Source of the DNA: an uncultured Flavobacteriaceae bacterium | GTDB lineage: Bacteria > Bacteroidota > Bacteroidia > Flavobacteriales > Flavobacteriaceae | DNA length: 64,000 bases | NCBI GenBank assembly: GCA_947504035.1 | Contig: CANNGA010000004.1 | Coordinates: 62,001 to 126,000, forward strand | Direction: 5' to 3' | Part shown: one piece after another, positions 1 through 64,000 of the stretch | How positions within the stretch are numbered: the first letter of the stretch is position 1 | How the letters are laid out: each line of letters starts with the position of its first letter | Notes under the pieces: generated by a model | What the model was told of the DNA's origin: nothing | The model's database searches: none | The model's input: the letters and a program-made list of their open reading frames with translations, nothing else | Translations under genes and position numbers: made by a program

Positions 1-2574
1 AAAACGACAGCAGACCCTAGAAACCCTGGTTTTATGTTATCTGAAAACACTTTAGTTTATTTTATTTCTGATAATGGAGGTGCTATCAGTTCAGACGACT
101 CGGGGCCTTTAAGAGCGATGAAAGGCGAATTGTATGAAGGGGGGATACGCTCTATTACCATTGCATGGTCTGAAGCTTCATGGTTGGCCAATAAAGGAAC
201 TGTAAATACGACCCCTGTTATGGCATTCGATTTGTATCCTACTATTGCCGAACTAGGTGGGGCTTCGCTTCCAGGAGCAGGCTATCCTATAGATGGTGTA
301 AGCCAATGGCAAATGCTTACTAATGGCACGGCATTAAATAGGGAAGCGTTGTATTGGCATTTCCCAGGGTATCTTATAGATAGTAAAAGAAATCAAAGGC
401 CTGTGTCTATTATTAGAAAAGGCGATTATAAATTAATTCATAATTATGAAACAGCTTCATATGAATTGTACAATCTTATTACCGATATAAGTGAAACTAC
501 TAATTTGTTATCAGGGAGTCCAGATCAAGCGACCTTAACTATTGCTAACGGCATGAGTACCGATTTACAGAACCATTTGGTGGCTATTTCAGCTCCTTTG
601 CCTACGTTTAGAAGTAATGGACAAACGGTGCCTTTGCCCTATATTATTAACACAGGAGGCAGTACACCTAATTCTACAGCAGGTTGTCAAGCTGTTAGTG
701 GTTATCAGGCCTATTGGGATTTTGATCGTGTAAGTGCCGCCGATGATGCTTCAGACAATGCGAATCATCCAACAGCAGCCGTTGCGGCTTCTATTACTTA
801 CGATGCGGTTGATTTTAAAGAAGGCGATCAAGCCGTTGTTTTTGCGGGTACAGATGCCATTCAATATGCTACAAATACGAGTAGTCCTAATACATTTTTA
901 AATGCAGGAATAACAGCGCGAACAGTCATGGCGTGGGTTAAACCTAGCGGACTTTCTGGCATTCAAAACCTATATGACGAAGGCGGGAAAAATCGAGGTA
1001 TTGCTATACGACTTAACGGTGCTGTTTTAGAAACGATAGTAAGAGAAAATAATGATGCCATAGCCAATTTATTAACCGTGGCCTATCCTAATGATGGCCA
1101 TTGGCATCATGTTGCTTTAGTATACGATGGCGCTGCAACAAGCCATAGTTTATACTTAGATGGCAGTCAGGTAGCGACCAGTACTGCCGCACCATCTGCT
1201 TTAGCCGATCATTTTAGTTTTGGCGGTATAGGCGGAAAATTAAGTGGTAATGATAGTTTTGAAAATGCAACCGATGCTTATTTTACAGGTAAAATGGATG
1301 CTTTTGCCGTATATAATTTGGCAGTATCACTTCAGGATATACAAAATTCGGCTTGTATCCCACAGCAAGTTGTTGCTAATGCAGGACCAGATGTTAGCAT
1401 TTGCGAAAGCGATAGCACGACGCTAACAGCAACAGGAGGCACAAATTATGTATGGAGTACAGGTGCAACAACAGCTAGCATTACCGTAAATCCAAATGCA
1501 ACGACTACATATACAGTAACGGTCTCTGATGGAACAACATCTGCTACCGATAGTGTTACAGTAACTGTAAACACAGTACCCATAGCTAATGCAGGGGCAG
1601 ATGTGACTATAGATCAAGGCAATTCTACAACCTTAACAGCCACAGGTGGCGGCACATATTTATGGAGTACAGGCGCTACAACGGCTAGTATTACAGTAAG
1701 CCCAGTGAGTACAACAATTTACACTGTTACTGTATCCCAAAATGGCTGTAGTGCGACAGATGATGTTCAAGTTACTGTAAACGCTACAAGCGGTTGTACT
1801 TACAGTGTGTTAAATACTGAAAGTTTTGAAACAGGCTGGGGCATATGGAATGATGGCGGATCGGATGCGGCTAGAGATGGTACTGCAGCTTATGCGACAA
1901 CAGGAAGTTATAGCATGCGTTTACGAGATAATACCACTACGTCTGTAGGCACTACAGATAACCTGGATTTAACAATTTATGATGAAATAACCGTAGATTT
2001 TGGGTATTACTGCCGTAGTATGGATAATAGCAATGAGGATTTCTGGTTGCAATTGTCTACAGATGGCGGTGCTTCATACACTACAGTTGAAGAATGGAAT
2101 TTTAGTGATGAGTTTGTAAATGATGTATTTTATACCGATTTAGTGATTATTCCAGGACCTTTTACAGCCAATACGAGATTGCGTTTTAGAGCAGATGCTT
2201 CTGGAAATCAAGATTGGGTGTATATTGATGATGTGGTGATAAGTGGTTGTAGTAGTTCTGGATCTTCTAAATTGATGTCAACAAAAGGTACACCAGAAGA
2301 TACAACGTTAACCAATACGTTTCTTAATTCTCAATTTGTGAAGAGTACCTTATACCCGAATCCGTTTACAGATAAAATTAAAATTAGTGTCGATGGCGCT
2401 TATAAAACCATAGAGATACAGGTGTTTAATAGCTTAGGACAAACGGTATTTGATAAAACATTTACAAATGCTGGACCTATTGAAATACCAACAGCGCATT
2501 TAAAAAGTGGTCAATACCATATTAAAATACGTGTTGATGGTAAAGTTGTACTTAAAAAAGCAATTAAGAAATAG
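1..2574 (+). CDS. Secreted sulfatase with LamG, Ig-like repeats and T9SS signal (5' end outside window)
   Basis: The reading frame is open from base 1, so the N-terminal catalytic half, including the formylglycine site, lies upstream of the window. The first part is the C-terminal region of a type I sulfatase: the SDNGG motif is at bases 67-81, followed by the MKGELYEGGIR-type segment. After it come a LamG/concanavalin-like domain (about bases 690-1350), two tandem Ig/PKD-like repeats that both start with ANAG (about 1375-1780), a MAM/CBM-like beta domain (about 1795-2255) and a C-terminal type IX secretion sorting domain (LYPNPF, about 2350-2571). The protein is therefore expected to be exported by T9SS and to remove sulfate esters, probably from algal polysaccharides. 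The substrate cannot be told. A hairpin terminator follows. Confidence 0.9.
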   Translation, partial: KTTADPRNPGFMLSENTLVYFISDNGGAISSDDSGPLRAMKGELYEGGIRSITIAWSEASWLANKGTVNTTPVMAFDLYPTIAELGGASLPGAGYPIDGVSQWQMLTNGTALNREALYWHFPGYLIDSKRNQRPVSIIRKGDYKLIHNYETASYELYNLITDISETTNLLSGSPDQATLTIANGMSTDLQNHLVAISAPLPTFRSNGQTVPLPYIINTGGSTPNSTAGCQAVSGYQAYWDFDRVSAADDASDNANHPTAAVAASITYDAVDFKEGDQAVVFAGTDAIQYATNTSSPNTFLNAGITARTVMAWVKPSGLSGIQNLYDEGGKNRGIAIRLNGAVLETIVRENNDAIANLLTVAYPNDGHWHHVALVYDGAATSHSLYLDGSQVATSTAAPSALADHFSFGGIGGKLSGNDSFENATDAYFTGKMDAFAVYNLAVSLQDIQNSACIPQQVVANAGPDVSICESDSTTLTATGGTNYVWSTGATTASITVNPNATTTYTVTVSDGTTSATDSVTVTVNTVPIANAGADVTIDQGNSTTLTATGGGTYLWSTGATTASITVSPVSTTIYTVTVSQNGCSATDDVQVTVNATSGCTYSVLNTESFETGWGIWNDGGSDAARDGTAAYATTGSYSMRLRDNTTTSVGTTDNLDLTIYDEITVDFGYYCRSMDNSNEDFWLQLSTDGGASYTTVEEWNFSDEFVNDVFYTDLVIIPGPFTANTRLRFRADASGNQDWVYIDDVVISGCSSSGSSKLMSTKGTPEDTTLTNTFLNSQFVKSTLYPNPFTDKIKISVDGAYKTIEIQVFNSLGQTVFDKTFTNAGPIEIPTAHLKSGQYHIKIRVDGKVVLKKAIKK

Positions 2575-2621
2575 CTTAGGCTAGATTAGTAATATGACAT
2601 TATAATTGATGTGTCTAAATG

Positions 2622-2659
2622 AACCCCTTTATAAAAGTTTAAACCTTTATAAAGGGGTT
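2622..2659. terminator. Bidirectional terminator hairpin between convergent genes
   Basis: A perfect 14-bp inverted repeat, AACCCCTTTATAAA at 2622-2635 and its complement at 2646-2659, encloses a 10-nt loop and is followed by T-rich sequence. It sits between the stop of the plus-strand sulfatase and the stop of the minus-strand 145-aa gene, so it can end both transcripts. Confidence 0.8.
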
Positions 2660-2683
2660 GTTTATTCTCTAACTTTTCTTATA

Positions 2684-3121
2684 CTATTTTTCATATTTAA
2701 AAAGCATCTGATTAAGAAAATCTATATCTATTTGCTTTTTATGATTTTCAATATCGTTTAAAAATTCAATAATGATTGAGAATTCATCATCATTTTCAAT
2801 GACTTTTTTTTTAACGATTTCCTGAATTTTTTCTTGTGAGCTTAAAAATTGTGTAGTGTTAAATTTGCTTTCTAAAATTAAGTTTAACTCATCTTCTTCT
2901 TGTCGAGACAGACATTTAGTCCATTCTTTAATATCTCGTGAAATAATTTTTAAAGCTTTTAGATTTTTTTCTTTAAAACATTTTATTAAAACTTTTTTCA
3001 TATCAGAAAAAATAAAATCACTTTTTTGACCATTATTTTTTGATAGAAAATTAATGACGAACAAACTGTAATCTTTATGGTATTGAAGTTCGATTTGTTG
3101 TTTTTCTGTTAATTTTTTCAT
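2684..3121 (-). CDS. Hypothetical cytosolic helical protein, possible toxin-immunity protein
   Basis: A 145-residue protein rich in Lys, Glu and Ile with no signal peptide or membrane segment. It looks mostly alpha-helical. I do not recognise the family. It starts with an ATG at 3121, about 90 nt downstream of a broken gene (3210-3506) whose last 30 residues resemble the end of Rhs-type polymorphic toxins (see that entry). Small helical proteins directly after such toxin ends are commonly immunity proteins, so that role is possible but rests only on position. The gene is the last in the minus-strand direction before a strong terminator. Confidence 0.6.
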   Translation of the reverse strand: MKKLTEKQQIELQYHKDYSLFVINFLSKNNGQKSDFIFSDMKKVLIKCFKEKNLKALKIISRDIKEWTKCLSRQEEDELNLILESKFNTTQFLSSQEKIQEIVKKKVIENDDEFSIIIEFLNDIENHKKQIDIDFLNQMLFKYEK

Positions 3122-3209
3122 TTTGTGAAATTTAAAACCCAGTGTAAGGCGCTATTGGTCCGAAATATAAATTTGAGGCTTCATGATAAATTGAGCCTAA
3201 GGGATTAAT

Positions 3210-3506
3210 TTAGCTAACTCCACGTATACGATTACCAACTTTACTATTACCGACCTCTCCATAGTGATTTATTAGCTGTTGTTCTCTTCCTCTACTAGCT
3301 GGATAGAATTTGCCTTTTTGGTCTAGGCTTTTTAATGTAACTATTTTATCATTGCCTTCAAAAATAATGGTATATCTATCTAAAGAATGTTTTTTAAAAT
3401 ATTCAGAATCAAAAGGTTATACAATAGGTCTTTGTTTGTTTTGAGCACAGCTTATAAAGACTATAAAGCAAACACTAACAGGGATTAATTTTTGGAATAA
3501 CTGCAT
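3210..3506 (-). pseudogene. Broken sixth copy of the lipoprotein array with a toxin-like tail
   Basis: The minus strand starts with the same signal peptide as the four copies upstream (MQLFQKLIPVSVCFIVFISC), runs 29 codons to I28-V29, then meets an in-frame TAA at 3417-3419. The same frame continues with PFDSEYFKKHSLDRY and an IVTLKSLDQKG segment, which match the C-terminal third of the neighbouring lipoproteins, especially the one at 4502-5482. About 600 bp of the middle are missing. The last 30 or so codons do not match the family: they include GREQQLINHYG and GNRIRGVS and end with TAA at 3210-3212. That tail resembles the ends of Rhs-type toxins. This is a deletion and recombination remnant, not a working gene. 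Confidence 0.8.
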
Positions 3507-3513
3507 GGTTTTG

Positions 3514-4494
3514 TTACCTGATAATTTCTAATGTGTTACTGCCTTTTGGTTTATGGAGGAATAAATATGATGATTTTCGTACTTTTAATATTTCTCCGTT
3601 TATCTCTTTTTCGAGTTTGGATGAAAAAGCTGACTTACCTAATCTGTCTATACTTTTTAAGGTGACAATTCTTCCATTAGCTCCAAAAACTATTGAGAAA
3701 TTGTTCAAAGGAAAACGTTCTTTAAATTCACTATCAAATAACAATTCAAAATCTTTAATTCGATTTTTTAGACTTTTCGATTTTTCATCATTATAATATA
3801 CAGCTTTGAAATATTCTAATTCTCTCTTTTTGATTAACTTAACCCAAGCTTCTTCATCTTGTTGATAAATAACATCTGCATAATTTTTATAAAAGTCAAG
3901 TATTTCTTTTTCTAAAAGGTCTTGATCCATTTCTTTCAAGTTCTGAGAGTTGCTCCAACCTTCTAACTCATAAGGTACTTCGGCATTAAACGTAAATGTT
4001 TCTTCAAAATAGGGTAAATCTTTATTTTTAAAAGGCCCATGAGATTCTCCTGTAGTCGTAGGTGCAAAATATTTGTGTACAACATCATAATCGGCACCTT
4101 CCCAAGGTGTGGCTTTATCCCGTTTAAAAATGGTAAGGTCAAACCTTGATTTAGAGGTTAAAAGCGGAAACTCATGATCTCCTATTTGACCTAAAGGGAA
4201 CAGTTTAACAGTAACTTTTTGCGGACCACTTTTTAAGATTAAATCGTTAATGGGTACAGCATGATTGGCTAAACCTGTATTTCTATAATGGTTGAATGCT
4301 AATATACCATTCACATAAATTTCATAAAAACATCCACTTTGGTAGCCTTCTATATAATATTGCGGCATGCTAGGATACTCTAATTGTTTCGTGTTTTTAT
4401 ATAATTGGTCGATAGGTCTTTGTTTGTTTTGAGCACAGCTTATAAAGACTATAAAGCAAACACTAACAGGGATTAATTTTTGGAATAACTGCAT
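3514..4494 (-). CDS. Tandem-array lipoprotein, copy 5 (candidate immunity protein)
   Basis: A 326-residue lipoprotein with a signal peptide ending in the lipobox FISC (Cys20) and a Lys/Gln-rich stretch after it, with no obvious acidic surface-export signal. It is therefore probably held on the periplasmic side. The mature part begins with a beta-rich segment (YYIEGYQSGCFYEIYVNG) shared by the whole array and ends in HKPKGSNTLEIIR. I do not recognise a named family. It is nearly identical to the copy at 5490-6470. The array follows a candidate T6SS effector (8395-11340), so an immunity role is inferred from context. Only 7 nt separate it from the preceding copy. Confidence 0.8.
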   Translation of the reverse strand: MQLFQKLIPVSVCFIVFISCAQNKQRPIDQLYKNTKQLEYPSMPQYYIEGYQSGCFYEIYVNGILAFNHYRNTGLANHAVPINDLILKSGPQKVTVKLFPLGQIGDHEFPLLTSKSRFDLTIFKRDKATPWEGADYDVVHKYFAPTTTGESHGPFKNKDLPYFEETFTFNAEVPYELEGWSNSQNLKEMDQDLLEKEILDFYKNYADVIYQQDEEAWVKLIKKRELEYFKAVYYNDEKSKSLKNRIKDFELLFDSEFKERFPLNNFSIVFGANGRIVTLKSIDRLGKSAFSSKLEKEINGEILKVRKSSYLFLHKPKGSNTLEIIR

Positions 4495-4501
4495 GGTCTT
4501 G

Positions 4502-5482
4502 TCACCTGATAATTTCTAATGTATTACTGCCTTTTGGTTTGTGGAGGTATAAGTATCTAGAATCTCTTACTTCATGTAAATCTCCATCTAAATTAATTTT
4601 TATACCATAAGAAAAAGCAGATTCACCTTTCCGTTCGATACTCTTTAAAGTAACTATTTTATCATCATTTTTAAAAATGATTGAATATTTATCTAATGGA
4701 TATTTTTTTGAGTATTTGGAATCAAAAGGTTCGTAAAAATCTTTTAGCCTAGCTTTAAAACTTTTCTGTTCTTTATCATTATAATATACAGCTTTAAAAT
4801 ATTCTAACTCTCTTTTTTTTAACATTTCGGTCCAAATAGTTTCGTTTCTGTTATAGATGATGTCAGCATAATTTTCATAAAAGTCAAGAATTTCTTTTTC
4901 TAAAAGGTCTTGATCCATTTCTTTTAAGTTCTGAGAGTTGCTCCAACCTTCTAACTCATAGGGTACTTCGGCATTAAACGTAAATGACTCTTCAAAATAG
5001 GGTAAATCTTTATTTTTAAAAGGCCCATGAGATTCTCCTGTAGTCGTAGGTGTAAAGTATTTGTGTACAACATCATAATCGGCACCTTCCCAAGGTGTGG
5101 CTTTATCCCGTTTAAAAATGGTAAGGTCAAACCGTGATTTAGAGGTTAAAAGCGGAAACTCATGATCTCCTATTTGACCTAAAGGGAACAGTTTAACAGT
5201 AACTTTTTGCGGACCACTTTTTAAGATTAAATCATTAATGGGTACAGCATGATTGGCTAAACCTGTATTTCTATAATGTTTAAATACCAATATACCATTG
5301 ACGTAAATTTCATAAAAACACCCGCTTTGGTAGCCTTCTATATAATATTGAGGCATGCTAGGGTAGTCTAATTGTTTCACATTTTTATATAATTGGTCGA
5401 TAGATCTTTGCTTGTTTTGAGCACAGCTTATAAAGACTATAAAGCAAATACTAAGAAGGATTAATTTTTGGAATAACTGCAT
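4502..5482 (-). CDS. Tandem-array lipoprotein, copy 4 (candidate immunity protein, chimeric)
   Basis: A 326-residue lipoprotein with the same leader and lipobox (Cys20) as the neighbouring copies. The first 200 or so residues are almost identical to copies 3 and 5, but the following 100 or so (from about YENYADIIYNRNE to the SYGIKINLDGD region) differ strongly. The last 13 residues (HKPKGSNTLEIIR) are identical again. The protein is thus a mosaic of a shared front, a private C-terminal segment and a shared tail. The private segment is closest to the remnant in the broken copy at 3210-3506. The 7-nt spacers on both sides match the rest of the array, so it should be co-transcribed with it. Confidence 0.8.
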   Translation of the reverse strand: MQLFQKLILLSICFIVFISCAQNKQRSIDQLYKNVKQLDYPSMPQYYIEGYQSGCFYEIYVNGILVFKHYRNTGLANHAVPINDLILKSGPQKVTVKLFPLGQIGDHEFPLLTSKSRFDLTIFKRDKATPWEGADYDVVHKYFTPTTTGESHGPFKNKDLPYFEESFTFNAEVPYELEGWSNSQNLKEMDQDLLEKEILDFYENYADIIYNRNETIWTEMLKKRELEYFKAVYYNDKEQKSFKARLKDFYEPFDSKYSKKYPLDKYSIIFKNDDKIVTLKSIERKGESAFSYGIKINLDGDLHEVRDSRYLYLHKPKGSNTLEIIR

Positions 5483-5489
5483 GGTCTTG

Positions 5490-6470
5490 TCACCTGATAA
5501 TTTCTAATGTGTTACTGCCTTTTGGTTTGTGGAGGAATAAATATGATGATTTTCGTACTTTTAATACTTCTCCGTTTATCTCTTTTTCGAGTTTGGATGA
5601 AAAAGCTGACTTACCTAATCTGTGTATACTTTTTAAGGTGACAATTCTTCCATTAGCTCCAAAAACTATTGAGAAATTGTCCAAAGGAAAACGTTCTTTA
5701 AATTCACTATCAAATAACAATTCAAAATCTTTAATTCGATTTTTTAGACTTTTCGATTTTTCATCATTATAATATACAGCTTTGAAATATTCTAATTCTC
5801 TCTTTTTAATTAACTTAACCCAAGCTTCTTCATCTTGTTGATAAATAACATCTGCATAATTTTTATAAAAGTCAAGTATTTCTTTTTCTAAAAGGTCTTG
5901 ATCCATTTCTTTCAAGTTCTGAGAGTTGCTCCAACCTTCTAACTCATAAGGTACTTCGGCATTAAACGTAAATGTTTCTTCAAAATAGGGTAAATCTTTA
6001 TTTTTAAAAGGCCCATGAGATTCTCCTGTAGTCGTAGGTGCAAAATATTTGTGTACAACATCATAATCGGCACCTTCCCAAGGTGTGGCTTTATCCCGTT
6101 TAAAAATGGTAAGGTCAAACCTTGATTTAGAGGTTAAAAGCGGAAACTCATGATCTCCTATTTGACCTAAAGGGAACAGTTTAACAGTAACTTTTTGCGG
6201 GCCACTTTTTAAGATGTCATCATTAATAGGTACAGCATGATTGGCTAAACCTACATTTTTGTAATGTTTAAATACCAATATACCATTGACGTAAATTTCA
6301 TAAAAACACCCACTTTGGTAGCCTTCTATATAATATTGAGGCATGCTAGGGTAGTCTAATTGTTTCGCATTTTTATATAATTGGTCGATAGGTCTTTGCT
6401 TGTTTTGAGCACAGCTTATAAAGACTATAAAGCAAACACTAACAGGGATTAATTTTTGGAGTAACTGCAT
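5490..6470 (-). CDS. Tandem-array lipoprotein, copy 3 (candidate immunity protein)
   Basis: A 326-residue lipoprotein, lipobox Cys20, nearly identical to copy 5 (3514-4494). Visible differences are limited to scattered positions such as the VFKHYKNVG segment and the DDILKSG stretch, which instead resemble the copies at 6478-7422 and 7430-8383. That pattern suggests exchange of short tracts between copies. The protein keeps the KVTVKLFPLG strand and the TPWEGADYDVVHKYF insert found in copies 4 and 5 but absent from copies 1 and 2. Function is unknown; the position after a putative effector suggests immunity. Confidence 0.8.
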   Translation of the reverse strand: MQLLQKLIPVSVCFIVFISCAQNKQRPIDQLYKNAKQLDYPSMPQYYIEGYQSGCFYEIYVNGILVFKHYKNVGLANHAVPINDDILKSGPQKVTVKLFPLGQIGDHEFPLLTSKSRFDLTIFKRDKATPWEGADYDVVHKYFAPTTTGESHGPFKNKDLPYFEETFTFNAEVPYELEGWSNSQNLKEMDQDLLEKEILDFYKNYADVIYQQDEEAWVKLIKKRELEYFKAVYYNDEKSKSLKNRIKDFELLFDSEFKERFPLDNFSIVFGANGRIVTLKSIHRLGKSAFSSKLEKEINGEVLKVRKSSYLFLHKPKGSNTLEIIR

Positions 6471-6477
6471 GGTCTTG

Positions 6478-7422
6478 TTACCTGATAATTTCTAATGTAT
6501 TACTGCCTTTTGGTTTGTGGAGTAACAAATACCTAAAAAAACGAACTTTATATTTACCTTCGTTATCTTCTTCTTGTTCAATTGTATGGAAAGCTGACTC
6601 TCCTTGTCTATCCAAGCTTCTTAATGTTACTACACGTCCATTGCCAAAAAAACTTATTTTGTAATTGTCTAACTCTGGTACTTCTAAAACTTCATTATCA
6701 AATGAATGTTTATATTCATTGATCCTTTTTTCGATACTTTTTTTGTTATTATAATCAACAGAATGGACTCTTTCTCTTTCTCTTTTTGATACAGTTTTTG
6801 CCCATTGTTTTTCATCTCTATCGTTCAAAATTATACCATAATTTTTATAAAATAATAGAATTTCTTTTTCTAGTTGATCTTGATCCATTTCTGTTAAATT
6901 TTTAGAATTACTCCAACCATCTAATTGATAAGGAACTTCGGCATTAAAAGTTATAGTTTCCTCAAAATAAGGTACACTCGTTTTTATTTTTACTTCATGT
7001 TCTTTTAGAAAATCATATTCAAAGGCTTTATAGGTTTTTTTTTGATCACGCATAAATATTTTGAGCCTAAAAGTATCATCTGGATCAATAGTAGTATAGT
7101 TTTTATTATCAATTTCCCCTAAAGGGTATAATTTTATCGTGATTTTTTGTAAGCCACTTTTTAATATCATATCATTAATAGGAGTGGAATGGTTCGCTAA
7201 TCCTACATATTTAAAATGCTTAAAGACAAGCATGTCATTGACTAAAATTTCATAGTAACACCCGCTTTGGTAGCCTTCTATATAATATTGGGGCATGCTA
7301 GGATACTCTAATTGTTTCGTGTTTTTATATAATTGGTCGATAGGCCTTTGTTTGTTTTGAGCACAGCTTATAAAGACTATAAAGCAAACACTAACAGGGA
7401 TTAATTTTTGGAGTAACTGCAT
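6478..7422 (-). CDS. Tandem-array lipoprotein, copy 2 (candidate immunity protein, divergent centre)
   Basis: A 314-residue lipoprotein with the MQLLQKLIPVS leader and Cys20 lipobox of copies 3-5. Its body differs: the 100-150 region reads DNKNYTTIDPDDTFRLKIF, as in copy 1, and the C-terminal region (RERERVHSVDYNN onward) is private. The end is again HKPKGSNTLEIIR. It therefore joins the leader of the downstream copies to a body of the copy-1 type. An immunity-type role is inferred from the cassette context; no catalytic motif is seen. Confidence 0.8.
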   Translation of the reverse strand: MQLLQKLIPVSVCFIVFISCAQNKQRPIDQLYKNTKQLEYPSMPQYYIEGYQSGCYYEILVNDMLVFKHFKYVGLANHSTPINDMILKSGLQKITIKLYPLGEIDNKNYTTIDPDDTFRLKIFMRDQKKTYKAFEYDFLKEHEVKIKTSVPYFEETITFNAEVPYQLDGWSNSKNLTEMDQDQLEKEILLFYKNYGIILNDRDEKQWAKTVSKRERERVHSVDYNNKKSIEKRINEYKHSFDNEVLEVPELDNYKISFFGNGRVVTLRSLDRQGESAFHTIEQEEDNEGKYKVRFFRYLLLHKPKGSNTLEIIR

Positions 7423-7429
7423 GGTCTTG

Positions 7430-8383
7430 TTACCTGATAATTTCTAATGTATTACTGCCTTTTGGTTTGTGTAAAGTAAGTCCATGGAATACGTAAGCTT
7501 TTCTTGGTTTTCCATTATATTTTTTTTCTTCAATTGTTATTAATGCTGATTTTTTTCTGAATTTTTTGCTCTCTAATTTGACCATATGATTGTCACCGTA
7601 GATAATCATATTATAATTATCTATAGGTAAAACCTCTAAATATTCGCTATCTAGACTAGATTTTAAACTTTCTGAAATTCTTTCTGAATCTTCTTGTTTA
7701 AAAAAATTTGATTTAGCAACTTCTTTTTCTCTTTTTAGAATCAGGTTTTGCCATTTCTCTATGTTTTTTTCTGAGATAACTTTTGCAAAATCATTATAAT
7801 ATGCTAGAACTTCTCTCTCTAAGAGCTCTTGATCCATTTCTTTTAAGTTTTGAGAATTGCTCCATCCTTCTATTTTATAAGGTACTTCTGCATTAAAAAC
7901 AATGGTTTCTTCAAAATAAGGTACGCTTGTTTCTATATTAGCATGATATTCTTTCAAAAACTCATATTTAAAGGATCTATATGATTTTTTCTGATCTCGC
8001 ATAAATATTTTGAGCCTAAAACTATCACTGGGATCAATGGTAGTGAAGTTCTTATTGTCTACTTTACCCAAAGGATATAATTTTATAGTAACTTTTTGTG
8101 GGCCACTTTTTAAAATTTTAGAATTAATACAAACAGCATGATTTGCTAATCCTACATTCTTATAATGTTTAAAAACTATAAAATCATTTACATAAATTTC
8201 GTAGTAGCATCCGCTTTGATAACTTTCAATGTAATATTTAGGTTCTTTATCGTAGTGTTTCACTTCTTTATAGGCAGAAGCTATTTTATCAAAAGACTTT
8301 TTCATTTTAGTTTTTTTTCTATTGTTTTGACCACAAGCTGTAAAGAGTATGATCATGCTAATTAAAGTGAATAGTTTTTTCAT
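7430..8383 (-). CDS. Tandem-array lipoprotein, copy 1, next to the effector gene
   Basis: A 317-residue lipoprotein whose leader differs from all other copies (MKKLFTLISMIILFTAC, lipobox FTAC, Cys17). The mature protein starts with a Lys-rich stretch and then the common core (YYIESYQSGCYYEIYVND). The tail HKPKGSNTLEIIR is the same as in the other copies. It is the first lipoprotein gene after the 981-aa candidate effector, 11 nt downstream of its stop, and may be the founding member of the array. It is the most plausible cognate immunity protein. This is inferred from position only. Confidence 0.8.
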   Translation of the reverse strand: MKKLFTLISMIILFTACGQNNRKKTKMKKSFDKIASAYKEVKHYDKEPKYYIESYQSGCYYEIYVNDFIVFKHYKNVGLANHAVCINSKILKSGPQKVTIKLYPLGKVDNKNFTTIDPSDSFRLKIFMRDQKKSYRSFKYEFLKEYHANIETSVPYFEETIVFNAEVPYKIEGWSNSQNLKEMDQELLEREVLAYYNDFAKVISEKNIEKWQNLILKREKEVAKSNFFKQEDSERISESLKSSLDSEYLEVLPIDNYNMIIYGDNHMVKLESKKFRKKSALITIEEKKYNGKPRKAYVFHGLTLHKPKGSNTLEIIR

Positions 8384-8394
8384 TTAAGTTCTTA

Positions 8395-11340
8395 TTATGT
8401 CGCTAAACTAAACATTTCAAATAAATAGTAACGTCCTAAACTTTTGTTTCCTTTACCAAAAACAGGAATTGGTTTGGTTTCATCATTGGGATTTGAATTT
8501 ACCCATTCAGTTCCGTCACTAGATTCAATAATAATTTTCTGAAAGTATTCTCCTTGTAAACCATCAAAAAATAAAGTGTCTTCAATAAAGGGGCCTTTAA
8601 TATTATCAACCCCTAGTTTACGGGTAATACCAACAGCTGTTTGTAATTTAATCTTTCCATGCAGGCTAGTGGTTATTTCTGGGGAAAAATTCCATAATTC
8701 AAATTCAGCTTTTAATGTTTTATCTAGTTTAGCTTCGGCTTCTACTTCCAAGCCTATCAAGCCTTCCATTTGTATCAAGTCTCCTTCTTTTAATACGTTA
8801 CCTCCACCACCTTCTAGTTGATGAGCATTATCGGTTAAAGTAAATTTTTTAGTACGCGTATTGTATTTGATGGTCAAATTAAATTTAATGATTCCTTTTA
8901 CGACAGCTTTTAAATCAAATTTTTTTAAAGGAGGAGGTAATTGCTCAGGTTCAAATTTATATTCGGTTTCAATACCTAAAAAAGGATCAGCTTTGAGATT
9001 ATATTCAAAAACGGTACCTATTTGTCCATTTTTTTCTTGATGTTTATAAAAACCTGTGTTTATTGAAAGTTTGGGTGTAATGAAGTTTAAGTCATGCTTT
9101 TCTTTAAACTGATCTATTTTTTTTACAACTGTAGCTATTTTTTTAGCAGCTGGAGATACTACTTTACCTTTAGTTAGGTATATTAATAGTACATCTATTG
9201 CTAATGATGCCATGGCTACCTGAAAAATTTGATAACTCAATAGGTCTTTGTAAGGTGAGATGTCTCCATAGTTTATTTCTTCATAGCCATCATAAAATGC
9301 ATGAAATCCTATTCCTATAATTGTGCTGGATGATTCAATAAAATCGTCTACCATTTTCTCTACAGTGTCCCAACCTTCTAGTTCACTGCTTTTTGTAAGT
9401 GTTGTAATGAGAGGTTTCAGTTTAGTCTTTATCCAATCTACACCAGCACCAACGTAAGACATGTAAGTGCCATGGCCTTCTACTAAGTCTACTTTTCTGT
9501 CTAAAAAATATAAACGATCTTTTTCGTCCATATCAAAATTAAGATGGTAGCCCCATTTGACATCGGGGTGGACCCATATTTTTGGCGTTCGCACATAGCG
9601 GCAACTTTTTACCGATATATCTAGCGGTACAGGATTGAGTTGCATGGTGAGGTAGCGCGCTAAAAAGGTAGTACTATTGATAGAATTATAAGGAAAGGCA
9701 GCTTTAAATTTTAACTGCTGTTCATTAGGAGTGCCTTGTAGAGTGAAGGGCTGTACGTCTTCAAACATATTAGAGTTATATATTTTGGAGAGCACGCGAC
9801 CAAAAATATTATCACTAAACTTGGCTTTATAGTTGTAGGGGATTATGCTACTGGTATCAAAGACATTATTAATATGACTTTCTTCATTAACACAGTTAGC
9901 TACAGAAACATTTTCGTTGTCAATGTTTGTAGAAATGGTAATCTCTTTAGCATTAGCCTTATTTCCTGCAATAATATTAAAATAGGGGGTTTTATTGTCT
10001 GTTAAAGCACCAGATTCTTGTTCTTGTAGTATTACAATAGGGGCATCTTGCCCTTGTATTTGCATTTTTAGTTCGGTATACTTACACATCTCATAAGACT
10101 GCGTTACCAAAGGGAGTTGCTTTACTTTTACAACTTGTGCTACATATTCGGGTTCGTGTTCGTCTAGACTAAAGTTAGAGGTGTAGTTTACAGTAAAGGT
10201 AATTTCTCGGCTAAGGGTTTTACGTTCGTAGTGCGGCCTGCCGTCTAATGCTTTTCGTTCTAGCGGGGTTAGTGTAAGCTTTAGTTTGTATTCTTTTAAG
10301 GCATCTTTATTCCCTTTTCCTGCTTCATGGTTGCTTTTATTTGCCCACCGTATGTCTGTAACCAGTTCGTCTATAAACGCGATGTTATAGTTTAGAGAGG
10401 GGTTCTCGTTATTAAAATGTTTTTTAAGCGGGATGTATTTTAGATAAGTTTCATTATTTTCATTACGGTTCATGCTTTTGCCGTCGCAAAATATTTCTAT
10501 ATCTGCGGTATAATCTACAACATTGTGGAGGTTGAGGTGAAGGTCGATAACATCGCCATAGATAAGGGTTTGGGCTACGGCATCACAATCTTGTTTTTTA
10601 ACGCCAAGGGCATCGACTTCGCGTTCGGAACGCGTTCGTTTTTCGGCATAAAAGTTAAGAATTTCAGGTGCTCCAACAGCAATTACAAATGCGCCTTGAG
10701 ATTTAAATTCGGCTTTGTAATTAATACCTTCTATCCAAACGCCTTCGCCTTTCTTATTGGTTTTGTAAGCCAAATTACCAAAATAGACGTTGTTTTCGAG
10801 CACTCGCTTTACGGTATTGCTTAAATAGGGGTTGGTAGCGAAATAGTTTTTACCCACATAAGCGGTGTTTTCTAGTGTGCGTATGTCTGCGGTACTGGGA
10901 TCGTAATTGGGATTAGGCTTTCCATTTTTTAGGGTTGGGCCTCCATATTTGGTGCCTTCATTTAATGAATTAAGAAATTCATGTAATGCTAAGGCATTAT
11001 TTACATGTTTAAATTTTAAAAATTTGCGAGTGCCAAAATGTTTGTAGTCTTGGGCAACCCAATACACGTTTTCTCTCGTGGCTTCTTCATTACTGGCTTT
11101 TAAGACCTCTAAACTAAAATTGGCTTTTTTATCAACTTCAATTTCAAAAAAGAAATACCCGCCATGGTTAATTTTAAAAATAGCGCTATCGGTAGCTTCG
11201 GGCGATTTCTTAATGTTGGCTACAATTTGTTTTTGGTAGCTCCCTTTACTTCTTTTAACAGGAACGGCTTCTCTTTCTTTCTTGCGCGCTTCTTCCTTTT
11301 CCTTTTCGGTCTTTGGGGTGTCGTTGTTATAATGTTTCAT
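8395..11340 (-). CDS. Putative T6SS effector, 981 aa, no recognised domain
   Basis: A large cytosol-type protein without a signal peptide. It begins with a charged Lys/Glu-rich segment (residues 1-35). The N-terminal two thirds look beta-rich, with repeated Ig-like stretches. A hydrophobic helix lies at about residues 703-724 (FQVAMASLAIDVLLIYL), and the last 230 residues look like antiparallel beta strands with alternating polar and non-polar residues (for example ETEYKFEPEQ, EVEAEAKLDKTLKAEFELW). It sits 3 nt after a PAAR-like DUF4280 gene and 11 nt before a lipoprotein array. That layout (carrier, toxin, immunity) suggests a T6SS-delivered antibacterial protein, perhaps acting on membranes. 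The function is inferred; no catalytic motif is visible. Confidence 0.65.
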   Translation of the reverse strand: MKHYNNDTPKTEKEKEEARKKEREAVPVKRSKGSYQKQIVANIKKSPEATDSAIFKINHGGYFFFEIEVDKKANFSLEVLKASNEEATRENVYWVAQDYKHFGTRKFLKFKHVNNALALHEFLNSLNEGTKYGGPTLKNGKPNPNYDPSTADIRTLENTAYVGKNYFATNPYLSNTVKRVLENNVYFGNLAYKTNKKGEGVWIEGINYKAEFKSQGAFVIAVGAPEILNFYAEKRTRSEREVDALGVKKQDCDAVAQTLIYGDVIDLHLNLHNVVDYTADIEIFCDGKSMNRNENNETYLKYIPLKKHFNNENPSLNYNIAFIDELVTDIRWANKSNHEAGKGNKDALKEYKLKLTLTPLERKALDGRPHYERKTLSREITFTVNYTSNFSLDEHEPEYVAQVVKVKQLPLVTQSYEMCKYTELKMQIQGQDAPIVILQEQESGALTDNKTPYFNIIAGNKANAKEITISTNIDNENVSVANCVNEESHINNVFDTSSIIPYNYKAKFSDNIFGRVLSKIYNSNMFEDVQPFTLQGTPNEQQLKFKAAFPYNSINSTTFLARYLTMQLNPVPLDISVKSCRYVRTPKIWVHPDVKWGYHLNFDMDEKDRLYFLDRKVDLVEGHGTYMSYVGAGVDWIKTKLKPLITTLTKSSELEGWDTVEKMVDDFIESSSTIIGIGFHAFYDGYEEINYGDISPYKDLLSYQIFQVAMASLAIDVLLIYLTKGKVVSPAAKKIATVVKKIDQFKEKHDLNFITPKLSINTGFYKHQEKNGQIGTVFEYNLKADPFLGIETEYKFEPEQLPPPLKKFDLKAVVKGIIKFNLTIKYNTRTKKFTLTDNAHQLEGGGGNVLKEGDLIQMEGLIGLEVEAEAKLDKTLKAEFELWNFSPEITTSLHGKIKLQTAVGITRKLGVDNIKGPFIEDTLFFDGLQGEYFQKIIIESSDGTEWVNSNPNDETKPIPVFGKGNKSLGRYYLFEMFSLAT

Positions 11341-11343
11341 AGT

Positions 11344-11829
11344 TTAACTAATCTCAAAAATGTGTTCTGCCTCTGGTTCTGGCGGACCTTGTGGTGCGGC
11401 TAAAGGGTTTAATTGCGCATGTACTTGCGGATCGGCCTGTTGCATTTGCGCTACGCTAGGTGCTGCAACTTGCCCATGAAAGGTGATTTCTACACAGGGT
11501 GCCCCCGCTATGGCACAAATGGCTTTGCTGTCTTCGGTTAAAATTTTACCCTGATTGGTAAGGGTAACCTTATCGTAAAAACCTTGCCATTGGGTAATGG
11601 CAGGGATACAAGGCAAGTAGCCTCCTGTAGTAGGTTGTAGTTTGCATTGCCCAAATGTTTTGGCAAGGAAAGGCTGACCAATATCCATGGTGGAAGCTAT
11701 CATTTTTTGACTGCCGTTGGTTTCGTTTATGTAGGCTTTGTGTGGGCTTACAATTTCTATTTGGTCGGGTGTAAAGCCAAATTTACATTTGCATATCGCG
11801 CCTTTACATACTATAGCAACATCGCTCAT
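11344..11829 (-). CDS. DUF4280 PAAR-like T6SS spike-tip protein
   Basis: A 161-residue protein with the features of DUF4280 PAAR-like proteins: an N-terminal VCKGAICKCKFG segment, a central FGQCKLQPTTGG...CIPAITQWQ region, and a KAICAIAGAPC segment. In this family these cysteine-containing turns shape a small cone that caps VgrG and carries effectors. Its C-terminal 40 residues are a Pro/Gln/Ala-rich tail. The effector candidate follows after only 3 nt, which supports a carrier-cargo pair. The upstream 269-aa gene ends 16 nt before the start. Confidence 0.8.
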   Translation of the reverse strand: MSDVAIVCKGAICKCKFGFTPDQIEIVSPHKAYINETNGSQKMIASTMDIGQPFLAKTFGQCKLQPTTGGYLPCIPAITQWQGFYDKVTLTNQGKILTEDSKAICAIAGAPCVEITFHGQVAAPSVAQMQQADPQVHAQLNPLAAPQGPPEPEAEHIFEIS

Positions 11830-11845
11830 CTTATATCTATTTTAG

Positions 11846-12655
11846 TTAAAATATCAACCATTTGCGTTTCTTTTTTTTAGGCGTCACCTCTAGCTCTGGA
11901 GGTGTTGCTTCTATGTATTGTGGGTTATCTGTTTCTCTTTCTTTTAACCGTGTAAGGGTATAGTGTACTAAAGTTTCGTTTAGGCTATAGATGGCTTGTA
12001 TTTTACACAGAGATAGGTCTTCTTTATACAGCCAACGGCTAATGTCTAAGGTGCCATTATAGGCATCTGTACCTTTAAAACGCAGCCCCTTTAGACGTTG
12101 ATGTTTTAGGGCTGTTGTTGTGCCGAAATAAGGTTCTAAAGGCTGTGATGGGTGTGTTGGGAAATAAAATGGCGTCCCTTGTGTATTGTTAAGCGATTTA
12201 GGAAATAAAAGATGGTAAACCACATCTTTTAATAAGGTCTGTGTGGCTAAGTCTTCGGTCGCTAAATGGTCTCCTATTTGCTGTAAGTAGCTATTGGTAG
12301 CATGGCCTTTATAGCGTTCTCTTATTTTAGGAAGCCCTTCTTGCCATTTTTTACGTAAGCCTTGGTAATTGTGCAATTTTATAAATTGTCCATTTTTAGA
12401 TACAACGCATTCAATAGGGTAGAGGCATTGCATGCAGGCATCTGCAAGCTGGTCTACCATTTTTTGAGGTTCTGTACCGTTTATAAAGACTTGTTTTCGT
12501 TGTAAGGCAACTATAAACTGAGAGGCTTCGGTATAGGATAGGTATTGGCAAGAGATAATATAGGAGAGGGATACGTCTTGCGCTGTTCCATATAGGGTTT
12601 CTACGCCATAAAAGAACGTTTTTCCTAAAAAATTGTATCTGTGTTCTGTATTCAT
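11846..12655 (-). CDS. Hypothetical protein at head of second effector cassette
   Basis: A 269-residue soluble protein without a signal peptide or membrane segment. It has several aromatic-rich strands (YNFLGKTFFYGVE, PFYFPTHPSQ) and ends in a very basic tail (PKKKKRKW). I do not recognise the family. It is the first gene of the group 269 aa, DUF4280, 981 aa, lipoproteins, so it may be a chaperone or adaptor that loads the effector on the spike. This is inferred from position, as adaptor genes often sit next to PAAR and effector genes. Confidence 0.6.
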   Translation of the reverse strand: MNTEHRYNFLGKTFFYGVETLYGTAQDVSLSYIISCQYLSYTEASQFIVALQRKQVFINGTEPQKMVDQLADACMQCLYPIECVVSKNGQFIKLHNYQGLRKKWQEGLPKIRERYKGHATNSYLQQIGDHLATEDLATQTLLKDVVYHLLFPKSLNNTQGTPFYFPTHPSQPLEPYFGTTTALKHQRLKGLRFKGTDAYNGTLDISRWLYKEDLSLCKIQAIYSLNETLVHYTLTRLKERETDNPQYIEATPPELEVTPKKKKRKWLIF

Positions 12656-12968
12656 GAATGTGTTTTTAAAGTAGGTTTAAAAACAAGTGTTTTATTTTTT
12701 AATGTACTGATTTTCGTTAGCGTTAGTGCAACTAAAATAGTATAAAAATATAAAAGAATTTGTATTTTAATGTATTATTAACGCTAGGTCTTTTAAAAAT
12801 AACTCTTACAACAGTGTACTGTTCTGGTTTTAATTTTTTTTTAGAAGGCGACATGGTGTTTTTTAAGGTTAGGCCTGTTCTAGTAATGCCATGTTTTTAA
12901 AACGAAACTTAGTACAATAAATAAAGCGGTGTTTTTGAGATCGTGTCTGTTTTTTTTAGGTTAAACAC
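12656..12968. other. Gap between the two effector-immunity cassettes
   Basis: 313 bp of AT-rich sequence with no supported gene. It separates the last DUF2931-like gene from the 269-aa gene. I saw an 8-bp inverted repeat (TAGCGTTA at 12718-12725 and TAACGCTA at 12779-12786) but no clear TTG-N19-TAnnTTTG promoter. Whether the second cassette has its own promoter is open. Confidence 0.5.
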
Positions 12969-14009
12969 TTAAAATGTGCTTTTATAGAGGTCTATCTTTA
13001 CATGCTTAAGAGGGATCTGTGTGTTGCCAACTTTAAGAAATACGTCTACATCTTTTTTTGTTTTGAATTCAAAAATGAATTCGGCAGTATCTTTTTCTGG
13101 ATCTTTAATGAGTGTTTGGAAACTGTCAAACACTTCTTGTTCATTAAAATAGAATTTTGATCGTAGTCTTTTGCCATCAGTTTTCTCCCAGCTTACGATA
13201 ACAGCACTAGGGATGGTACGAGGTTTTAGTGTTGTGTTTTTAATGGCATCTTTAACTAAAAATTCAGCATTGCCATTATAGTGTTCTGTTCTTAATCGAA
13301 AGGCCTTTTTTACGATAGAACCCCGTATCACAGGTTTCCATATATAGGTTTTAGCATAAGTTTCCCATGCTTTAAACGGAATAGGTTTGTTGAGTTCTAT
13401 ATGAGGTACATCTTCTATTGCTGTATTTACATAAAGAGTTCTGTCCTGTATACCACTAGGGTTGAAATCTCTAAAATCGATATAAGTTTCTTCTCCATAG
13501 AAGGTGGCCACCTGTGTTTTGTTGCCTACACCACTTAGCCAAACCCCTAGAAGTCCCCCAGGCCCTACGCCTACAATAATTTCGGTATAGGTTCTTTTAA
13601 CGTTATGTGTAGTGGTGTCTCTAATATCTAAAAAGCCTTCCTCAAATAATTTTTCCATTTTAGCCACAGGTAATTTAAAACTACCACCGTAAAATTTGTT
13701 TTCTCTAAAAGACATCCAAGCGATATCTAATTGATGGGGGAGGGCTTTAAGTGTAGCATCTGAATAGGTTGTTCCATTACTGCCCCAACCACTTTTTAAA
13801 ATACCACCATAAGGTACAGGAACACCGTTTTTTTTACCATAATGCAGGCTGCCTCTATAAATTTCTGAAGGAAAATGCTCTGGTTGGCAGGCCGATACAT
13901 TCCAATGGAATTTTTTTGTTTTTTTTGTGCTGTTACAAGCGCTAATACATGCCAACCAGCAGATGCTAAGTAGTAAAAGGCTTGTTTTATGGATGGTCTT
14001 TTTTTGCAA
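12969..14009 (-). CDS. DUF2931-like lipoprotein, copy 5 (probable Tle1 immunity protein)
   Basis: A 346-residue lipoprotein with lipobox ISAC (Cys25). The mature part shows what I take to be DUF2931 signatures: FHWNVSACQPEHFP at the start, SLHYGKKNGVPVPYGG, GWGSNGT, the LPHQLDIAWMSFREN strand and VGVGPGGLLGVWLSG. It is one of five tandem copies after the DUF2235 lipase gene. Lipoproteins next to Tle-type lipases commonly block the lipase in the periplasm, so an immunity role is likely. Compared with copy 4 it differs mainly in a short block (DRTLYVNTAIEDVPH instead of DRDLYVSRRKAEVDP), where it matches copy 1 instead. The downstream neighbour lies 313 bp away. Confidence 0.85.
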   Translation of the reverse strand: MQKKTIHKTSLLLLSICWLACISACNSTKKTKKFHWNVSACQPEHFPSEIYRGSLHYGKKNGVPVPYGGILKSGWGSNGTTYSDATLKALPHQLDIAWMSFRENKFYGGSFKLPVAKMEKLFEEGFLDIRDTTTHNVKRTYTEIIVGVGPGGLLGVWLSGVGNKTQVATFYGEETYIDFRDFNPSGIQDRTLYVNTAIEDVPHIELNKPIPFKAWETYAKTYIWKPVIRGSIVKKAFRLRTEHYNGNAEFLVKDAIKNTTLKPRTIPSAVIVSWEKTDGKRLRSKFYFNEQEVFDSFQTLIKDPEKDTAEFIFEFKTKKDVDVFLKVGNTQIPLKHVKIDLYKSTF

Positions 14010-14033
14010 TTAAGATAAGGTTAATGGTTGCTT

Positions 14034-15074
14034 TTAAAATGTGCTTTTATAGAGGTCTATCTTTACATGCTTAAGAGGGATCTGTGTGTTGCCAACTTTA
14101 AGAAACACGTCTACATCTTTTTTTGTTTTGAATTCAAAAATGAATTCGGCAGTATCTTTTTCTGGATCTTTAATGAGTGTTTGGAAACTGTCAAACACTT
14201 CTTGTTCATTAAAATAGAATTTTGATCGTAGTCTTTTGCCATCAGTTTTCTCCCAGCTTACGATAACAGCACTAGGGATGGTACGAGGTTTTAGTGTTGT
14301 GTTTTTAATGGCATCTTTAACTAAAAATTCAGCATTGCCATTATAGTGTTCTGTTCTTAATCGAAAGGCCTTTTTTACGATAGAACCCCGTATCACAGGT
14401 TTCCATATATAGGTTTTAGCATAGGTTTCCCATGCTTTAAAAGGGATAGGTTTGTTCAGTTCAGAGGGATCTACTTCTGCTTTTCTACGAGAAACATAGA
14501 GGTCTCTGTCTAGTATTCCACTAGGGTTGAAATCTCTAAAATCGATATGAGTTTCTTCTCCATAGAAGGTAGCCACCTGTGTTTTGTTGCCTACACCACT
14601 TAGCCAAACCCCTAGCAGCCCCCCAGGCCCTACGCCTACAATAATTTCGGTATAAGTTCTTTTAACGTTATGTGTAGTGGTATCTCTAATATCTAAAAAG
14701 CCTTCCTCAAATAATTTTTCCATTTTAGCCACAGGTAATTTAAAACTACCACCATAAAATTTATTTTCTCTGTAAGACATCCAAGCGATATCTAATTGAT
14801 GGGGGAGGGCTTTAAGTGTAGCATCTGAATAGGTTGTTCCATTACTGCCCCAACCACTTTTTAAAATACCACCATAGGGTACAGGAACACCGTTTTTTTT
14901 ACCATAATGCAGGCTGCTTCTATAAATTTTTGAAGGAAAATGCTCTGGTTGGCAGGCCGATACATTCCAATGGAATTTTTTTGTTTTTTTTGTGCTGTTA
15001 CAAGCGCTAACACATGCCAACCAGCAGATGCTAAGTAGTAAAAGGCTTGTTTTATGGATGGTCTTTTTTTGCAA
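14034..15074 (-). CDS. DUF2931-like lipoprotein, copy 4 (probable Tle1 immunity protein)
   Basis: A 346-residue lipoprotein, Cys25, nearly identical to copies 3 and 5. It carries the DRDLYVSRRKAEVDP block shared with copy 3, while its C-terminal part (RLRSKFYFNEQEVFDSFQ) is shared with copy 5. It is therefore a visible recombinant of its two neighbours. The spacer to the following copy is 24 nt, as is the spacer to the preceding one. Confidence 0.85.
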   Translation of the reverse strand: MQKKTIHKTSLLLLSICWLACVSACNSTKKTKKFHWNVSACQPEHFPSKIYRSSLHYGKKNGVPVPYGGILKSGWGSNGTTYSDATLKALPHQLDIAWMSYRENKFYGGSFKLPVAKMEKLFEEGFLDIRDTTTHNVKRTYTEIIVGVGPGGLLGVWLSGVGNKTQVATFYGEETHIDFRDFNPSGILDRDLYVSRRKAEVDPSELNKPIPFKAWETYAKTYIWKPVIRGSIVKKAFRLRTEHYNGNAEFLVKDAIKNTTLKPRTIPSAVIVSWEKTDGKRLRSKFYFNEQEVFDSFQTLIKDPEKDTAEFIFEFKTKKDVDVFLKVGNTQIPLKHVKIDLYKSTF

Positions 15075-15098
15075 TTAAGACAAGGTTAACGGTTATTT

Positions 15099-16139
15099 TT
15101 AAAATGTGCTTTTATAGAGGTCTATCTTTACATGCTTAAGAGGGATCTGTGTGTTGCCAACTTTAAGAAACACGTCTACATCTTTTTTTATTTTGAATTC
15201 AAAAATGAATTCGGCAGTATCTTTTTCTGGGTCTTTAAAGCGTGTTTCGAAACTATCAAGTATTTCTTGTTCGTTAAAATAGAATTCAGACATGAGGCGT
15301 TTTCCATCAGTTTTCTCCCAATTTACGATAACAGCACTAGGGATGGTACGAGGTTTTAGTGTTGTGTTTTTAATGGCATCTTTAACTAAAAATTCAGCAT
15401 TGCCATTATAGTGTTCTGTTCTTAATCGAAAGGCCTTTTTTACGATAGAACCCCGTATCACAGGTTTCCATATATAGGTTTTAGCATAGGTTTCCCATAC
15501 TTTAAAAGGGATAGGTTTGTTCAGTTCAGAGGGATCTACTTCTGCTTTTCTACGAGAAACATAGAGGTCTCTGTCTAGTATTCCACTAGGGTTGAAATCT
15601 CTAAAATCGATATGAGTTTCTTCTCCATAGAAGGTGGCCACCTGTGTTTTGTTGCCTACACCACTTAGCCAAACCCCTAGCAGCCCCCCAGGCCCTACGC
15701 CTACAATAATTTCGGTATAAGTTCTTTTAACGTTATGTGTAGTGGTATCTCTAATATCTAAAAAGCCTTCCTCAAATAATTTTTCCATTTTAGCTACAGG
15801 TAATTTAAAACTACCACCATAAAATTTATTTTCTCTGTAAGACATCCAAGCGATATCTAATTGATGGGGGAGGGCTTTAAGTGTAGCATCTGAATAGGTT
15901 GTTCCATTACTGCCCCAACCACTTTTTAAAATACCACCATAGGGTACAGGGACACCGTTTTTTTTACCATAATGCAGGCTGCCTCTATAAATTTTTGAAG
16001 GAAAATGTTCTGGTTGGCAGGCCGATACATTCCAATTGAATTTTTTTGTTTTTCTTATGCTGTTACAAGCGCTAATACATGCCAACCAGCAGATGCTAAG
16101 TAGTAAAAGGCTTGTTTTATGGATGGTCTTTTTTTGCAA
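15099..16139 (-). CDS. DUF2931-like lipoprotein, copy 3 (probable Tle1 immunity protein)
   Basis: A 346-residue lipoprotein, Cys25, with the common leader MQKKTIHKTSLLLLS. The central block matches copy 4, whereas the C-terminal part (RLMSEFYFNEQEILDSFE) matches copy 1 (17206-18240). Minor private changes are an Arg in the post-lipobox segment (CNSIRKTKK) and ETRFKDPEKD near the end. An immunity function is inferred from the Tle1 context. Confidence 0.85.
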   Translation of the reverse strand: MQKKTIHKTSLLLLSICWLACISACNSIRKTKKFNWNVSACQPEHFPSKIYRGSLHYGKKNGVPVPYGGILKSGWGSNGTTYSDATLKALPHQLDIAWMSYRENKFYGGSFKLPVAKMEKLFEEGFLDIRDTTTHNVKRTYTEIIVGVGPGGLLGVWLSGVGNKTQVATFYGEETHIDFRDFNPSGILDRDLYVSRRKAEVDPSELNKPIPFKVWETYAKTYIWKPVIRGSIVKKAFRLRTEHYNGNAEFLVKDAIKNTTLKPRTIPSAVIVNWEKTDGKRLMSEFYFNEQEILDSFETRFKDPEKDTAEFIFEFKIKKDVDVFLKVGNTQIPLKHVKIDLYKSTF

Positions 16140-16149
16140 TTAATAAGGG

Positions 16150-17181
16150 TTAAAGCGCACTTTTATAGGTTTCTAATGTTATATTTTCTAATTGTTTTTG
16201 TGTGTTTCCAACTTTTAAAAATACGTCTACATCTTTTGTGGCATTAAAGTTGAAAACTAAGGTTGCTGTATCTTTCTCAGAGTCTACAATAAGTGTTTTA
16301 AAGCTTTCAAAGATTTCTTTTTCATCGATATAAAAATTCGATTTCAATCTAAAACCATCTTGTCTTTCCCAATTAATAGAAATATATTTAGGAATGGTTC
16401 TAGGTTTAAAATCCATTTTTAAAATATCTGACTTAAATAAGAATTCTTGATTACCATTATAATACTTAGAATTTAAAAGAAAAACATCTTTTACAATGTT
16501 GCCTTTAATACTAGGTTGCCAAGTAAAGGTCTTGGCGTAGGTCTCCCATAAGCCAAATGGGATAGGTTTTTCGCGTTCTATAGCATCCACTTCTCTAACA
16601 CGATTGGATACATATAACTCTCTGTCTGTGATACCATTGGGAACTAGTCGTTCAAAATCAATTTCTGTTTCTTCAGCATAAAAACCAGCAATTTGTATAG
16701 AATTGTTATAGCCATTAAGCCAAATACCTACATAGCCTCCTGGAGCCACTCCTACGACAATTTCTGTATAATTTCTTTTTATTTCTTTTTTTGTTAAGGC
16801 ATCTATACTTATAAATCCTTGTTCAAGCAACTGTTCCATTTTGGCTTTGGGGAGCTCAAAGCTACCGCCATAATATTTATTTTCTCTAAATGACATATAG
16901 GAAATGTCTAGTCGATGAGGAACTTCTTTAAGGCTTCTACTAGCGTAAGCTGTTCCTGATCTTCCCCAACCATAGCTAATAGTTTTGCCTGAAGGTACTG
17001 AAGTTCCATTTTTTTTACCATAATGAAGGCTACCAAAGTAAATTCTAGCAGGAAAATGTAATGGTGCACAATCTGTTGCAGTCCATTCAAATGTTTTAGA
17101 CAGTTTACCCGAAGAACAGCTTAATAGCCAGCAGATGCTAAGTAGTAAAAGGCTTGTTTTATGGATGGTCTTTTTTTGCAA
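16150..17181 (-). CDS. DUF2931-like lipoprotein, copy 2 (divergent body, shared leader)
   Basis: A 343-residue lipoprotein. The first 19 residues (MQKKTIHKTSLLLLSICWL) are identical to copies 3-5, but the lipobox is LLSC (Cys22) and the mature part is clearly diverged throughout (FEWTATDCAPLHFPARIYFG, GVAPGGYVGIWLNGY). The family pattern is kept, including YGGSF, DVFLKVGNTQ and the KSxF/L end. It probably has a different binding specificity from the other four copies. The spacer to the next copy is 10 nt instead of 24. Confidence 0.85.
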   Translation of the reverse strand: MQKKTIHKTSLLLLSICWLLSCSSGKLSKTFEWTATDCAPLHFPARIYFGSLHYGKKNGTSVPSGKTISYGWGRSGTAYASRSLKEVPHRLDISYMSFRENKYYGGSFELPKAKMEQLLEQGFISIDALTKKEIKRNYTEIVVGVAPGGYVGIWLNGYNNSIQIAGFYAEETEIDFERLVPNGITDRELYVSNRVREVDAIEREKPIPFGLWETYAKTFTWQPSIKGNIVKDVFLLNSKYYNGNQEFLFKSDILKMDFKPRTIPKYISINWERQDGFRLKSNFYIDEKEIFESFKTLIVDSEKDTATLVFNFNATKDVDVFLKVGNTQKQLENITLETYKSAL

Positions 17182-17205
17182 TTAAGATAAGGTTAATGGA
17201 TGCTT

Positions 17206-18240
17206 TTAAAATGTGCTTTTATAGAGGTCTATCTTTACATGCTTAAGAGGGATCTGTGTGTTGCCAACTTTAAGAAATACGTCTACATCTTTTTTTGTTT
17301 TGAATTCAAAAATGAATTCGGCAGTATCTTTTTCTGGGTCTTTAATGAGTGTTTGGAAACTGTCAAGTATTTCTTGTTCATTAAAATAGAATTCAGACAT
17401 GAGGCGTTTTCCATCAGTTTTCTCCCAATTTACGATAACAGCACTAGGGATGGTACGAGGTTTTAGTGTTGTGTTTTTAATGGCATCTTTAACTAAAAAT
17501 TCAGCATTGCCATTATAGTGTTCTGTTCTTAATCGAAAGGCATTTTTTACGATAGAACCCCGTATCACAGGTTTCCATATATAGGTTTTGGCATAGGTTT
17601 CCCACGCTTTAAAAGGGATAGGTTTGTTGAGTTCTGTATGAGGTACATCTTCTATTGCTGTATTTACATAAAGAGTTCTGTCCTGTATACCACTAGGGTT
17701 GAAATCTCTAAAATCGATATGAGTTTCTTCTCCATAGAAGGTGGCCACCTGTGTTTTGTTGCCTACACCGCTTAGCCAAACCCCTAGCAGCCCCCCAGGC
17801 CCTACGCCTACAATAATTTCGGTATAGGTTCTTTTAACGTTATGTGTAGTGGTATCTCTAATATCTAAAAAGCCTTCCTCAAATAATTTTTCCATTTTAG
17901 CCACAGGTAATTTAAAACTACCACCGTAAAATTTGTTTTCTCTAAAAGACATCCAAGCGATATCTAATTGATGGGGGAGGGCTTTAAGTGTAGCATCTGA
18001 ATAGGTTGTTCCATTACTGCCCCAACCACTTTTTAAAATACCACCATAAGGAACAGGAACACCGTGTTTTTTACCATAATGCAGGCTGCCTCTATAAATT
18101 TCTGAAGGAAAATGTTCTGGTTGGCAGGCCGATACATTCCAATTAAATTTTTTCATTTTTTTTGTGCTGTTACAAGCTACCATGCTCATTTGCAATATTA
18201 GGATAAGGAGCAGTCCTAAGCTTTTTGTATGTTTAGCCAT
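17206..18240 (-). CDS. DUF2931-like lipoprotein, copy 1, overlapping the lipase gene
   Basis: A 344-residue lipoprotein with its own leader (MAKHTKSLGLLLILILQMS, lipobox MVAC, Cys23), while the mature part is nearly identical to copies 3-5. Its ATG (18238-18240) overlaps the stop of the DUF2235 lipase gene by 8 nt, so the two are probably translationally coupled. This makes it the most likely cognate immunity protein of the lipase. The family fit (DUF2931-like) and the effector context are good; the immunity role is inferred. Confidence 0.85.
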   Translation of the reverse strand: MAKHTKSLGLLLILILQMSMVACNSTKKMKKFNWNVSACQPEHFPSEIYRGSLHYGKKHGVPVPYGGILKSGWGSNGTTYSDATLKALPHQLDIAWMSFRENKFYGGSFKLPVAKMEKLFEEGFLDIRDTTTHNVKRTYTEIIVGVGPGGLLGVWLSGVGNKTQVATFYGEETHIDFRDFNPSGIQDRTLYVNTAIEDVPHTELNKPIPFKAWETYAKTYIWKPVIRGSIVKNAFRLRTEHYNGNAEFLVKDAIKNTTLKPRTIPSAVIVNWEKTDGKRLMSEFYFNEQEILDSFQTLIKDPEKDTAEFIFEFKTKKDVDVFLKVGNTQIPLKHVKIDLYKSTF

Positions 18241-20008
18241 GAAATATTTTTCTTATACGTTTCCCATCTTCGATGTTTGGATCCATTCCTAGTCCACCAA
18301 AGTTTGCGGAAAAATGTAAAAATTGATTACGTAATTCAAACAGATCTTTGCTATCGTTTTGTTTTCTCGTTAATTCAAAATCATCAGATAGCGCAAGGAG
18401 TTCTTGAGCTGTGTAAAATTGCATAGGAGCATCACCACGTAAGGCATAATTGAATAAACGGTTTTTTACGTTATTTAAGAGCTGTTTTTGTTTTTGATCT
18501 AATTCTGGCGCTTCTTCTCTAGTTTTATTAGGATCTGTGGAGTAGATATGATACTTTGTGTTTAACCGCTTTAATTTAATACTCTTTGTCTCGTCGTTAG
18601 TATTGCTTAATATCGCCATTAGTTCTAAAGGGATAAAACTATAGTTTCTGGAAATGTAACGCTCTCCTGACAGGTTATACTTTGCGCGAGAAGGTAGGGT
18701 TAATGGAGTGACATAACCATTTGTAAACTGTTCTTTTTTAAACCAACCTTGAGCCATAAGGCGTTCCTGTTCTTTTTTTCGAGTTTGATTAAAACCTATT
18801 ATAATTTGTTCTACCGATTCTATACCATTGGTGTAGCAACCTCCAATGTCTGCATGTACTCCTGGAAAACTTAGTTCTAAATCGGCTATAGTACGGGATG
18901 TAGAGATATCGGTTAAAGCAAAATTTTGGCGATGCTCATCTGCAGCACTAAAGTGTACAATTTTATGGGCTTTACCTACAGCATCTAGGTGTAGTTCTTC
19001 CACATCGTCATGGGCATCTTCGGTAAGGCCTTTGTCAACACCATTTTTATCATGTGCAGATACGGTGTCGAATAAGCCCGCAAAGTTAACGGTTAATTTT
19101 TCAATATTATCCGTGTTTACAGCCTCTCCCAACAGCCCATAAGGATTCGTATAATATAAGTTACGGCCTCTACTGCCTTTGGCTTTGTAGGCTCCGGCTT
19201 CTTGGGTTATTTCGTATATAAAATTACGTGCGGTGGCCGCCCCTCTACTAAATCCATAGACGTTAAAAATTAATTCCTCTATTATCAGACCACTATCTGT
19301 TTTCGTATTTATTTTTAAAGCAATGTCTTGGATGCTTTTTCTTATTTTAGCGCGGATTCCCGATTTTCCTTCACCATCTATAGCACTAAATAAATCATCT
19401 TTAGTGCCATTAAAAGTCCCTACACCTTCTACATATATTTTATCCACAAAATGATTGGATTTAGGGTTTTTAGGGATGTAATATTCTTCTATGCGGGCAA
19501 CGTTAGAAAGGTCGTTTTCATAACTGCCTCTTAGTTTTTTCACCCATCGTTTTGCATAGGTTTTAGCCTGCTCTTTCTCTTCCTCAGTTAATGTTTTTTC
19601 TCCTATATTATTGTAAAGCCAACGCGCAACGGTATTGTATTTATTGTTTAGCGTACCATCAAAAAAAACAGCGATGGTGAGTTTGATCTTTCTAGCAGAA
19701 CTAACTTCACTGTCTTCTACAGCCTCGGGAGCAGCTGTGTGCTGTTTCGTTTGGGGAGCAGCAGAAGGAGGTGCTGCTACTTGACTTTGCGTGGCAGCCA
19801 CAGGTGTATAATTGTGGTTGGGGAATTCTACATTAGGCATGTCCCAATTGGTTGTTTGTGGTGTGCCAAATACAACGCCACCCTCTGCTGTTTCGCCTAC
19901 ACTGCTGCCTGCATTTGCATTAATGTTTTTAGCATAAAAATGAATGTCTTTATGGGCATTAATATGCATGGCACCTTTAGCTATTTTTACAATTTTTCCG
20001 TTTCCCAT
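18233..20008 (-). CDS. T6SS lipase effector, Tle1/DUF2235 type, with VgrG-like N-terminus
   Basis: A 591-residue protein. Residues 1-35 (IVKIAKGAMHINAHKDIHFYAKNINANAG) resemble the C-terminal needle repeats of VgrG and probably dock the enzyme to the spike. A Pro/Ala/Gln-rich linker follows (about 66-100). From about 105 it is a DUF2235 alpha/beta hydrolase: FFDGTLNN (115-122), nucleophile elbow GFSRG with Ser254, LFDTVSAHD with Asp314, DEHRQNF near 358-363 and FPGVHADIGG with His385. Family members (Tle1) are phospholipases delivered into rival cells. The gene is 3 nt after vgrG and overlaps the first immunity gene by 8 nt. Confidence 0.88.
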   Translation of the reverse strand: MGNGKIVKIAKGAMHINAHKDIHFYAKNINANAGSSVGETAEGGVVFGTPQTTNWDMPNVEFPNHNYTPVAATQSQVAAPPSAAPQTKQHTAAPEAVEDSEVSSARKIKLTIAVFFDGTLNNKYNTVARWLYNNIGEKTLTEEEKEQAKTYAKRWVKKLRGSYENDLSNVARIEEYYIPKNPKSNHFVDKIYVEGVGTFNGTKDDLFSAIDGEGKSGIRAKIRKSIQDIALKINTKTDSGLIIEELIFNVYGFSRGAATARNFIYEITQEAGAYKAKGSRGRNLYYTNPYGLLGEAVNTDNIEKLTVNFAGLFDTVSAHDKNGVDKGLTEDAHDDVEELHLDAVGKAHKIVHFSAADEHRQNFALTDISTSRTIADLELSFPGVHADIGGCYTNGIESVEQIIIGFNQTRKKEQERLMAQGWFKKEQFTNGYVTPLTLPSRAKYNLSGERYISRNYSFIPLELMAILSNTNDETKSIKLKRLNTKYHIYSTDPNKTREEAPELDQKQKQLLNNVKNRLFNYALRGDAPMQFYTAQELLALSDDFELTRKQNDSKDLFELRNQFLHFSANFGGLGMDPNIEDGKRIRKIFHG

Positions 20009-20011
20009 AAC

Positions 20012-21805
20012 TTAAAACAGGTTACTTTGCTCGCCGCTGTTGTTATTAATTTTGCCACTGGCTTGCTTGTTTACATTACCACTTTCACTAGTAATAGTAA
20101 CATCGTTAGAGGCTTGTTTTAAGATGTCTTCGGCTTTACTTTTCATCTCTCCAGAGGCGACCTCAAATATATTTGTGGCTTCTAGCATGTAATTACCGCC
20201 AATATTTTCCATTTTGTTTTTGGCTGCTGTAACCCGAATGTTTTCGGTCGCACGCATATCAATGTTTTTGGCTTGGAATATTAAATTTTCTGCTGCCGAT
20301 ATAACAATAGAGCTGTTAGAGGTATCCAGTTGTATTGTATTACTGTTTTTATCGGTAATAGTAATCATTTCGCCTCCTGGGGTGTCCTTAAGTTCTATAA
20401 CATGCCCGCCTTTGGTCGTCATGCCTTTAAAGCCGTTGTTCTGGCTTTGCCACCCGCTGTGCTTATTAACGCCAGTGTATAATGCGGCTTGCATAAAGGG
20501 GCGTTCTACTTCGCCATTTTCGAAGCCTATTAGTACTTCGTCGCCCACTTCTGGGAGGAATAAAAAGCCTCTGTCGCCCCCAGCATAAGGTGTTGCTATT
20601 CGCAACCATGGTGTGGTTTGACTGTACATTTTTTGCCAAGGAAACTGTACTTTTATACGGCTTAAACCATCGGGGTCGGCATTATCTACAACCTTGGCAA
20701 TTTGTGCTTGGGCCTTATTTACGATAGCAATATCTGTAAGCGGGTAAATATCAATTTCTAGAGGAATGGCGGTAAAGGTATTGCGGTAATGGCCTTTGTA
20801 GCTGCATGTATGCGTTACATGGGTAATTCTGTAGCTTCCAAAGGTACCGTCTGGACTTTCTATTGTTATGGTTTTACCAAGGCTTATCCCTGTATTGGTG
20901 CTTTCACCATGCAGTGTGACTTGCTGTTGTTCTGCTAATTTTTTTTGCAATGCTACCGCCGTATCTATACGTTGCTGTAGGTTGCTGTCTTCGTAAGTCG
21001 AGTAGAGGCGCTGGTTGGTATTTGGAAAGGTTTTAAGACTCATGGTGCTAACTGCAGCAGTATAGCCAGAAGCATTAGAGTTTTTACTAGCACCTGCGGC
21101 ATGAGCGCTCGATTCTGAAAAATAATCGTTACTAAAATAACTAAAATTTAGAGATTTGGCCTCTAAACCTAAGCTAAAATCTTTAAGATCTACACCGTAT
21201 TTAAGTGTAATGGAGTCTCCTAAATTGGGTTTGCCAAAATAAAGACGGTCTGTATTGTAAAGCAAATACTCTCCGTTAGATGCCGCAAGGTATTGCAGGT
21301 AGGCAAAAGTACTTTGTTTATTTTGTACGGCATAGTTGATGATCGTGTCGTTTTCTGGCGCACAAACTATTTTAGTGGCATGGTTGGTATAGTCTTTAGT
21401 CGCTCTTTCTACAATGGCAGAGAGGTTGTTTTCTAAAAAACTATTCATATGTGGGCCATCGTCTAATAATATAGAGTTGCTGTAGCCAACAATATCAATC
21501 ATATCGCCCAAGCCTCGTGTTTCGTTGCCTTTACGACCGCGTACTTGCGTAATGATGCCTTCAAAATGGAAATCTTTATAACCTAGGTTGTTAAGACCAC
21601 TAATTTCTATGCTAAAGCGTTTACCAAGGTAATGGCGGCTGCTGTCTAGAACAGAATGGCCATTAATGTTATGCTCTAAGGCAGCACCTCTTACCGAGAC
21701 AGAAAATTGCGTGTGTTGACCTACATTTTCTTGTAGTTGAAAATTATCGATACGGGTGAATAGTGTACCGTCTAGAAAAACATGTATTTGGGTATCTAAT
21801 GCCAT
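20012..21805 (-). CDS. vgrG: T6SS spike protein VgrG (TssI)
   Basis: 597 residues, a usual length for Bacteroidota VgrG. The first 350 or so residues are gp27-like. The gp5-like OB fold is at about 365-450 (VDNADPDGLSRIKVQFPW, FLFLPEVGDEVLIGFENGE). It is followed by a triple-stranded beta-helix needle (ITITDKNSNTIQLDTSNSS, ENIRVTAAKN) and an Asn/Ser-rich C-terminus. VgrG forms the puncturing tip on the Hcp tube. The gene lies between hcp (29 nt upstream) and the DUF2235 lipase (3 nt downstream), so it probably carries that lipase. Confidence 0.93.
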   Translation of the reverse strand: MALDTQIHVFLDGTLFTRIDNFQLQENVGQHTQFSVSVRGAALEHNINGHSVLDSSRHYLGKRFSIEISGLNNLGYKDFHFEGIITQVRGRKGNETRGLGDMIDIVGYSNSILLDDGPHMNSFLENNLSAIVERATKDYTNHATKIVCAPENDTIINYAVQNKQSTFAYLQYLAASNGEYLLYNTDRLYFGKPNLGDSITLKYGVDLKDFSLGLEAKSLNFSYFSNDYFSESSAHAAGASKNSNASGYTAAVSTMSLKTFPNTNQRLYSTYEDSNLQQRIDTAVALQKKLAEQQQVTLHGESTNTGISLGKTITIESPDGTFGSYRITHVTHTCSYKGHYRNTFTAIPLEIDIYPLTDIAIVNKAQAQIAKVVDNADPDGLSRIKVQFPWQKMYSQTTPWLRIATPYAGGDRGFLFLPEVGDEVLIGFENGEVERPFMQAALYTGVNKHSGWQSQNNGFKGMTTKGGHVIELKDTPGGEMITITDKNSNTIQLDTSNSSIVISAAENLIFQAKNIDMRATENIRVTAAKNKMENIGGNYMLEATNIFEVASGEMKSKAEDILKQASNDVTITSESGNVNKQASGKINNNSGEQSNLF

Positions 21806-21834
21806 AATTTTTTGTGTAAAGTGGGACTATTGTA

Positions 21835-22230
21835 TTAAGCGATTGTTGGCCAGTTGTTGGTATGATCGATATCTTTAAAACTTATCTTTTTAGCAGATAT
21901 GGTAAGTTCAGACATTAAGGCTTTATTGTCTATAGCATCAAATAATTCTCTAAATTTTAAGCAATAGGCCTTGTGAAATTCAATGCGCCTAAATGTAGAC
22001 ACGGCATCTCTATTATATAAAACGATTTCTCCGTTTTTAAGGGCTCTGTTGGATAATGCCCAAGCTATAAATTCGGTGTTTTTAGTAGACTCTATAGTGA
22101 CGTTAATGATACCAGCCTGTGAGCGCTCGTTAGGCAGACCAGAATCGTCTGCGGCTTGTTCGATGGCGTAATCTAGTTTTAGTATGTTGTATTCTGTATT
22201 ATCTACTTTTAATTTGGCTAAGAATGACAT
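21835..22230 (-). CDS. tssD: T6SS tube protein Hcp/TssD (Bacteroidota type)
   Basis: A 131-residue protein that begins MSFLAKLKVDNTEYNILKLDYAIEQ, a typical TssD start in Bacteroidota. It has the Gly-rich loop region (AGIINVTIESTKNTEF) and C-terminal strands ending in KISFKDIDHTNNWPTIA. Hcp forms the hexameric rings stacked in the secretion tube. It is the first gene of the minus-strand run hcp, vgrG, lipase, lipoproteins. No sheath, baseplate or ClpV gene is in the window. Confidence 0.88.
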   Translation of the reverse strand: MSFLAKLKVDNTEYNILKLDYAIEQAADDSGLPNERSQAGIINVTIESTKNTEFIAWALSNRALKNGEIVLYNRDAVSTFRRIEFHKAYCLKFRELFDAIDNKALMSELTISAKKISFKDIDHTNNWPTIA

Positions 22231-22697
22231 AATAAGGTATAATTTAAGATTAGGATATTGTTTGTTTTATTTAAAACCTTAAACGCCAAGTAAAACATAG
22301 GTTTTATGAGATTTGGCAGAAAAGGGGGAATCCATAGATTCTCACAAATATAAAGTTATTTTTTATAAATTAATATTTAGGCTTAAGGTGTTGTTATTAA
22401 ATTGATTGTGGGTTAGGTGTCATGGCAAATATTGAAAATTAGGTTAAAGTTATCGTATGGCTTAGGTTTTACAAGCGTTTCGAGATGTCATAGGTTTCTA
22501 AGTACTAATTAAAGTATAATCTACTTATTAAGTCTTAAAAAAAATACAAAAGTTACACTTTTGTAGGTGTTATATGGAATAAATTTAAGCGGCTATTATG
22601 GCTGTACGTGTCCTGTTATTAGAAGGTCGCATTAAGAGTTTCGATGGGTGGTGCCATAATCTGGGTAAGAGCGCGTGTTGCAAAAGGTGTTATAAAT
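22231..22697. other. Non-coding region upstream of hcp
   Basis: About 470 bp, AT-rich, with the possible hcp -7 box. Apart from this box I see no gene or strong structure. Confidence 0.5.
22345..22352 (-). promoter_or_regulatory. Probable -7 box upstream of hcp
   Basis: TATATTTG on the minus strand fits the Bacteroidota -7 consensus TAnnTTTG and would give a leader of about 105 nt before hcp. No TTG is found at the usual -33 spacing, so it may need an activator, or the match may be chance. Confidence 0.4.
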
Positions 22698-22729
22698 ACA
22701 TCCATGAGTGTAGAGCCTCTCATGGATGT
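22698..22729. terminator. Hairpin between hcp upstream region and the 102-aa gene
   Basis: An 11-bp perfect inverted repeat, ACATCCATGAG at 22698-22708 and its complement at 22719-22729, with a 10-nt loop. It starts 9 nt after the stop of the minus-strand gene at 22738. The following sequence is not a pure T tract, so it may be a weak terminator or an RNA-stabilising hairpin. Confidence 0.55.
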
Positions 22730-22737
22730 GATTCCTT

Positions 22738-23046
22738 TTATTTCGTACTATATTTAGGTTGCTTTTTTTTCTCATCCTCAGCTTTTTTAACCGTAGTAGT
22801 GAAGGGCACTACTTGTGCAGGTTTGCCTGTGGCTCTTTGCGCTGCTTCTACGGCATTACTTTGCGCTCTTTGAATGGTATTACTTCTTTGCGAAGGCGAT
22901 AGTGTGGAGCCAGGTACGACCACAGAGGCTGTGCCTTGTGTGAAGGTATTGCCACTTCTTGCTGTAGCTGTTGCGATGAAGGTCGTTTGTGAAAACGAAA
23001 GCATTGGTAAGAGGACCAAACTTGAAATGAAAATGAAATGTTTCAT
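22738..23046 (-). CDS. Small exported hypothetical protein
   Basis: A 102-residue protein with a clear signal peptide (residues 1-20, MKHFIFISSLVLLPMLSFSQ, cleavage likely before Gln20 or Thr21). The mature part is low complexity, rich in Thr, Ser, Ala and Gln, and ends in a Lys-rich tail (KKAEDEKKKQPKYSTK). No domain is recognised. It stands alone with a hairpin after it. Confidence 0.65.
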   Translation of the reverse strand: MKHFIFISSLVLLPMLSFSQTTFIATATARSGNTFTQGTASVVVPGSTLSPSQRSNTIQRAQSNAVEAAQRATGKPAQVVPFTTTVKKAEDEKKKQPKYSTK

Positions 23047-23410
23047 AAGTAATTAGTTTAAAATTAGACCTCTAATATAAAATTTTATTTAAAAAAAGTA
23101 GGTTTTTTAGTATGTAAAACGATTTTTTGTAATAAAATAACAATAAGCATTACAAGGGGGGAAGGCTTGCATATTGAAATTTATTTTCTCTCGATAAATG
23201 ATAAACTTATTGTCGGTTCTATTCCTTTTAGAAGCCAAAGCCTATCCTAAAAATAAGGATGTTTTAATTTCTTTTCTAATTCTAGAATTGATTTTTCGAA
23301 ACCGCTAACGATTAAGGTTAAATTTTGAAGTCTATAGTCTATTTTATTCCAATGAGTTTTAAATATCAAGTTTTTATACTATTAGAGGTCCTTTTGAATA
23401 CTTTTTTAAA
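23047..23410. other. Gene-free stretch upstream of the exported protein
   Basis: About 360 bp of AT-rich sequence. I see one small hairpin near 23245-23265 (ATCCT/AGGAT) and nothing else that can be supported. Confidence 0.4.
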
Positions 23411-23448
23411 CCAAGAACTAGTTTTTTAAATTTAAAACTAATTCTTGG
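23411..23448 (-). terminator. Hairpin overlapping the 3' end of the 113/106-aa gene
   Basis: A near-perfect 15-bp inverted repeat (CCAAGAACTAGTTTT at 23411-23425 and AAAACTAATTCTTGG at 23434-23448, one mismatch) with an 8-nt loop that includes the last codons and the TAG stop at 23418-23420. It is a possible terminator; a long T tract after it is missing. Confidence 0.45.
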
Positions 23449-23738
23449 CTTAAATCACCGAGATTTATAGCATGACCCTTTTTTTCAGGAGAATAGCCTT
23501 TATCGAGTCCTAAAACAATAGTGTTTCTTACTAAGCTAGGTTCAATAATAAATGGGTTATCATACCTACAGGCATTTTCTCCATTTATATCATGTCTAAA
23601 ATTAGCAAAAAGTTTTTGAGCATTATGTTTTTCAGATATAATTAACAACGTAACGCTATAAAAGTTGTCTTTGATCATCCATCTGTAAGGATGAGCATTA
23701 ACCGTGATTTTACGAGATTTTTTTTTGGGAAATGCCAT
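23418..23738 (-). CDS. Small hypothetical protein, basic N-terminus
   Basis: A 106-residue protein if started at the ATG at 23738 (MAFPKKKSRKITVNAHPYRW); an ATG seven codons upstream (23759) would give 113 residues. I chose the inner start because the KKKSRK...YRW pattern looks like a conserved beginning. The protein is a mix of strands and helices (WMIKDNFYSVTLLIISE, NPFIIEPSLVRNTIVLGLD) without signal peptide or catalytic motif. I do not recognise a functional family. Confidence 0.6.
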   Translation of the reverse strand: MAFPKKKSRKITVNAHPYRWMIKDNFYSVTLLIISEKHNAQKLFANFRHDINGENACRYDNPFIIEPSLVRNTIVLGLDKGYSPEKKGHAINLGDLSQELVLNLKN

Positions 23739-24088
23739 AGGTTCTTTAATAAAGCACAACTATTTTACAAACACTTTTTATAGCGTTTATGTCCTATTCA
23801 AATATACTTTATTTAGCGAACCTATAGGAAGATTTTTTTAATAGTGTAAGCTTAGGAAGGTTTTAAGCGCATTTGTCTGTAATCCTTATATAGATGTGAA
23901 ATCATTAGGCCATCATATAAGCCAAGACCTGTTGAAAAAGTAGGGTATAGCCTAAATAATTACCAGTGAATACTTAAAACAACGCAATGTTTTCAGCAGT
24001 TGAATTTTAGCAAAAAGGTACTCCAAAAAGGTGCTTTTTTAAAAAAATCGAGTAATTTGAATGACAATGTAGAAATAAAAACATAAAA
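23739..24088. other. Gene-free stretch between the 106-aa gene and tRNA-Met
   Basis: About 350 bp. AT-rich; no gene, promoter of clear quality or repeat was found. Confidence 0.4.
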
Positions 24089-24111
24089 AAAGCACTGATT
24101 TTCAGTGCTTT
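24089..24111 (-). terminator. Intrinsic terminator of tRNA-Met
   Basis: The inverted repeat AAGCACTGA (24090-24098) and TCAGTGCTT (24102-24110) with a 3-nt loop is followed, on the minus strand, by a run of seven T. It lies just after the tRNA 3' end, as expected for its terminator. Confidence 0.85.
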
Positions 24112-24118
24112 TGTAGTG

Positions 24119-24192
24119 TAGCGAGAACGAGATTTGAACTCGTGACCTCCGGGTTATGAATCCGACGCTCTAACCAACTGAGCTACCTCGCC
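24119..24192 (-). tRNA. tRNA-Met (anticodon CAT)
   Basis: 74 nt on the minus strand. The acceptor stem starts GGCGAGG and pairs with TCTCGCT using G-T wobbles. The D arm (GCTCAGTTGGTTAGAGC), the anticodon loop TTCATAA and the T arm (ACGAGTTCAAATCTCGT) are all clear. CCA is not encoded. The CAT anticodon fits elongator Met; a tRNA-Ile2 with modified C34 cannot be fully excluded by eye. No att-like repeat of its 3' end was seen. Confidence 0.93.
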
Positions 24193-24204
24193 ATTTTGAG
24201 GTTG

Positions 24205-24234
24205 CAAATATAAAAACAAAATTAAAGTCTGCAA
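24205..24234 (-). promoter_or_regulatory. Promoter of tRNA-Met
   Basis: On the minus strand, TTG (24234-24232), 19 nt, then TATATTTG (24212-24205). This is an exact match to the Bacteroidota housekeeping consensus TTG-N19-TAnnTTTG. The -7 box ends 13 nt before the tRNA 5' end. Confidence 0.85.
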
Positions 24235-24322
24235 ACTTAAGTGCGATAAAATATTATCTATTTTTATTACTGATCTTATTAATTAATGTATATATTGAAC
24301 AAATAATTTATTAATTACATTT

Positions 24323-24712
24323 ATGGACGATAAAGTTAAGTTTGAAATAGAATTTCCCATTCATGCGTCACCACAATTGCTATATCAATACATCTCAACC
24401 CCCTCTGGTTTATCTGAATGGTTTTCAGACAACGTAAATTCTCGTGGCGAGTTATTTACCTTTATTTGGGATGATAGTGAGGAGCAAGCGAAGCTATTGA
24501 GTAAAAAGGCTGGTGAACGTGTTAAATTTAGATGGCTAGTAGATGAAGATGATACATCTTCGTATTTTGAAATAAGAATTCAAGTTGATGAGATTACAAA
24601 AGATGTCTCTTTAATGATAACCGATTTTGCTGAAGACGATGAGATCGATGAGGCTAAAATGTTATGGGAAAATCAGATTTCTGATTTAAAACATGTGCTA
24701 GGTTCCGCTTAA
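24323..24712 (+). CDS. START-like domain protein (SRPBCC fold)
   Basis: A 129-residue acidic protein. The pattern FEIEFPIHASPQLLYQYISTPSGLSEWF followed by alternating strands (FTFIWDDSEEQAKLL, VKFRWLVDED, SYFEIRIQVDEITKDVSL) and a final long helix (EAKMLWENQISDLKHVL) is that of START-like/AHSA1-related proteins common in Flavobacteriia. Such folds form a hydrophobic cavity; the ligand is unknown. It is followed 62 nt later by an aminotransferase gene on the same strand. Confidence 0.8.
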   Translation: MDDKVKFEIEFPIHASPQLLYQYISTPSGLSEWFSDNVNSRGELFTFIWDDSEEQAKLLSKKAGERVKFRWLVDEDDTSSYFEIRIQVDEITKDVSLMITDFAEDDEIDEAKMLWENQISDLKHVLGSA

Positions 24713-24730
24713 AAAGAATTTTTTTAACCT

Positions 24731-24738
24731 TATATTTG
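24731..24738 (+). promoter_or_regulatory. Possible -7 box upstream of the aminotransferase
   Basis: TATATTTG matches TAnnTTTG and lies 36 nt upstream of the ATG at 24775. The -33 region lacks TTG, so this is a moderate-quality call. Confidence 0.4.
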
Positions 24739-24774
24739 TCCGCTCTTAGTGTCTATTAAGCAGCGGATTTTTTT

Positions 24775-25617
24775 ATGACAAATTTTAACGGTACGATTTT
24801 AGAAGATGATATGCATATATCTATAACCAATAGAGGGTATGCTTATGGAGATGCATTGTTCGAAACACTTAAAATAGTTGGTGGTAACATTTTATATTGG
24901 GAAACCCATTATTTCCGTTTAATGGCGTCTATGCGTATTTTACGTATGGAGATTCCTATGCGTTTTACCATGGAATTCTTAGAAGCGCAGATCCAGCAAA
25001 CACTAAAGGCTAATGGGCTAGAGGGCGAAGATGCGCGCGTAAAAATGATGGTACATCGCAATGAAGGCGGTTTGTATTTGCCAGAACAAAATACTGTAGG
25101 CTATAACATTACGGCAAAGGCATTAGAGGACGCGGTGTATTATCTTAATGAAGCACCTTATGAAGTCGATTTGTTTAAAGATTACACGGTAGCGCCTTCG
25201 TTATTATCTACCTTAAAAACAAATAATAAAGCAATTAATGTGGTTGGTAGTATTTATGCCAAAGAGAACGCGTTGCAAAATTGTTTGTTATTAAATACAG
25301 CGAAAAGCGTTGTTGAGGCGCTTAATGGAAATGTGTTTTTAGTAAAAGGCACTACAATAAAAACGCCTCCATTGTCTGATGGTTGTTTGAAAGGCGTTAT
25401 GCGTACTCAAATTTTAGCACTTATAGAAAAATTAGAAGGCTATACACTAGAAGAAGCTTCCATATCTCCTTTTGAATTGCAGAAAGCAGACGAATTATTT
25501 ATTACAAATGTTATAAAAGGGATACAGCCTATTACAAAGTATAGAAAGAAACAATTTAGCACCACAGTGGCGAAGCAGTTGGTAACCCAATTAAATATAG
25601 GAATACGCTTGGGTTAA
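24775..25617 (+). CDS. Class IV PLP-dependent aminotransferase / aminodeoxychorismate-lyase-like
   Basis: 280 residues, the usual length of fold-type IV aminotransferases (branched-chain aminotransferase, D-amino acid transaminase, 4-amino-4-deoxychorismate lyase). The start has the family pattern NRGYAYGDALFETLKI. The PLP lysine is probably in LLSTLKTNNKAINV near residue 150, and the later segments SDGCLKGVMR and ADELFITNVIKGIQPI match the cofactor phosphate-binding region. Precise substrate cannot be told from sequence; PabC-like activity is plausible. Its end overlaps the convergent YqgE gene by 4 nt. Confidence 0.85.
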   Translation: MTNFNGTILEDDMHISITNRGYAYGDALFETLKIVGGNILYWETHYFRLMASMRILRMEIPMRFTMEFLEAQIQQTLKANGLEGEDARVKMMVHRNEGGLYLPEQNTVGYNITAKALEDAVYYLNEAPYEVDLFKDYTVAPSLLSTLKTNNKAINVVGSIYAKENALQNCLLLNTAKSVVEALNGNVFLVKGTTIKTPPLSDGCLKGVMRTQILALIEKLEGYTLEEASISPFELQKADELFITNVIKGIQPITKYRKKQFSTTVAKQLVTQLNIGIRLG

Positions 25618-26174
25618 TTGTAGTTGGGATCTTCTGGGGCATTAGACCAAATGCTATATTCCCCACCAAGTTCAAGCATTTTCTCTTTCCAGAAAGAAGC
25701 ATAGTCTTTTTCTATAATATTTTTTTTGTAAATATTTTTTGAAACCAACCAAGAATTGGCCTTTAATTCATCTTCTAATTGGTTCGAATTCCATCCAGAA
25801 TAGCCTAAAAAGAAGCGAATGTCTTTTTCATTAATTACATTTTCTGTGATTAATTCGGCAACACGGCCAAAATCACCACCCCAAAATATACCTAGAGATA
25901 TTTCGATACTGTTAGGTATGAGTTCTGGAACCTTATGTATAAAATAAAGATTGTCTTGTTCTACAGGGCCACCGTTATAGACTTTGAAAGAAGCGTTAAC
26001 CTCTGGTATTAAGTCATTTATTGTGTATTCTAGAGGCTTGTTTAAAATAAAACCAATAGAACCTTCTGAGGAGTGGTCTGCTAATAATACAATAGAGCGA
26101 TTGAAAGAAACATCACCAATTATGGCTGGTTCTGCAATTAACAAATCACCTTTGGTTGGTGTAGTGCTCGTCAT
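25614..26174 (-). CDS. YqgE/AlgH family protein
   Basis: 186 residues with the family pattern: KGDLLIAEPAIIGDVSFNRSI near the start, SIGFILNKPL, YNGGPVEQDNLYFIH, and FFLGYSGWNSNQLEDEL. The biochemical role of YqgE/AlgH proteins is not settled. The gene stands alone on the minus strand. A candidate promoter with TTG-N20-TAAATTTA spacing lies just upstream (-7 box at 26195-26202). Confidence 0.9.
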   Translation of the reverse strand: MTSTTPTKGDLLIAEPAIIGDVSFNRSIVLLADHSSEGSIGFILNKPLEYTINDLIPEVNASFKVYNGGPVEQDNLYFIHKVPELIPNSIEISLGIFWGGDFGRVAELITENVINEKDIRFFLGYSGWNSNQLEDELKANSWLVSKNIYKKNIIEKDYASFWKEKMLELGGEYSIWSNAPEDPNYN

Positions 26175-26518
26175 AGTTAAAGTATTAATTGAACTAAATT
26201 TAGCATTATTTTATTACAAATCCAATTTTTAGAGCATTGAAGTGTGATTTTGATAAAAAGATACATTTTTAGGCTCTAAAGACGAAGCATTAAACCCAGA
26301 TTAAGCCTTAGGACATTGTCGCGAAGATTTCAAATGCCATAACCATTACTATTTTCTTAATTTTAATGTAGTTAGGACTCCCGTTAAATTAAAAAACATG
26401 GCGTAGTGTTGTGTTTGCAGCAGTTAAAAAGCCATAATAGGTGTTCTACTCATCTAATTAGGGTTAAAATACTAAGCATAGGATGTCGAAATTATAAAAC
26501 ATATAAAATAGCGCAAAA
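26175..26518. other. Gene-free stretch between yqgE and the HU gene
   Basis: About 345 bp. The side near 26175-26225 probably holds the yqgE promoter. The rest shows no supported gene or repeat. Confidence 0.4.
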
Positions 26519-26520
26519 AA

Positions 26521-26545
26521 AATGCCTTCTCAATGAGAAGGCATT
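26521..26545. terminator. Terminator of the HU gene
   Basis: The 11-bp hairpin AATGCCTTCTC (26521-26531) / GAGAAGGCATT (26535-26545) with a 3-nt loop is flanked by an A run on one side and a T run on the other. It lies 26 nt after the HU stop codon and could act in both directions. Confidence 0.88.
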
Positions 26546-26571
26546 TTTATATGTATTTTGAAAACTAAGAA

Positions 26572-26844
26572 TTAGTTAACTGCGTTTGATAAATCAGATC
26601 CTGCTTTAAACTTAACGATGTTTTTAGCTTTGATTTTGATAGTTTCACCAGTTTGAGGGTTTCTTCCTTCTCTAGCAGATCTTTTAGAAACTGACCAAGA
26701 ACCAAAACCAACTAAAGAAACTCTGTTGCCTTTTTGTAAAGCACCTTCAATTTCGATAAGCGCACATTCTAAAGCTTTTTTTGCAGCTGCTTTAGTAATT
26801 CCTGCGTGTTCTGCCATTGCATCGATTAAATCTGTTTTGTTCAT
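26572..26844 (-). CDS. HU family DNA-binding protein
   Basis: 90 residues, exactly the usual HU length. MNKTDLIDAMAEHAGITKAAAKKAL forms the dimerising helices; VSLVGFGSWSV and REGRNPQTGETIKIKA form the DNA-binding beta arms with the NPQTG turn. It bends and compacts DNA as a dimer. It has its own perfect promoter and terminator, consistent with high, independent expression. Confidence 0.96.
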   Translation of the reverse strand: MNKTDLIDAMAEHAGITKAAAKKALECALIEIEGALQKGNRVSLVGFGSWSVSKRSAREGRNPQTGETIKIKAKNIVKFKAGSDLSNAVN

Positions 26845-26900
26845 AATATAAATTTTAGTTATTAATAAATTGGTTAAACCTTTTTTTGTTAAATCCTCTA

Positions 26901-26930
26901 CAAATTTATACGGATTATGCAGCCATGCAA
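26901..26930 (-). promoter_or_regulatory. Promoter of the HU gene
   Basis: On the minus strand TTG (26930-26928), 19 nt, TAAATTTG (26908-26901): an exact fit to TTG-N19-TAnnTTTG. Transcription would start near 26895, giving a 50-nt leader that is A/T-rich. Confidence 0.85.
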
Positions 26931-27033
26931 GTAATGGTAAGGCAAATCCAAGGTTTTGTTAATAACTTAGGGCATTTGTTAATAAAGCTATTGTGTTTTG
27001 TCGATGTTTTGTAAGGCGAGTAATAATAAGGGG

Positions 27034-27981
27034 TCAGCGCATTTTGGCGTTTTCTTCAAACGTATATCCGTTCAATAAAGCCGAGACCTCCATAAGCTTT
27101 TTTCCAGGCAATTTAAGTTTTAGAATAACGATATAACCATTTTTAACTGCGACTTTTAATTCTTTTTTAGAGGTTATAATATGTCCTATTGGCATGTCAT
27201 GCACCTCTATTTCTTTCTGGGCTGCGTAAATTTTTACATCTAAAGCTGCTGTTCCATTTTCTAATGTACACCAAGCGGCAGGGTAGGGGCTTAAACCTCT
27301 TATTTTATTATGAATGGCATCTATTGTGGTGTGCCAATCAATCTTACAATTGTCTTTATGCAGTTTGTAAGCGGTTTTTAAATTGTTTTGCTCTGTTTGT
27401 GGTGTTGTTTTAGCATCGCCTTTAGCAATAAGCGCTACGGTCTTTAGAACTAAAGCGCTTCCTAAAACCATAAGGCGGTCATGAAGTTGGCCTACATTTT
27501 CATCAGGACCTATAGATACCTCGTCTTGTAAAATCATAGCACCCGTGTCTATTTTTTCATCAATAAAAAAGGTAGATACTCCTGTTTTGGTTTCACCATT
27601 AATGATGGCCCAGTTAATAGGCGCAGCACCTCTGTAATTGGGGAGAAGTGAGGCATGTAAATTAAAAGTTCCATAATCTGGCATTTGCCAAACCACTTTA
27701 GGTAACATTCTAAAAGCCACTACAATTTGCAAATTGGCATTTAAAGCTTTTAAGGCGTCAAGAAAATCGGCAGCCTTTAAATTTGTAGGTTGTAATAAGG
27801 GTAGGTTTTGAGAGACTGCATATTGTTTTACAGCACTTTCGTTAAGTTTTCTACCGCGTCCTGCAGGACGATCTGGTGCTGTAATCACACCAACGATATT
27901 ATAATGGTTTTCTACTAATGCTTTTAATGTAGACACCGCAAAATCTGGGGTGCCCATAAAAACAAGTCTTAAATCTTTCAT
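27034..27981 (-). CDS. fmt: Methionyl-tRNA formyltransferase
   Basis: 315 residues, normal length. It shows the formyltransferase signature: FMGTPDFAVSTL at the start, APDRPAGRGRKL, the catalytic NLHASLLPNYRGAAPINWAI with Asn and His, and the DTGAMI loop with Asp. The C-terminal OB-like domain binds tRNA (GYIVILKLKLPGKK). It formylates initiator Met-tRNA using 10-formyl-THF. Its start overlaps the recQ stop by 4 nt, so it is in one operon with recQ and the ATPase gene. Confidence 0.96.
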   Translation of the reverse strand: MKDLRLVFMGTPDFAVSTLKALVENHYNIVGVITAPDRPAGRGRKLNESAVKQYAVSQNLPLLQPTNLKAADFLDALKALNANLQIVVAFRMLPKVVWQMPDYGTFNLHASLLPNYRGAAPINWAIINGETKTGVSTFFIDEKIDTGAMILQDEVSIGPDENVGQLHDRLMVLGSALVLKTVALIAKGDAKTTPQTEQNNLKTAYKLHKDNCKIDWHTTIDAIHNKIRGLSPYPAAWCTLENGTAALDVKIYAAQKEIEVHDMPIGHIITSKKELKVAVKNGYIVILKLKLPGKKLMEVSALLNGYTFEENAKMR

Positions 27982-29888
27982 AAGTGACTTAATTTATAAG
28001 TGTTTGTTGTTGTAAGGGTTATAATTTGTTGCTCTAACAGGTACTCTAATAATGGTAAAACAGCAGTTTCATGCTGCTGTAGTGCTTTACAAAGGTCTCT
28101 AGACGATTTGGCACCAGATTCTAAACAGTGAACAATTTGCTGTTGCAAACGTTCGGTACTAATAGCCTGTTGTGGCTTTTTGCGTGTGGCAATACACACC
28201 GAACAATGCCCACAGGCCGTACAGTCTTCTTCTCCAAAATAATTAAGGAGTTGTACACTTTTACACAACTGCTCGTTATTAATATAATGTATCATGGCCT
28301 CTACTTGTGCCGTTTTAACGGTATTTTGCTGGGTGATGGTTTTGGCTATTCGATTAATCGTTTTATCATCTTCTCTGGGAGTTACAAAGGCAATTTGCGC
28401 GTCTGTTTTCGCGTAGTTTAGCGTTATAATCTCATCACTATCAAAGCGTTTTAGCGCCTCTATAAGTTGGTGCTCAGAAACCGAAGCTTTGTCTGCAATT
28501 TTTAGCGTATTTATAGGTGTATCTGTATCAAATACCCCACCGTAAGATCTTAAAATAGATTTTAAAATCAATTCAAATTCGGGATGCTGTTCAAGATATC
28601 TAAAAATAGTTGTATTAGAAACGATACATTGTATAGAAACTTTGTTTTTAAATTGCTTAGATAGACTTATAATGCTATTACGGTCTAGTATAAGGAGCGC
28701 ATTGTAACACAGGATGCTGTTAAGCTTGTACACGTTACAAAAGTGATTGAAATCGAAATCATGACGCGTGTCTGTGCCTTCACCATAAGAGATTTGAAAG
28801 TAACTACAGAGTTTCCTGTAAATGAGTTTAACAAGTGCTACAGTAGGGAGGACTTTTAAAAACTGATTGCGAATTAAAACTTCATCATTTTTGTTTTTTA
28901 ATATGATGGCAAAGGCTTTGTCGCCATTTCTTCCAGCCCGACCAGCTTCTTGAAAGTAGCTTTCGATACTCTCTGGCAAATTTAAATGAATAACCGTTTT
29001 AACATCGGGTTTGTCTATTCCCATGCCAAAAGCATTTGTAGCGACCATAACTTGGCGCTTATTATGCATCCAAGCTGCCATATTACTATCTTTTTCAGTA
29101 GCGTTTAAGCCCCCGTGGTAGGAGGTGGCGCTAATGGCTTTCGAATTTAAAAAAGAGGCGACCTCTGTCGTCGCTTTTCGGTTTCTAACGTAAATTATTG
29201 AAGGTTGGGTGTATTTTTTTAAAATGGTTTCTAAACGGTAGTATTTATCCTCTTCATCTAAAACCATATAGCCTAGATTGGAACGGAAGAAAGATTGTTT
29301 GAAAACCTTAGGTTTTATAAAGTCTAAATGGGCTATAATATCGGTGACCACTTTGGGTTTTGCCGTTGCCGTTAATGCAATTACATTGGTAGTGGGTTGT
29401 AACTGCCGTAATACACCAATAGCTGCGTAAGCAGGTCTAAAATCGTTACCCCACTGCGATATACAATGCGCTTCGTCTACAGCAATAAGATTAACCTGCA
29501 TTTGCCGTATGCGGTCTTGTACCAACTCTTGTTGTAGTCGTTCTGGAGAGATGTAAAGAAATTTATAATTGCCATAAATACAATTGTCTAAAAGCGTATC
29601 GAGTTCGGTTTTAGATATGCCGCTGGTAATTGCAAGTGCTTTTATGCCTTTACGGTTAAGATGTTGCACTTGGTCTTTCATTAAAGCAATTAATGGCGAA
29701 ATAACAATACAAATCCCTTTTTTTATAAGAGCAGGGACTTGGAAACAGATCGATTTACCGCCTCCAGTAGGCATAAGAGCAAATGTATCTTCCCCCTCTA
29801 ATACAGCTTGTATAATGGCTTCTTGTTGGCCTCTAAAAGCCGTAAACTTCCAGTAGCGTTCTAATATGTTTATGGGGTGCAAACTCAC
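27978..29888 (-). CDS. recQ: ATP-dependent DNA helicase RecQ
   Basis: 636 residues. Helicase motif I is MPTGGGKS (residues 39-46), motif II VDEAHCISQWGNDFRP, with motif IV-VI segments (SIIYVRNRKATTEV, GMGIDKPDV, QEAGRAGRNGD). The RecQ C-terminal zinc cluster is CTACGHCSVC near residue 575, followed by a short Gln-rich C-terminal region that may be an HRDC remnant or WYL-like extension. RecQ unwinds recombination intermediates 3'-5'. It overlaps the neighbouring genes by 4 nt on both sides. Confidence 0.95.
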   Translation of the reverse strand: MSLHPINILERYWKFTAFRGQQEAIIQAVLEGEDTFALMPTGGGKSICFQVPALIKKGICIVISPLIALMKDQVQHLNRKGIKALAITSGISKTELDTLLDNCIYGNYKFLYISPERLQQELVQDRIRQMQVNLIAVDEAHCISQWGNDFRPAYAAIGVLRQLQPTTNVIALTATAKPKVVTDIIAHLDFIKPKVFKQSFFRSNLGYMVLDEEDKYYRLETILKKYTQPSIIYVRNRKATTEVASFLNSKAISATSYHGGLNATEKDSNMAAWMHNKRQVMVATNAFGMGIDKPDVKTVIHLNLPESIESYFQEAGRAGRNGDKAFAIILKNKNDEVLIRNQFLKVLPTVALVKLIYRKLCSYFQISYGEGTDTRHDFDFNHFCNVYKLNSILCYNALLILDRNSIISLSKQFKNKVSIQCIVSNTTIFRYLEQHPEFELILKSILRSYGGVFDTDTPINTLKIADKASVSEHQLIEALKRFDSDEIITLNYAKTDAQIAFVTPREDDKTINRIAKTITQQNTVKTAQVEAMIHYINNEQLCKSVQLLNYFGEEDCTACGHCSVCIATRKKPQQAISTERLQQQIVHCLESGAKSSRDLCKALQQHETAVLPLLEYLLEQQIITLTTTNTYKLSHL

Positions 29889-30427
29889 TGTAATTCTAAG
29901 GTGTTTAAAATAAAAGCACTACGGTCTTTAACCGTACCAAAAGGCACGTCTATAGGTGTGTAATGATAGGCATTATAGGTTTTTAGAATATGCTGATGAA
30001 TCTGTTGGGCTTGTGCAAAACTTTCGTAACGTTCGTTATCTGTTTTATAAATGGCCTCCCATGGTTTTAAAATAAAAACAGCATCGTAGGTTGTGCGAAG
30101 CGCCGCTGTCTTAAAATGAGAGGGGTAAGGCGTATTGCTATACTCCAAATAGGCCAAAACATCATGAATTCCTCTGTCAAAAAAAACAATGTCATGAGGC
30201 ATCGTACTAGCCGTTTTGTATTGGAGGCGTCTTCCCTCTAATAAACGTTCGCTAAATAACAGCGGTTGTGTTAAGAAAAGTTGTGTAATGCCTTCTTGCT
30301 GTGCTTGTAGCGTTACCGTTCTGGAAATTTCTTCCATACAGGCCTGTTTTTGCGCCAACAATGCATTAATGATAGAGGATTTTCCTGTGCCAGGCCCTCC
30401 TGTGATTACAATTTTTTTTATGCCCAA
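29885..30427 (-). CDS. Small AAA-type ATPase / nucleotide kinase-like protein
   Basis: 180 residues. Walker A is GGPGTGKSS (residues 10-18). The segments VFFDRGIHDVLAYLEY and AVFILKPWEAIYKTDNERYES are typical of the AAA_28 family, which resembles nucleoside and NMN kinases. The substrate is unknown. It is the first gene of the operon ATPase-recQ-fmt, with 4-nt overlaps that imply translational coupling. Confidence 0.85.
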   Translation of the reverse strand: MGIKKIVITGGPGTGKSSIINALLAQKQACMEEISRTVTLQAQQEGITQLFLTQPLLFSERLLEGRRLQYKTASTMPHDIVFFDRGIHDVLAYLEYSNTPYPSHFKTAALRTTYDAVFILKPWEAIYKTDNERYESFAQAQQIHQHILKTYNAYHYTPIDVPFGTVKDRSAFILNTLELQ

Positions 30428-30492
30428 TCCTCTTGAAAATTTGATGTAAAAATCGTAATTTAAGTTCTATAAAAAAAATAGAAAGTAAAGCT

Positions 30493-30500
30493 TATATTTG
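30493..30500 (+). promoter_or_regulatory. Possible -7 box for the DUF493 gene
   Basis: TATATTTG matches the -7 consensus and lies 17 nt upstream of the ATG, implying a very short leader. No TTG at -33. Confidence 0.45.
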
Positions 30501-30517
30501 CTGATTAAAAAACGGTT

Positions 30518-30811
30518 ATGAGTGTAGCGCCAAATTCAGAAGAATTTTACAAGAAATTAAAGGAACAATTGTATGATACAACATTGTGGCCTAGTGAATA
30601 TTTGTATAAATTTATTTTGAAAACGACCCCTTCTGAAATACAGAAAATTGAAGCTTTATTTAATAATATGGGGGCCGTGATTACTAAAGTAGCTTCTAAA
30701 AACGGAAAATACACCAGCATTTCTATAAATGTACGTTTAAAAAACCCAGAAATGGTGATCGAAAGGTATAAAGCTGTTGCAGAAAATGTAGAAGGTGTTA
30801 TAAGTCTTTAA
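30518..30811 (+). CDS. DUF493 family protein
   Basis: 97 residues with the DUF493 (YbeD-like) ferredoxin-like fold pattern: LWPSEYLYKFILKTT, a central helix (SEIQKIEALFNNMG), VASKNGKYTSISINVRL and the final helix. It is thought to be a small ligand-binding or regulatory domain; no enzymatic residues are known. It lies 55 nt upstream of the DUF4290 gene and may be co-transcribed with it and murA. Confidence 0.88.
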   Translation: MSVAPNSEEFYKKLKEQLYDTTLWPSEYLYKFILKTTPSEIQKIEALFNNMGAVITKVASKNGKYTSISINVRLKNPEMVIERYKAVAENVEGVISL

Positions 30812-30866
30812 TTTTTTTTGTATTTTGCGGTTTACTTCGATAGCATTTTAATACTACAAGACCATT

Positions 30867-31517
30867 TTGATAGATAATTTAGAGTACAACACAGAGCGAG
30901 AGCATTTGATTATTCCTGAGTATGGACGTCATTTACAAAAAATGATTACGCATGCAAAGACCAGAGAAACCAAAGAAGAACGCGAAAAACTTGCTAAATC
31001 CATTATAGCAGTTATGGGAAATTTGCAACCGCATTTAAGAGATGTTGCAGATTTTCAACATAAATTATGGGATCAGTTATTTATCATGTCTGATTTTGAA
31101 TTAGATGTAGATTCACCGTACCCTAAACCGTCTCGTGAATTACTTTCTGAGCGGCCAGCTACTTTGGAATATCCTCAAAATTTTCCGAAATACCGTTTTT
31201 ATGGGAACAACATAAAAACCATGATAGATGTCGCTAATACCTGGGAAGAAGGAGATATGAAAGAAGCTTTAGTGTATACTATTGCCAACCATATGAAAAA
31301 ATGCTTCTTAAACTGGAATAAGGATACTGTAGAGGATACAGTTATTTTTGACCATTTGTACGAGCTTTCTAATGGGCGTATTGATTTTAGAGATTCAAAA
31401 GAAGACCTGTCAGACTCTGGCAGTTTATTGCGTTCTAAAAGTAAATACAATAATAATAACAACAATAACAACAAGAAAAAGAAGAACACTAACCACCGTT
31501 CAAGAAAACGTTACTAA
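30867..31517 (+). CDS. DUF4290 family protein with poly-Asn/Lys tail
   Basis: 216 residues. LEYNTEREHLIIPEYGRHLQ and the KCFLNWNKDTV segment are hallmarks of DUF4290, a conserved Bacteroidota family of unknown function. The only suitable start is a TTG at 30867, since the next in-frame ATG would cut away the conserved N-terminus. The C-terminus has an unusual run of eight Asn followed by Lys (about 195-207) and ends in basic residues, suggesting a flexible nucleic-acid or surface-contacting tail. MurA follows 13 nt downstream, a neighbourhood I associate with this family. Confidence 0.88.
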   Translation: MIDNLEYNTEREHLIIPEYGRHLQKMITHAKTRETKEEREKLAKSIIAVMGNLQPHLRDVADFQHKLWDQLFIMSDFELDVDSPYPKPSRELLSERPATLEYPQNFPKYRFYGNNIKTMIDVANTWEEGDMKEALVYTIANHMKKCFLNWNKDTVEDTVIFDHLYELSNGRIDFRDSKEDLSDSGSLLRSKSKYNNNNNNNNKKKKNTNHRSRKRY

Positions 31518-31530
31518 GCGCGCTTAATCC

Positions 31531-32838
31531 ATGGGAACATTCAAAATAGAAGGAGGCCACCAATTAAAAGGAAGCATCCAGCCTCAAGGTGCTAAAAATG
31601 AAGCATTGCAGATTTTATGTGCTGTTTTATTAACACCAGAACAAGTTACAATTCACAACATTCCAGACATTATTGATGTGAATAAGCTTATCAAACTTTT
31701 AAAAAAGTTAGGCGTTAAAGTAACACCTGTTTCTAAAGGAACGTATACGTTTCAAGCAGATGCCGTAGACTTAGATTATTTAGAATCGGATCAATTTAAA
31801 ATAGACGGTAGAGGTTTAAGAGGGTCTATAATGATTGTTGGACCGTTGTTGGCGCGTTTTGGAAGAGGGTACATCCCAAAACCAGGAGGTGATAAAATAG
31901 GCCGCAGACGTTTAGATACACATTTTGAAGGGCTTATTAAGTTAGGAGCCAAATTTGGATATAGTAAAGAAGATCAGTTTTACGGTGTAGAGGCAAAACG
32001 CTTAAAAGGCACTTACATGCTTCTCGAAGAAGCCTCTGTAACAGGCACTGCAAATATTGTGATGGCTGCTGTTTTAGCCGAAGGACAAACCACTATTTAC
32101 AACGCTGCCTGCGAACCTTATTTGCAACAACTGTGTAAGATGTTGAACAGAATGGGAGCTAAAATTAGCGGTGTTGGTTCTAACATGTTAATTATAGACG
32201 GGGTAGAAAGCCTTGGAGGTACAGACCATACAATGCTTCCAGATATGATAGAAATAGGAAGTTGGATTGGTTTGGCCGCAATGACTAAAAGTGAACTCAC
32301 GATCAAGAATGTGAGTTGGAATGACTTAGGCGTGATTCCAAGTGTTTTTAGAAAGTTGGGCATAACAGTAGAAAAACAAGGCGATGATATTTTCATTCCA
32401 GCACATACCGATGGATATGAAATACAAAGTTTTATAGATGGGTCTATACTTACCATATCTGATGCCCCTTGGCCAGGATTTACACCAGATTTACTCAGTA
32501 TCATTCTTGTTGTGGCGACCCAAGCCAGAGGCAGTGTGTTGATACATCAAAAAATGTTTGAAAGCCGCTTGTTTTTTGTCGATAAATTGATTGACATGGG
32601 GGCTAAAATTATACTTTGTGATCCGCATAGAGCTACCGTTATTGGTCATGATTTTAAATCGACTTTAAAAGCTACGACAATGACGTCTCCAGATATTAGA
32701 GCAGGTGTCTCATTATTAATAGCAGCACTATCTGCTAAAGGGACTTCTACAATACAAAATATAGAGCAAATAGATCGTGGTTACGAAAATATAGACGAAC
32801 GCTTAAAAGCTATAGGCGCTAAAATAGAGCGCGTTTAG
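31531..32838 (+). CDS. murA: UDP-N-acetylglucosamine 1-carboxyvinyltransferase MurA
   Basis: 435 residues, the usual length. It catalyses the first committed step of peptidoglycan synthesis, moving enolpyruvate from PEP to UDP-GlcNAc. Lys22 in AKNEAL and the RGSIMIVGPLLARFGRG segment are conserved. The active-site loop reads PKPGGDKIGRRRLDTH, so the residue that is Cys115 in E. coli is Asp121 here. That substitution is known to make MurA insensitive to fosfomycin. It is the last gene of the DUF493-DUF4290-murA run. Confidence 0.96.
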   Translation: MGTFKIEGGHQLKGSIQPQGAKNEALQILCAVLLTPEQVTIHNIPDIIDVNKLIKLLKKLGVKVTPVSKGTYTFQADAVDLDYLESDQFKIDGRGLRGSIMIVGPLLARFGRGYIPKPGGDKIGRRRLDTHFEGLIKLGAKFGYSKEDQFYGVEAKRLKGTYMLLEEASVTGTANIVMAAVLAEGQTTIYNAACEPYLQQLCKMLNRMGAKISGVGSNMLIIDGVESLGGTDHTMLPDMIEIGSWIGLAAMTKSELTIKNVSWNDLGVIPSVFRKLGITVEKQGDDIFIPAHTDGYEIQSFIDGSILTISDAPWPGFTPDLLSIILVVATQARGSVLIHQKMFESRLFFVDKLIDMGAKIILCDPHRATVIGHDFKSTLKATTMTSPDIRAGVSLLIAALSAKGTSTIQNIEQIDRGYENIDERLKAIGAKIERV

Positions 32839-32905
32839 GACTACTGCGAAAGTTAACCATTAGCGTATTTAAGTTTTGAAAAACATCACATGGTTCTACG
32901 ATGGA

Positions 32906-32973
32906 TTTAATGCCATTGTAGATGTGTCGTGCTAGACTAAAATCAAGACAATAGCAGTATGCATGGCATTAAA
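32906..32973. repeat. 11-bp inverted repeat downstream of murA
   Basis: TTTAATGCCAT (32906-32916) and ATGGCATTAAA (32963-32973) are perfect complements with 46 nt between them. It could be a long hairpin ending the murA transcript or that of the convergent gene at 33012. The role is uncertain. Confidence 0.5.
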
Positions 32974-33011
32974 AGTGCCTTAGCGGGAAGCGCCAATACC
33001 TTTTTATCTGT

Positions 33012-33362
33012 TTAGTCCTGCAATAGTGCTATGGCTGCCGTTTGTTTTTTGCGTTTGCGTTTGCCTGTAAATAGGTATAAAGCGGTACTAACGGTTAGAC
33101 CACCAGCTGTTGTTGCGACCCATTCGCTAGTATCAAAGCGTTTGCCATCATACAACTCTTTAGCGAGACCAGCCGCCGTTGCTGTAGCAAGGCTATACCA
33201 AAAGGCTTTCTTAGTACTTTTTGTTTGCGAATAGAAAAAGGCATAGCTTACGCCAGAGATAACTGCACCAGCACCAAAATGTAATTTTTCATCAGGCGTG
33301 ATATTTTGAGAGTGCGATAGTGTAACGATACAAGCTGCAAAAATTGAGAGGATAATTTTCAT
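33012..33362 (-). CDS. Small exported membrane protein
   Basis: 116 residues. A signal peptide covers residues 1-19 (ending SHSQ). DEKLHFGAGAVISGVSYAFFY and a second hydrophobic segment, the Gly-Leu-Ala-Lys-Glu motif GLAKELYDG, and a third segment (WVATTAGGLTVSTALYLF) suggest a small envelope protein similar to periplasmic/membrane proteins with an HxGA..G..AKE pattern (DUF2279/VanZ-like). The function is not known. The tail is basic (KRKRKKQ). Confidence 0.65.
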   Translation of the reverse strand: MKIILSIFAACIVTLSHSQNITPDEKLHFGAGAVISGVSYAFFYSQTKSTKKAFWYSLATATAAGLAKELYDGKRFDTSEWVATTAGGLTVSTALYLFTGKRKRKKQTAAIALLQD

Positions 33363-33616
33363 GATATGAAGGATGGTTAGTAACCTGCAAGGTAATTGTA
33401 AGGCGCTAATGCAAATTATTTTTTAGTTCAAGTGTGCACTTTTTGAGATTAGTTGTGCATTTTAATCTGAATGATGCCTTAAGCGCTCTTTTTTAAAACC
33501 TAAAAAAGCAGCCGTAACGTGTTTTATTGATGTTTATGTCATGATAACGACAGATTAAAAGAAGGCTTTAATATAAATGCGTAAATTTGCAAATAAACAA
33601 CTATAGTGTTGTTTTG

Positions 33617-33736
33617 TATACGTAAAGGTCGTGTTACCTAAAGGAGCATAATTAGGAATCATGTGTAACTCATGAGCTGTCGCGCAACTGTAAATAGTTT
33701 TTACTATAAGCCAGATACTAGCCTTTACGATAGTAT
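33617..33736 (+). ncRNA. Cobalamin riboswitch
   Basis: The closing stem pairs CGTAAAGG (33621-33628) with CCTTTACG (33722-33729). Between them are the family's conserved parts: TAGGAATCATGTGTAACTCATGAGCTG, then CGCGCAACTGTAAAT, and the B12 box GCCAGATACTAGCC (33710-33723, compare GCCAGgAgACCtGCC). These elements in this order identify an AdoCbl-type riboswitch. A short hairpin (GCTTT/AAAGC) follows at 33742-33757 and may be the expression platform. The only plus-strand gene downstream is a PAS-domain protein. Confidence 0.88.
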
Positions 33737-33829
33737 ACATTAGCTTTCGCGATAAAGCGCTTGGTTATAAACACTATGAAATGCATAGTGTACGCCTTCT
33801 TTTATCCAGATTTAAAAAAAAATGAAGTC

Positions 33830-34312
33830 ATGAGAACGGTAACCCTACAACGCGGTCCCCTTTTATGTTGGGATATTTATGCCATGTATTTGATAAAACA
33901 AGGCGAACACTTTACCAAACAGTTGGAATTGGAACTGCTTAATTCGTACCGTGAAAAATTTAATTGGACTATAGATATAGAAGCACTTATAGAAACAGCG
34001 CATTATGAGGCTCTAGTCTTAACAGATTATAAGCAAGATATTTGTTGGGTGAATAAAGGGTTTACAAAAATGACAGGCTACTCTGCAAAGTATACCAAAG
34101 GAAAAAAGCCTAATTTTTTACAAGGGGCAAACACTTGTAAAGAAACACTTCACTCTATAAGAACTCACTTAAAACAAGGTAAAGTGGTTAATGAAACTGT
34201 TGTCAATTACAGGAAAAATGGCGAGACTTATGATTGTGCCATTCAAATTGTTCCATTACGCAATGCCCAATTAGAAGTAACACACCTTTTAGCTTTAGAG
34301 CATAGGGTGTAA
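33830..34312 (+). CDS. Single PAS-domain protein behind a cobalamin riboswitch
   Basis: About 160 residues from the ATG at 33830. Other starts are an ATG at 33776 and a TTG at 33761; I prefer 33830 because the conserved-looking part (LQRGPLLCWDIYAMYL) begins just after it. A PAS core is clear: a short helix, DYKQDICWVNKGFTKMTGYS, FLQGANTCKETL and the final strands (YDCAIQIVPLRN). It resembles LOV domains (FLQG) but the flavin-bonding Cys in the GRNCRFLQ position is replaced (GKKPNFLQG), so covalent flavin photochemistry is not expected. No output domain is present, so it likely works by protein contact. Confidence 0.75.
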   Translation: MRTVTLQRGPLLCWDIYAMYLIKQGEHFTKQLELELLNSYREKFNWTIDIEALIETAHYEALVLTDYKQDICWVNKGFTKMTGYSAKYTKGKKPNFLQGANTCKETLHSIRTHLKQGKVVNETVVNYRKNGETYDCAIQIVPLRNAQLEVTHLLALEHRV

Positions 34313-34338
34313 TCTTGACCCCTTAATTGGTTGAAGCC

Positions 34339-35502
34339 TTAGACTACAGAAGGCGTACTGAATGTTTGGATTAAATGTTCCAAAAGCGTTACATAATCCA
34401 GTAGCTCACGTTTCGCTATAAATTCATTAGCTCTATGGGCTTGGTCTATAGAACCAGGACCACAAATAATACTTTCTATACCTGCCGCATTGTATTGACC
34501 TGCTTCTGAAGCATAAGCAACGGTATCCAGATTGGTATTGGGATTAATTTTCGCCATAAGTTTAACAATACCACTGCTAACAGCACTATCAAAAGAGGTT
34601 ACAGGAGGGTGAACTGTTGTTGTTGCGATGCAGAACTCAGGAAAACGCGACTGTAATTCTTGTGTACGTCGCTCACAATGGTCATGAAAAGTCTTTAGAA
34701 TGGCATTTAAATCATCCTTAGGAATCACACGTGCATCCCAAGAAAACGATGCTTTATCAGCAATAACATTAGGAGCAATACCGCCATGAATTACGCCCGT
34801 ATGTAAAGACGAATGTGGCGGTGAAAAACGTTCATCACGGCTAGATTTTGCTAAGGCTTCCATTTTAGCTTCTAGCCACAGTACAAGACGGGCGGCCTCG
34901 TGTATGGCACTTACTTCCTTAAGAATACCACTGCTGTGCCCCGCAGAACCATTTACTGTAGTTGTGAACAAACAAATGCCTTTATGCCCTATAATAGGCT
35001 GTAAAAGTGAAGGCTCTCCTATAATGGCATATTTGGGCGTTTCTGTATAGTAGTTTTGAAGATGCGCAATTAATTCGGGAGCAGACAAGCACCCTATCTC
35101 TTCATCGTAAGAGAAGGCAAAATAAATAGGTGTTTTTAAATCTGCATTAACCAGTTGTGGCAGTACACTCAAACAACAAGCTATAAACCCTTTCATGTCA
35201 CAAGTGCCACGGCCATACAATTTACCATCACCTTTGTCGGTCAATACGAAAGGATCGGTATCCCAGGCTTGTCCTTTCACAGGCACCACATCGGTGTGTC
35301 CCGATAAAATAAGGCCACCATCTACAGCAGGACCAATGCGGCAATGTAGAGACGCTTTGGTGCCTTCGGCATTTGGGACCAATACACAGGGAACACCATA
35401 GGCTTCAATATGGGATTGTAACCAGTGTATAATAGATAAATTACTATCGCCTCCTAATACGGGAAAGCTTACGAGTTTAGAAAGCAGTTCTATGAGTGTC
35501 AT
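34339..35502 (-). CDS. argE: Acetylornithine deacetylase (M20 peptidase family)
   Basis: 387 residues. M20 metal-binding motifs are present: SGHTDVVPV with the first zinc His and its catalytic Asp, YGRGTCDMKG with the bridging Asp, FSYDEEIGC with the catalytic Glu pair, GEPS, and a C-terminal His (DQAHRANEF). It hydrolyses N-acetylornithine in arginine synthesis; related amidohydrolases with other N-acyl amino acids cannot be excluded. Its start overlaps miaA's stop by 4 nt, so the pair is co-transcribed. Confidence 0.88.
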   Translation of the reverse strand: MTLIELLSKLVSFPVLGGDSNLSIIHWLQSHIEAYGVPCVLVPNAEGTKASLHCRIGPAVDGGLILSGHTDVVPVKGQAWDTDPFVLTDKGDGKLYGRGTCDMKGFIACCLSVLPQLVNADLKTPIYFAFSYDEEIGCLSAPELIAHLQNYYTETPKYAIIGEPSLLQPIIGHKGICLFTTTVNGSAGHSSGILKEVSAIHEAARLVLWLEAKMEALAKSSRDERFSPPHSSLHTGVIHGGIAPNVIADKASFSWDARVIPKDDLNAILKTFHDHCERRTQELQSRFPEFCIATTTVHPPVTSFDSAVSSGIVKLMAKINPNTNLDTVAYASEAGQYNAAGIESIICGPGSIDQAHRANEFIAKRELLDYVTLLEHLIQTFSTPSVV

Positions 35503-36467
35503 TTTAGGTGTGGCGTTATGGTATCTATAATATGTGTTGTGTCGTCTAAATAATCAAACCAAAGTGTGTCTTGGTTTCTTTTAAACCAAGTGCTTTGGCG
35601 TTTGGCAAAACGACGGGTATTCTTTTTAATTTCAGACACGGCGACATCTAAAGGCCACGTGCCGTCTAAATAATTAAAAATTTCCTTGTAACCAACAGTA
35701 TTTAAGGCATTACAGGTCTTGTATTGTTCTAAAGCTGTGACTTCATCTAATAAACCTTCAGCCATCATGATATCGACACGTTTGTTGATACGGTCGTAAA
35801 TGATAGAGCGGTCTGCAGTTAGGCCAACGGTTAGGGTTTTAAAGGGGCGTTTCTTTTCTTTTTTATTGAGAAAATAAGAATAGGGTTGCCCTGTGCCTAT
35901 GCAAATTTCTAAAGCACGAATAACACGATGCGGATTAGCTATAGCTATAGTATCGTAACTTTTAGGATCTAACGTTTTGAGCTGCTCTTGTAAATGCAAA
36001 AGGCCTTTGGTTTCTAAAGCTTGATTTAAAGTAGGCCGTATATGGTCTGCGACTTTAGGAAAATCGTCTAAGCCTTTAGTCACAGCATCCACATAAAGGC
36101 CAGAGCCACCTACCATAATAACAATACGATGTTTTTTAAATAAAGCCTCTAAACAGGCGATAGCTTCTTTTTCGAAAGCACCAACACTGTAGGGGCTATG
36201 TATAGAGGTATGTTGTATAAAATGATGCGGTGCAGCAGCAAGTTCGTCTTGAGATGGTGCGGCAGTACCTATTTGCATTTCTTTAAAAAATTGTCGCGAA
36301 TCCGCAGATATGATTTCAGTATTAAAATGCTGCGCTAATTTTAAACTTAATGCTGTTTTACCAATAGCAGTGGGACCCACTATAGAAATTAAATATGTAT
36401 GTGAAGCGTCTATGTGTTTGTCTTTTGAAGTTGGAACAAAGGTACTATGAAAATCAAACTCTACCAA
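35499..36467 (-). CDS. miaA: tRNA dimethylallyltransferase MiaA
   Basis: 322 residues. The P-loop is GPTAIGKT, followed by ISADSRQFFKEMQIGTAAPS, VMVGGSGLYVDAVTKGLDDFP and the C-terminal RFAKRQSTWFKR. It transfers a dimethylallyl group to A37 of tRNAs reading UNN codons. The N-terminus has about 20 residues before the P-loop strand that family members usually lack; no inner ATG exists there, so the extension is either real or the start is a non-ATG codon. argE overlaps downstream. Confidence 0.93.
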   Translation of the reverse strand: MVEFDFHSTFVPTSKDKHIDASHTYLISIVGPTAIGKTALSLKLAQHFNTEIISADSRQFFKEMQIGTAAPSQDELAAAPHHFIQHTSIHSPYSVGAFEKEAIACLEALFKKHRIVIMVGGSGLYVDAVTKGLDDFPKVADHIRPTLNQALETKGLLHLQEQLKTLDPKSYDTIAIANPHRVIRALEICIGTGQPYSYFLNKKEKKRPFKTLTVGLTADRSIIYDRINKRVDIMMAEGLLDEVTALEQYKTCNALNTVGYKEIFNYLDGTWPLDVAVSEIKKNTRRFAKRQSTWFKRNQDTLWFDYLDDTTHIIDTITPHLK

Positions 36468-36585
36468 TTTCTAATTAAGACGGCACGTTTTAAATTTGTA
36501 TTTTAGTACGCACTTTTAAACGCATAGTGTAACTTTGATACACTGTAACGATTTAAAATAGAATTAACTTTATATAAAATATACG

Positions 36586-37095
36586 ATGCATATATTGCAA
36601 TTATGTTTGACTGGCCTATTGTGTTTTTCAAACTGTACTACCGATGAAACTGTTATGGCGCCAACAAACACTATCATGCTTCAAGAAGCAGATATGGAAA
36701 CTCCCAACCCAGCTACAGATGCTAAAGTGATTAGTGTAAAAGCGACAGGAACGGAAGGCGCTTATCATTTTAGTGTAGGTATAGAAAGTCCAGATACAGG
36801 TTGTGAGCAGTATGCCAATTGGTGGGAGGTGGTTACAGAAGATGGTAATTTGATTTACAGACGTATTTTAGGACATAGTCATGTTAATGAGCAACCTTTT
36901 GTGCGCTCTGGAGGCGCTGTAGGCATTAAAGCCAATCAGGTTGTTATTGTAAGAACGCATATGAATACTACGGGTTACGGGACCCGCGTTTTTAAAGGTA
37001 CAGTAGCATCGGGGTTTGTCGCAACTACGGTTGCAGAGGAATTTGCAAAAGCAGTAGCAAAACAGAATCCTGTTCCCACGGGCTGCGCTTTTTAA
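36586..37095 (+). CDS. Putative lipoprotein, unknown function
   Basis: 169 residues. The N-terminus has a hydrophobic stretch and a lipobox-like FSNC (Cys17), so it is probably a lipoprotein. The mature part is a beta-rich domain (VISVKATGTEGAYHFSVGIES, WWEVVTEDGNLIYRRIL, HVNEQPFVRSGG) with two Cys (DTGCEQYANWW, PTGCAF) that could form a disulfide. I do not recognise a named family. It precedes the sterol-desaturase-like gene by 28 nt on the same strand, so the two may be co-transcribed. Confidence 0.7.
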   Translation: MHILQLCLTGLLCFSNCTTDETVMAPTNTIMLQEADMETPNPATDAKVISVKATGTEGAYHFSVGIESPDTGCEQYANWWEVVTEDGNLIYRRILGHSHVNEQPFVRSGGAVGIKANQVVIVRTHMNTTGYGTRVFKGTVASGFVATTVAEEFAKAVAKQNPVPTGCAF

Positions 37096-37123
37096 TAGTC
37101 ACCTCTTATATTTTAGTCTATCA

Positions 37124-37996
37124 ATGAATAGTTATATACAGATATTTGTAAATGCTTTTAAGGGCACTTTGGATTGGACATACAGCTCTATAGTATTTGA
37201 GGTGCCTTGGTATACCAATTATTTTTGGGGCTTAATTGTAATTTCACTTTTAGTTTGGGCTATAGAAGTGCTTTTTCCATGGCGTAAAACGCAGGCTATC
37301 TTTAGAAAAGATTTTTGGTTAGACGGATTTTATATGTTTTTCAATTTTTTTATCTTTTCTATAGCGATTAGTGGTATTTATGAGATTTTAGCCTTGTTTT
37401 TTTCTCAGTTAGGTATTACTTCTAAAAGTGTAGCGCTTATAACACCGTCTGCATGGCCTTTATGGGGACAACTTGTTGTGTTTTTTATTGTTTTAGATTT
37501 TGTGCAATGGCTAACGCATAGAATGCTTCATAAATTTTCTTTTTTATGGCAATTTCATAAAGTGCACCATAGCGTTAAAGAAATGGGTTTTGCAGCGCAT
37601 TTACGGTACCATTGGATGGAAAATATCCTGTACAAGCCATTAAAAACATTGGCAGTAATGTTGTTGTTTGGTTTTGAACCAGAGCAGGCGTATATCGTCC
37701 ATTTTTTGGCGATTACTATAGGGCATCTTAACCATGCGAATGTGAAAATTACATGGGGGCCTTTAAAATACATTTTTAATAATCCCGTGATGCATTTATA
37801 CCATCATGCCTACACACTCCCAGAAGGACGTTATGGCATTAATTTTGGCATTAGTTTAAGCCTATGGGACTATCTTTTTAAAACAAATTATGTGCCCGAA
37901 GACAGTGGTACGATCCGGTTAGGTTTTCCTGGAGATGATACTTTTCCGTCTTCTTTTATAGCACAGAATACCTACGGATTTAAAGATAAAGACTAA
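37124..37996 (+). CDS. Sterol desaturase / fatty acid hydroxylase family membrane protein
   Basis: 290 residues with four or so membrane helices. The diiron His motifs of the superfamily are present: HRMLH, FHKVHHS, HLRYHWMEN and a late LYHHAY. Such enzymes hydroxylate or desaturate lipids with O2. The exact substrate (sterol-like, hopanoid, fatty acyl or carotenoid) is not visible. It converges on the NRPS operon: 55 nt separate its stop from that of the phosphopantetheinyl transferase. Confidence 0.88.
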   Translation: MNSYIQIFVNAFKGTLDWTYSSIVFEVPWYTNYFWGLIVISLLVWAIEVLFPWRKTQAIFRKDFWLDGFYMFFNFFIFSIAISGIYEILALFFSQLGITSKSVALITPSAWPLWGQLVVFFIVLDFVQWLTHRMLHKFSFLWQFHKVHHSVKEMGFAAHLRYHWMENILYKPLKTLAVMLLFGFEPEQAYIVHFLAITIGHLNHANVKITWGPLKYIFNNPVMHLYHHAYTLPEGRYGINFGISLSLWDYLFKTNYVPEDSGTIRLGFPGDDTFPSSFIAQNTYGFKDKD

Positions 37997-38051
37997 GTGC
38001 TAAAAAATGCGGCAGTCAATAGAAGTCGTAGCAGGCCTTAAAGAGTAGTGC

Positions 38052-38789
38052 TTAGAAGTGATCGTTGAAATTAAAATCAAAATAAGACACCTTATCCACG
38101 TTGCCTTTAAAAGCCAAAGCGGCTTTATAAGCGTTGGAAGTTTCGAAAGGAATGAGTTGCCAGTCTTTAGCTTCGGTAGCATCCCACTGGGTTTCGTACA
38201 CTTTAGCAGAGGTCTCACTATCTAAACTTACCGAAAACTGATCTAAAGGAAAGGAAAGGCCTGTCGCTTTGGCTTTAATAAAGGCTTCTTTTCGCGTCCA
38301 ACCTCTATAAAATATATCGGTTTGTAGGGCTTTCGGATAGCGGTGTATGGCTTTAATTTCTTGTGCAGAAAAATAATTGTCTACAATATCTAAAACATTA
38401 AAGTCACGCTTAATGTATTCGACATCAACACCAATATCATGATGGTGTACAAAGGCAAAGACAATCATTTTATGGGCGTGAGACACATTAAATTTCAAAC
38501 TAGTATTGGGCACATAAGGTTTGCCATAAGTACCATATTCTAGGGAGACATCTGTTGGGAATTGTTGCAAATACAAGCCCAGTAAATGCCTTAAAACACC
38601 ACGTGCGCATACCGACACCAGTTTGTCTTTTTCGAATACAAACTTCTGCGCTTTTGCTTTTTCTTTTGCGGATAAAAGCGCATAAAAGGCCGATGGTGTG
38701 TTTTTGGCATCTGGGACTTTAAAGGTCCAAACGTGAACCTCTTGGTCTAATTTAAATTTTGGCAGCACTTTAGGCTTGTGATCGTTCAT
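38052..38789 (-). CDS. 4'-phosphopantetheinyl transferase (Sfp type)
   Basis: 245 residues. The Sfp signatures are present: FNVSHAHKMIVFAF, GVDVEYIKRDF and WTRKEAFIKAKATGLSFPLDQF, holding the Mg-binding Asp/Glu residues. It moves the phosphopantetheine arm of CoA to carrier-protein serines and should activate the carrier domains of the neighbouring NRPS genes. It is the last gene of the minus-strand operon and overlaps the C-PCP-TE gene by 20 nt, so it belongs to the cluster. Confidence 0.93.
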   Translation of the reverse strand: MNDHKPKVLPKFKLDQEVHVWTFKVPDAKNTPSAFYALLSAKEKAKAQKFVFEKDKLVSVCARGVLRHLLGLYLQQFPTDVSLEYGTYGKPYVPNTSLKFNVSHAHKMIVFAFVHHHDIGVDVEYIKRDFNVLDIVDNYFSAQEIKAIHRYPKALQTDIFYRGWTRKEAFIKAKATGLSFPLDQFSVSLDSETSAKVYETQWDATEAKDWQLIPFETSNAYKAALAFKGNVDKVSYFDFNFNDHF

Positions 38790-41214
38790 TTTTAACGAGA
38801 TATGTTTCTATAGTGTTCGCCATAGCATTAGCATAAGGCGCATCAAATAACTGATGGTGTTTCCCCATTGTATATACAGGCGTCACCTTACCATCTGTGA
38901 TGGCTTCCCAAGTGCTAATATAAATAGGATTTAAGTTTTGATCGGCTTTTTCTGTTAAAATTAACAACACATCATCAGGATGCTTTTTAGACCATGTGTA
39001 AGCTTTGTAAATGCGGATAAGGTTGCGTTTAATAGCCTCTAAATTTTTCTTTGTTTCCGATGCAAAAAGTTGAATGACCTTAGCTTCAAAAAAGCGCTCA
39101 TAGTTATTAGAAATCATTAATTTTAGAGCACTTAAGGGCGATTTTATAAGGCGGTTTGCAAAACCATAAATGCGCATCTTTATGCGATCTGGACTCGCAA
39201 AATCTTCTTGTTTTATAATGCTGTCTACCACAATAAGATGAGTTTGAGTCGCATCTGCTTTTAAAATAGACGCAATTTCTATACCCACAGCAGGACTAAA
39301 ACAATAGACTAATAAATTATAGGGTCCTTCGGGTTGTATGGCCTTAATTTCTTTGGCATAATCTTTTGCCATATCTTCTATACTACCATGCATTTCATTG
39401 CCGCCATGTGTGCCAGAAGGTTGTATGGCGTAAACAGGCCTATCGGGATCTAAAGCATTAGCGATGGCGTTAAAGAAAAACACAAAGCCTCCACCACCAT
39501 GGATACAAAATAAAGGTGTTTTCGAGCCTTGAGATTTAATGGGTACAACAAATTTCCAAGATTCAGAAGGTGCATCTTTTAAGATATACGCGGCAAGCGT
39601 TTCTATAGTAGGGTGTTTTAAAAGAGTAATGGGGGGGATTTTAACCTGAAGCCGTCGTTCTATAAGGGTAAACATTTTTATAGCCAATAGGGATTTGCCT
39701 CCTATTTTGAAAAAATGATCTTGTAATCCTATAGATTTTATATGTAGTAGGTCTTCCCATATTTTTAAAAGCTCTAGTTCTATTTTATTTTTAGCACCTC
39801 GAGGTAAGTTCGAGAGGTCTTTTTGAGATTTCACCACCTTCCTGGAAGGCAGCTGTGGCTCTGGCAATTGATTAAGAAGAGAATCTAAAGGTGTTTCAGG
39901 ACTGTCGTAGAGGAGATCTAAAAGTGTTTTAAAGCCTTCCAATAGCCAATTTGCTGTGTCATAGTTGCATATAGAGGTATCACTGCGCAGCTGTATATGT
40001 ATCGTATCTTCTATTTTAAGAGTGACGGTTATGGGGTAGGTTGTTGTGATACCACTTTCAAATCCATGTACCTTTAAAGACGCACTTTTAATGGTTTCCC
40101 AAGGGAAATTTTCGAAAATGAAGAGACTGTCAAACAGTTGCCCAGAGGTGTGCGCTATACTGTCAGAAATCGTACTTAGGGTATAGTGTTCAAATTGTCT
40201 GGCTTGTAATTGCTGCTGTTGTATAGCTTGAAACCAGTTTTTTAAAGGAAGCGCTTTATCGACTAAGGTTCTTACGGGGAGTACATTGGCAAACATACCA
40301 GCCATAAGTTCCATATGTTGAAAATTACCAGACCTTCCAGATACAGTAGTGCCATAGGTGACGTCTGTAGTATTAAAATAGCGCGATAATATAAGACTCC
40401 AAAGCCCTTGAAACAGTGTGTTTGAGGTAATTTGATATGTTTTGGCTAAGGCTTTTGCTTTGGTAACTGCATCATGATCTAAAAAACGGTCATGTGTGTT
40501 AAGTTGCATAGCTTCCGAAGCAGGGGTTTTAAATAAAGAAGGCGTTTTAAAGTCTTTAAATGATGTTTTCCAAAACAGATCTGCCGCATCAGCATCGCAG
40601 TGTTTTAAATGTTTTAAATACGAGGTGTAAGAAGGAACAGGAGGAAGGTTTGCCGTTTTTTCATCGGCTAGAGTTTCGTAAAAGCTAAAGACATCTTTAA
40701 GGATGATGCTAGAAGACCAACCATCTAGGAGTAAATGGTGGCAACCCCATAGCAGTTTATAGGTGTTCGCATCGGTTTGTATAAGATAAACTTTAGATAA
40801 AGGAGCGTTTTGAAAATCAAGATTATCCGCCTTCATATCTGCTTTTAAGGTGCTCAATTTAATGCCTTGCGTCACCTTGTCTCTATGGCTCCAATCTTCT
40901 ATACTACAATTTAATGAGCCTTCTGGTTTTACAATTTGCACAGGGGTTTTAACTGTTTCCCAATGTACAGAAGTTCTTAAGACGGCATGACGTTTTGTTG
41001 CTAAGGCCCAAGCGTTTTTAAATAATGTTGTGTTTAAAGCACCATCTATAGTACATTGTACAATTAAAAACCCTTGATCTTCTGTCGCGGACAAATGGTG
41101 AAATAAGATCCCCTGTTGCATGGTGCTAAGCGGGTAAATGGCTTCTATTTTTTTAGTGTCTTTCGTGTTAAGCGCTGTGTTCATGCTGTTTTTTTTACTG
41201 TAGGATAAGTGCAT
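38770..41214 (-). CDS. NRPS termination module C-PCP-TE (no adenylation domain)
   Basis: 814 residues from the ATG at 41214; an ATG ten codons later (41184) is an equally good start. Condensation domain about 25-440: HHLLLDG (His159-Asp164), and the front motif YPLSTMQQGILFHH resembles DCL-type domains. PCP about 470-545 with the arm serine in IGGKS (Ser508). Thioesterase about 555-805: CIHGGGGFVFF, nucleophile Ser640 in CFSPA, Asp664, and late His786/787. The expected GxSxG glycines are replaced in the nucleophile elbow. With no A domain, the carrier must be loaded in trans or the module only condenses and releases. It ends in a 20-nt overlap with the phosphopantetheinyl transferase gene. 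Confidence 0.9.
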   Translation of the reverse strand: MHLSYSKKNSMNTALNTKDTKKIEAIYPLSTMQQGILFHHLSATEDQGFLIVQCTIDGALNTTLFKNAWALATKRHAVLRTSVHWETVKTPVQIVKPEGSLNCSIEDWSHRDKVTQGIKLSTLKADMKADNLDFQNAPLSKVYLIQTDANTYKLLWGCHHLLLDGWSSSIILKDVFSFYETLADEKTANLPPVPSYTSYLKHLKHCDADAADLFWKTSFKDFKTPSLFKTPASEAMQLNTHDRFLDHDAVTKAKALAKTYQITSNTLFQGLWSLILSRYFNTTDVTYGTTVSGRSGNFQHMELMAGMFANVLPVRTLVDKALPLKNWFQAIQQQQLQARQFEHYTLSTISDSIAHTSGQLFDSLFIFENFPWETIKSASLKVHGFESGITTTYPITVTLKIEDTIHIQLRSDTSICNYDTANWLLEGFKTLLDLLYDSPETPLDSLLNQLPEPQLPSRKVVKSQKDLSNLPRGAKNKIELELLKIWEDLLHIKSIGLQDHFFKIGGKSLLAIKMFTLIERRLQVKIPPITLLKHPTIETLAAYILKDAPSESWKFVVPIKSQGSKTPLFCIHGGGGFVFFFNAIANALDPDRPVYAIQPSGTHGGNEMHGSIEDMAKDYAKEIKAIQPEGPYNLLVYCFSPAVGIEIASILKADATQTHLIVVDSIIKQEDFASPDRIKMRIYGFANRLIKSPLSALKLMISNNYERFFEAKVIQLFASETKKNLEAIKRNLIRIYKAYTWSKKHPDDVLLILTEKADQNLNPIYISTWEAITDGKVTPVYTMGKHHQLFDAPYANAMANTIETYLVKNERSQA

Positions 41215-41226
41215 AGAGATTTGGGT

Positions 41227-42558
41227 TTAGAGATAAGGTGTTAATGGGGTTGTGCTGTTATTTACGTAGGTCTTGTGTAGACGTGCCATGTATTTTTTAA
41301 GAGACGTATCATGTAATACGGTATGAATTTTTGTGTTTATACTTTCAATACTATCTATAGTTTTGTCGCCTCGTAAGCCTATTTTATGATAGGCGAGACG
41401 TGCTGCATTGCCATCTTGATCGTAGTGCTGTCCAGAATATACAAGCATAGGCACCTTAAAATGAATGCATTCATTTATGGTATGGATACCGCCGTGGTTT
41501 ATACTACAATCGGTATGCGCGAGTACGGGAAGTTGAGGGACCCAACGGTGCAGAAATACATTTTTAGGCACAGCCGTTAAGGTATCAGGAATTGTTTTGC
41601 CTCCAAATGAAATAAGCAGTAACCAGTTGTTTTCATTGGCCACAGCTTTTATAAGTTTTGTTAAAAATGTGACATCCTCAGTAGGTGCCATAGTGGTAAG
41701 AGAGCAGTAAATAAGCTTCTTTTTGGTACTGTTTTTTAAGTTGATTATGGCGTTAATAGCATCTGGCATCTCAATTTTAGTACGATTTTCTGCAACCATA
41801 GCCCCAATGTATTGTACTGTGCTTGGCTTTTTATAGGGAAACTCAAGGGCTTCCATAACCATATAAAGGCTATCTATATTTTTATAGATAAATGCAGACG
41901 GGAAATTTCTTGAAATGCATTGAACAGTTGTTAAGCGTTCTTGTTTTAGGTACTGTTTTAATACCGAACGCCTGCTGTGTTCTAAACGTAGATTGTCCAT
42001 AACCATACGTCCTATAATTTTTAATTTGAGCTGTAACCATTCGAATTCAATACCTAAACGACTGCCACTAAACCCTTGTTTAGGTATGATTGTACTGCGT
42101 AAAGGTGGCAAATTGGATTGCCTTTGATTGAATAAAAAACAACTTAATAATTTTGTGTTTATGTTTAATTTAAGCGCAGGTAAAATAGCTTCATGAATTT
42201 CTAAATCTATAAGAGCGACATCTGGGTTTAAGGTGTTTAGAATGCGTTCGTAGTCTAAAAGTTGAAGTGCCGTAATCCCTGCATTGTATTGCTGTTTTAA
42301 ATGGGTGTAGTGGTAAATGTATTTAAAAAAGGTACTGTATTTTTTCTGGCGTAAGGCTTCTGTGTTTAAAAATGAAAATTTAAAGTTAATCTCAGGAAGT
42401 TGCACATAAGAAAGCCCTTGAGCTTTAACGAGAGCCTCAATAGGTTTCGGACACAAATAGGTAATGCGATGGCCTTCTGTTTGAAGCCTATGTGCCAGTT
42501 GAAAACTGGCATTTGTAATACCAACCAAGCCTGATGTTATGATAGCGATGTGTTTCAT
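41227..42558 (-). CDS. UDP-glycosyltransferase-like enzyme (GT1 family)
   Basis: 443 residues. The start MKHIAIITSGLVGITNASFQLAHRL and the C-terminal donor-binding segment INHGGIHTINECIHFKVPML...QHYDQDGNAARL fit GT1 enzymes such as macrolide or carotenoid glycosyltransferases. It most likely adds a sugar to the peptide product. It sits between the two NRPS genes with a 1-nt gap to the upstream one and 12 nt to the next, so it is part of the cluster. The donor sugar is unknown. Confidence 0.88.
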   Translation of the reverse strand: MKHIAIITSGLVGITNASFQLAHRLQTEGHRITYLCPKPIEALVKAQGLSYVQLPEINFKFSFLNTEALRQKKYSTFFKYIYHYTHLKQQYNAGITALQLLDYERILNTLNPDVALIDLEIHEAILPALKLNINTKLLSCFLFNQRQSNLPPLRSTIIPKQGFSGSRLGIEFEWLQLKLKIIGRMVMDNLRLEHSRRSVLKQYLKQERLTTVQCISRNFPSAFIYKNIDSLYMVMEALEFPYKKPSTVQYIGAMVAENRTKIEMPDAINAIINLKNSTKKKLIYCSLTTMAPTEDVTFLTKLIKAVANENNWLLLISFGGKTIPDTLTAVPKNVFLHRWVPQLPVLAHTDCSINHGGIHTINECIHFKVPMLVYSGQHYDQDGNAARLAYHKIGLRGDKTIDSIESINTKIHTVLHDTSLKKYMARLHKTYVNNSTTPLTPYL

Positions 42559-42559
42559 G

Positions 42560-45500
42560 TTACAGCTCTAAGGTGTTTAAAAGGGCGTCTAAATCGTCTT
42601 GATCTAAATCGACATCTTCAAAATCAGATGGGGTGTATCTTGTAGCAGTACTAGTTGTACAATGGTTTACAATGTCTTGTAGAATAGCTTTAAAGGCAGC
42701 GCTGCAATTTTGCATGGTTTCTGTTTGAAATGCGGTAGCGGCATAACTCCAATCCACCTGTAATTTGTCATTTTGTATCAAGGCGTTCACTTCTATATAG
42801 TAGTGGCGTTCACTCTGTGGTGCTCTCATGTGTTTGGTGAGAAAGGCCACATTGGTATCTGTATGCGATGAGGTTCCTAAAAAATTAAATACAATATTAG
42901 GGTAAGCAGCAGTACCTAATTTAGAGCTTAAATGCCTTAAGATGCCATAGCCTATACCATGTTGAGGCGTTTGGCGAAGGGTTTCTTTGGTTTGCATGAT
43001 ATGTTGCTCCAAATTAGAATGGTCTTCTACCTTTACTGTTTTAGGGAAGAAAGCTGTAAACCAACCTACTGTATTCGAAAGGTCGTGTTCTGGGCGATCG
43101 CTTGTCCTGCCATGGCGTTCTAATGCTAAAGCAATTTTAGAGGTCTTACTCCATTGCGATACGGCTAATGTAAAAGCAGCAAGTAAGAGCTCGTCTGTTT
43201 TTGTGTTATAAGCTGCATTCGCTTCTTTTTGAAGTTGTTGCGTGGTAGCGCTGTCTATTTCAAAAGCAATTCGATTTACGTCTTTTTCTAGAATAGGTAG
43301 GGGGCAGGCGTGGTCTAAGGGCAGCTCATTTTGGTGTGTTATTTCCTGTTGCCAATACGCCAATTCCTGATCTATAGCAGGCGTGTTTACCTGTTCTAAA
43401 AGGTAATTCCCCCATGTTTTTACAGAAGCTGTTTGCGTAAGCGGCTGTAGCTTCTGCCGCTCTAGAGTTGTTTTATAATAGTCGAGAAGCATTTGCCAAG
43501 ACACAACATCTATTACCAAATGGTGGGCGCTTAAAATGAAGCTATTTGTTGCAGGTGTTCCAGTTTCGATATACAAACATTGAAATAAATTACCTTGGTC
43601 TAAAGTGATTGCATTTTGAATAGCTTGCAATTGCGCTTCCAGGTGAGCAGATTGCTCGGCAAGCGGAACAGCTGATAGGTCTATAATTTGAAACCCTTTA
43701 TCTTCTGAAACCGGTTGTATAACAGCCTGCCAAGTGTTGTGTTTGAAATGAAATGCAGCGCGCAGCGCATCATGATGTTTAATGATGTTTTGGGTGATGC
43801 GTTTTACAAAATGTGCAGTTGCACCTTCGGGCAAGGTTTTAAAATGGAACCCTTGATTCCAATAATGTGGCGCGTTTTTGTGAGTTTCGAAAAACCATTC
43901 TTGAATAGGGAGTAAAGGTGTGGCACCAAAAGGAAGCGATTCGTGATGAACAGCACTCGTGCTTTCGGTAGTCACATAATGTGCGAGTTCTGCAATAGTT
44001 TGGTGTTCAAATATTTGATTTGGAGCGATATGAATGCCTTCAACTCTGGCTTTAGCCATAATTTGAATGCTTAGTATAGAATCGCCGCCAAGTTCGAAAA
44101 AATTATCATGAATGCTTAAATCTTCCAAATGCAGTAGACGTTTCCAAATGATGAGCAGTTGTGCTTCAGTAAGCGTTAATACTTTCGTTTCTGAAGGTTT
44201 TGTATGCTGTACGGTTTTTAAATTAGAAAGTGTTGTTGTATCAATTTTACCATTGGGAAGTCGTGGAATTTCATCTACGATGGTAAAATGACTTGGAATC
44301 ATATAATCGGGTAACTTTTCTTTTAATTCTGCTTTTAGTGTAGCCATAGTAAACCCAGCCGTTGTTTGTAAAAAGGCTATGAGTTGTTGTGTGCCTCTAG
44401 CATTTGTTTTTACCAGTACTACAGCTTGCTGTATGGCACTACTTTTAGTAAGCGTGGCTGTAATTGCATCTATTTCTACACGGTAGCCTCTAATTTTAAT
44501 TTGCTGATCTTTGCGTCCTAAAAATTCAATAGCACCATTGGTATTATACCGTGCCAAATCTCCCGTTTTATATAAGGTGGTATGTGGTGCAAATACTGGG
44601 TGGATAAATGCTTTTTGTGTTAATTCAGGATGGTTTAAATAGCCTTTAGAAAGCGTATCGCCACCAATGTATATCTCTCCAGACACTCCTACAGGCACTG
44701 GATGACCATTGGTGTCTAAAAGATGTATGCTGGCCTGCGCTACGGGGGTACCTATAGGAATTTGTGTGGCATTTATTAGTGTTTTAAGACTTACTTTATG
44801 CGCTATGCACCATACAGAAGCTTCTGTGGGGCCGTATTCGTTATATAGGGCTGTTTGTGGTAAGATTTCAAAATGCTTTTGACATAAGGGAACACTACAA
44901 CGTTCTCCTGCGACCATAACGGTTTGAAGTGTTTGTAGTTTAGAGGGGGAGATGTGTTCTAAAATAACAGCATAGAGGCTAGGCAGCATTAAGGTATGCG
45001 TAATCTTATGAGTGGCAATGGTATCTGCGATTTGCTCAAGATCTTGTTCTATACGTTTGGGAGTAACCACAAGTTTCCCCCCTGTACATAAGGTCCAAAA
45101 TAGTCCTGCTTTAGAACTGTCGAAGGCAATAGACGACATTAGTAAAAAGGCCTTAGGCATGTGTTCATAAAAAGTGAGACGCCCTGCGGTCGATTGGATG
45201 ATGTTTTTGTGGCTAATAGGAACGCCCTTAGGTTGCCCCGTGCTCCCAGAGGTGTAAATTACATAGGCTAAATCGTTGGGCTTGACTTCGGGTAATACGA
45301 TAGCGTCGGTACTAAGTGTACTTTGGTCTACACTAACCGTGGTCTTATTTAAAAGTTTAAATTGACTACGAAATGTGGTTTGGGTGACAATGGTATCTAC
45401 TTTAGCATCTTCTAAAATATATTCCATATGTGCTTTGGGGTAATCGGGATCTATAGGCAGATAGGCATAACCTGCCTTAAGAATGCCTAAAAGACCTACA

Positions 45501-47161
45501 ATCATATCTATAGACCGTTCGAGACACAAACCGACTATTTTGCCTATAGGAGCAGCGTGCATTAAAGATAGGGCAACGGCATTGGCACGTGTGTTTAAGG
45601 TTGTGTAATCGATATGCGCTGTTCCAAAAGCTACAGCTGTTTGCAAAGGTGTTGTTGCAGCAATTTGGGCAATACGTTCATGGATGCCATGATAGGTAGA
45701 GAATTCATGTGTTTCTGTTGGTGCCGTTGCAATTAAAGTCGTGTCAGCAGCTGTATGTACTGGAATTTTAGCGATTTCAGCATTTTGGTGTTTACCTATA
45801 AAATCTAGAGTTTCTACAAAGTAATCTTGAAATCGCGTTATAGTGTCTTCATTAAAAAGTGCAGTAGCATACTCTAAAGCCACAGTGAGCTGTCCTTGAT
45901 GTTCAGAGACAAATAGGGTAAGATCGAATTTAGATACTTTAGCGGTATATGCTGTTGGGGTTATTACTTGCAAATCGGTTCCAAAATCTGGGGTTTCTCC
46001 AGAACTGTTATAAACAAACATGGCTTGGAACAGCGGGTTTGCCGTTGTTGTGCGTTCTATGTGTAAAGCCTTAACGAGGACATCGAAAGGCAATTCTTTA
46101 TGTTCTAAGGCTTTAGAAAAAAGGCTGTTAATTGAGGTAATAAAAGCAGAAATAGTGCTATTAGGATCAATATTTGCTTTTAAAGCCATGGTATCGATAC
46201 ATAAACCGAATACGTCTTCTAAGCTGTTTTGAGACCTATTAGAAACAGGTGTGCCTACAACAATTTCGTCTTGTCTAGAAAAATTGTAGAGCATGATATA
46301 GTAGGCGGACAGGAATAGCACAAAAGGTGTGGTGTGTAGCGTTTTTGCTAAATCTAAAGCTGCATGGGCTATGGGCTGGGGGATGTCCAAACTTATGGTG
46401 TTCCCTTTATAGTTGGGAAGGTTTGGTCTTACCTTGTCTTTTGGCAAATTGAGCTGAGGTGGTAGTTCTGCGAACTGCGTTTTCCAATATTCTAGTGCTT
46501 TACTATAATTTTGCTGCTGTTGCCAATAGGCAAAATCCATATAGTTTATAGCGGCTTTAGAGGAAGGGGGTAAGGCCTCTCCTTTTATAAGTGCTGCATA
46601 CTGTCTGGCAATGGTCGTTTTTAAATGTTGCATGGACCATTGGTCTGTAATAATGTGGTGCAGCTTAAAAAAAAGCACATGACGGGTAGGACTTAATGTG
46701 TATAAGGTGATACGGTATAACGGCGCTTCGTTTAAATTAAAGGCCGTATGTGCCGCTTCGTCTAAGGCTGTGTTTGTTGCTTGTCGTGCTTTTTCAAGTG
46801 GCAAATGGCTAAAATCGACATGCTCTAGTTGAAACGCCAGACTTTCATCTATTTGAAATAGCGGCTTGCCATCAACTTCTGGATAGTACGATTTAAAGAT
46901 GCGATGGGTATCAAATAGATGTTTTAAGCTTAATGTAAGATGCGCTATATCTAATTGTCCGTTTAAGATGAGGTATTCTGAAAGGTTATAAAATGGATTA
47001 TCAGGATAGAGCTGTTGTAAAAACCATAAACTTTTTTGTTGGTGCGTTAAAGGTAACGCAGTGGTTTCAGGTACTTTTACTATGGCATTAGACGTTACAA
47101 CAGTTTTTGTTCTGTTCTTCCACCTACTGAGTAAACCTCCTTTAGTTAGATCTGTTTTCAA
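42560..47161 (-). CDS. NRPS module C-A-PCP-E
   Basis: 1533 residues. Condensation domain about 35-470 (HHIITDQ, His168-Asp173; Gln replaces the usual Gly). Adenylation domain about 485-985 (YTSGSTGQPKG, NEYGPTEASVW, YKTGDLARY, NGKID). PCP about 990-1065 with Ser1028 in LGGDSI, the form usual before epimerisation domains. Epimerisation domain about 1075-1520 (HHLVID at 1213-1218, NTVGWFT, GIGYGILR). The module thus adds one residue and inverts it to D. By-eye specificity residues read D-S-A-M-M-A-E-V-W, which I cannot assign. An acidic C-terminal tail (DFEDVDLDQDDLDALL) may dock to the next enzyme. HupE lies 24 nt upstream. Confidence 0.93.
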   Translation of the reverse strand: MKTDLTKGGLLSRWKNRTKTVVTSNAIVKVPETTALPLTHQQKSLWFLQQLYPDNPFYNLSEYLILNGQLDIAHLTLSLKHLFDTHRIFKSYYPEVDGKPLFQIDESLAFQLEHVDFSHLPLEKARQATNTALDEAAHTAFNLNEAPLYRITLYTLSPTRHVLFFKLHHIITDQWSMQHLKTTIARQYAALIKGEALPPSSKAAINYMDFAYWQQQQNYSKALEYWKTQFAELPPQLNLPKDKVRPNLPNYKGNTISLDIPQPIAHAALDLAKTLHTTPFVLFLSAYYIMLYNFSRQDEIVVGTPVSNRSQNSLEDVFGLCIDTMALKANIDPNSTISAFITSINSLFSKALEHKELPFDVLVKALHIERTTTANPLFQAMFVYNSSGETPDFGTDLQVITPTAYTAKVSKFDLTLFVSEHQGQLTVALEYATALFNEDTITRFQDYFVETLDFIGKHQNAEIAKIPVHTAADTTLIATAPTETHEFSTYHGIHERIAQIAATTPLQTAVAFGTAHIDYTTLNTRANAVALSLMHAAPIGKIVGLCLERSIDMIVGLLGILKAGYAYLPIDPDYPKAHMEYILEDAKVDTIVTQTTFRSQFKLLNKTTVSVDQSTLSTDAIVLPEVKPNDLAYVIYTSGSTGQPKGVPISHKNIIQSTAGRLTFYEHMPKAFLLMSSIAFDSSKAGLFWTLCTGGKLVVTPKRIEQDLEQIADTIATHKITHTLMLPSLYAVILEHISPSKLQTLQTVMVAGERCSVPLCQKHFEILPQTALYNEYGPTEASVWCIAHKVSLKTLINATQIPIGTPVAQASIHLLDTNGHPVPVGVSGEIYIGGDTLSKGYLNHPELTQKAFIHPVFAPHTTLYKTGDLARYNTNGAIEFLGRKDQQIKIRGYRVEIDAITATLTKSSAIQQAVVLVKTNARGTQQLIAFLQTTAGFTMATLKAELKEKLPDYMIPSHFTIVDEIPRLPNGKIDTTTLSNLKTVQHTKPSETKVLTLTEAQLLIIWKRLLHLEDLSIHDNFFELGGDSILSIQIMAKARVEGIHIAPNQIFEHQTIAELAHYVTTESTSAVHHESLPFGATPLLPIQEWFFETHKNAPHYWNQGFHFKTLPEGATAHFVKRITQNIIKHHDALRAAFHFKHNTWQAVIQPVSEDKGFQIIDLSAVPLAEQSAHLEAQLQAIQNAITLDQGNLFQCLYIETGTPATNSFILSAHHLVIDVVSWQMLLDYYKTTLERQKLQPLTQTASVKTWGNYLLEQVNTPAIDQELAYWQQEITHQNELPLDHACPLPILEKDVNRIAFEIDSATTQQLQKEANAAYNTKTDELLLAAFTLAVSQWSKTSKIALALERHGRTSDRPEHDLSNTVGWFTAFFPKTVKVEDHSNLEQHIMQTKETLRQTPQHGIGYGILRHLSSKLGTAAYPNIVFNFLGTSSHTDTNVAFLTKHMRAPQSERHYYIEVNALIQNDKLQVDWSYAATAFQTETMQNCSAAFKAILQDIVNHCTTSTATRYTPSDFEDVDLDQDDLDALLNTLEL

Positions 47162-47185
47162 AATATAATGTATTAGAGGTTACTG

Positions 47186-48388
47186 TTATTTTAAGCCTAA
47201 AAATTTAGCCGTTTCATAAGCGGCCATAGTGATGTAATCGCCTATTTTTAAGTTGATATCAAAAGCACGTTCGATACACCAGTACAAGGAGATAATAATT
47301 AACAGGACAGACATGTACACTAAGAGTTTAGGATACAGTTTATGCTGGCGTATAAGATAGAGTATAGGGAAAATGGCAGCTATTATAGCCAATTGTCCCA
47401 ATTCTACACCAATATTAAAACCGAGTAAGGACAGCGATAAGAATTCGCTAGTTAGGCCCAAATCGCTTAAGACACTTGCAAAACCAAAACCGTGAAATAG
47501 CCCGAAAATAAAGGCAATAGTCCAATCTTTCATTTTAAAGATGGGTTTTATATTGTGGTAGGCTGCTAAACCAATAGAGAATGCAATGATAGACTCTACC
47601 ACTTGGGAAGGTAGGTTTATGAGTTGCAGTGCTGCTAAGGTTAATGTAATGGTATGGGCTATTGTAAAAAAGCTAACCACTTTTATGATAAATAGAAAAG
47701 CGGTTTTAAAATTCATAACAGGTGTCCATCCAAAAATACTGTCATTTTTTCGTTTCACTACGGCGGGTAGTATCAATGCTAATAAAAAGAGAATGTGGTC
47801 TATACCAATCCAAATATGCCAAACGCCTTGCTTTATCATGGCTATAAAACCAGTAAATACAGTCGATTCACTTAAATTAAGGCGGTCATTAGGAGCATCG
47901 GGCGAAAAATCTAAAGCAATATTAGCTTCATTATTTATCAATCCTGCTTTCCAATTGTATTCCATAATTAAGAACCCTTTATGGTCTGGATCTTCATTAA
48001 ATCCAATATTGTAAAAAACATCAAGGTGGTCTGGTATGGTTTTGAGTTGCTCCAGTTTAAAGTACAGCTGTACATAGTTTCCAGAGCTGATGGGTAAAAT
48101 ACCCATTTTATCGAAATGGATTTGGTGTGCACCTAATTCTGATTTAAAAGCAGCATTTTTTAACACATAAGCTTCTAAAAGTGACTTGTATGGTGTAATG
48201 GTTTCTAAAGTGGCGTCTTTTGGAAGGTCTAAATTAAAGATGGTATTGATTTCTTTAATATTGATTTCATAATGACCTTCAATGCCGTTAGTTTCATAAA
48301 TTCTTAAAAAGACATAGCTTTGGTTGGGGGCATGTGCATATCCTAATGCAGTAGCCAATACTAATAAGGCAAATAGTAATTTTCTCAT
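47186..48388 (-). CDS. HupE/UreJ-type membrane protein with exported N-terminal domain
   Basis: 400 residues. Signal peptide 1-19 ending in AHA; then a periplasmic domain of about 165 residues; then six or so membrane helices with the family motifs GVWHIWIGIDHILFLLALILP and FGLFHGFGFASVL. HupE/UreJ proteins belong to the nickel/cobalt transporter relatives. Here it is the first gene of the minus-strand NRPS operon (24 nt before the C-A-PCP-E gene), which links metal uptake to the peptide. The metal cannot be told from sequence. Confidence 0.88.
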   Translation of the reverse strand: MRKLLFALLVLATALGYAHAPNQSYVFLRIYETNGIEGHYEINIKEINTIFNLDLPKDATLETITPYKSLLEAYVLKNAAFKSELGAHQIHFDKMGILPISSGNYVQLYFKLEQLKTIPDHLDVFYNIGFNEDPDHKGFLIMEYNWKAGLINNEANIALDFSPDAPNDRLNLSESTVFTGFIAMIKQGVWHIWIGIDHILFLLALILPAVVKRKNDSIFGWTPVMNFKTAFLFIIKVVSFFTIAHTITLTLAALQLINLPSQVVESIIAFSIGLAAYHNIKPIFKMKDWTIAFIFGLFHGFGFASVLSDLGLTSEFLSLSLLGFNIGVELGQLAIIAAIFPILYLIRQHKLYPKLLVYMSVLLIIISLYWCIERAFDINLKIGDYITMAAYETAKFLGLK

Positions 48389-49607
48389 AACAGATAAATT
48401 GATCTTTTTGACATAAATCCTAAGGATTTAAACGTCAAATTTTTTTGTTGTGTTGAAGTTTTCTTGAGAAAAGATTACCTACGTGTGTTACGCAGTGTAA
48501 TGAACAAGAAATCTATATTATGAGGAGGAAATGAATTACTTAGTCTAAAAGTATAGCGAATACTAACACCAAAGTATAATAATTTGTTAGGATGCGTGTT
48601 TTTTTCGATAAAGTGTATAAAATGCTATGAGATGTGCCTATTATAAAACACATTTATAGTAAGGATTAAGATGTGTAGTTGTCATGCTATGAGTGCTTTA
48701 GATTGGTTTGTGCCGTGGCTACATCTTGTTATATCGTAAATCTATAAAAAAACATAGGTTTAAAGAAGGCCTGATATTAAAAAGACATGAGAGCTTAAGT
48801 GAAAGAAGTGGTACGACAATGGTTGTGTTTTCATCCCAATGGGATATCATCTAAGGACAATTAAAACCGATTTGGTATTAACAATAGGATCATTTTTGAT
48901 GGTATTTGAAGCCTAATTGAGAAGTATAGCAATACGACTATTTTGCAGTTACGACATCTCTTTTAATGGTGTTGAAATGTGCTTTTTTTAAAATGACAGA
49001 ACATCTGTTTTGTAAAATATGTTAATCCTATAAAGGAGGTTTTAGGGGTTTAGTAAGTATCATTTTTAAGAGTTATTCATGGCTTAAAAAAGCGTCATAG
49101 CGGTCAAAATTCAGGTTTTAATCTTCATAATATCTAGTGTATATCAAGAAACGTGTCTAGAGCAATAGATGTCCTGTAAACGTACGGTAACAGTAGAGAA
49201 CCCCAGTAATATCAGCGCTTTAGCGTATTCCTTTTTAGGGCTTATATTTCCGTTTCAGGAGGTTTTAATTGATATAGCTCTAGAATCAGGCTTTCTTTGT
49301 GGTCACATAACAACAAAAACACACACACAATGAAATCTCTCAAAATTTACAACAGTGTCTACCAATCTACAAAGACTTCGATAGGATTTAAAAGGACAAC
49401 ACACCGATAAGGCAAGAACACATAATGCCATATGCGATTTAAATAAGACATAGTTGCTAAAATGAATTTTGGAGGAAATGAAAAACACCTCTATGTCTTT
49501 TAAGTTGAAAGTTGGCAAACGTGTATTGCAGTTTAAAATAATTTCACAACAAGCCCTTCTGTACATTCATTTTTGGAATGCGCAGAGGCATTAAATAAAA
49601 CAACATA
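48389..49607. other. 1.2-kb intergenic region between the divergent NRPS operons
   Basis: The region must hold the promoters of both operons. It is AT-rich, with no supported gene on either strand. I found a 13-nt palindrome ATCCCA-A-TGGGAT (48833-48845) that could be an operator half-pair, and an A-rich tract at 49303-49320. No consensus TTG-N19-TAnnTTTG was found near either operon start, so regulation probably involves a dedicated regulator or other sigma factor. No riboswitch pattern was recognised. Confidence 0.5.
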
Positions 49608-50759
49608 TTGGAGTTTTCGATAAGTACTAAGCAACAAGAGCTAAAAGCTGCATTTACCGCATTTGCACAGGAAGCGCTAAACAGTTCTGTTTTAGAAAAA
49701 GATAAAAACAGTATATTTTCTAAAGCAGAATGGTTGAAATGCGCGGCATTTGGAGTACAAGGGCTTACCATACCTAAAGCTTATGGAGGCAGTTCAGAAT
49801 CTATAGATTTACTTACAGCTGTCATGGCTATGGAAAGTTTAGGTTATGGGTGTCGCGACAATGGGTTACTATTAGCCCTTGGAGTACAAATGTGGACGGT
49901 ACACATCCCGATCGTTACATTTGGTACAGTAGCCCAAAAAGAAAAATTTTTACCTAAAATGGCATCGGGAGCATTGATTGCCTGTCATGCTTTAAGCGAG
50001 CCTGAGGCAGGATCGGATGTATTTAGCATGAAAACCACTGCTACAAAAGTAGAAGGTGGGTATCTTTTAAATGGTTCTAAATGTTTTATCACCTTAGGCC
50101 CTATTGCAGATGTTGCATTAGTATTCGCATCTACCAATCCCAAGGTGAAAAAATGGGGGATCAGTGCGTTTTTAGTCGCGCTTGATAGTCCTGGTGTATC
50201 TCGTAGTACCAATAAAGAAAAAATGGGCTTGCGTTCTGTTCCTATTGGAGATTTACACTTTAAAGATTGTTTTGTGCCAGAGGCACAGCTTTTAGGAAAA
50301 GAAGGTGCTGGCTGGAGCATTACCAACCATTCTTTAGAACATGACCGTTGTAGCATTTTAGCGACGCAACTAGGGGCTATGGCACGTCAATTAGATAGTT
50401 CTATTACGTATGTGAAAACACGTAAGCAATACGGGAAGCCTATTGGTGAATTTCAATCGGTTTCTAATAGAATAGCTGATATGAAATTGCGCATAGAAAC
50501 CTCTCGCTTATTGCTGTACCAAACGGCTTGGTTAAAAGGGCAAGATAAACCCGCTATGTTAGAAGCGGCGCTTTTAAAATTACAACTCACAGAAAGTTAC
50601 ATCAGTTCTAGTTTAGATCATGTACGCAACCATGGTGGTATGGGGTATTTGGTTGAAAACGAGGTAGAGCGAGACCTTAGGGATGCTGTAGGTAGTGCGA
50701 TTTACGCAGGCACATCAGACATACAACGAAATATCATTTCAAAATTATTAGGACTCTAA
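49608..50759 (+). CDS. Acyl-CoA-dehydrogenase-like flavoenzyme, probable aminoacyl-PCP (prolyl) dehydrogenase
   Basis: 383 residues with the full dehydrogenase fold (ALSEPEAGSD, GSKCFITLG, RKQYGKPIGEFQ, VRNHGGMGY). The start is a TTG at 49608, as no ATG lies before the conserved MEFSISTKQQ. The usual catalytic Glu near the C-terminus is replaced by Ala367 in YAGTSDIQ, whereas Glu244 in SLEHDRC sits at the isovaleryl-CoA-dehydrogenase position, as in prolyl-PCP oxidases. The next genes are a free A enzyme (5 nt) and a free PCP, the same trio that turns Pro into pyrrole-2-carboxyl-PCP. The substrate is inferred. Confidence 0.8.
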   Translation: MEFSISTKQQELKAAFTAFAQEALNSSVLEKDKNSIFSKAEWLKCAAFGVQGLTIPKAYGGSSESIDLLTAVMAMESLGYGCRDNGLLLALGVQMWTVHIPIVTFGTVAQKEKFLPKMASGALIACHALSEPEAGSDVFSMKTTATKVEGGYLLNGSKCFITLGPIADVALVFASTNPKVKKWGISAFLVALDSPGVSRSTNKEKMGLRSVPIGDLHFKDCFVPEAQLLGKEGAGWSITNHSLEHDRCSILATQLGAMARQLDSSITYVKTRKQYGKPIGEFQSVSNRIADMKLRIETSRLLLYQTAWLKGQDKPAMLEAALLKLQLTESYISSSLDHVRNHGGMGYLVENEVERDLRDAVGSAIYAGTSDIQRNIISKLLGL

Positions 50760-50764
50760 AACTT

Positions 50765-52324
50765 ATGGAAGCACCACTGTACAATTTAGCGCAAATTATA
50801 GGGCATGCCGCCAAGAAATACCCTCATAAAACAGCATTTAAATGTTGGGAGGCGACTGTAACATTTTCAGAATTAGAAGAAAAGACGAATCAACTTGCCG
50901 CTTGTCTTATAGGGCAAGGGGTACGTAAAGGCGATCGTGTGGGCATTTTAATGCACAGATGTTTAGATACAGCAATAGCCATTTATGGTATTTTGAAAGC
51001 AGGAGCTGTTTATGTGCCTATAGATCCTTTTTTACCCAATGCACGTATGGCTTTTGTGGTGAAAGATTGTGGTATTAAGCATGTGGTGACAACCGAACAA
51101 CACACAAAAAAAATTAAAACGTTGGTAACACAGCACCTAGATTTGGAAACCGTAATTGGTAGTGGTGCCGTAGAAGGGCTTAAAACCCTAACTTGGGATG
51201 CTGTTTTTAGCACAACACCGTATGTTGCTACTCCTGTTGCTATAGTAGCAGACGATTTGGCTTATATTCTGTACACTTCTGGTAGTACAGGTACGCCTAA
51301 AGGCATCATGCACACCCATGCAAGTGGTTTGGCTTTTGCGGCTTTGGTCGCTAAAGGTTACCAGTTGCAACCAGAGGATATTATAGCAAATTCAGCACCC
51401 ATACATTTTGACGTATCGTTACTAGGTTATTGTGCCGCGCCTTTAGCGGCAGCAACAACTATTATCATTCCAGATGCACATTTAAAATTTCCTTTAAGCT
51501 TGTCTGAATTGGTAGCAAAAGAACAGGTGAGCATTTGGTATTCTGTACCATTACTGCTTATAGAATTGCTACATAAAGGCGGTATTCAATACAAGGATTT
51601 TTCAAGCTTACGATGGGTATTGTTTGCAGGGGAGGTGTTTGCAACCAAACAGCTTAGAGCTTTAATGCAAGTATGGCCACAAGCTGTGTTTAGTAATATC
51701 TATGGCCCTACAGAATTGAACCAATGTACCTATTATAACCTTACAACGCCTCCAGAAACAGATGCGCCTATTCCTATTGGAACGACTTGGGGGAATACTG
51801 AATTTAAAATATTAGATGCCAACGATAAGGCTGTCGCTAAAGGCGAAGAAGGGCTTTTAGTGGTACGCTCTGCAACACTAATGAAGGGCTATTGGAATAA
51901 TAAAGCGTTGACGGAAGCTGCCTTGTATAAAGAAACAATTGTGCCCGGTTACGAGCAGGTGTATTACAGAACAGGCGATGTTGTGAGGCTTAATGCGGCT
52001 AACGAACTTTTGTTTTTAGGTCGGCAAGATCGGCAAATCAAGCTCAGAGGCTTTAGAATAGAAATAGATGCCATAGAAACGGTACTGTTGGCTCATGATG
52101 CCGTTTTAGAGGCCGCAGTAGTTCTTATAGAAACCGATACGGACGTCTCTAGATTAGAGGCTGCTGTGATTTTAGATACAGATTGTAATGTAAAGGTTTT
52201 AGACGCCCATTGCAGGGCGCATTTACCAAGTTATGCAGTGCCTAACAGCATTACAATACAGTCTTCTTTTCCTAGAACTAGTTCTGGAAAGATAGACAGA
52301 AAGCAAATTGAAACATTATTATAA
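50765..52324 (+). CDS. Free adenylation enzyme, predicted to activate proline
   Basis: 519 residues: a stand-alone A domain with YTSGSTGTPKG, NIYGPTELNQCTYY, YRTGDVVRL, RGFRIEIDAIE and the C-terminal SGKIDRKQ. By-eye alignment with GrsA gives specificity residues D216-V-L-Y-L-A-I-Q-C. This resembles the code I recall for free prolyl ligases of pyrrole pathways (D-L-L-Y-L-A-L-V-C). With the dehydrogenase before it and the free PCP after it, it should load Pro on that PCP. Assignment to proline is inferred; the family itself is certain. Confidence 0.85.
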   Translation: MEAPLYNLAQIIGHAAKKYPHKTAFKCWEATVTFSELEEKTNQLAACLIGQGVRKGDRVGILMHRCLDTAIAIYGILKAGAVYVPIDPFLPNARMAFVVKDCGIKHVVTTEQHTKKIKTLVTQHLDLETVIGSGAVEGLKTLTWDAVFSTTPYVATPVAIVADDLAYILYTSGSTGTPKGIMHTHASGLAFAALVAKGYQLQPEDIIANSAPIHFDVSLLGYCAAPLAAATTIIIPDAHLKFPLSLSELVAKEQVSIWYSVPLLLIELLHKGGIQYKDFSSLRWVLFAGEVFATKQLRALMQVWPQAVFSNIYGPTELNQCTYYNLTTPPETDAPIPIGTTWGNTEFKILDANDKAVAKGEEGLLVVRSATLMKGYWNNKALTEAALYKETIVPGYEQVYYRTGDVVRLNAANELLFLGRQDRQIKLRGFRIEIDAIETVLLAHDAVLEAAVVLIETDTDVSRLEAAVILDTDCNVKVLDAHCRAHLPSYAVPNSITIQSSFPRTSSGKIDRKQIETLL

Positions 52325-52399
52325 ACGGTACGCTATAGGGTATAGTGCTTTTAAAGCGCTAACGTTAGAGTATAACCACTAAAAAAACATATTGAAAAG

Positions 52400-52636
52400 A
52401 TGAAAAATGAAATTTTATATTATTTACAAACAGAAGTTTCAGAAGGTTTAGAAGAAGACCAAATAGAAGCACAGGACGATTTGTTGGGGAGTGGCCTCGT
52501 AGATTCTCTGGGCATGATGCGCCTCATTCAGTTTATAGAAACGAAGGCAAATTTAAGCATTCCGCCAGAAGACATGACCATAGATAATTTTATGACAGTA
52601 GCACACATTTGTACTTATTTAGAATCTAAATACTAG
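52400..52636 (+). CDS. Free peptidyl/acyl carrier protein
   Basis: 78 residues, the size of a single carrier domain. The phosphopantetheine serine is Ser36 in GLVDSLGMMRL, followed by the usual second and third helices. It would hold the aminoacyl group made by the adenylation enzyme just upstream, so that the dehydrogenase can oxidise it, and then pass it to the condensation domain of the NRPS 13 nt downstream. Confidence 0.92.
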   Translation: MKNEILYYLQTEVSEGLEEDQIEAQDDLLGSGLVDSLGMMRLIQFIETKANLSIPPEDMTIDNFMTVAHICTYLESKY

Positions 52637-52649
52637 CTATTTAAATACC

Positions 52650-55600
52650 ATGAACACAACAACACTCTCAAAAAGCCAGCTCTCCATTTGGATGGGCCAG
52701 CAATTAAGTCCTAACGTGCCCTTATACAATATGGCACATGCTTTTAGCATTAAAGGTGCTATTGATGTGGATTGCTTTAACACCGCTTTTCAAGCCCTTT
52801 TAAATGAGGCAGATGTCTTGCGAACCGTATATGGTGCAGTAGATGGTGTGCCTTATCAAAACATACGTGCCCCTTTTGCATATACCATGGAATATATTGC
52901 GGTAGAAACTATGCCGCCTTTAGAACTACAGGACTGGCTTAGTGCACGTAGTAAAATTAATTTTAATTTAGAAGAAGGTGTATTCGACAGTGCTTTGTTA
53001 AAGTTAGGAGAAGCCGATTTTATTTGGTTTTTTAATGTCCATCATATTGCCACAGACGCCACAACTTCTACATTACTTTTAGAGCGTATGAGCCGTTTGT
53101 ATACTGCGTTGAAAACGGATACTTTAGAGACCATAGCAGCCTTGCCTCAATTTGCAGATTATCTCAAACAAGAACAGACGTTTCGCAGTTCAGAAGCTGT
53201 AAAGCCCATTCAAACCTACTGGAAGGACAAAGTTAAGGCGATTGAACGTCCTAAATTGTATGGTCGTGTGAGTAAAAATGAAAGTACAGCAGCTAAACGT
53301 TTGTACTTAGATTTGGGGGCAGAACGTTCCCAACAGCTTAGAACTATAGCCCAGCAAGCGGATATACGATGCTGGACAGAAGACCTTACCTTATTCAACA
53401 TATTTGCGACACTACTTTTTACATACATATATAGAGTAAGTGGGCAAAACACATTAGCGATAGGCACGCCTTCTCATAATAGACCAACAAAAGCTTTAAA
53501 AGCTACACCGGGCTTATTTGTAGAGTTTTTTCCTTTAGTAGCCGATTTGAATGCAGAAGCATCGTTTTTAGATGTTTACCAAGCCGTAAAAGTAGAAACC
53601 AATACTTATTTACGCCATGCACAAGCAGGAGCGTCTTCAGCAGATTTAAGTAAAAGTTACAATGTTATTTTAAATTATATCACTGCAAAGTTTTCTGGTT
53701 TTGATGGGGTAAAGGTCGCTTCAGAATGGCTGCACCCAGAACATGTAGATCTTGGACATGCGCTAAGATGCCATGTGTACGACATGGACGATTCTGGAGA
53801 GATAGCATTACTGTTAGATCTTAATGCAGAGGTGTTTCCTGAACAGCAATATGAGGCGGTTACCTCTCATATGTTACAGACTATTGATGCATTTATTTTA
53901 GACCGAACACAGTCTATAGGGCAGTTTTCTATGGTATCAGATGTTGAAACAGCAGCCATGTCACCTTTACAGGTCACAGAAGGAATATCTAAAAAAGGCA
54001 CTGTTTTAGACGCTTTTGAAGCACAGGTGCAACAAACACCCAATGCTATTGCGTTGCAGTATAACACAGAAACCCTAACCTACAGGGGCTTAAATAGAAA
54101 AGCGAACCAATTGGCGTATTACCTTGTACAGCAAGGTGCTAAACCTGGTGCTTCTGTAGCGATACACAGTTATAGAAATTCGAATTATATCGTAAGCGTT
54201 TTAGCAGTTTTAAAAATTGGAGGCACCTTTATTCCTATAGCTTCCAATCAGCCTAAAGACCGTATAGCGTTTATTTTAGAAGACTCAAAAAGTGCATTTG
54301 CCATTGTAGAAGACCGTTTGCTTGAAGGCTTTCCTACACATTTGGCTTCTGTTGTAAATGTACAAGCACTAAAGGCAACTTTAGCAAGCCAACCAGAAAC
54401 GATGTTTCATACCAATGTTAAGCCGTCAGATTTGGCTTATGTATTATACACTTCGGGGTCGACGGGGCAACCCAAAGGCGTGTTAATTTCTAATAAAGCC
54501 CTGTCTAATTACATATTTTGGGCGCAAACCCATTACGGGTTTGGGAAAACGTCCAGTTTTGCATTGTGTACTGCGATTGGTTTCGATTTAACTATTACCT
54601 CTACATTTGTACCTTTAGTTAGCGGTGGTAGAATGCTTATTTATGAAGAAGATGCCTCTGGATGGGATGCCGCGTTATTAGATGCTGTAAAGGATAATAA
54701 AGCAGATACTATAAAGGTAACACCATCGCATTTAACGCTTTTAAAAGACCATCAGTTTCAAGATTCCAGTATAAGAACAATTATTGTAGGTGGTGAAGAT
54801 TTTAAAGCTAGTTTAGGACAGGGGATCAAAGCGACATTGGGTACAGCTGTTACCATTTATAATGAGTATGGGCCTACAGAAGCCACAGTAGGCTGTATTG
54901 TAAGTACGTTTCAACCCGAAATTCATACCCAAGGTTCTATTCCTATTGGGCTACCAGTGCCACATATGCAGGCTTATGTTTTAGATGCTTACCAGAATAG
55001 AGTGCCTCAAGGTGTTGTAGGTGAATTGTACATTAGCGGTTCTAGTTTGGCAGAAGGGTATTTAAATCTCGAAACGGCTACTGCTGCTAAATTTTTAAAC
55101 AATCCCTTTGTTACAGGGTCTAAAATGTACAAAACAGGCGATCTTGTACGACAAAATAGCGCTGGCGTATTTGAGTATTTAGGACGAACAGATGAGCAGG
55201 TTAAATTAAGAGGCTATCGTATTGAGTTGCCAGAAATAGAAGCCAATATGTCGGCATTGGATGGTATAGCCCATTGCGCGGTTGTATTAACGACGCCAGA
55301 AAAGACAGAAACCATTCCTACAGAAGCCTTTAATTGTGTAACCTGTGGTTTGCCTTCTAATTACCCGCAAACCGATTTTGATGCCAAAGGGGTTTGTAAT
55401 CTTTGTAATGCGTTTGAGGGGTATAAAGATAAAGCTCAGAATTATTTTAAAACCGAGGAAGAACTGCATACCATTTTAACCGCAAAAAAGGGTGAAAGCC
55501 CAGAATACGATTGTTTAACCCTTTTAAGTGGAGGTAAGGACAGCACCTATATTCTAGCACAATTGGTAAATATGGGCTTAAAGGTTTTGGCATTTACTTT

Positions 55601-56783
55601 AGATAATGGGTACATCTCAGAACAAGCTAAAGGGAATATAGAACGTATCGTCAGGCAGCTAAATGTAGATCATATTTATGGCGAAACAAACCACATGAAC
55701 GAAATTTTCGTAGATAGCTTACACCGTCATAAAAATGTGTGTAATGGGTGTTTTAAAACCATTTACACCTTAAGTACAAAAATAGCTATGGAACGTCACA
55801 TCCCATTTATCGTAACAGGTTTATCTAGAGGTCAGTTTTTTGAAACTCGCCTTACCGAAGAACTCTTTTGGGACGAAGATTTAGATGTGACCAAAATAGA
55901 CGATACTATTCTTGAAGTTAGAAAATTATACCACAGAGAAGACGATGCTGTAAAACTCTTATTGGATGTATCTATGTTTGAAGATGATGCTGTTTTTGAA
56001 AGCGTAAAATTTATCGATTTTTACAGGTATTCAGATGTGAGCTTAGAGGCCATGTTAAAGTACCTAGAAGACACTATAGGTTGGGTACGACCTACAGATA
56101 CGGGACGCTCTACCAATTGTTTAATCAATCAAGTGGGGATTTCTGTACATAAAAAAGAACGCGGGTATAGTAACTATTCTTTTCCATACAGTTGGGATGT
56201 ACGTTTAGGGCACAAAACAAGAGATGAGAGTTTAGAAGAAATTAATGAATATATAGATGAGGTAGAAGTGCAGCGCATTATGGCAGAGATAGGGTACGAA
56301 GCACCTCTTAGTAGACCAGATGAACCCCAATTGGTTGCTTATTATACCGGAGAAAAAGACTTAAATACAGCGGTACTTAAGGCGCAATTGGCAAAGCGAT
56401 TGCCAGCGTACATGTTGCCAGCAACATTCAAGTATTTAGAGGTCTTGCCGCTTACAAAAAATGGTAAAACGGATAAAAATGCCTTAAGCCGTCTAACTTT
56501 AGAGCAAATAGAGGCAGAGGTGTCTTATGTGGCACCGCGAAATGATATTGAAACTTTGATAGCGGCCGTTTGGAAAGCCGTATTACGTATAGAGAAAATT
56601 GGAGTTCATGATAATTTTATTGCTTTAGGAGGTCATTCATTAGCCGCTATTAGAGTAACTTCTAGACTAAATGAAGCTTTAGAGTTAGAAATGCCTTTGC
56701 ATTTGGTATTTAATTTGCCAACAATAGCCGAATATGCAAAACGTATTGAAGACACCATTACAGCATTATTACATGAAGCCTAA
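52650..56783 (+). CDS. NRPS C-A-PCP with embedded PP-loop amidotransferase-like domain
   Basis: 1377 residues. Condensation domain about 5-440 (HHIATDA, His131-Asp136). Adenylation domain about 450-890 (YTSGSTGQPKG, NEYGPTEATVG, RGYRIELPEIE) resuming at about 1226-1290 (LVAYYTGEKD, AYMLPATFKY, NGKTDKN); PCP with Ser1330 in LGGHS. By-eye specificity residues D646-L647-T650-K689-I-G-E739-V-G equal the known Asn code. Residues about 890-1225 form an inserted PP-loop domain: CVTC (896-899), CNLC (916-919), SGGKDS (960-965), CNGC (1031-1034), a layout like N-acetyl-sugar amidotransferases (WbpG/PseA). PP-loop enzymes adenylate a carbonyl for attack by N or S. The insertion site (A8-A9) is where other NRPS tailoring domains sit. 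Confidence 0.93.
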   Translation: MNTTTLSKSQLSIWMGQQLSPNVPLYNMAHAFSIKGAIDVDCFNTAFQALLNEADVLRTVYGAVDGVPYQNIRAPFAYTMEYIAVETMPPLELQDWLSARSKINFNLEEGVFDSALLKLGEADFIWFFNVHHIATDATTSTLLLERMSRLYTALKTDTLETIAALPQFADYLKQEQTFRSSEAVKPIQTYWKDKVKAIERPKLYGRVSKNESTAAKRLYLDLGAERSQQLRTIAQQADIRCWTEDLTLFNIFATLLFTYIYRVSGQNTLAIGTPSHNRPTKALKATPGLFVEFFPLVADLNAEASFLDVYQAVKVETNTYLRHAQAGASSADLSKSYNVILNYITAKFSGFDGVKVASEWLHPEHVDLGHALRCHVYDMDDSGEIALLLDLNAEVFPEQQYEAVTSHMLQTIDAFILDRTQSIGQFSMVSDVETAAMSPLQVTEGISKKGTVLDAFEAQVQQTPNAIALQYNTETLTYRGLNRKANQLAYYLVQQGAKPGASVAIHSYRNSNYIVSVLAVLKIGGTFIPIASNQPKDRIAFILEDSKSAFAIVEDRLLEGFPTHLASVVNVQALKATLASQPETMFHTNVKPSDLAYVLYTSGSTGQPKGVLISNKALSNYIFWAQTHYGFGKTSSFALCTAIGFDLTITSTFVPLVSGGRMLIYEEDASGWDAALLDAVKDNKADTIKVTPSHLTLLKDHQFQDSSIRTIIVGGEDFKASLGQGIKATLGTAVTIYNEYGPTEATVGCIVSTFQPEIHTQGSIPIGLPVPHMQAYVLDAYQNRVPQGVVGELYISGSSLAEGYLNLETATAAKFLNNPFVTGSKMYKTGDLVRQNSAGVFEYLGRTDEQVKLRGYRIELPEIEANMSALDGIAHCAVVLTTPEKTETIPTEAFNCVTCGLPSNYPQTDFDAKGVCNLCNAFEGYKDKAQNYFKTEEELHTILTAKKGESPEYDCLTLLSGGKDSTYILAQLVNMGLKVLAFTLDNGYISEQAKGNIERIVRQLNVDHIYGETNHMNEIFVDSLHRHKNVCNGCFKTIYTLSTKIAMERHIPFIVTGLSRGQFFETRLTEELFWDEDLDVTKIDDTILEVRKLYHREDDAVKLLLDVSMFEDDAVFESVKFIDFYRYSDVSLEAMLKYLEDTIGWVRPTDTGRSTNCLINQVGISVHKKERGYSNYSFPYSWDVRLGHKTRDESLEEINEYIDEVEVQRIMAEIGYEAPLSRPDEPQLVAYYTGEKDLNTAVLKAQLAKRLPAYMLPATFKYLEVLPLTKNGKTDKNALSRLTLEQIEAEVSYVAPRNDIETLIAAVWKAVLRIEKIGVHDNFIALGGHSLAAIRVTSRLNEALELEMPLHLVFNLPTIAEYAKRIEDTITALLHEA

Positions 56784-57246
56784 TTGTTTAAAAGGCTTTA
56801 AGCCATTTGTGTTTAAAATAATGCTACTCATTATGGGAATGTGTTATGTACTGCATCCAATTCACGAAGAGTTAAAGGAGGTGTTGCATAGTTGGTCTCA
56901 TCAATTAGAGTTTACCGTTGCTGTACAGGAAGAAACGCATGCTCAAATGGGGCTTGGTCAATATTCAGCAGCGCATTTGTTGAGGCATAAAACGCATGAA
57001 CATAGTATTTTAGATGTTTTTGAAGCGCTTTTAAAAGGAGAGGAATCATCTAATACCGATGATGAGGTGCCTGTTACGAAAGATGTTAAACTTGATAAAC
57101 ATATACGACGAACATTGCAAAATCAGAATCAAGACAATACATTTGTGGCGCAGCTACTACAAAAGGCATTTCTAGACAAGCAGCAAGCGGTACATAAGGG
57201 CTATGTAAATCTTATTTTACAGCCACCAAATCCGTTAGGGTACTAA
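56773..57246 (+). CDS. Small His-rich membrane-anchored protein
   Basis: 157 residues from the ATG at 56773, which overlaps the NRPS end by 11 nt; an upstream in-frame ATG (56734) lies inside the NRPS gene. A single membrane segment (about 10-28) is followed by a soluble part rich in His (HPIHEEL, HSWSHQ, RHKTHEHS) and acidic residues. I recognise no family. Position between the NRPS and the TonB receptor suggests a role in handling the metal or its complex. This is inference. Confidence 0.65.
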   Translation: MKPNCLKGFKPFVFKIMLLIMGMCYVLHPIHEELKEVLHSWSHQLEFTVAVQEETHAQMGLGQYSAAHLLRHKTHEHSILDVFEALLKGEESSNTDDEVPVTKDVKLDKHIRRTLQNQNQDNTFVAQLLQKAFLDKQQAVHKGYVNLILQPPNPLGY

Positions 57247-57317
57247 TGCCATGCCTTAGGTGTAAGCGCATTTTAAGTTATTTTAAAAATTAATAAGTCA
57301 TAATCTCAAGAAAAACA

Positions 57318-57357
57318 ACTTAGGACAGGACAGCCCATGCCGTTACTGAGCCTAAGT
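57318..57357 (+). promoter_or_regulatory. Possible structured leader before the TonB receptor gene
   Basis: ACTTAGG (57318-57324) and CCTAAGT (57351-57357) pair around a GC-richer 26-nt loop, 17 nt before the ATG. It could be a terminator-like or RNA-processing hairpin separating the receptor from the NRPS transcript. The function is unknown. Confidence 0.35.
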
Positions 57358-57373
57358 CATAAAAAAATAAATC

Positions 57374-59608
57374 ATGTTAAAGAAAATAATACTACTATTA
57401 CTGTTGTTAAGTGCTGGGTTAACCTATGCGCATGATCTTAGCGGTACAGTAATGTCTAACGATAATGAAAAACCGTTACAAGATGTAGGGGTGTATAATA
57501 AAACAACGGGTGCTTATACCTATACGAATGTATCGGGGTACTTCGAATTAGATGATATCTCTTTAGGAGACATTATTTACTTTTACCAGTTGGGTTACGA
57601 AAACTATGAAGTTACCGTTACTGAAGCAAACCTAGACAGTAACATAACAGTACGTATGCGTATTGCTCCAGCATCTTTAGATCAAATATTGGTTGTATCT
57701 AAAGTGAATGCATTAAGTAATTTTGTAAATATAGATGTACAAACCAGCCCTGTAAAATCATCTCAGGAAATTTTACGTAAAATACCAGGGTTAATCATTG
57801 GTCAGCATGCTGGTGGTGGTAAAGCAGAGCAAATCTTTTTAAGAGGCTTTGATATCGATCACGGTACTGATATTGCCATAGAAGTAGATGGTATGCCTGT
57901 AAATATGGTATCTCATGCACACGGCCAAGGCTATGCAGACATGCACTTTGTCATTCCAGAAACCATAGAAAATTTAGATTTTGGTAAAGGGTCGTATTAC
58001 GCCGATAAAGGAAACTTTAATACAGCGGGTTATGTGGATGTGAAAACCAAAAAAACAATAGATGAGAATGTCATTTCTGTAGAAGCAGGACAATTTAATA
58101 CAGTACGTGCATTAAGTATGCTGAAATTAATCAGTTCTGAAAAAAGTAATGCTTATGTGGCGAGTGCATTGAGTTTATCTGATGGAGTGTTTGATTCTCC
58201 TCAAAATTTTAACCGTCTTAATATTATGGGACGTTACAATTTTAATAATTACGAAGATCAAGAGTTTAGTATTGCCTTGTCTCATTTTCAAAGCAAGTGG
58301 GATGCCTCAGGACAAATTCCACAGCGTGCCGTAGATCAAGGTATTATAGGACGTTTTGGAGCTATAGACGATACTGAAGGGGGAAATACAAGTAGAACCA
58401 ACATTTGGTTGAACCATAACAAGCAATTGGACGAACATTCTAATATTGAATCTTCAGCATACTTGACGAAATATAATTTTGAGTTGTTTTCAAACTTTAC
58501 GTTCTTCTTAGAAGATCCTGTAAATGCAGATCAAATTCGTCAATTTGAAGACCGTACTATCATTGGTGCGAAGTCTGCGTACAAACGTTCATTACATTTA
58601 GAAGACCACGATGCCCAGTTGAATTATGAATTAGGGATTGGGTTTCGTTATGACGATATAAATGATAATCAGTTGTCCAGAACACGCAACAGAAGAGAAT
58701 TGTTAGAGCGTTTGGCTTTTGGTGATGTAGACGAAGTTAATGGGTTTTCGTATGCCAATTTAAAGTACAAATGGAATAAATTAACGATTAATCCAGGGGT
58801 GCGTTTAGATTATTTTACGTTCGATTATGTCGATTTTCTATCAGATACCTTCGACAGTAGAAGTGAAGATAAAGTTTTGGTAAGTCCAAAATTAAACTTT
58901 ATTTATGCGGCATCTCCTAAAACACAGTTATTTTTAAAATCTGGTTTTGGATTTCACTCTAACGACAGTAGAGTTGTGACAGCTAATAGTGGTGAAGATA
59001 TTTTACCAACGGCATTTAGTACCGATTTAGGGACTATTTTTAAGCCTACCGATAAGTTGGCTATTAATGCAGCACTATGGAGTTTATTTTTGCAACAAGA
59101 ATTTGTATATGTGGGCGATGCGGCTATTGTAGAACCTAGCGGAAGAACACAGCGTTTTGGAGTGGACTTTGGTGTGCGTTACCAGTTAACAGACTGGTTG
59201 TATGCGAATACAGACATTAACTATGCCTATGCAAGAAGTGTAGACGCGCCTAATGGAGAAGATTTTATTCCGTTAGCACCAGATTTAACCTCTGCAGGAG
59301 GCTTAAGTTTTAAGGATTTAGGTCATTTTTCTGGAGGGGTAAGTTACCGTTACATAAAAGACCGTCCAGCTAACGAAGATAATTCTATAGAAGCAGAAGG
59401 GTATTTTGTAACCGACCTTAATTTGAATTACAATTATAAAAATTGGACTTTAGGTGTAGTGGTTGAAAATCTATTAGATACAGAATGGAATGAAACCCAA
59501 TTTGCAACCGAAAGTCGCTTGTTTAATGAAGCGGCACCTGTAGAAGAGATTCATTTTACTCCGGGAACCCCTTTCTTTATGAGAGCGAAACTATCGGTGA
59601 GATTTTAA
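57374..59608 (+). CDS. TonB-dependent outer-membrane receptor
   Basis: 744 residues. Signal peptide 1-19; an N-terminal carboxypeptidase-regulatory-like domain (about 22-95, LSGTVMSNDNEKPLQDVGVY); plug about 115-230 with IPGLIIGQHAGGGKAEQIFLRGFDIDHG; then a beta-barrel ending in a C-terminal aromatic (MRAKLSVRF). The plug's HAHGQGYADMHF is His-rich and may contact metal. Such receptors import metal chelates or similar ligands. As last gene of the plus-strand operon it probably takes up the loaded peptide. The substrate is inferred. Confidence 0.9.
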   Translation: MLKKIILLLLLLSAGLTYAHDLSGTVMSNDNEKPLQDVGVYNKTTGAYTYTNVSGYFELDDISLGDIIYFYQLGYENYEVTVTEANLDSNITVRMRIAPASLDQILVVSKVNALSNFVNIDVQTSPVKSSQEILRKIPGLIIGQHAGGGKAEQIFLRGFDIDHGTDIAIEVDGMPVNMVSHAHGQGYADMHFVIPETIENLDFGKGSYYADKGNFNTAGYVDVKTKKTIDENVISVEAGQFNTVRALSMLKLISSEKSNAYVASALSLSDGVFDSPQNFNRLNIMGRYNFNNYEDQEFSIALSHFQSKWDASGQIPQRAVDQGIIGRFGAIDDTEGGNTSRTNIWLNHNKQLDEHSNIESSAYLTKYNFELFSNFTFFLEDPVNADQIRQFEDRTIIGAKSAYKRSLHLEDHDAQLNYELGIGFRYDDINDNQLSRTRNRRELLERLAFGDVDEVNGFSYANLKYKWNKLTINPGVRLDYFTFDYVDFLSDTFDSRSEDKVLVSPKLNFIYAASPKTQLFLKSGFGFHSNDSRVVTANSGEDILPTAFSTDLGTIFKPTDKLAINAALWSLFLQQEFVYVGDAAIVEPSGRTQRFGVDFGVRYQLTDWLYANTDINYAYARSVDAPNGEDFIPLAPDLTSAGGLSFKDLGHFSGGVSYRYIKDRPANEDNSIEAEGYFVTDLNLNYNYKNWTLGVVVENLLDTEWNETQFATESRLFNEAAPVEEIHFTPGTPFFMRAKLSVRF

Positions 59609-59635
59609 TCAGGTCTTAAATTCTAAAAAATAAAG

Positions 59636-59665
59636 AACCTGTTTGCATGTATATGTAAACAGGTT
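59636..59665 (+). terminator. Terminator after the TonB receptor gene
   Basis: A 13-bp hairpin with one G-T pair (AACCTGTTTGCAT at 59636-59648 and ATGTAAACAGGTT at 59653-59665, 4-nt loop) is followed by a run of T. It lies 27 nt after the receptor stop. Confidence 0.88.
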
Positions 59666-59976
59666 TTTTATAAAGAAGCGGTTCTAATTGTAACCAGAAA
59701 CATTTCAACCTTTAAATTTAAATTAGTTATTAGAAAATTTATTGCGGCTTTCGGCTATTGCAAGCACTAGCGCTGTGTTATGTTTTTTAATTTAACTGTA
59801 GTGATAACTTACATTGAAATTAAGAAACTAGTAGTGTTTATAGCATTTGATACCCTTATAGCGATATTTCAATACATAATCTGGGTTAAAACGAAACCTT
59901 CAATACCATGTTTACAATAAGGGGAAAATTTTATGTTTAAAGGACGTAAGACCTAAAAACACATCAAATAGGGCTC
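59666..59976. other. Gene-free stretch between the NRPS cluster and cydB
   Basis: About 310 bp of AT-rich DNA after the terminator. No gene, promoter or repeat could be supported. Confidence 0.4.
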
Positions 59977-60996
59977 TTAAGGCTCTAAAATTTTAATCAT
60001 TTTAAAAGATTTGAACAAATGGTACAATCCAGGGAGGATTACAGCGCCTCCAATAAGTAGCGATATACCAAGTACATTAATAACTTTAGGAGCCGATGCT
60101 GTACTTATAATACTCAGCTCGTTATGAGAAGCTATTAATATATCGGGGAAGTGCGCAATTATAGCAGAAAGCAAGATTAAAACAACCTGTACACCAGCCA
60201 GAAAGCGACTTCTAATTTTTTTTGCCTTTTTAATACTGTGGGTTAACGGAAAAATTAAAATGGCAGACAGGCCTACCACTCCTATAGCATAAGGGTTTTT
60301 TAAGAATTTGGTAACGAATAGATGCGCATTAAAATAGCCATAACTCAATACCAAAAAGCCTGCTAAAATTACGATACTATTTGTAATTCGGGCCTTTTTA
60401 ACATAAAGCAAACGCTCTGTGGCATTGGCTTCACCAATTAATAACACAGTTGCTAAGAAAGTACATAACGCAGTAAAAAAGAAACCAATAAGCAGTGCAA
60501 AAGGGTTGAGCCAAGGCATTATAAACAATTCATAAAACGACAGCGGTTTTGTGGGGTCTATAAGCGTAATGTTTCCAGAGACCATAGCACCAAAAGTCAT
60601 ACCTAGGAAAATGGGAGTTACTAAACTGGAGATTCTAAACATCCAGTCGTAGAGAATTTGGGATTGGTCTTTAAACGCATCGTAATGCCTAAATACAAAC
60701 GATACACCTCTTAGTGTAATACCTAGAAGTACTAGTGTTAAGGGCACATGTAGGTAAATGACGAGTATATTGTAAAATTCAGGAAAGCCTACCCATAAAA
60801 TAACAACTATAATTATAATCCAGATGTGATTGGCTTCCCAAACAGGCCCAATAACGCGGTATATGGTTTTCTTGGTGAGGGCTTGGTGGGCTTTCGATGA
60901 AAATAATTCTACAATACCAGCACCAAAATCGGCACCAGCAAGCAACACATACAGCAATAAAGCGACCATTAAAAAACTAAGTACAACGTAGAGCAT
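59977..60996 (-). CDS. cydB: Cytochrome bd oxidase subunit II
   Basis: 339 residues with about eight membrane helices. The start MLYVVLSFLMVALLLYVLLAGADFGAG and the FRHYDAFK and MPWLNPFALLIGFFF segments are CydB features. It is the structural partner of CydA in the quinol-oxidising terminal oxidase used at low oxygen. Its ATG lies 2 nt after the cydA stop, so they are one operon. No small CydX-type subunit could be seen after it. Confidence 0.93.
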   Translation of the reverse strand: MLYVVLSFLMVALLLYVLLAGADFGAGIVELFSSKAHQALTKKTIYRVIGPVWEANHIWIIIIVVILWVGFPEFYNILVIYLHVPLTLVLLGITLRGVSFVFRHYDAFKDQSQILYDWMFRISSLVTPIFLGMTFGAMVSGNITLIDPTKPLSFYELFIMPWLNPFALLIGFFFTALCTFLATVLLIGEANATERLLYVKKARITNSIVILAGFLVLSYGYFNAHLFVTKFLKNPYAIGVVGLSAILIFPLTHSIKKAKKIRSRFLAGVQVVLILLSAIIAHFPDILIASHNELSIISTASAPKVINVLGISLLIGGAVILPGLYHLFKSFKMIKILEP

Positions 60997-60998
60997 AA

Positions 60999-62303
60999 TT
61001 ATAAGGTTTGCGTGTTATTTAAGGCTTTTATTTGTCTTCCCATAAGCCATGTTACGGCAATAGCCAATATAGTATACAGAACGACATACATGTAAAAGCT
61101 AAAGACCATACCTGGAACAGGAGTTACGGCGTCTTTGGTTTTCATAATGTTGTGAATAATCCATGGTTGGCGGCCTACTTCTGTAACTACCCAACCAGCT
61201 TCTAATGCAATGAAACCTAGTGGTGCTAATAGAATGAATAGGCCCCAAAAGCGTTGTTTCTTCCACCACGTTTTGCGTTTCAAACTCACAAAAAATAAAA
61301 GACCAACTAGCAGTAGGAGTGTGCCAATACCTACCATAATTTGAAAGGCGTAATGCACTACAGGTACATTGGGGCGTTCGTCTTCAGGAAAATCGTTTAA
61401 TCCTTTTACTTCGGCATTAAAATCGCCAAACGCTAAGAAGGATAGGGCATTGGGTAATTTTAGTTTATAAGAAACCTCTTGGGTGTCGTTATTCACAATG
61501 CCTCCTATGTATAAAGGCACACCTTTAGCAGTGTCGTAATGCGCCTCCATAGCTGCGAGTTTAGCAGGCTGTCGTTTCGCAATGTCCTTGGCAGAAAGGT
61601 CGCCACTTAAAGGTTGTAATATGGCGGCCACAGCTGCAAAGGTAATGGCAATTTTAAACGCTTTTTGATGAAGTGCGATCTGTCGCTTTTTATAAACTTG
61701 ATAAGCATGGATGCCGGCTACGGCAAAACCTGTTGCTGTAAAAGCAGCTAGTGTCATATGTAAAGCTTGTGTAAACCAAGCGGGGTTTAAAAGGGCAGCT
61801 ACGGGGTCTATGTTTGAGAATTGCCCATTAATAAAGTCAAAACCAGAAGGCGCATTCATCCAGCCATTGGCTGAGACGACTAAAATACCCGAGGCGACTC
61901 CCGAAACCCCAACAATAACGCCTGTAAACCAGTGGAATTTTTCAGGGATCTTATCCCAACCGTATAAATAAAACCCTAAGGCAATTGCTTCGACAAAAAA
62001 AGCAGCGCCTTCTAAAGAAAACGGCATACCTATAATAGGACCTGCATGTTTCATGAATTCTGGCCAAAGTAACCCCAATTCAAAAGAGAGTGCTGTACCA
62101 GACACGGCACCTGTCACAAAAAAGATAGCAACGCCTTTTTGCCAAGATTTAGTAAGTTTTAAATAGGTAGGGTTTCTTGTATTTAACCATTTTTTATGCG
62201 CCACAACCATAAAGAAAGGCATCACCATACCAATACAAGCAAATACGATGTGAAACATGAGTGTAAATGCCATTTGAAGTCTGGCAGCATCGAGATTGTC
62301 CAT
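60999..62303 (-). CDS. cydA: Cytochrome bd oxidase subunit I (short Q-loop form)
   Basis: 434 residues, about 90 shorter than E. coli CydA, as in the short Q-loop type common in Bacteroidota. His18 (MFHIVFACIG) fits the heme b595 ligand. The segment GWDKIPEKFHWFTG gives the second His ligand, and conserved GxWxxxE-type residues occur near ALEAGWVVTEVGRQPWI. It holds all three hemes and oxidises quinol. It is the first gene of the cydAB pair. Confidence 0.95.
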   Translation of the reverse strand: MDNLDAARLQMAFTLMFHIVFACIGMVMPFFMVVAHKKWLNTRNPTYLKLTKSWQKGVAIFFVTGAVSGTALSFELGLLWPEFMKHAGPIIGMPFSLEGAAFFVEAIALGFYLYGWDKIPEKFHWFTGVIVGVSGVASGILVVSANGWMNAPSGFDFINGQFSNIDPVAALLNPAWFTQALHMTLAAFTATGFAVAGIHAYQVYKKRQIALHQKAFKIAITFAAVAAILQPLSGDLSAKDIAKRQPAKLAAMEAHYDTAKGVPLYIGGIVNNDTQEVSYKLKLPNALSFLAFGDFNAEVKGLNDFPEDERPNVPVVHYAFQIMVGIGTLLLLVGLLFFVSLKRKTWWKKQRFWGLFILLAPLGFIALEAGWVVTEVGRQPWIIHNIMKTKDAVTPVPGMVFSFYMYVVLYTILAIAVTWLMGRQIKALNNTQTL

Positions 62304-62386
62304 AAAAAAACAAGCTTTAAAATCGTACTATAAAGGTACAATTTTAAAGCCTGATTTTGGTATAAAACGCCGTGTTATTTTAGGGC

Positions 62387-63418
62387 TTATTTTAAGATTT
62401 CAACCTCAAATAATTTATCCCAATACTTACCTGTTACAAAAATGGTTTTTGTGTCTGGATTGTAAGCAATACCATTTAAAACATCTAATTTACTGTGTTG
62501 TGTGACTTGGTTTTTAAGTGGTGTAAAATCAATCACACCTTCTATTGCGCCGTTAGTTGGGTTAATGATGGCGACACCGTTTTTTTGATAGCGGTTTGCA
62601 TAAATTTTACCATTAATCCATTCCATTTCATTAAGCTCTGTGATTTTTCCTTTATGGGTATAGGCTTGTATTTTTGAAGTTTCAATTAATGTTTTAGGAT
62701 CGAGCAACCAGATGTTTTCAGTACCATCACTTTTATACAAATGCGTTGCATTGTGCGTTAAGCCCCAACCTTCTTTACTTTTACCGTATTTAAAACTGCT
62801 TTGCTTTTCTAAGGTATTTGCATCATACACAAATCCCGTGCCTTCGCGCCAGGTAAGTTGGTATATTTTGTCGTTTATAATAGTAAGCCCTTCTCCAAAA
62901 TAGGCATCGTCTAAATTAATGTTTTTAAGTACGGTACCTGTGGTGTGATCTACCTGTCTTAATTTAGAGGCTTTATACTGTCCTGTACTTTCATAAAGTA
63001 ACCCTTTATGAAATTCTAAACCTTGGGTATAAGAACTGATGTCGTGAGGATAAGTATTAATAATTTTAAAGTTATAAACTTGAGGAGGCACAGCGCTTAA
63101 TACAGTGAGGGAGGAACTAATGGTTACGTGCGTACCGTCTAAATAAACAATAGCTTCTAGAGGGTGTTTGCCTAATTTATGATTGGTGAGCGCATAGGAT
63201 GTAGGAATGCGAACACCGTCTAACTTATAGTTTACAGAGTCTATCGCGTAGTTTTTTTTATTCTCTAAACCGAGTTCTAAGGTCATTGCATTAGAAATAT
63301 TGCCTTTTTTGGCATTGGTTGTAATGCTTAAATCGTTTTTCTTTTCTTCTGTACTAGGGCCACAGGCCATCATTGTATTTAATAAAATAATGACAATGAG
63401 TTGCTTATAGATTTTCAT
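62387..63418 (-). CDS. Glutaminyl-peptide cyclotransferase-like lipoprotein
   Basis: 343 residues. Signal peptide with lipobox MMAC (Cys19), so it is membrane-anchored in the periplasm or outer membrane. The front third is an unrelated beta domain (about 30-110). The last 230 residues form the five-bladed propeller of plant-type glutaminyl cyclases (YTQGLEF, LYESTGQY, GEGLTI, TELNEMEWINGKIYANRY, LNGIAYNPDTKTIFVTGK). Such enzymes convert N-terminal Gln to pyroglutamate. It is a single gene reading away from the SRP RNA. Confidence 0.88.
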   Translation of the reverse strand: MKIYKQLIVIILLNTMMACGPSTEEKKNDLSITTNAKKGNISNAMTLELGLENKKNYAIDSVNYKLDGVRIPTSYALTNHKLGKHPLEAIVYLDGTHVTISSSLTVLSAVPPQVYNFKIINTYPHDISSYTQGLEFHKGLLYESTGQYKASKLRQVDHTTGTVLKNINLDDAYFGEGLTIINDKIYQLTWREGTGFVYDANTLEKQSSFKYGKSKEGWGLTHNATHLYKSDGTENIWLLDPKTLIETSKIQAYTHKGKITELNEMEWINGKIYANRYQKNGVAIINPTNGAIEGVIDFTPLKNQVTQHSKLDVLNGIAYNPDTKTIFVTGKYWDKLFEVEILK

Positions 63419-63472
63419 GGATTTGCTAATTTTACATCGAATATATTTATTTAAAATCGGTTTAAAAAATCA

Positions 63473-63502
63473 TTGTGAAACTTTTAAAAGATTGTATATT
63501 TG
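63473..63502 (+). promoter_or_regulatory. Promoter of the SRP RNA gene
   Basis: TTG (63473-63475), 19 nt, TATATTTG (63495-63502): an exact TTG-N19-TAnnTTTG match, with the RNA starting about 6 nt downstream. Confidence 0.9.
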
Positions 63503-63507
63503 CACTC

Positions 63508-63601
63508 GGCAAGTCCTACACAACTAGCTCCTGTAGAATCCTCCAGGGCGGGAACGCAGCAAAGGTATACGGTTGTAGCAGTGTGATGTAGGTAGCTTGC
63601 C
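63508..63601 (+). ncRNA. ffs: Signal recognition particle RNA, small bacterial type
   Basis: About 94 nt. The ends GGCAAG and CTTGCC pair to close one long hairpin. The conserved apical part TCCAGGGCGGGAACGCAGCAAAGGTA holds the GGAA tetraloop and the asymmetric internal loop that bind Ffh. The 3' end runs straight into a T tract, which makes its terminator. It forms the SRP with Ffh and targets membrane proteins. Confidence 0.93.
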
Positions 63602-63647
63602 TTTTTTTATGCAAAAAAGCTTTTACTAAAAAAGCATCCTTATATTT

Positions 63648-63686
63648 AAAAAGATTTGTCACTATAGTTGAGTGACAAATCTTTTT
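63648..63686. terminator. Strong hairpin terminator downstream of SRP RNA
   Basis: A perfect 15-bp stem (AAAAAGATTTGTCAC at 63648-63662 and GTGACAAATCTTTTT at 63672-63686) with a 9-nt loop and a T run after it. It may back up termination of the SRP RNA or serve a gene beyond the window on the minus strand. Confidence 0.75.
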
Positions 63687-64000
63687 TAGTTTATAAATGT
63701 TTTGTGTGTGTCCTTAGATTACAGTTTTGGAATTTATAAGGCTCAAGAACGAAGCTTGTGTTTAAGCAAAAATTTGCGTTAGTCTGAATAAAAAGAATTC
63801 CACATTTCTAACGCCTTTGAATTGCCTTCTAAAAACTTTGGTTTTCATCTTAAAGGGTTTTATATGAGGTATTTGTACTTCTGCTATCAAAGTAGTTTAG
63901 TATGGACTGATAATTTAAACGAATAGAGTTTGCTAATAAGAGCGTGTTATAAATGCCATAAATTAAACTTACGAACTAACACACCCCTATATCCCTCTTC
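63687..64000. other. Gene-free window end
   Basis: About 310 bp with no supported coding frame or structure. It may be the upstream region of a gene beyond the window. Confidence 0.4.

Follow-up and report, generated by a model that had tools for sequence, protein, structure and literature searches.

A 2020 survey of interrupted adenylation (A) domains by Lundy reportedly deals with methyltransferase insertions. Reviews of such domains list methyltransferase, oxidase, monooxygenase and reductase insertions and, in the sections cited here, no PP-loop domain (PMC11355689, PMC8949500). The 2019 report on CtaC, the first nonribosomal peptide thioamide synthetase, which acts in trans, describes nonribosomal peptides with thioamides as "exceedingly rare" (PMC6772006). 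In the part of that report used here, CtaC thioamidates carrier-bound closthioamide intermediates, accepting CtaE-bound chains and not free substrates; PP-loop residues D77 and S78 are essential, the changes C154A, C157A and C284A lower activity, and the enzyme is oxygen-sensitive (PMC6772006). In PP-loop enzymes that insert sulfur, CtaC among them, the [4Fe-4S] cluster is bound through a CXXC...C pattern (PMC6772006, PMC9283937, PMC7138817).

The window, that is, the whole stretch of 64,000 nucleotides analysed, from an uncultured marine Flavobacteriaceae bacterium, contains an NRPS gene with the following layout:

52650..56783, + strand: NRPS, C-A[PP-loop insert]-Asub-PCP, 1377 aa, a single unbroken ORF
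52656..53960, + strand: condensation domain, residues 3-437, motif HHIATDA (PF00668)
54015..55304, + strand: A domain core, residues 456-885, code DLTKIGEVG (AA-adenyl-dom, E 8.7e-119)
55317..56315, + strand: PP-loop (AANH) insert, residues 890-1222 (TIGR03573, AlphaFold, Foldseek)
56316..56468, + strand: A C-terminal subdomain after the insert, A9-A10 (PF13193, profile positions 21-76)
56559..56747, + strand: PCP, residues 1304-1366 (PF00550)

The A domain of the NRPS is interrupted by a presumed catalytic domain that sits between A8 and A9, as the initial annotation had proposed for the segment 55335-56330 (residues 896-1227 of the translated 1377-aa ORF). In a Pfam and NCBIfam scan, AMP-binding matched residues 456-805 and AMP-binding_C residues 1223-1273, the latter covering only profile positions 21-76, which indicates that this profile is split by the insert. 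In an AlphaFold model of the module, the insert is flanked by two strands, 875-881 and 1227-1233, that belong to the A C-terminal subdomain, and it lies between A core and A subdomain in all 80 loci examined on genome contigs, the best 80 of 130 relatives. L110 and L121 have just the final portion of the A core in frame, and in L130 the A core ends at the contig edge.

We aligned 83 proteins, namely those of the best 80 of 130 relatives, the window, a Roseovarius plasmid and L175. Proteins were picked by SGGKDS and S[ST]NC; all 80 loci passed, and therefore no locus was dropped by this selection. SGGKDS and seven cysteines are invariant (83/83, including the best 80 of 130 relatives), at these positions of the window:

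55335..55406, + strand: tetracysteine CxxC...CxxC (C896, C899, C916, C919), 83/83 embedded
55527..55544, + strand: PP-loop SGGKDS, residues 960-965, 83/83 embedded
55740..55751, + strand: CNGC (C1031, C1034), candidate first two [4Fe-4S] ligands, 83/83 embedded
56118..56120, + strand: C1157 in STNC, candidate third [4Fe-4S] ligand, 83/83 embedded

The PP-loop motif and the three CxxC pairs (C896xxC899, C916xxC919, C1031xxC1034) are thus present as first described, but the cysteine inventory had omitted the invariant C1157. In the same alignment, the PCP serine and the A10 lysine are each conserved in 82 of the 83 proteins, with a gap in the remaining one. An Asn-type code with E at position 322 was found in all 81 readable proteins (best 80 of 130 relatives included), agreeing with the DLTKIGEVG reading made initially; code positions were located by motif, after GrsA. 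By this code, the host A domain is predicted to be of the Asn type, with its catalytic residues retained.

The insert is more conserved than the host A core in each of the best 80 of 130 relatives (median 73.6% versus 48.0%) and is the best-conserved part of the NRPS. The embedded domain occurs in 28 of 397 genomes of the family, including that of the window, and in 22 of 237 genera, each time in an open frame of 1373-1426 aa. An assembly error, a gene-joining sequencing error, which the initial annotation had allowed for, and a chance motif are ruled out by these 28 genomes and by the in-frame domain in the 83 aligned proteins. The 68 embedded A domains that could be extracted from the 83 grouped together in a tree, with low clade support (0.349), and the stand-alone A domains formed no clade in that tree under the rooting used. 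The embedded arrangement turns up in many bacteria, next to genes that resemble those for metal uptake.

Profile similarity to PP-loop families, suggested initially as a check, was found. TIGR03573 (WbuX) matched residues 896-1206 (NCBIfam, E 4e-35), scoring 121.8 bits with the whole NRPS and 126 bits with the insert alone, both below the family cut-off of 203.2; QueC matched much more weakly (PF06508, E 1.8e-07), over the 75 residues 955-1029 at the PP-loop. The insert, as modelled by AlphaFold (pLDDT 90.3), has a predicted fold nearest to N-acetyl-sugar amidotransferase (NASAT): Foldseek ranked NASAT first, with 8wex as the nearest solved structure, followed by TtuA and then by YcfA and LarE, with carbapenam and asparagine synthetases further down. 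TM-scores by query length were 0.57-0.58 for NASAT and only 0.28-0.39 for the TtuA, YcfA and LarE rows. By analogy with LpNASAT, the tetracysteine is a predicted zinc site.

The insert also carries a CXXC...C triad (C1031, C1034, C1157). Its CXXC aligned with the CXXC of three-Cys LarE (hhalign, probability 95.2, 120 columns; profile from five of the six LarE retrieved), and phmmer also paired it with the CXXC of PDB 8cnz, titled mmLarE-[4Fe-4S]; C1157 lies outside the LarE alignment. A TtcA query across the phylum returned only sub-cut-off matches, in 17 of 61 genomes. From the CXXC...C pattern, C1031, C1034 and C1157 are proposed as ligands of a putative [4Fe-4S] cluster. Across the alignment of embedded and stand-alone proteins the triad is all-or-none: complete in 83/83 embedded domains (best 80 of 130 relatives included) versus 2/25 stand-alone WbuX, and absent from all four glutaminase-fused enzymes and from the one sugar-type NASAT on a plasmid also bearing an embedded NRPS. 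The tetracysteine, by comparison, is mostly common to stand-alone WbuX (21-25 of 25 per position). These 25 came from 30 loci, five of which yielded no ORF for alignment, and the L105 row lacks C896 because its extract starts after that residue. That stand-alone WbuX wholly lack the extra cysteines would be too strong a statement, as two have all three. One of these, L145, directly adjoins HisH and HisF, indicating that the triad alone is no proof of sulfur insertion; for the other, L149, HisH and HisF are absent within 18 kb.

Homologues of HisH, HisF, class II glutaminase and AsnB were absent from the called ORFs of all 81 loci (the window and the best 80 of 130 relatives; blastp, E<1e-5) in neighbourhoods of up to 10 kb, the window being represented by 36001-64000. 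HisH or HisF, on the other hand, lay within 1.5 kb in 24 of the 30 stand-alone WbuX loci (tblastn, E<1e-4). On the Roseovarius plasmid, outside the 81 loci, HisF and HisH lie about 12 kb from the embedded NRPS and share their operon with an ordinary NASAT.

Together, the invariant triad, the alignment of its CXXC with that of LarE and the lack of HisH, HisF and class II glutaminase in the 81 loci favour sulfur, and hence a thioamide. We therefore consider it probable, though well short of assured, that the interrupted A domain harbours a PP-loop sulfurtransferase dependent on a [4Fe-4S] cluster, in other words a thioamide synthetase working in line. The A domain would load Asn on its own PCP, and the PP-loop domain would use ATP to adenylate an amide oxygen of the carrier-bound residue; sulfide, carried on the open iron of the cluster that C1031, C1034 and C1157 would bind, would then displace AMP to give a thioamide (+15.98 Da). 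Since the code is Asn-type in every readable protein, the most likely target would be the Asn side-chain carboxamide, giving 4-thio-asparaginyl-PCP, and the second choice the amide bond to a starter acyl group. The initial annotation finds support for its domain assignment, insertion point and Asn code, as well as for its idea that a carbonyl in the Asn module is changed in line with the use of ATP. Its title called the domain amidotransferase-like, but the triad, the LarE alignment and the missing ammonia partners favour sulfur; and of its suggested products (amidine, thioamide, nitrile or Asp-to-Asn amidation), thioamide is favoured. Several observations count against sulfur. Besides L145, the Roseovarius plasmid and the position of C1157 outside the LarE alignment, the amidotransferase model is the best family match and NASAT the nearest solved structure, and no sulfur-donor gene was noticed to recur at these loci; CtaC is also oxygen-sensitive in its published description, while many hosts are marine Flavobacteriaceae, presumably aerobic.

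An ammonia-dependent amidotransferase like WbpG/WbuX, converting the Asn side-chain or backbone amide into an amidine, is unlikely, although it would account for the near full-length TIGR03573 match, the nearest fold (8wex) and the shared zinc-type tetracysteine. The triad-bearing L145 beside HisH and HisF fits it too, and ammonia might be free or supplied by a partner encoded elsewhere in the genome. It is opposed by the contrast in ammonia partners (0/81 versus 24/30) and by the triad, missing from 23/25 stand-alone and 4/4 glutaminase-fused enzymes and kept in 83/83 embedded domains (best 80 of 130 relatives in both embedded counts). A QueC/ToyM-like dehydration, in which adenylation of the Asn amide is followed by elimination to give beta-cyano-alanine, a nitrile, requires no ammonia donor, suits a constant Asn substrate and has the partial QueC match in its favour; yet that match spans just 75 residues at the PP-loop, that of WbuX is far stronger and the invariant CXXC...C is left unexplained, so we regard it as very unlikely. 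Intramolecular ring closure, with an internal nitrogen attacking the activated carbonyl as in carbapenam synthetase, would agree with the lower-ranked Foldseek entries and with L107, L114 and L126, whose retrieved flanks lack the second NRPS of the common cluster, but three scanned inserts gave no carbapenam or asparagine synthetase family match (NCBIfam, E 0.1) and the triad again goes unexplained, making it distinctly improbable. PP-loop ligases can amidate acids, but in-line conversion of a loaded Asp into Asn, or a role of the insert as a non-catalytic spacer, is scarcely credible given the Asn-type code, including E at position 322 (81/81 readable), the ammonia partner not found in 81 loci and, against a spacer, the active-site motif retained in 83/83 (best 80 of 130 relatives throughout).

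The surrounding genes are as follows; their tallies (for the window and the best 80 of 130 relatives) are lower bounds, small ORFs such as the PCP and the His-rich protein being under-called and some loci short:

38052..38789, - strand: 4'-phosphopantetheinyl transferase
38770..41214, - strand: C-PCP-thioesterase NRPS
41227..42558, - strand: glycosyltransferase-like, in some clusters (MGT model, below cut-off; at least 14/81 loci)
42560..47161, - strand: second NRPS, C-A-PCP and a second condensation-type domain (epimerisation-like tail, TIGR01720)
47186..48388, - strand: HupE/UreJ-type membrane protein (tblastn matches annotated HupE/UreJ; at least 60/81 loci)
49608..50759, + strand: prolyl-PCP dehydrogenase-like, PigA/RedW type (NF053553, E 2.5e-117, 392.2 bits, below the cut-off of 500)
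50765..52324, + strand: stand-alone A domain, probable prolyl/starter adenylation (domain scan)
52400..52636, + strand: stand-alone PCP-like ORF, 78 aa, recognised by eye (cluster 3, at least 58/81 loci)
56734..57246, + strand: small His-rich protein (at least 46/81 loci)
57374..59608, + strand: TonB-dependent receptor (at least 64/81 loci)

A prolyl or starter substrate is assigned to the stand-alone A domain because the dehydrogenase adjoins it. The first codons of the His-rich ORF, which had no Pfam match, overlap the 3' end of the NRPS gene, and its true start may be further downstream. PF13795 was matched on the HupE/UreJ-type protein of one relative (L116). No TonB receptor is annotated on the Roseovarius plasmid stretch. 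Among 50 promoter regions no shared palindrome recurred as a regulator box, and the element TCATCGAAAA was present in 13. On Cupriavidus pHG1 a relative of the TonB receptor follows a HoxN-type nickel/cobalt transporter at a distance of about 4.4 kb, and in Hymenobacter another lies near HupE/UreJ and a cytochrome c peroxidase; neither is decisive for the metal.

The prolyl starter genes, the TonB receptor and HupE/UreJ suggest a metallophore, and the thioamide would probably be a soft metal ligand of a small molecule retrieved by the TonB receptor. We tentatively put forward, as possible rather than probable, that the locus represents a widespread family of nonribosomal metallophores in which a starter, often pyrrole-2-carboxylate, is linked to an Asn whose side-chain amide the embedded [4Fe-4S] PP-loop domain converts into a thioamide. 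Such compounds would bind copper or nickel through N,S ligands, much as methanobactin does but of nonribosomal origin, and their producers would include Bacteroidota and Alphaproteobacteria and probably members of several other phyla.

An Asn-selecting A domain that brings along its own means of inserting sulfur would amount to a portable module for thioamidation. It would also add a new type to the interrupted A domains and give genome mining a handle on a class of products for which we found no report. With 83 aligned proteins (including the best 80 of 130 relatives), the locus is frequent and well enough conserved for direct testing. As in interrupted A domains of the TioS and KtzH type, the tailoring domain sits between A8 and A9. 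The literature searched contained no description of a PP-loop domain embedded in an NRPS A domain, in line with the initial annotation, but CtaC, published in 2019, is a stand-alone precedent in function (PMC6772006). The insert shares fold, zinc-type tetracysteine and PP-loop with the N-acetyl sugar amidotransferases (TIGR03573 WbuX/WbpG; LpNASAT, PDB 8wex), but differs from WbuX in scoring below the family cut-off, in its CXXC...C, in lacking HisH/HisF nearby and in sitting inside an NRPS. TtuA, NcsA, TtcA and [4Fe-4S] LarE combine a PP-loop with three cysteines and, as described in the parts of the reports cited, insert sulfur via a three-Cys [4Fe-4S] cluster; they are stand-alone enzymes acting on tRNA or pyridinium nucleotides, and their sequence likeness to the insert is only partial (PMC9283937, PMC7138817). 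CtaC of Ruminiclostridium cellulolyticum, likened here by its published description, has a PP-loop AANH domain, CXXC...C, a reported Fe-S cluster and carrier-bound peptidyl chains as substrates, with a cysteine spacing of 77/127 (C157-C284, 127) that is comparable to the 67/123 of the insert (C1034-C1157, 123). In that description CtaC is a separate protein of an NRPS-independent pathway, acting on the backbone amides of poly-beta-alanine, whereas the insert lies inside an Asn-type A domain and carries a zinc-type tetracysteine.

The PP-loop domain lies inside the A domain of a C-A-PCP NRPS, organized as follows (profile or Pfam matches; residues are those of the ORF):

52650-56783, + strand, ORF of the embedded NRPS, 1377 aa (ORF and profile matches)
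Residues 3-437, + strand, C domain (profile match)
Residues 456-885, + strand, A core (profile match)
Residues 896-1206 matched, + strand, PP-loop domain, hereafter the insert (profile match)
Residues 1223-1273, + strand, remainder of the A C-terminal subdomain (Pfam match)
Residues 1304-1366, + strand, PCP (profile match)

After the insert, the Pfam match to the A subdomain begins only at profile position 21, the pattern expected of an insertion between motifs A8 and A9, where the initial annotation had placed it. When the module was modelled with AlphaFold (39 sequences; mean pLDDT 85.0, pTM 0.54), the chain left the A C-terminal subdomain between two of its strands to form the insert and returned at the same place, although a pTM of 0.54 makes the relative placing of domains in this model unreliable. 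We found no report of a PP-loop/A-domain fusion in the literature searched, which comprised mainly open-access journal articles and no bioRxiv preprints.

The best profile for the insert was that of the N-acetyl sugar amidotransferase (NASAT) family WbuX/TIGR03573, at 126 bits against a cut-off of 203.2, with weak matches to QueC, LarE, TtuA, TtcA and ThiI. Likewise, a structure search with a model of the insert (49 sequences, pLDDT 90.3, pTM 0.89) retrieved LpNASAT 8wex as nearest (E 2.7e-11), then TtuA, YcfA and [4Fe-4S] LarE. A zinc tetracysteine is described for LpNASAT 8wex (PMC10607449), and the same four cysteines occur in the insert, which differs from NASAT/WbuX by a triad, C1031xxC1034 and C1157. 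In a single alignment, the full triad was present in 83/83 embedded domains versus 2/25 stand-alone WbuX, 0/4 glutaminase-fused WbuX (glutaminase part recognized by eye) and 0/1 Roseovarius sugar NASAT, and further in two Streptomyces proteins and two Bacteroidota WbuX-like outliers; no aligned protein had just one or two of the three cysteines. hhalign matched the CXXC of the insert to the CXXC of three-Cys LarE; the alignment spans 120 columns and stops short of the third cysteine. In loci L170-L173, the WbuX domain is fused to an N-terminal domain that starts with MCGIFG and is, by eye, a class II glutaminase; the triad is absent from each.

Within the window's family, the insert was found in 28 of 397 genomes, a count that includes the window's own and covers 22 of 237 genera; it lay in an open frame of 1373-1426 aa each time, and was uncommon in Bacteroidota at large (2/296 genomes, one being the window's own). 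Scanning the genome_contigs collection yielded 130 relatives, of which the best 80 were taken further. All 80 loci had an A core before and an A subdomain after the insert; a PCP was visible in 79 (not L108) and a C domain in 77 (not L110, L121 or L130), the exceptions being caused by contig ends or a broken frame. Hosts included, by record title, Flavobacteriaceae, Saprospiraceae, Cyclobacteriaceae and other Bacteroidota and, by MAG label with binning taken as given, Acidobacteria, Gemmatimonadetes, Anaerolineae and Acidimicrobiia. Matches also came from plasmids of Roseovarius and Pseudohalocynthiibacter; in the Roseovarius NRPS sequence the domain is embedded.

Among these best 80 of 130 relatives, median identity to the window fell from 73.6% in the insert to 48.0% in the A core and 39.2% in the C domain, with the insert exceeding the A core in 80/80 loci; by sequence comparison, the insert is the NRPS part under strongest constraint. 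Neither SGGKDS nor the seven cysteines varied across 83 aligned embedded proteins. Their A codes, with positions assigned by motif after GrsA, read DLTKIGEVG (71), DLSKIGEVG (5), DLTKIGEIG (4) and DLTKVGEVG (1), two being not covered; we take DLTKIGEVG to be Asn-type among Stachelhaus codes.

In a midpoint-rooted tree, 83/83 embedded PP-loop domains formed a single clade (support 0.797), with stand-alone WbuX outside it and, next to it, a non-embedded PP-loop domain from Streptomyces, where it is fused to a condensation-like domain (0.923). All 68 extracted host A domains also grouped together, with a support of just 0.349. The simplest reading of these phylogenies would be a single insertion followed by spread.

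Across 81 loci (the 80 and the window), neighbours comprised a TonB receptor (64), HupE/UreJ (60), a stand-alone PCP (58), a stand-alone A domain (55), a small His-rich protein (46), a prolyl-PCP dehydrogenase (33) and an ornithine-cyclodeaminase-like protein (27), named from one or two members each, and by eye for the PCP and His-rich protein. On the opposite strand, the window encodes more NRPSs, together with a thioesterase module, a PPTase and a protein resembling glycosyltransferases. We infer a metallophore role for the product. The second NRPS of the common cluster was absent from the fetched flanks of, e.g., L107, L114 and L126, which end at 10 kb, suggesting that a starter-Asn unit alone may suffice in such clusters. 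Of 50 promoter regions lying between HupE and the starter gene, 13 (for example those of L065, L067 and L076) contained a TCATCGAAAA element in a single orientation; it was absent from the window's own.

In 13 paired loci and L116 (examples: L058:2598-5504, 1794-2585, 211-1797; L072; L075; L116:12721-20825), the A domain of the second NRPS is apparently encoded by two ORFs, with the split between A8 and A9; the A8/A9 site holds a PP-loop domain in the first NRPS and a protein junction in the second. By eye, the ORF tails resemble docking helices, and a ~262-aa ORF at or adjoining the split in six loci resembles a SAM-methyltransferase; the one scanned had no Pfam match. Elsewhere, at window 12969-21805, a VgrG-like protein (Phage_base_V) and a Tle1-like phospholipase protein accompany a tandem array of five lipoprotein-like genes. 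The one scanned matched DUF2931; compared with the first, three others are 92-96% identical and one is 56% identical. The region resembles a T6SS effector accompanied by several copies of its immunity gene. A similar array lies at 3514-11340, where a 981-aa protein that had no match in Pfam is followed on the same strand by five tandem lipoprotein-like genes encoding 314-326 aa, with 44-97% identity to the first.

Sequences of 17 stand-alone A domains bear on which amide would be modified. The eight from loci with a prolyl-dehydrogenase gene had NQC shortly past YGP[AT]E, and the nine from loci without it had ILC (7) or a different ending (2); from these sequences, the starter residue seems to vary between loci. 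Since the Asn code is fixed while the starter seems to vary, the Asn side chain is favoured as the modified amide; a backbone amide, as in the closthioamide thioamide synthetase CtaC, is possible. Methyltransferase domains within A domains are described as modifying the residue after carrier attachment (PMC11355689, PMC8949500).

PP-loop enzymes that use ammonia tend to have a glutaminase nearby, and HisH or HisF lay within 1.5 kb in 24/30 stand-alone WbuX loci. Searches of called ORFs in the 80 loci, with flanks of at most 10 kb, and in window 36001-64000 revealed no homologue of HisH, HisF, class II glutaminase or AsnB at E<1e-5. On a Roseovarius plasmid, NASAT-HisF-NeuD-HisH lie ~12 kb from the embedded NRPS, and we read HisF/HisH as partners of the sugar enzyme. 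Three such cysteines are described as binding a [4Fe-4S] cluster for sulfur transfer in TtuA and Thermotoga LarE (PMC7138817, PMC9283937) and in CtaC (PMC6772006). Because the triad carries a sulfur-transfer cluster in these enzymes and the called ORFs of the 80 loci and window 36001-64000 gave no glutaminase homologue, we favour sulfur over ammonia. However, triad and HisH/HisF co-occur in L145, and so the triad is not proof of sulfur insertion. Both L145 (L206:7160-9658) and L149 are stand-alone sugar-type amidotransferases bearing the CXXC...C triad; HisH/HisF adjoin the former, and the 18 kb of L149 contain none. The triad may serve beyond sulfur insertion, or these may be unrecognized thio-sugar enzymes.

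In L177:12190-18112 (Streptomyces sp. NBC_01216 plasmid), a triad-bearing PP-loop domain is N-terminal on a condensation-like protein, adjoining genes for an A-PCP protein and for asparagine synthase. On a plasmid of Streptomyces sp. NBC_00470, L179:7704-8852 encodes a protein of 382 aa that stands alone, contains SGGKDS, CWPC and STNC, and is perhaps another carrier-bound sulfur inserter; acyl carrier protein and ketosynthase genes lie near it. CtaC is reported to use PCP-bound chains as substrates and to require ATP, sulfide and the cluster, and its gene cluster does not encode a sulfur-mobilizing enzyme (PMC6772006). It serves as the direct functional precedent for the insert.
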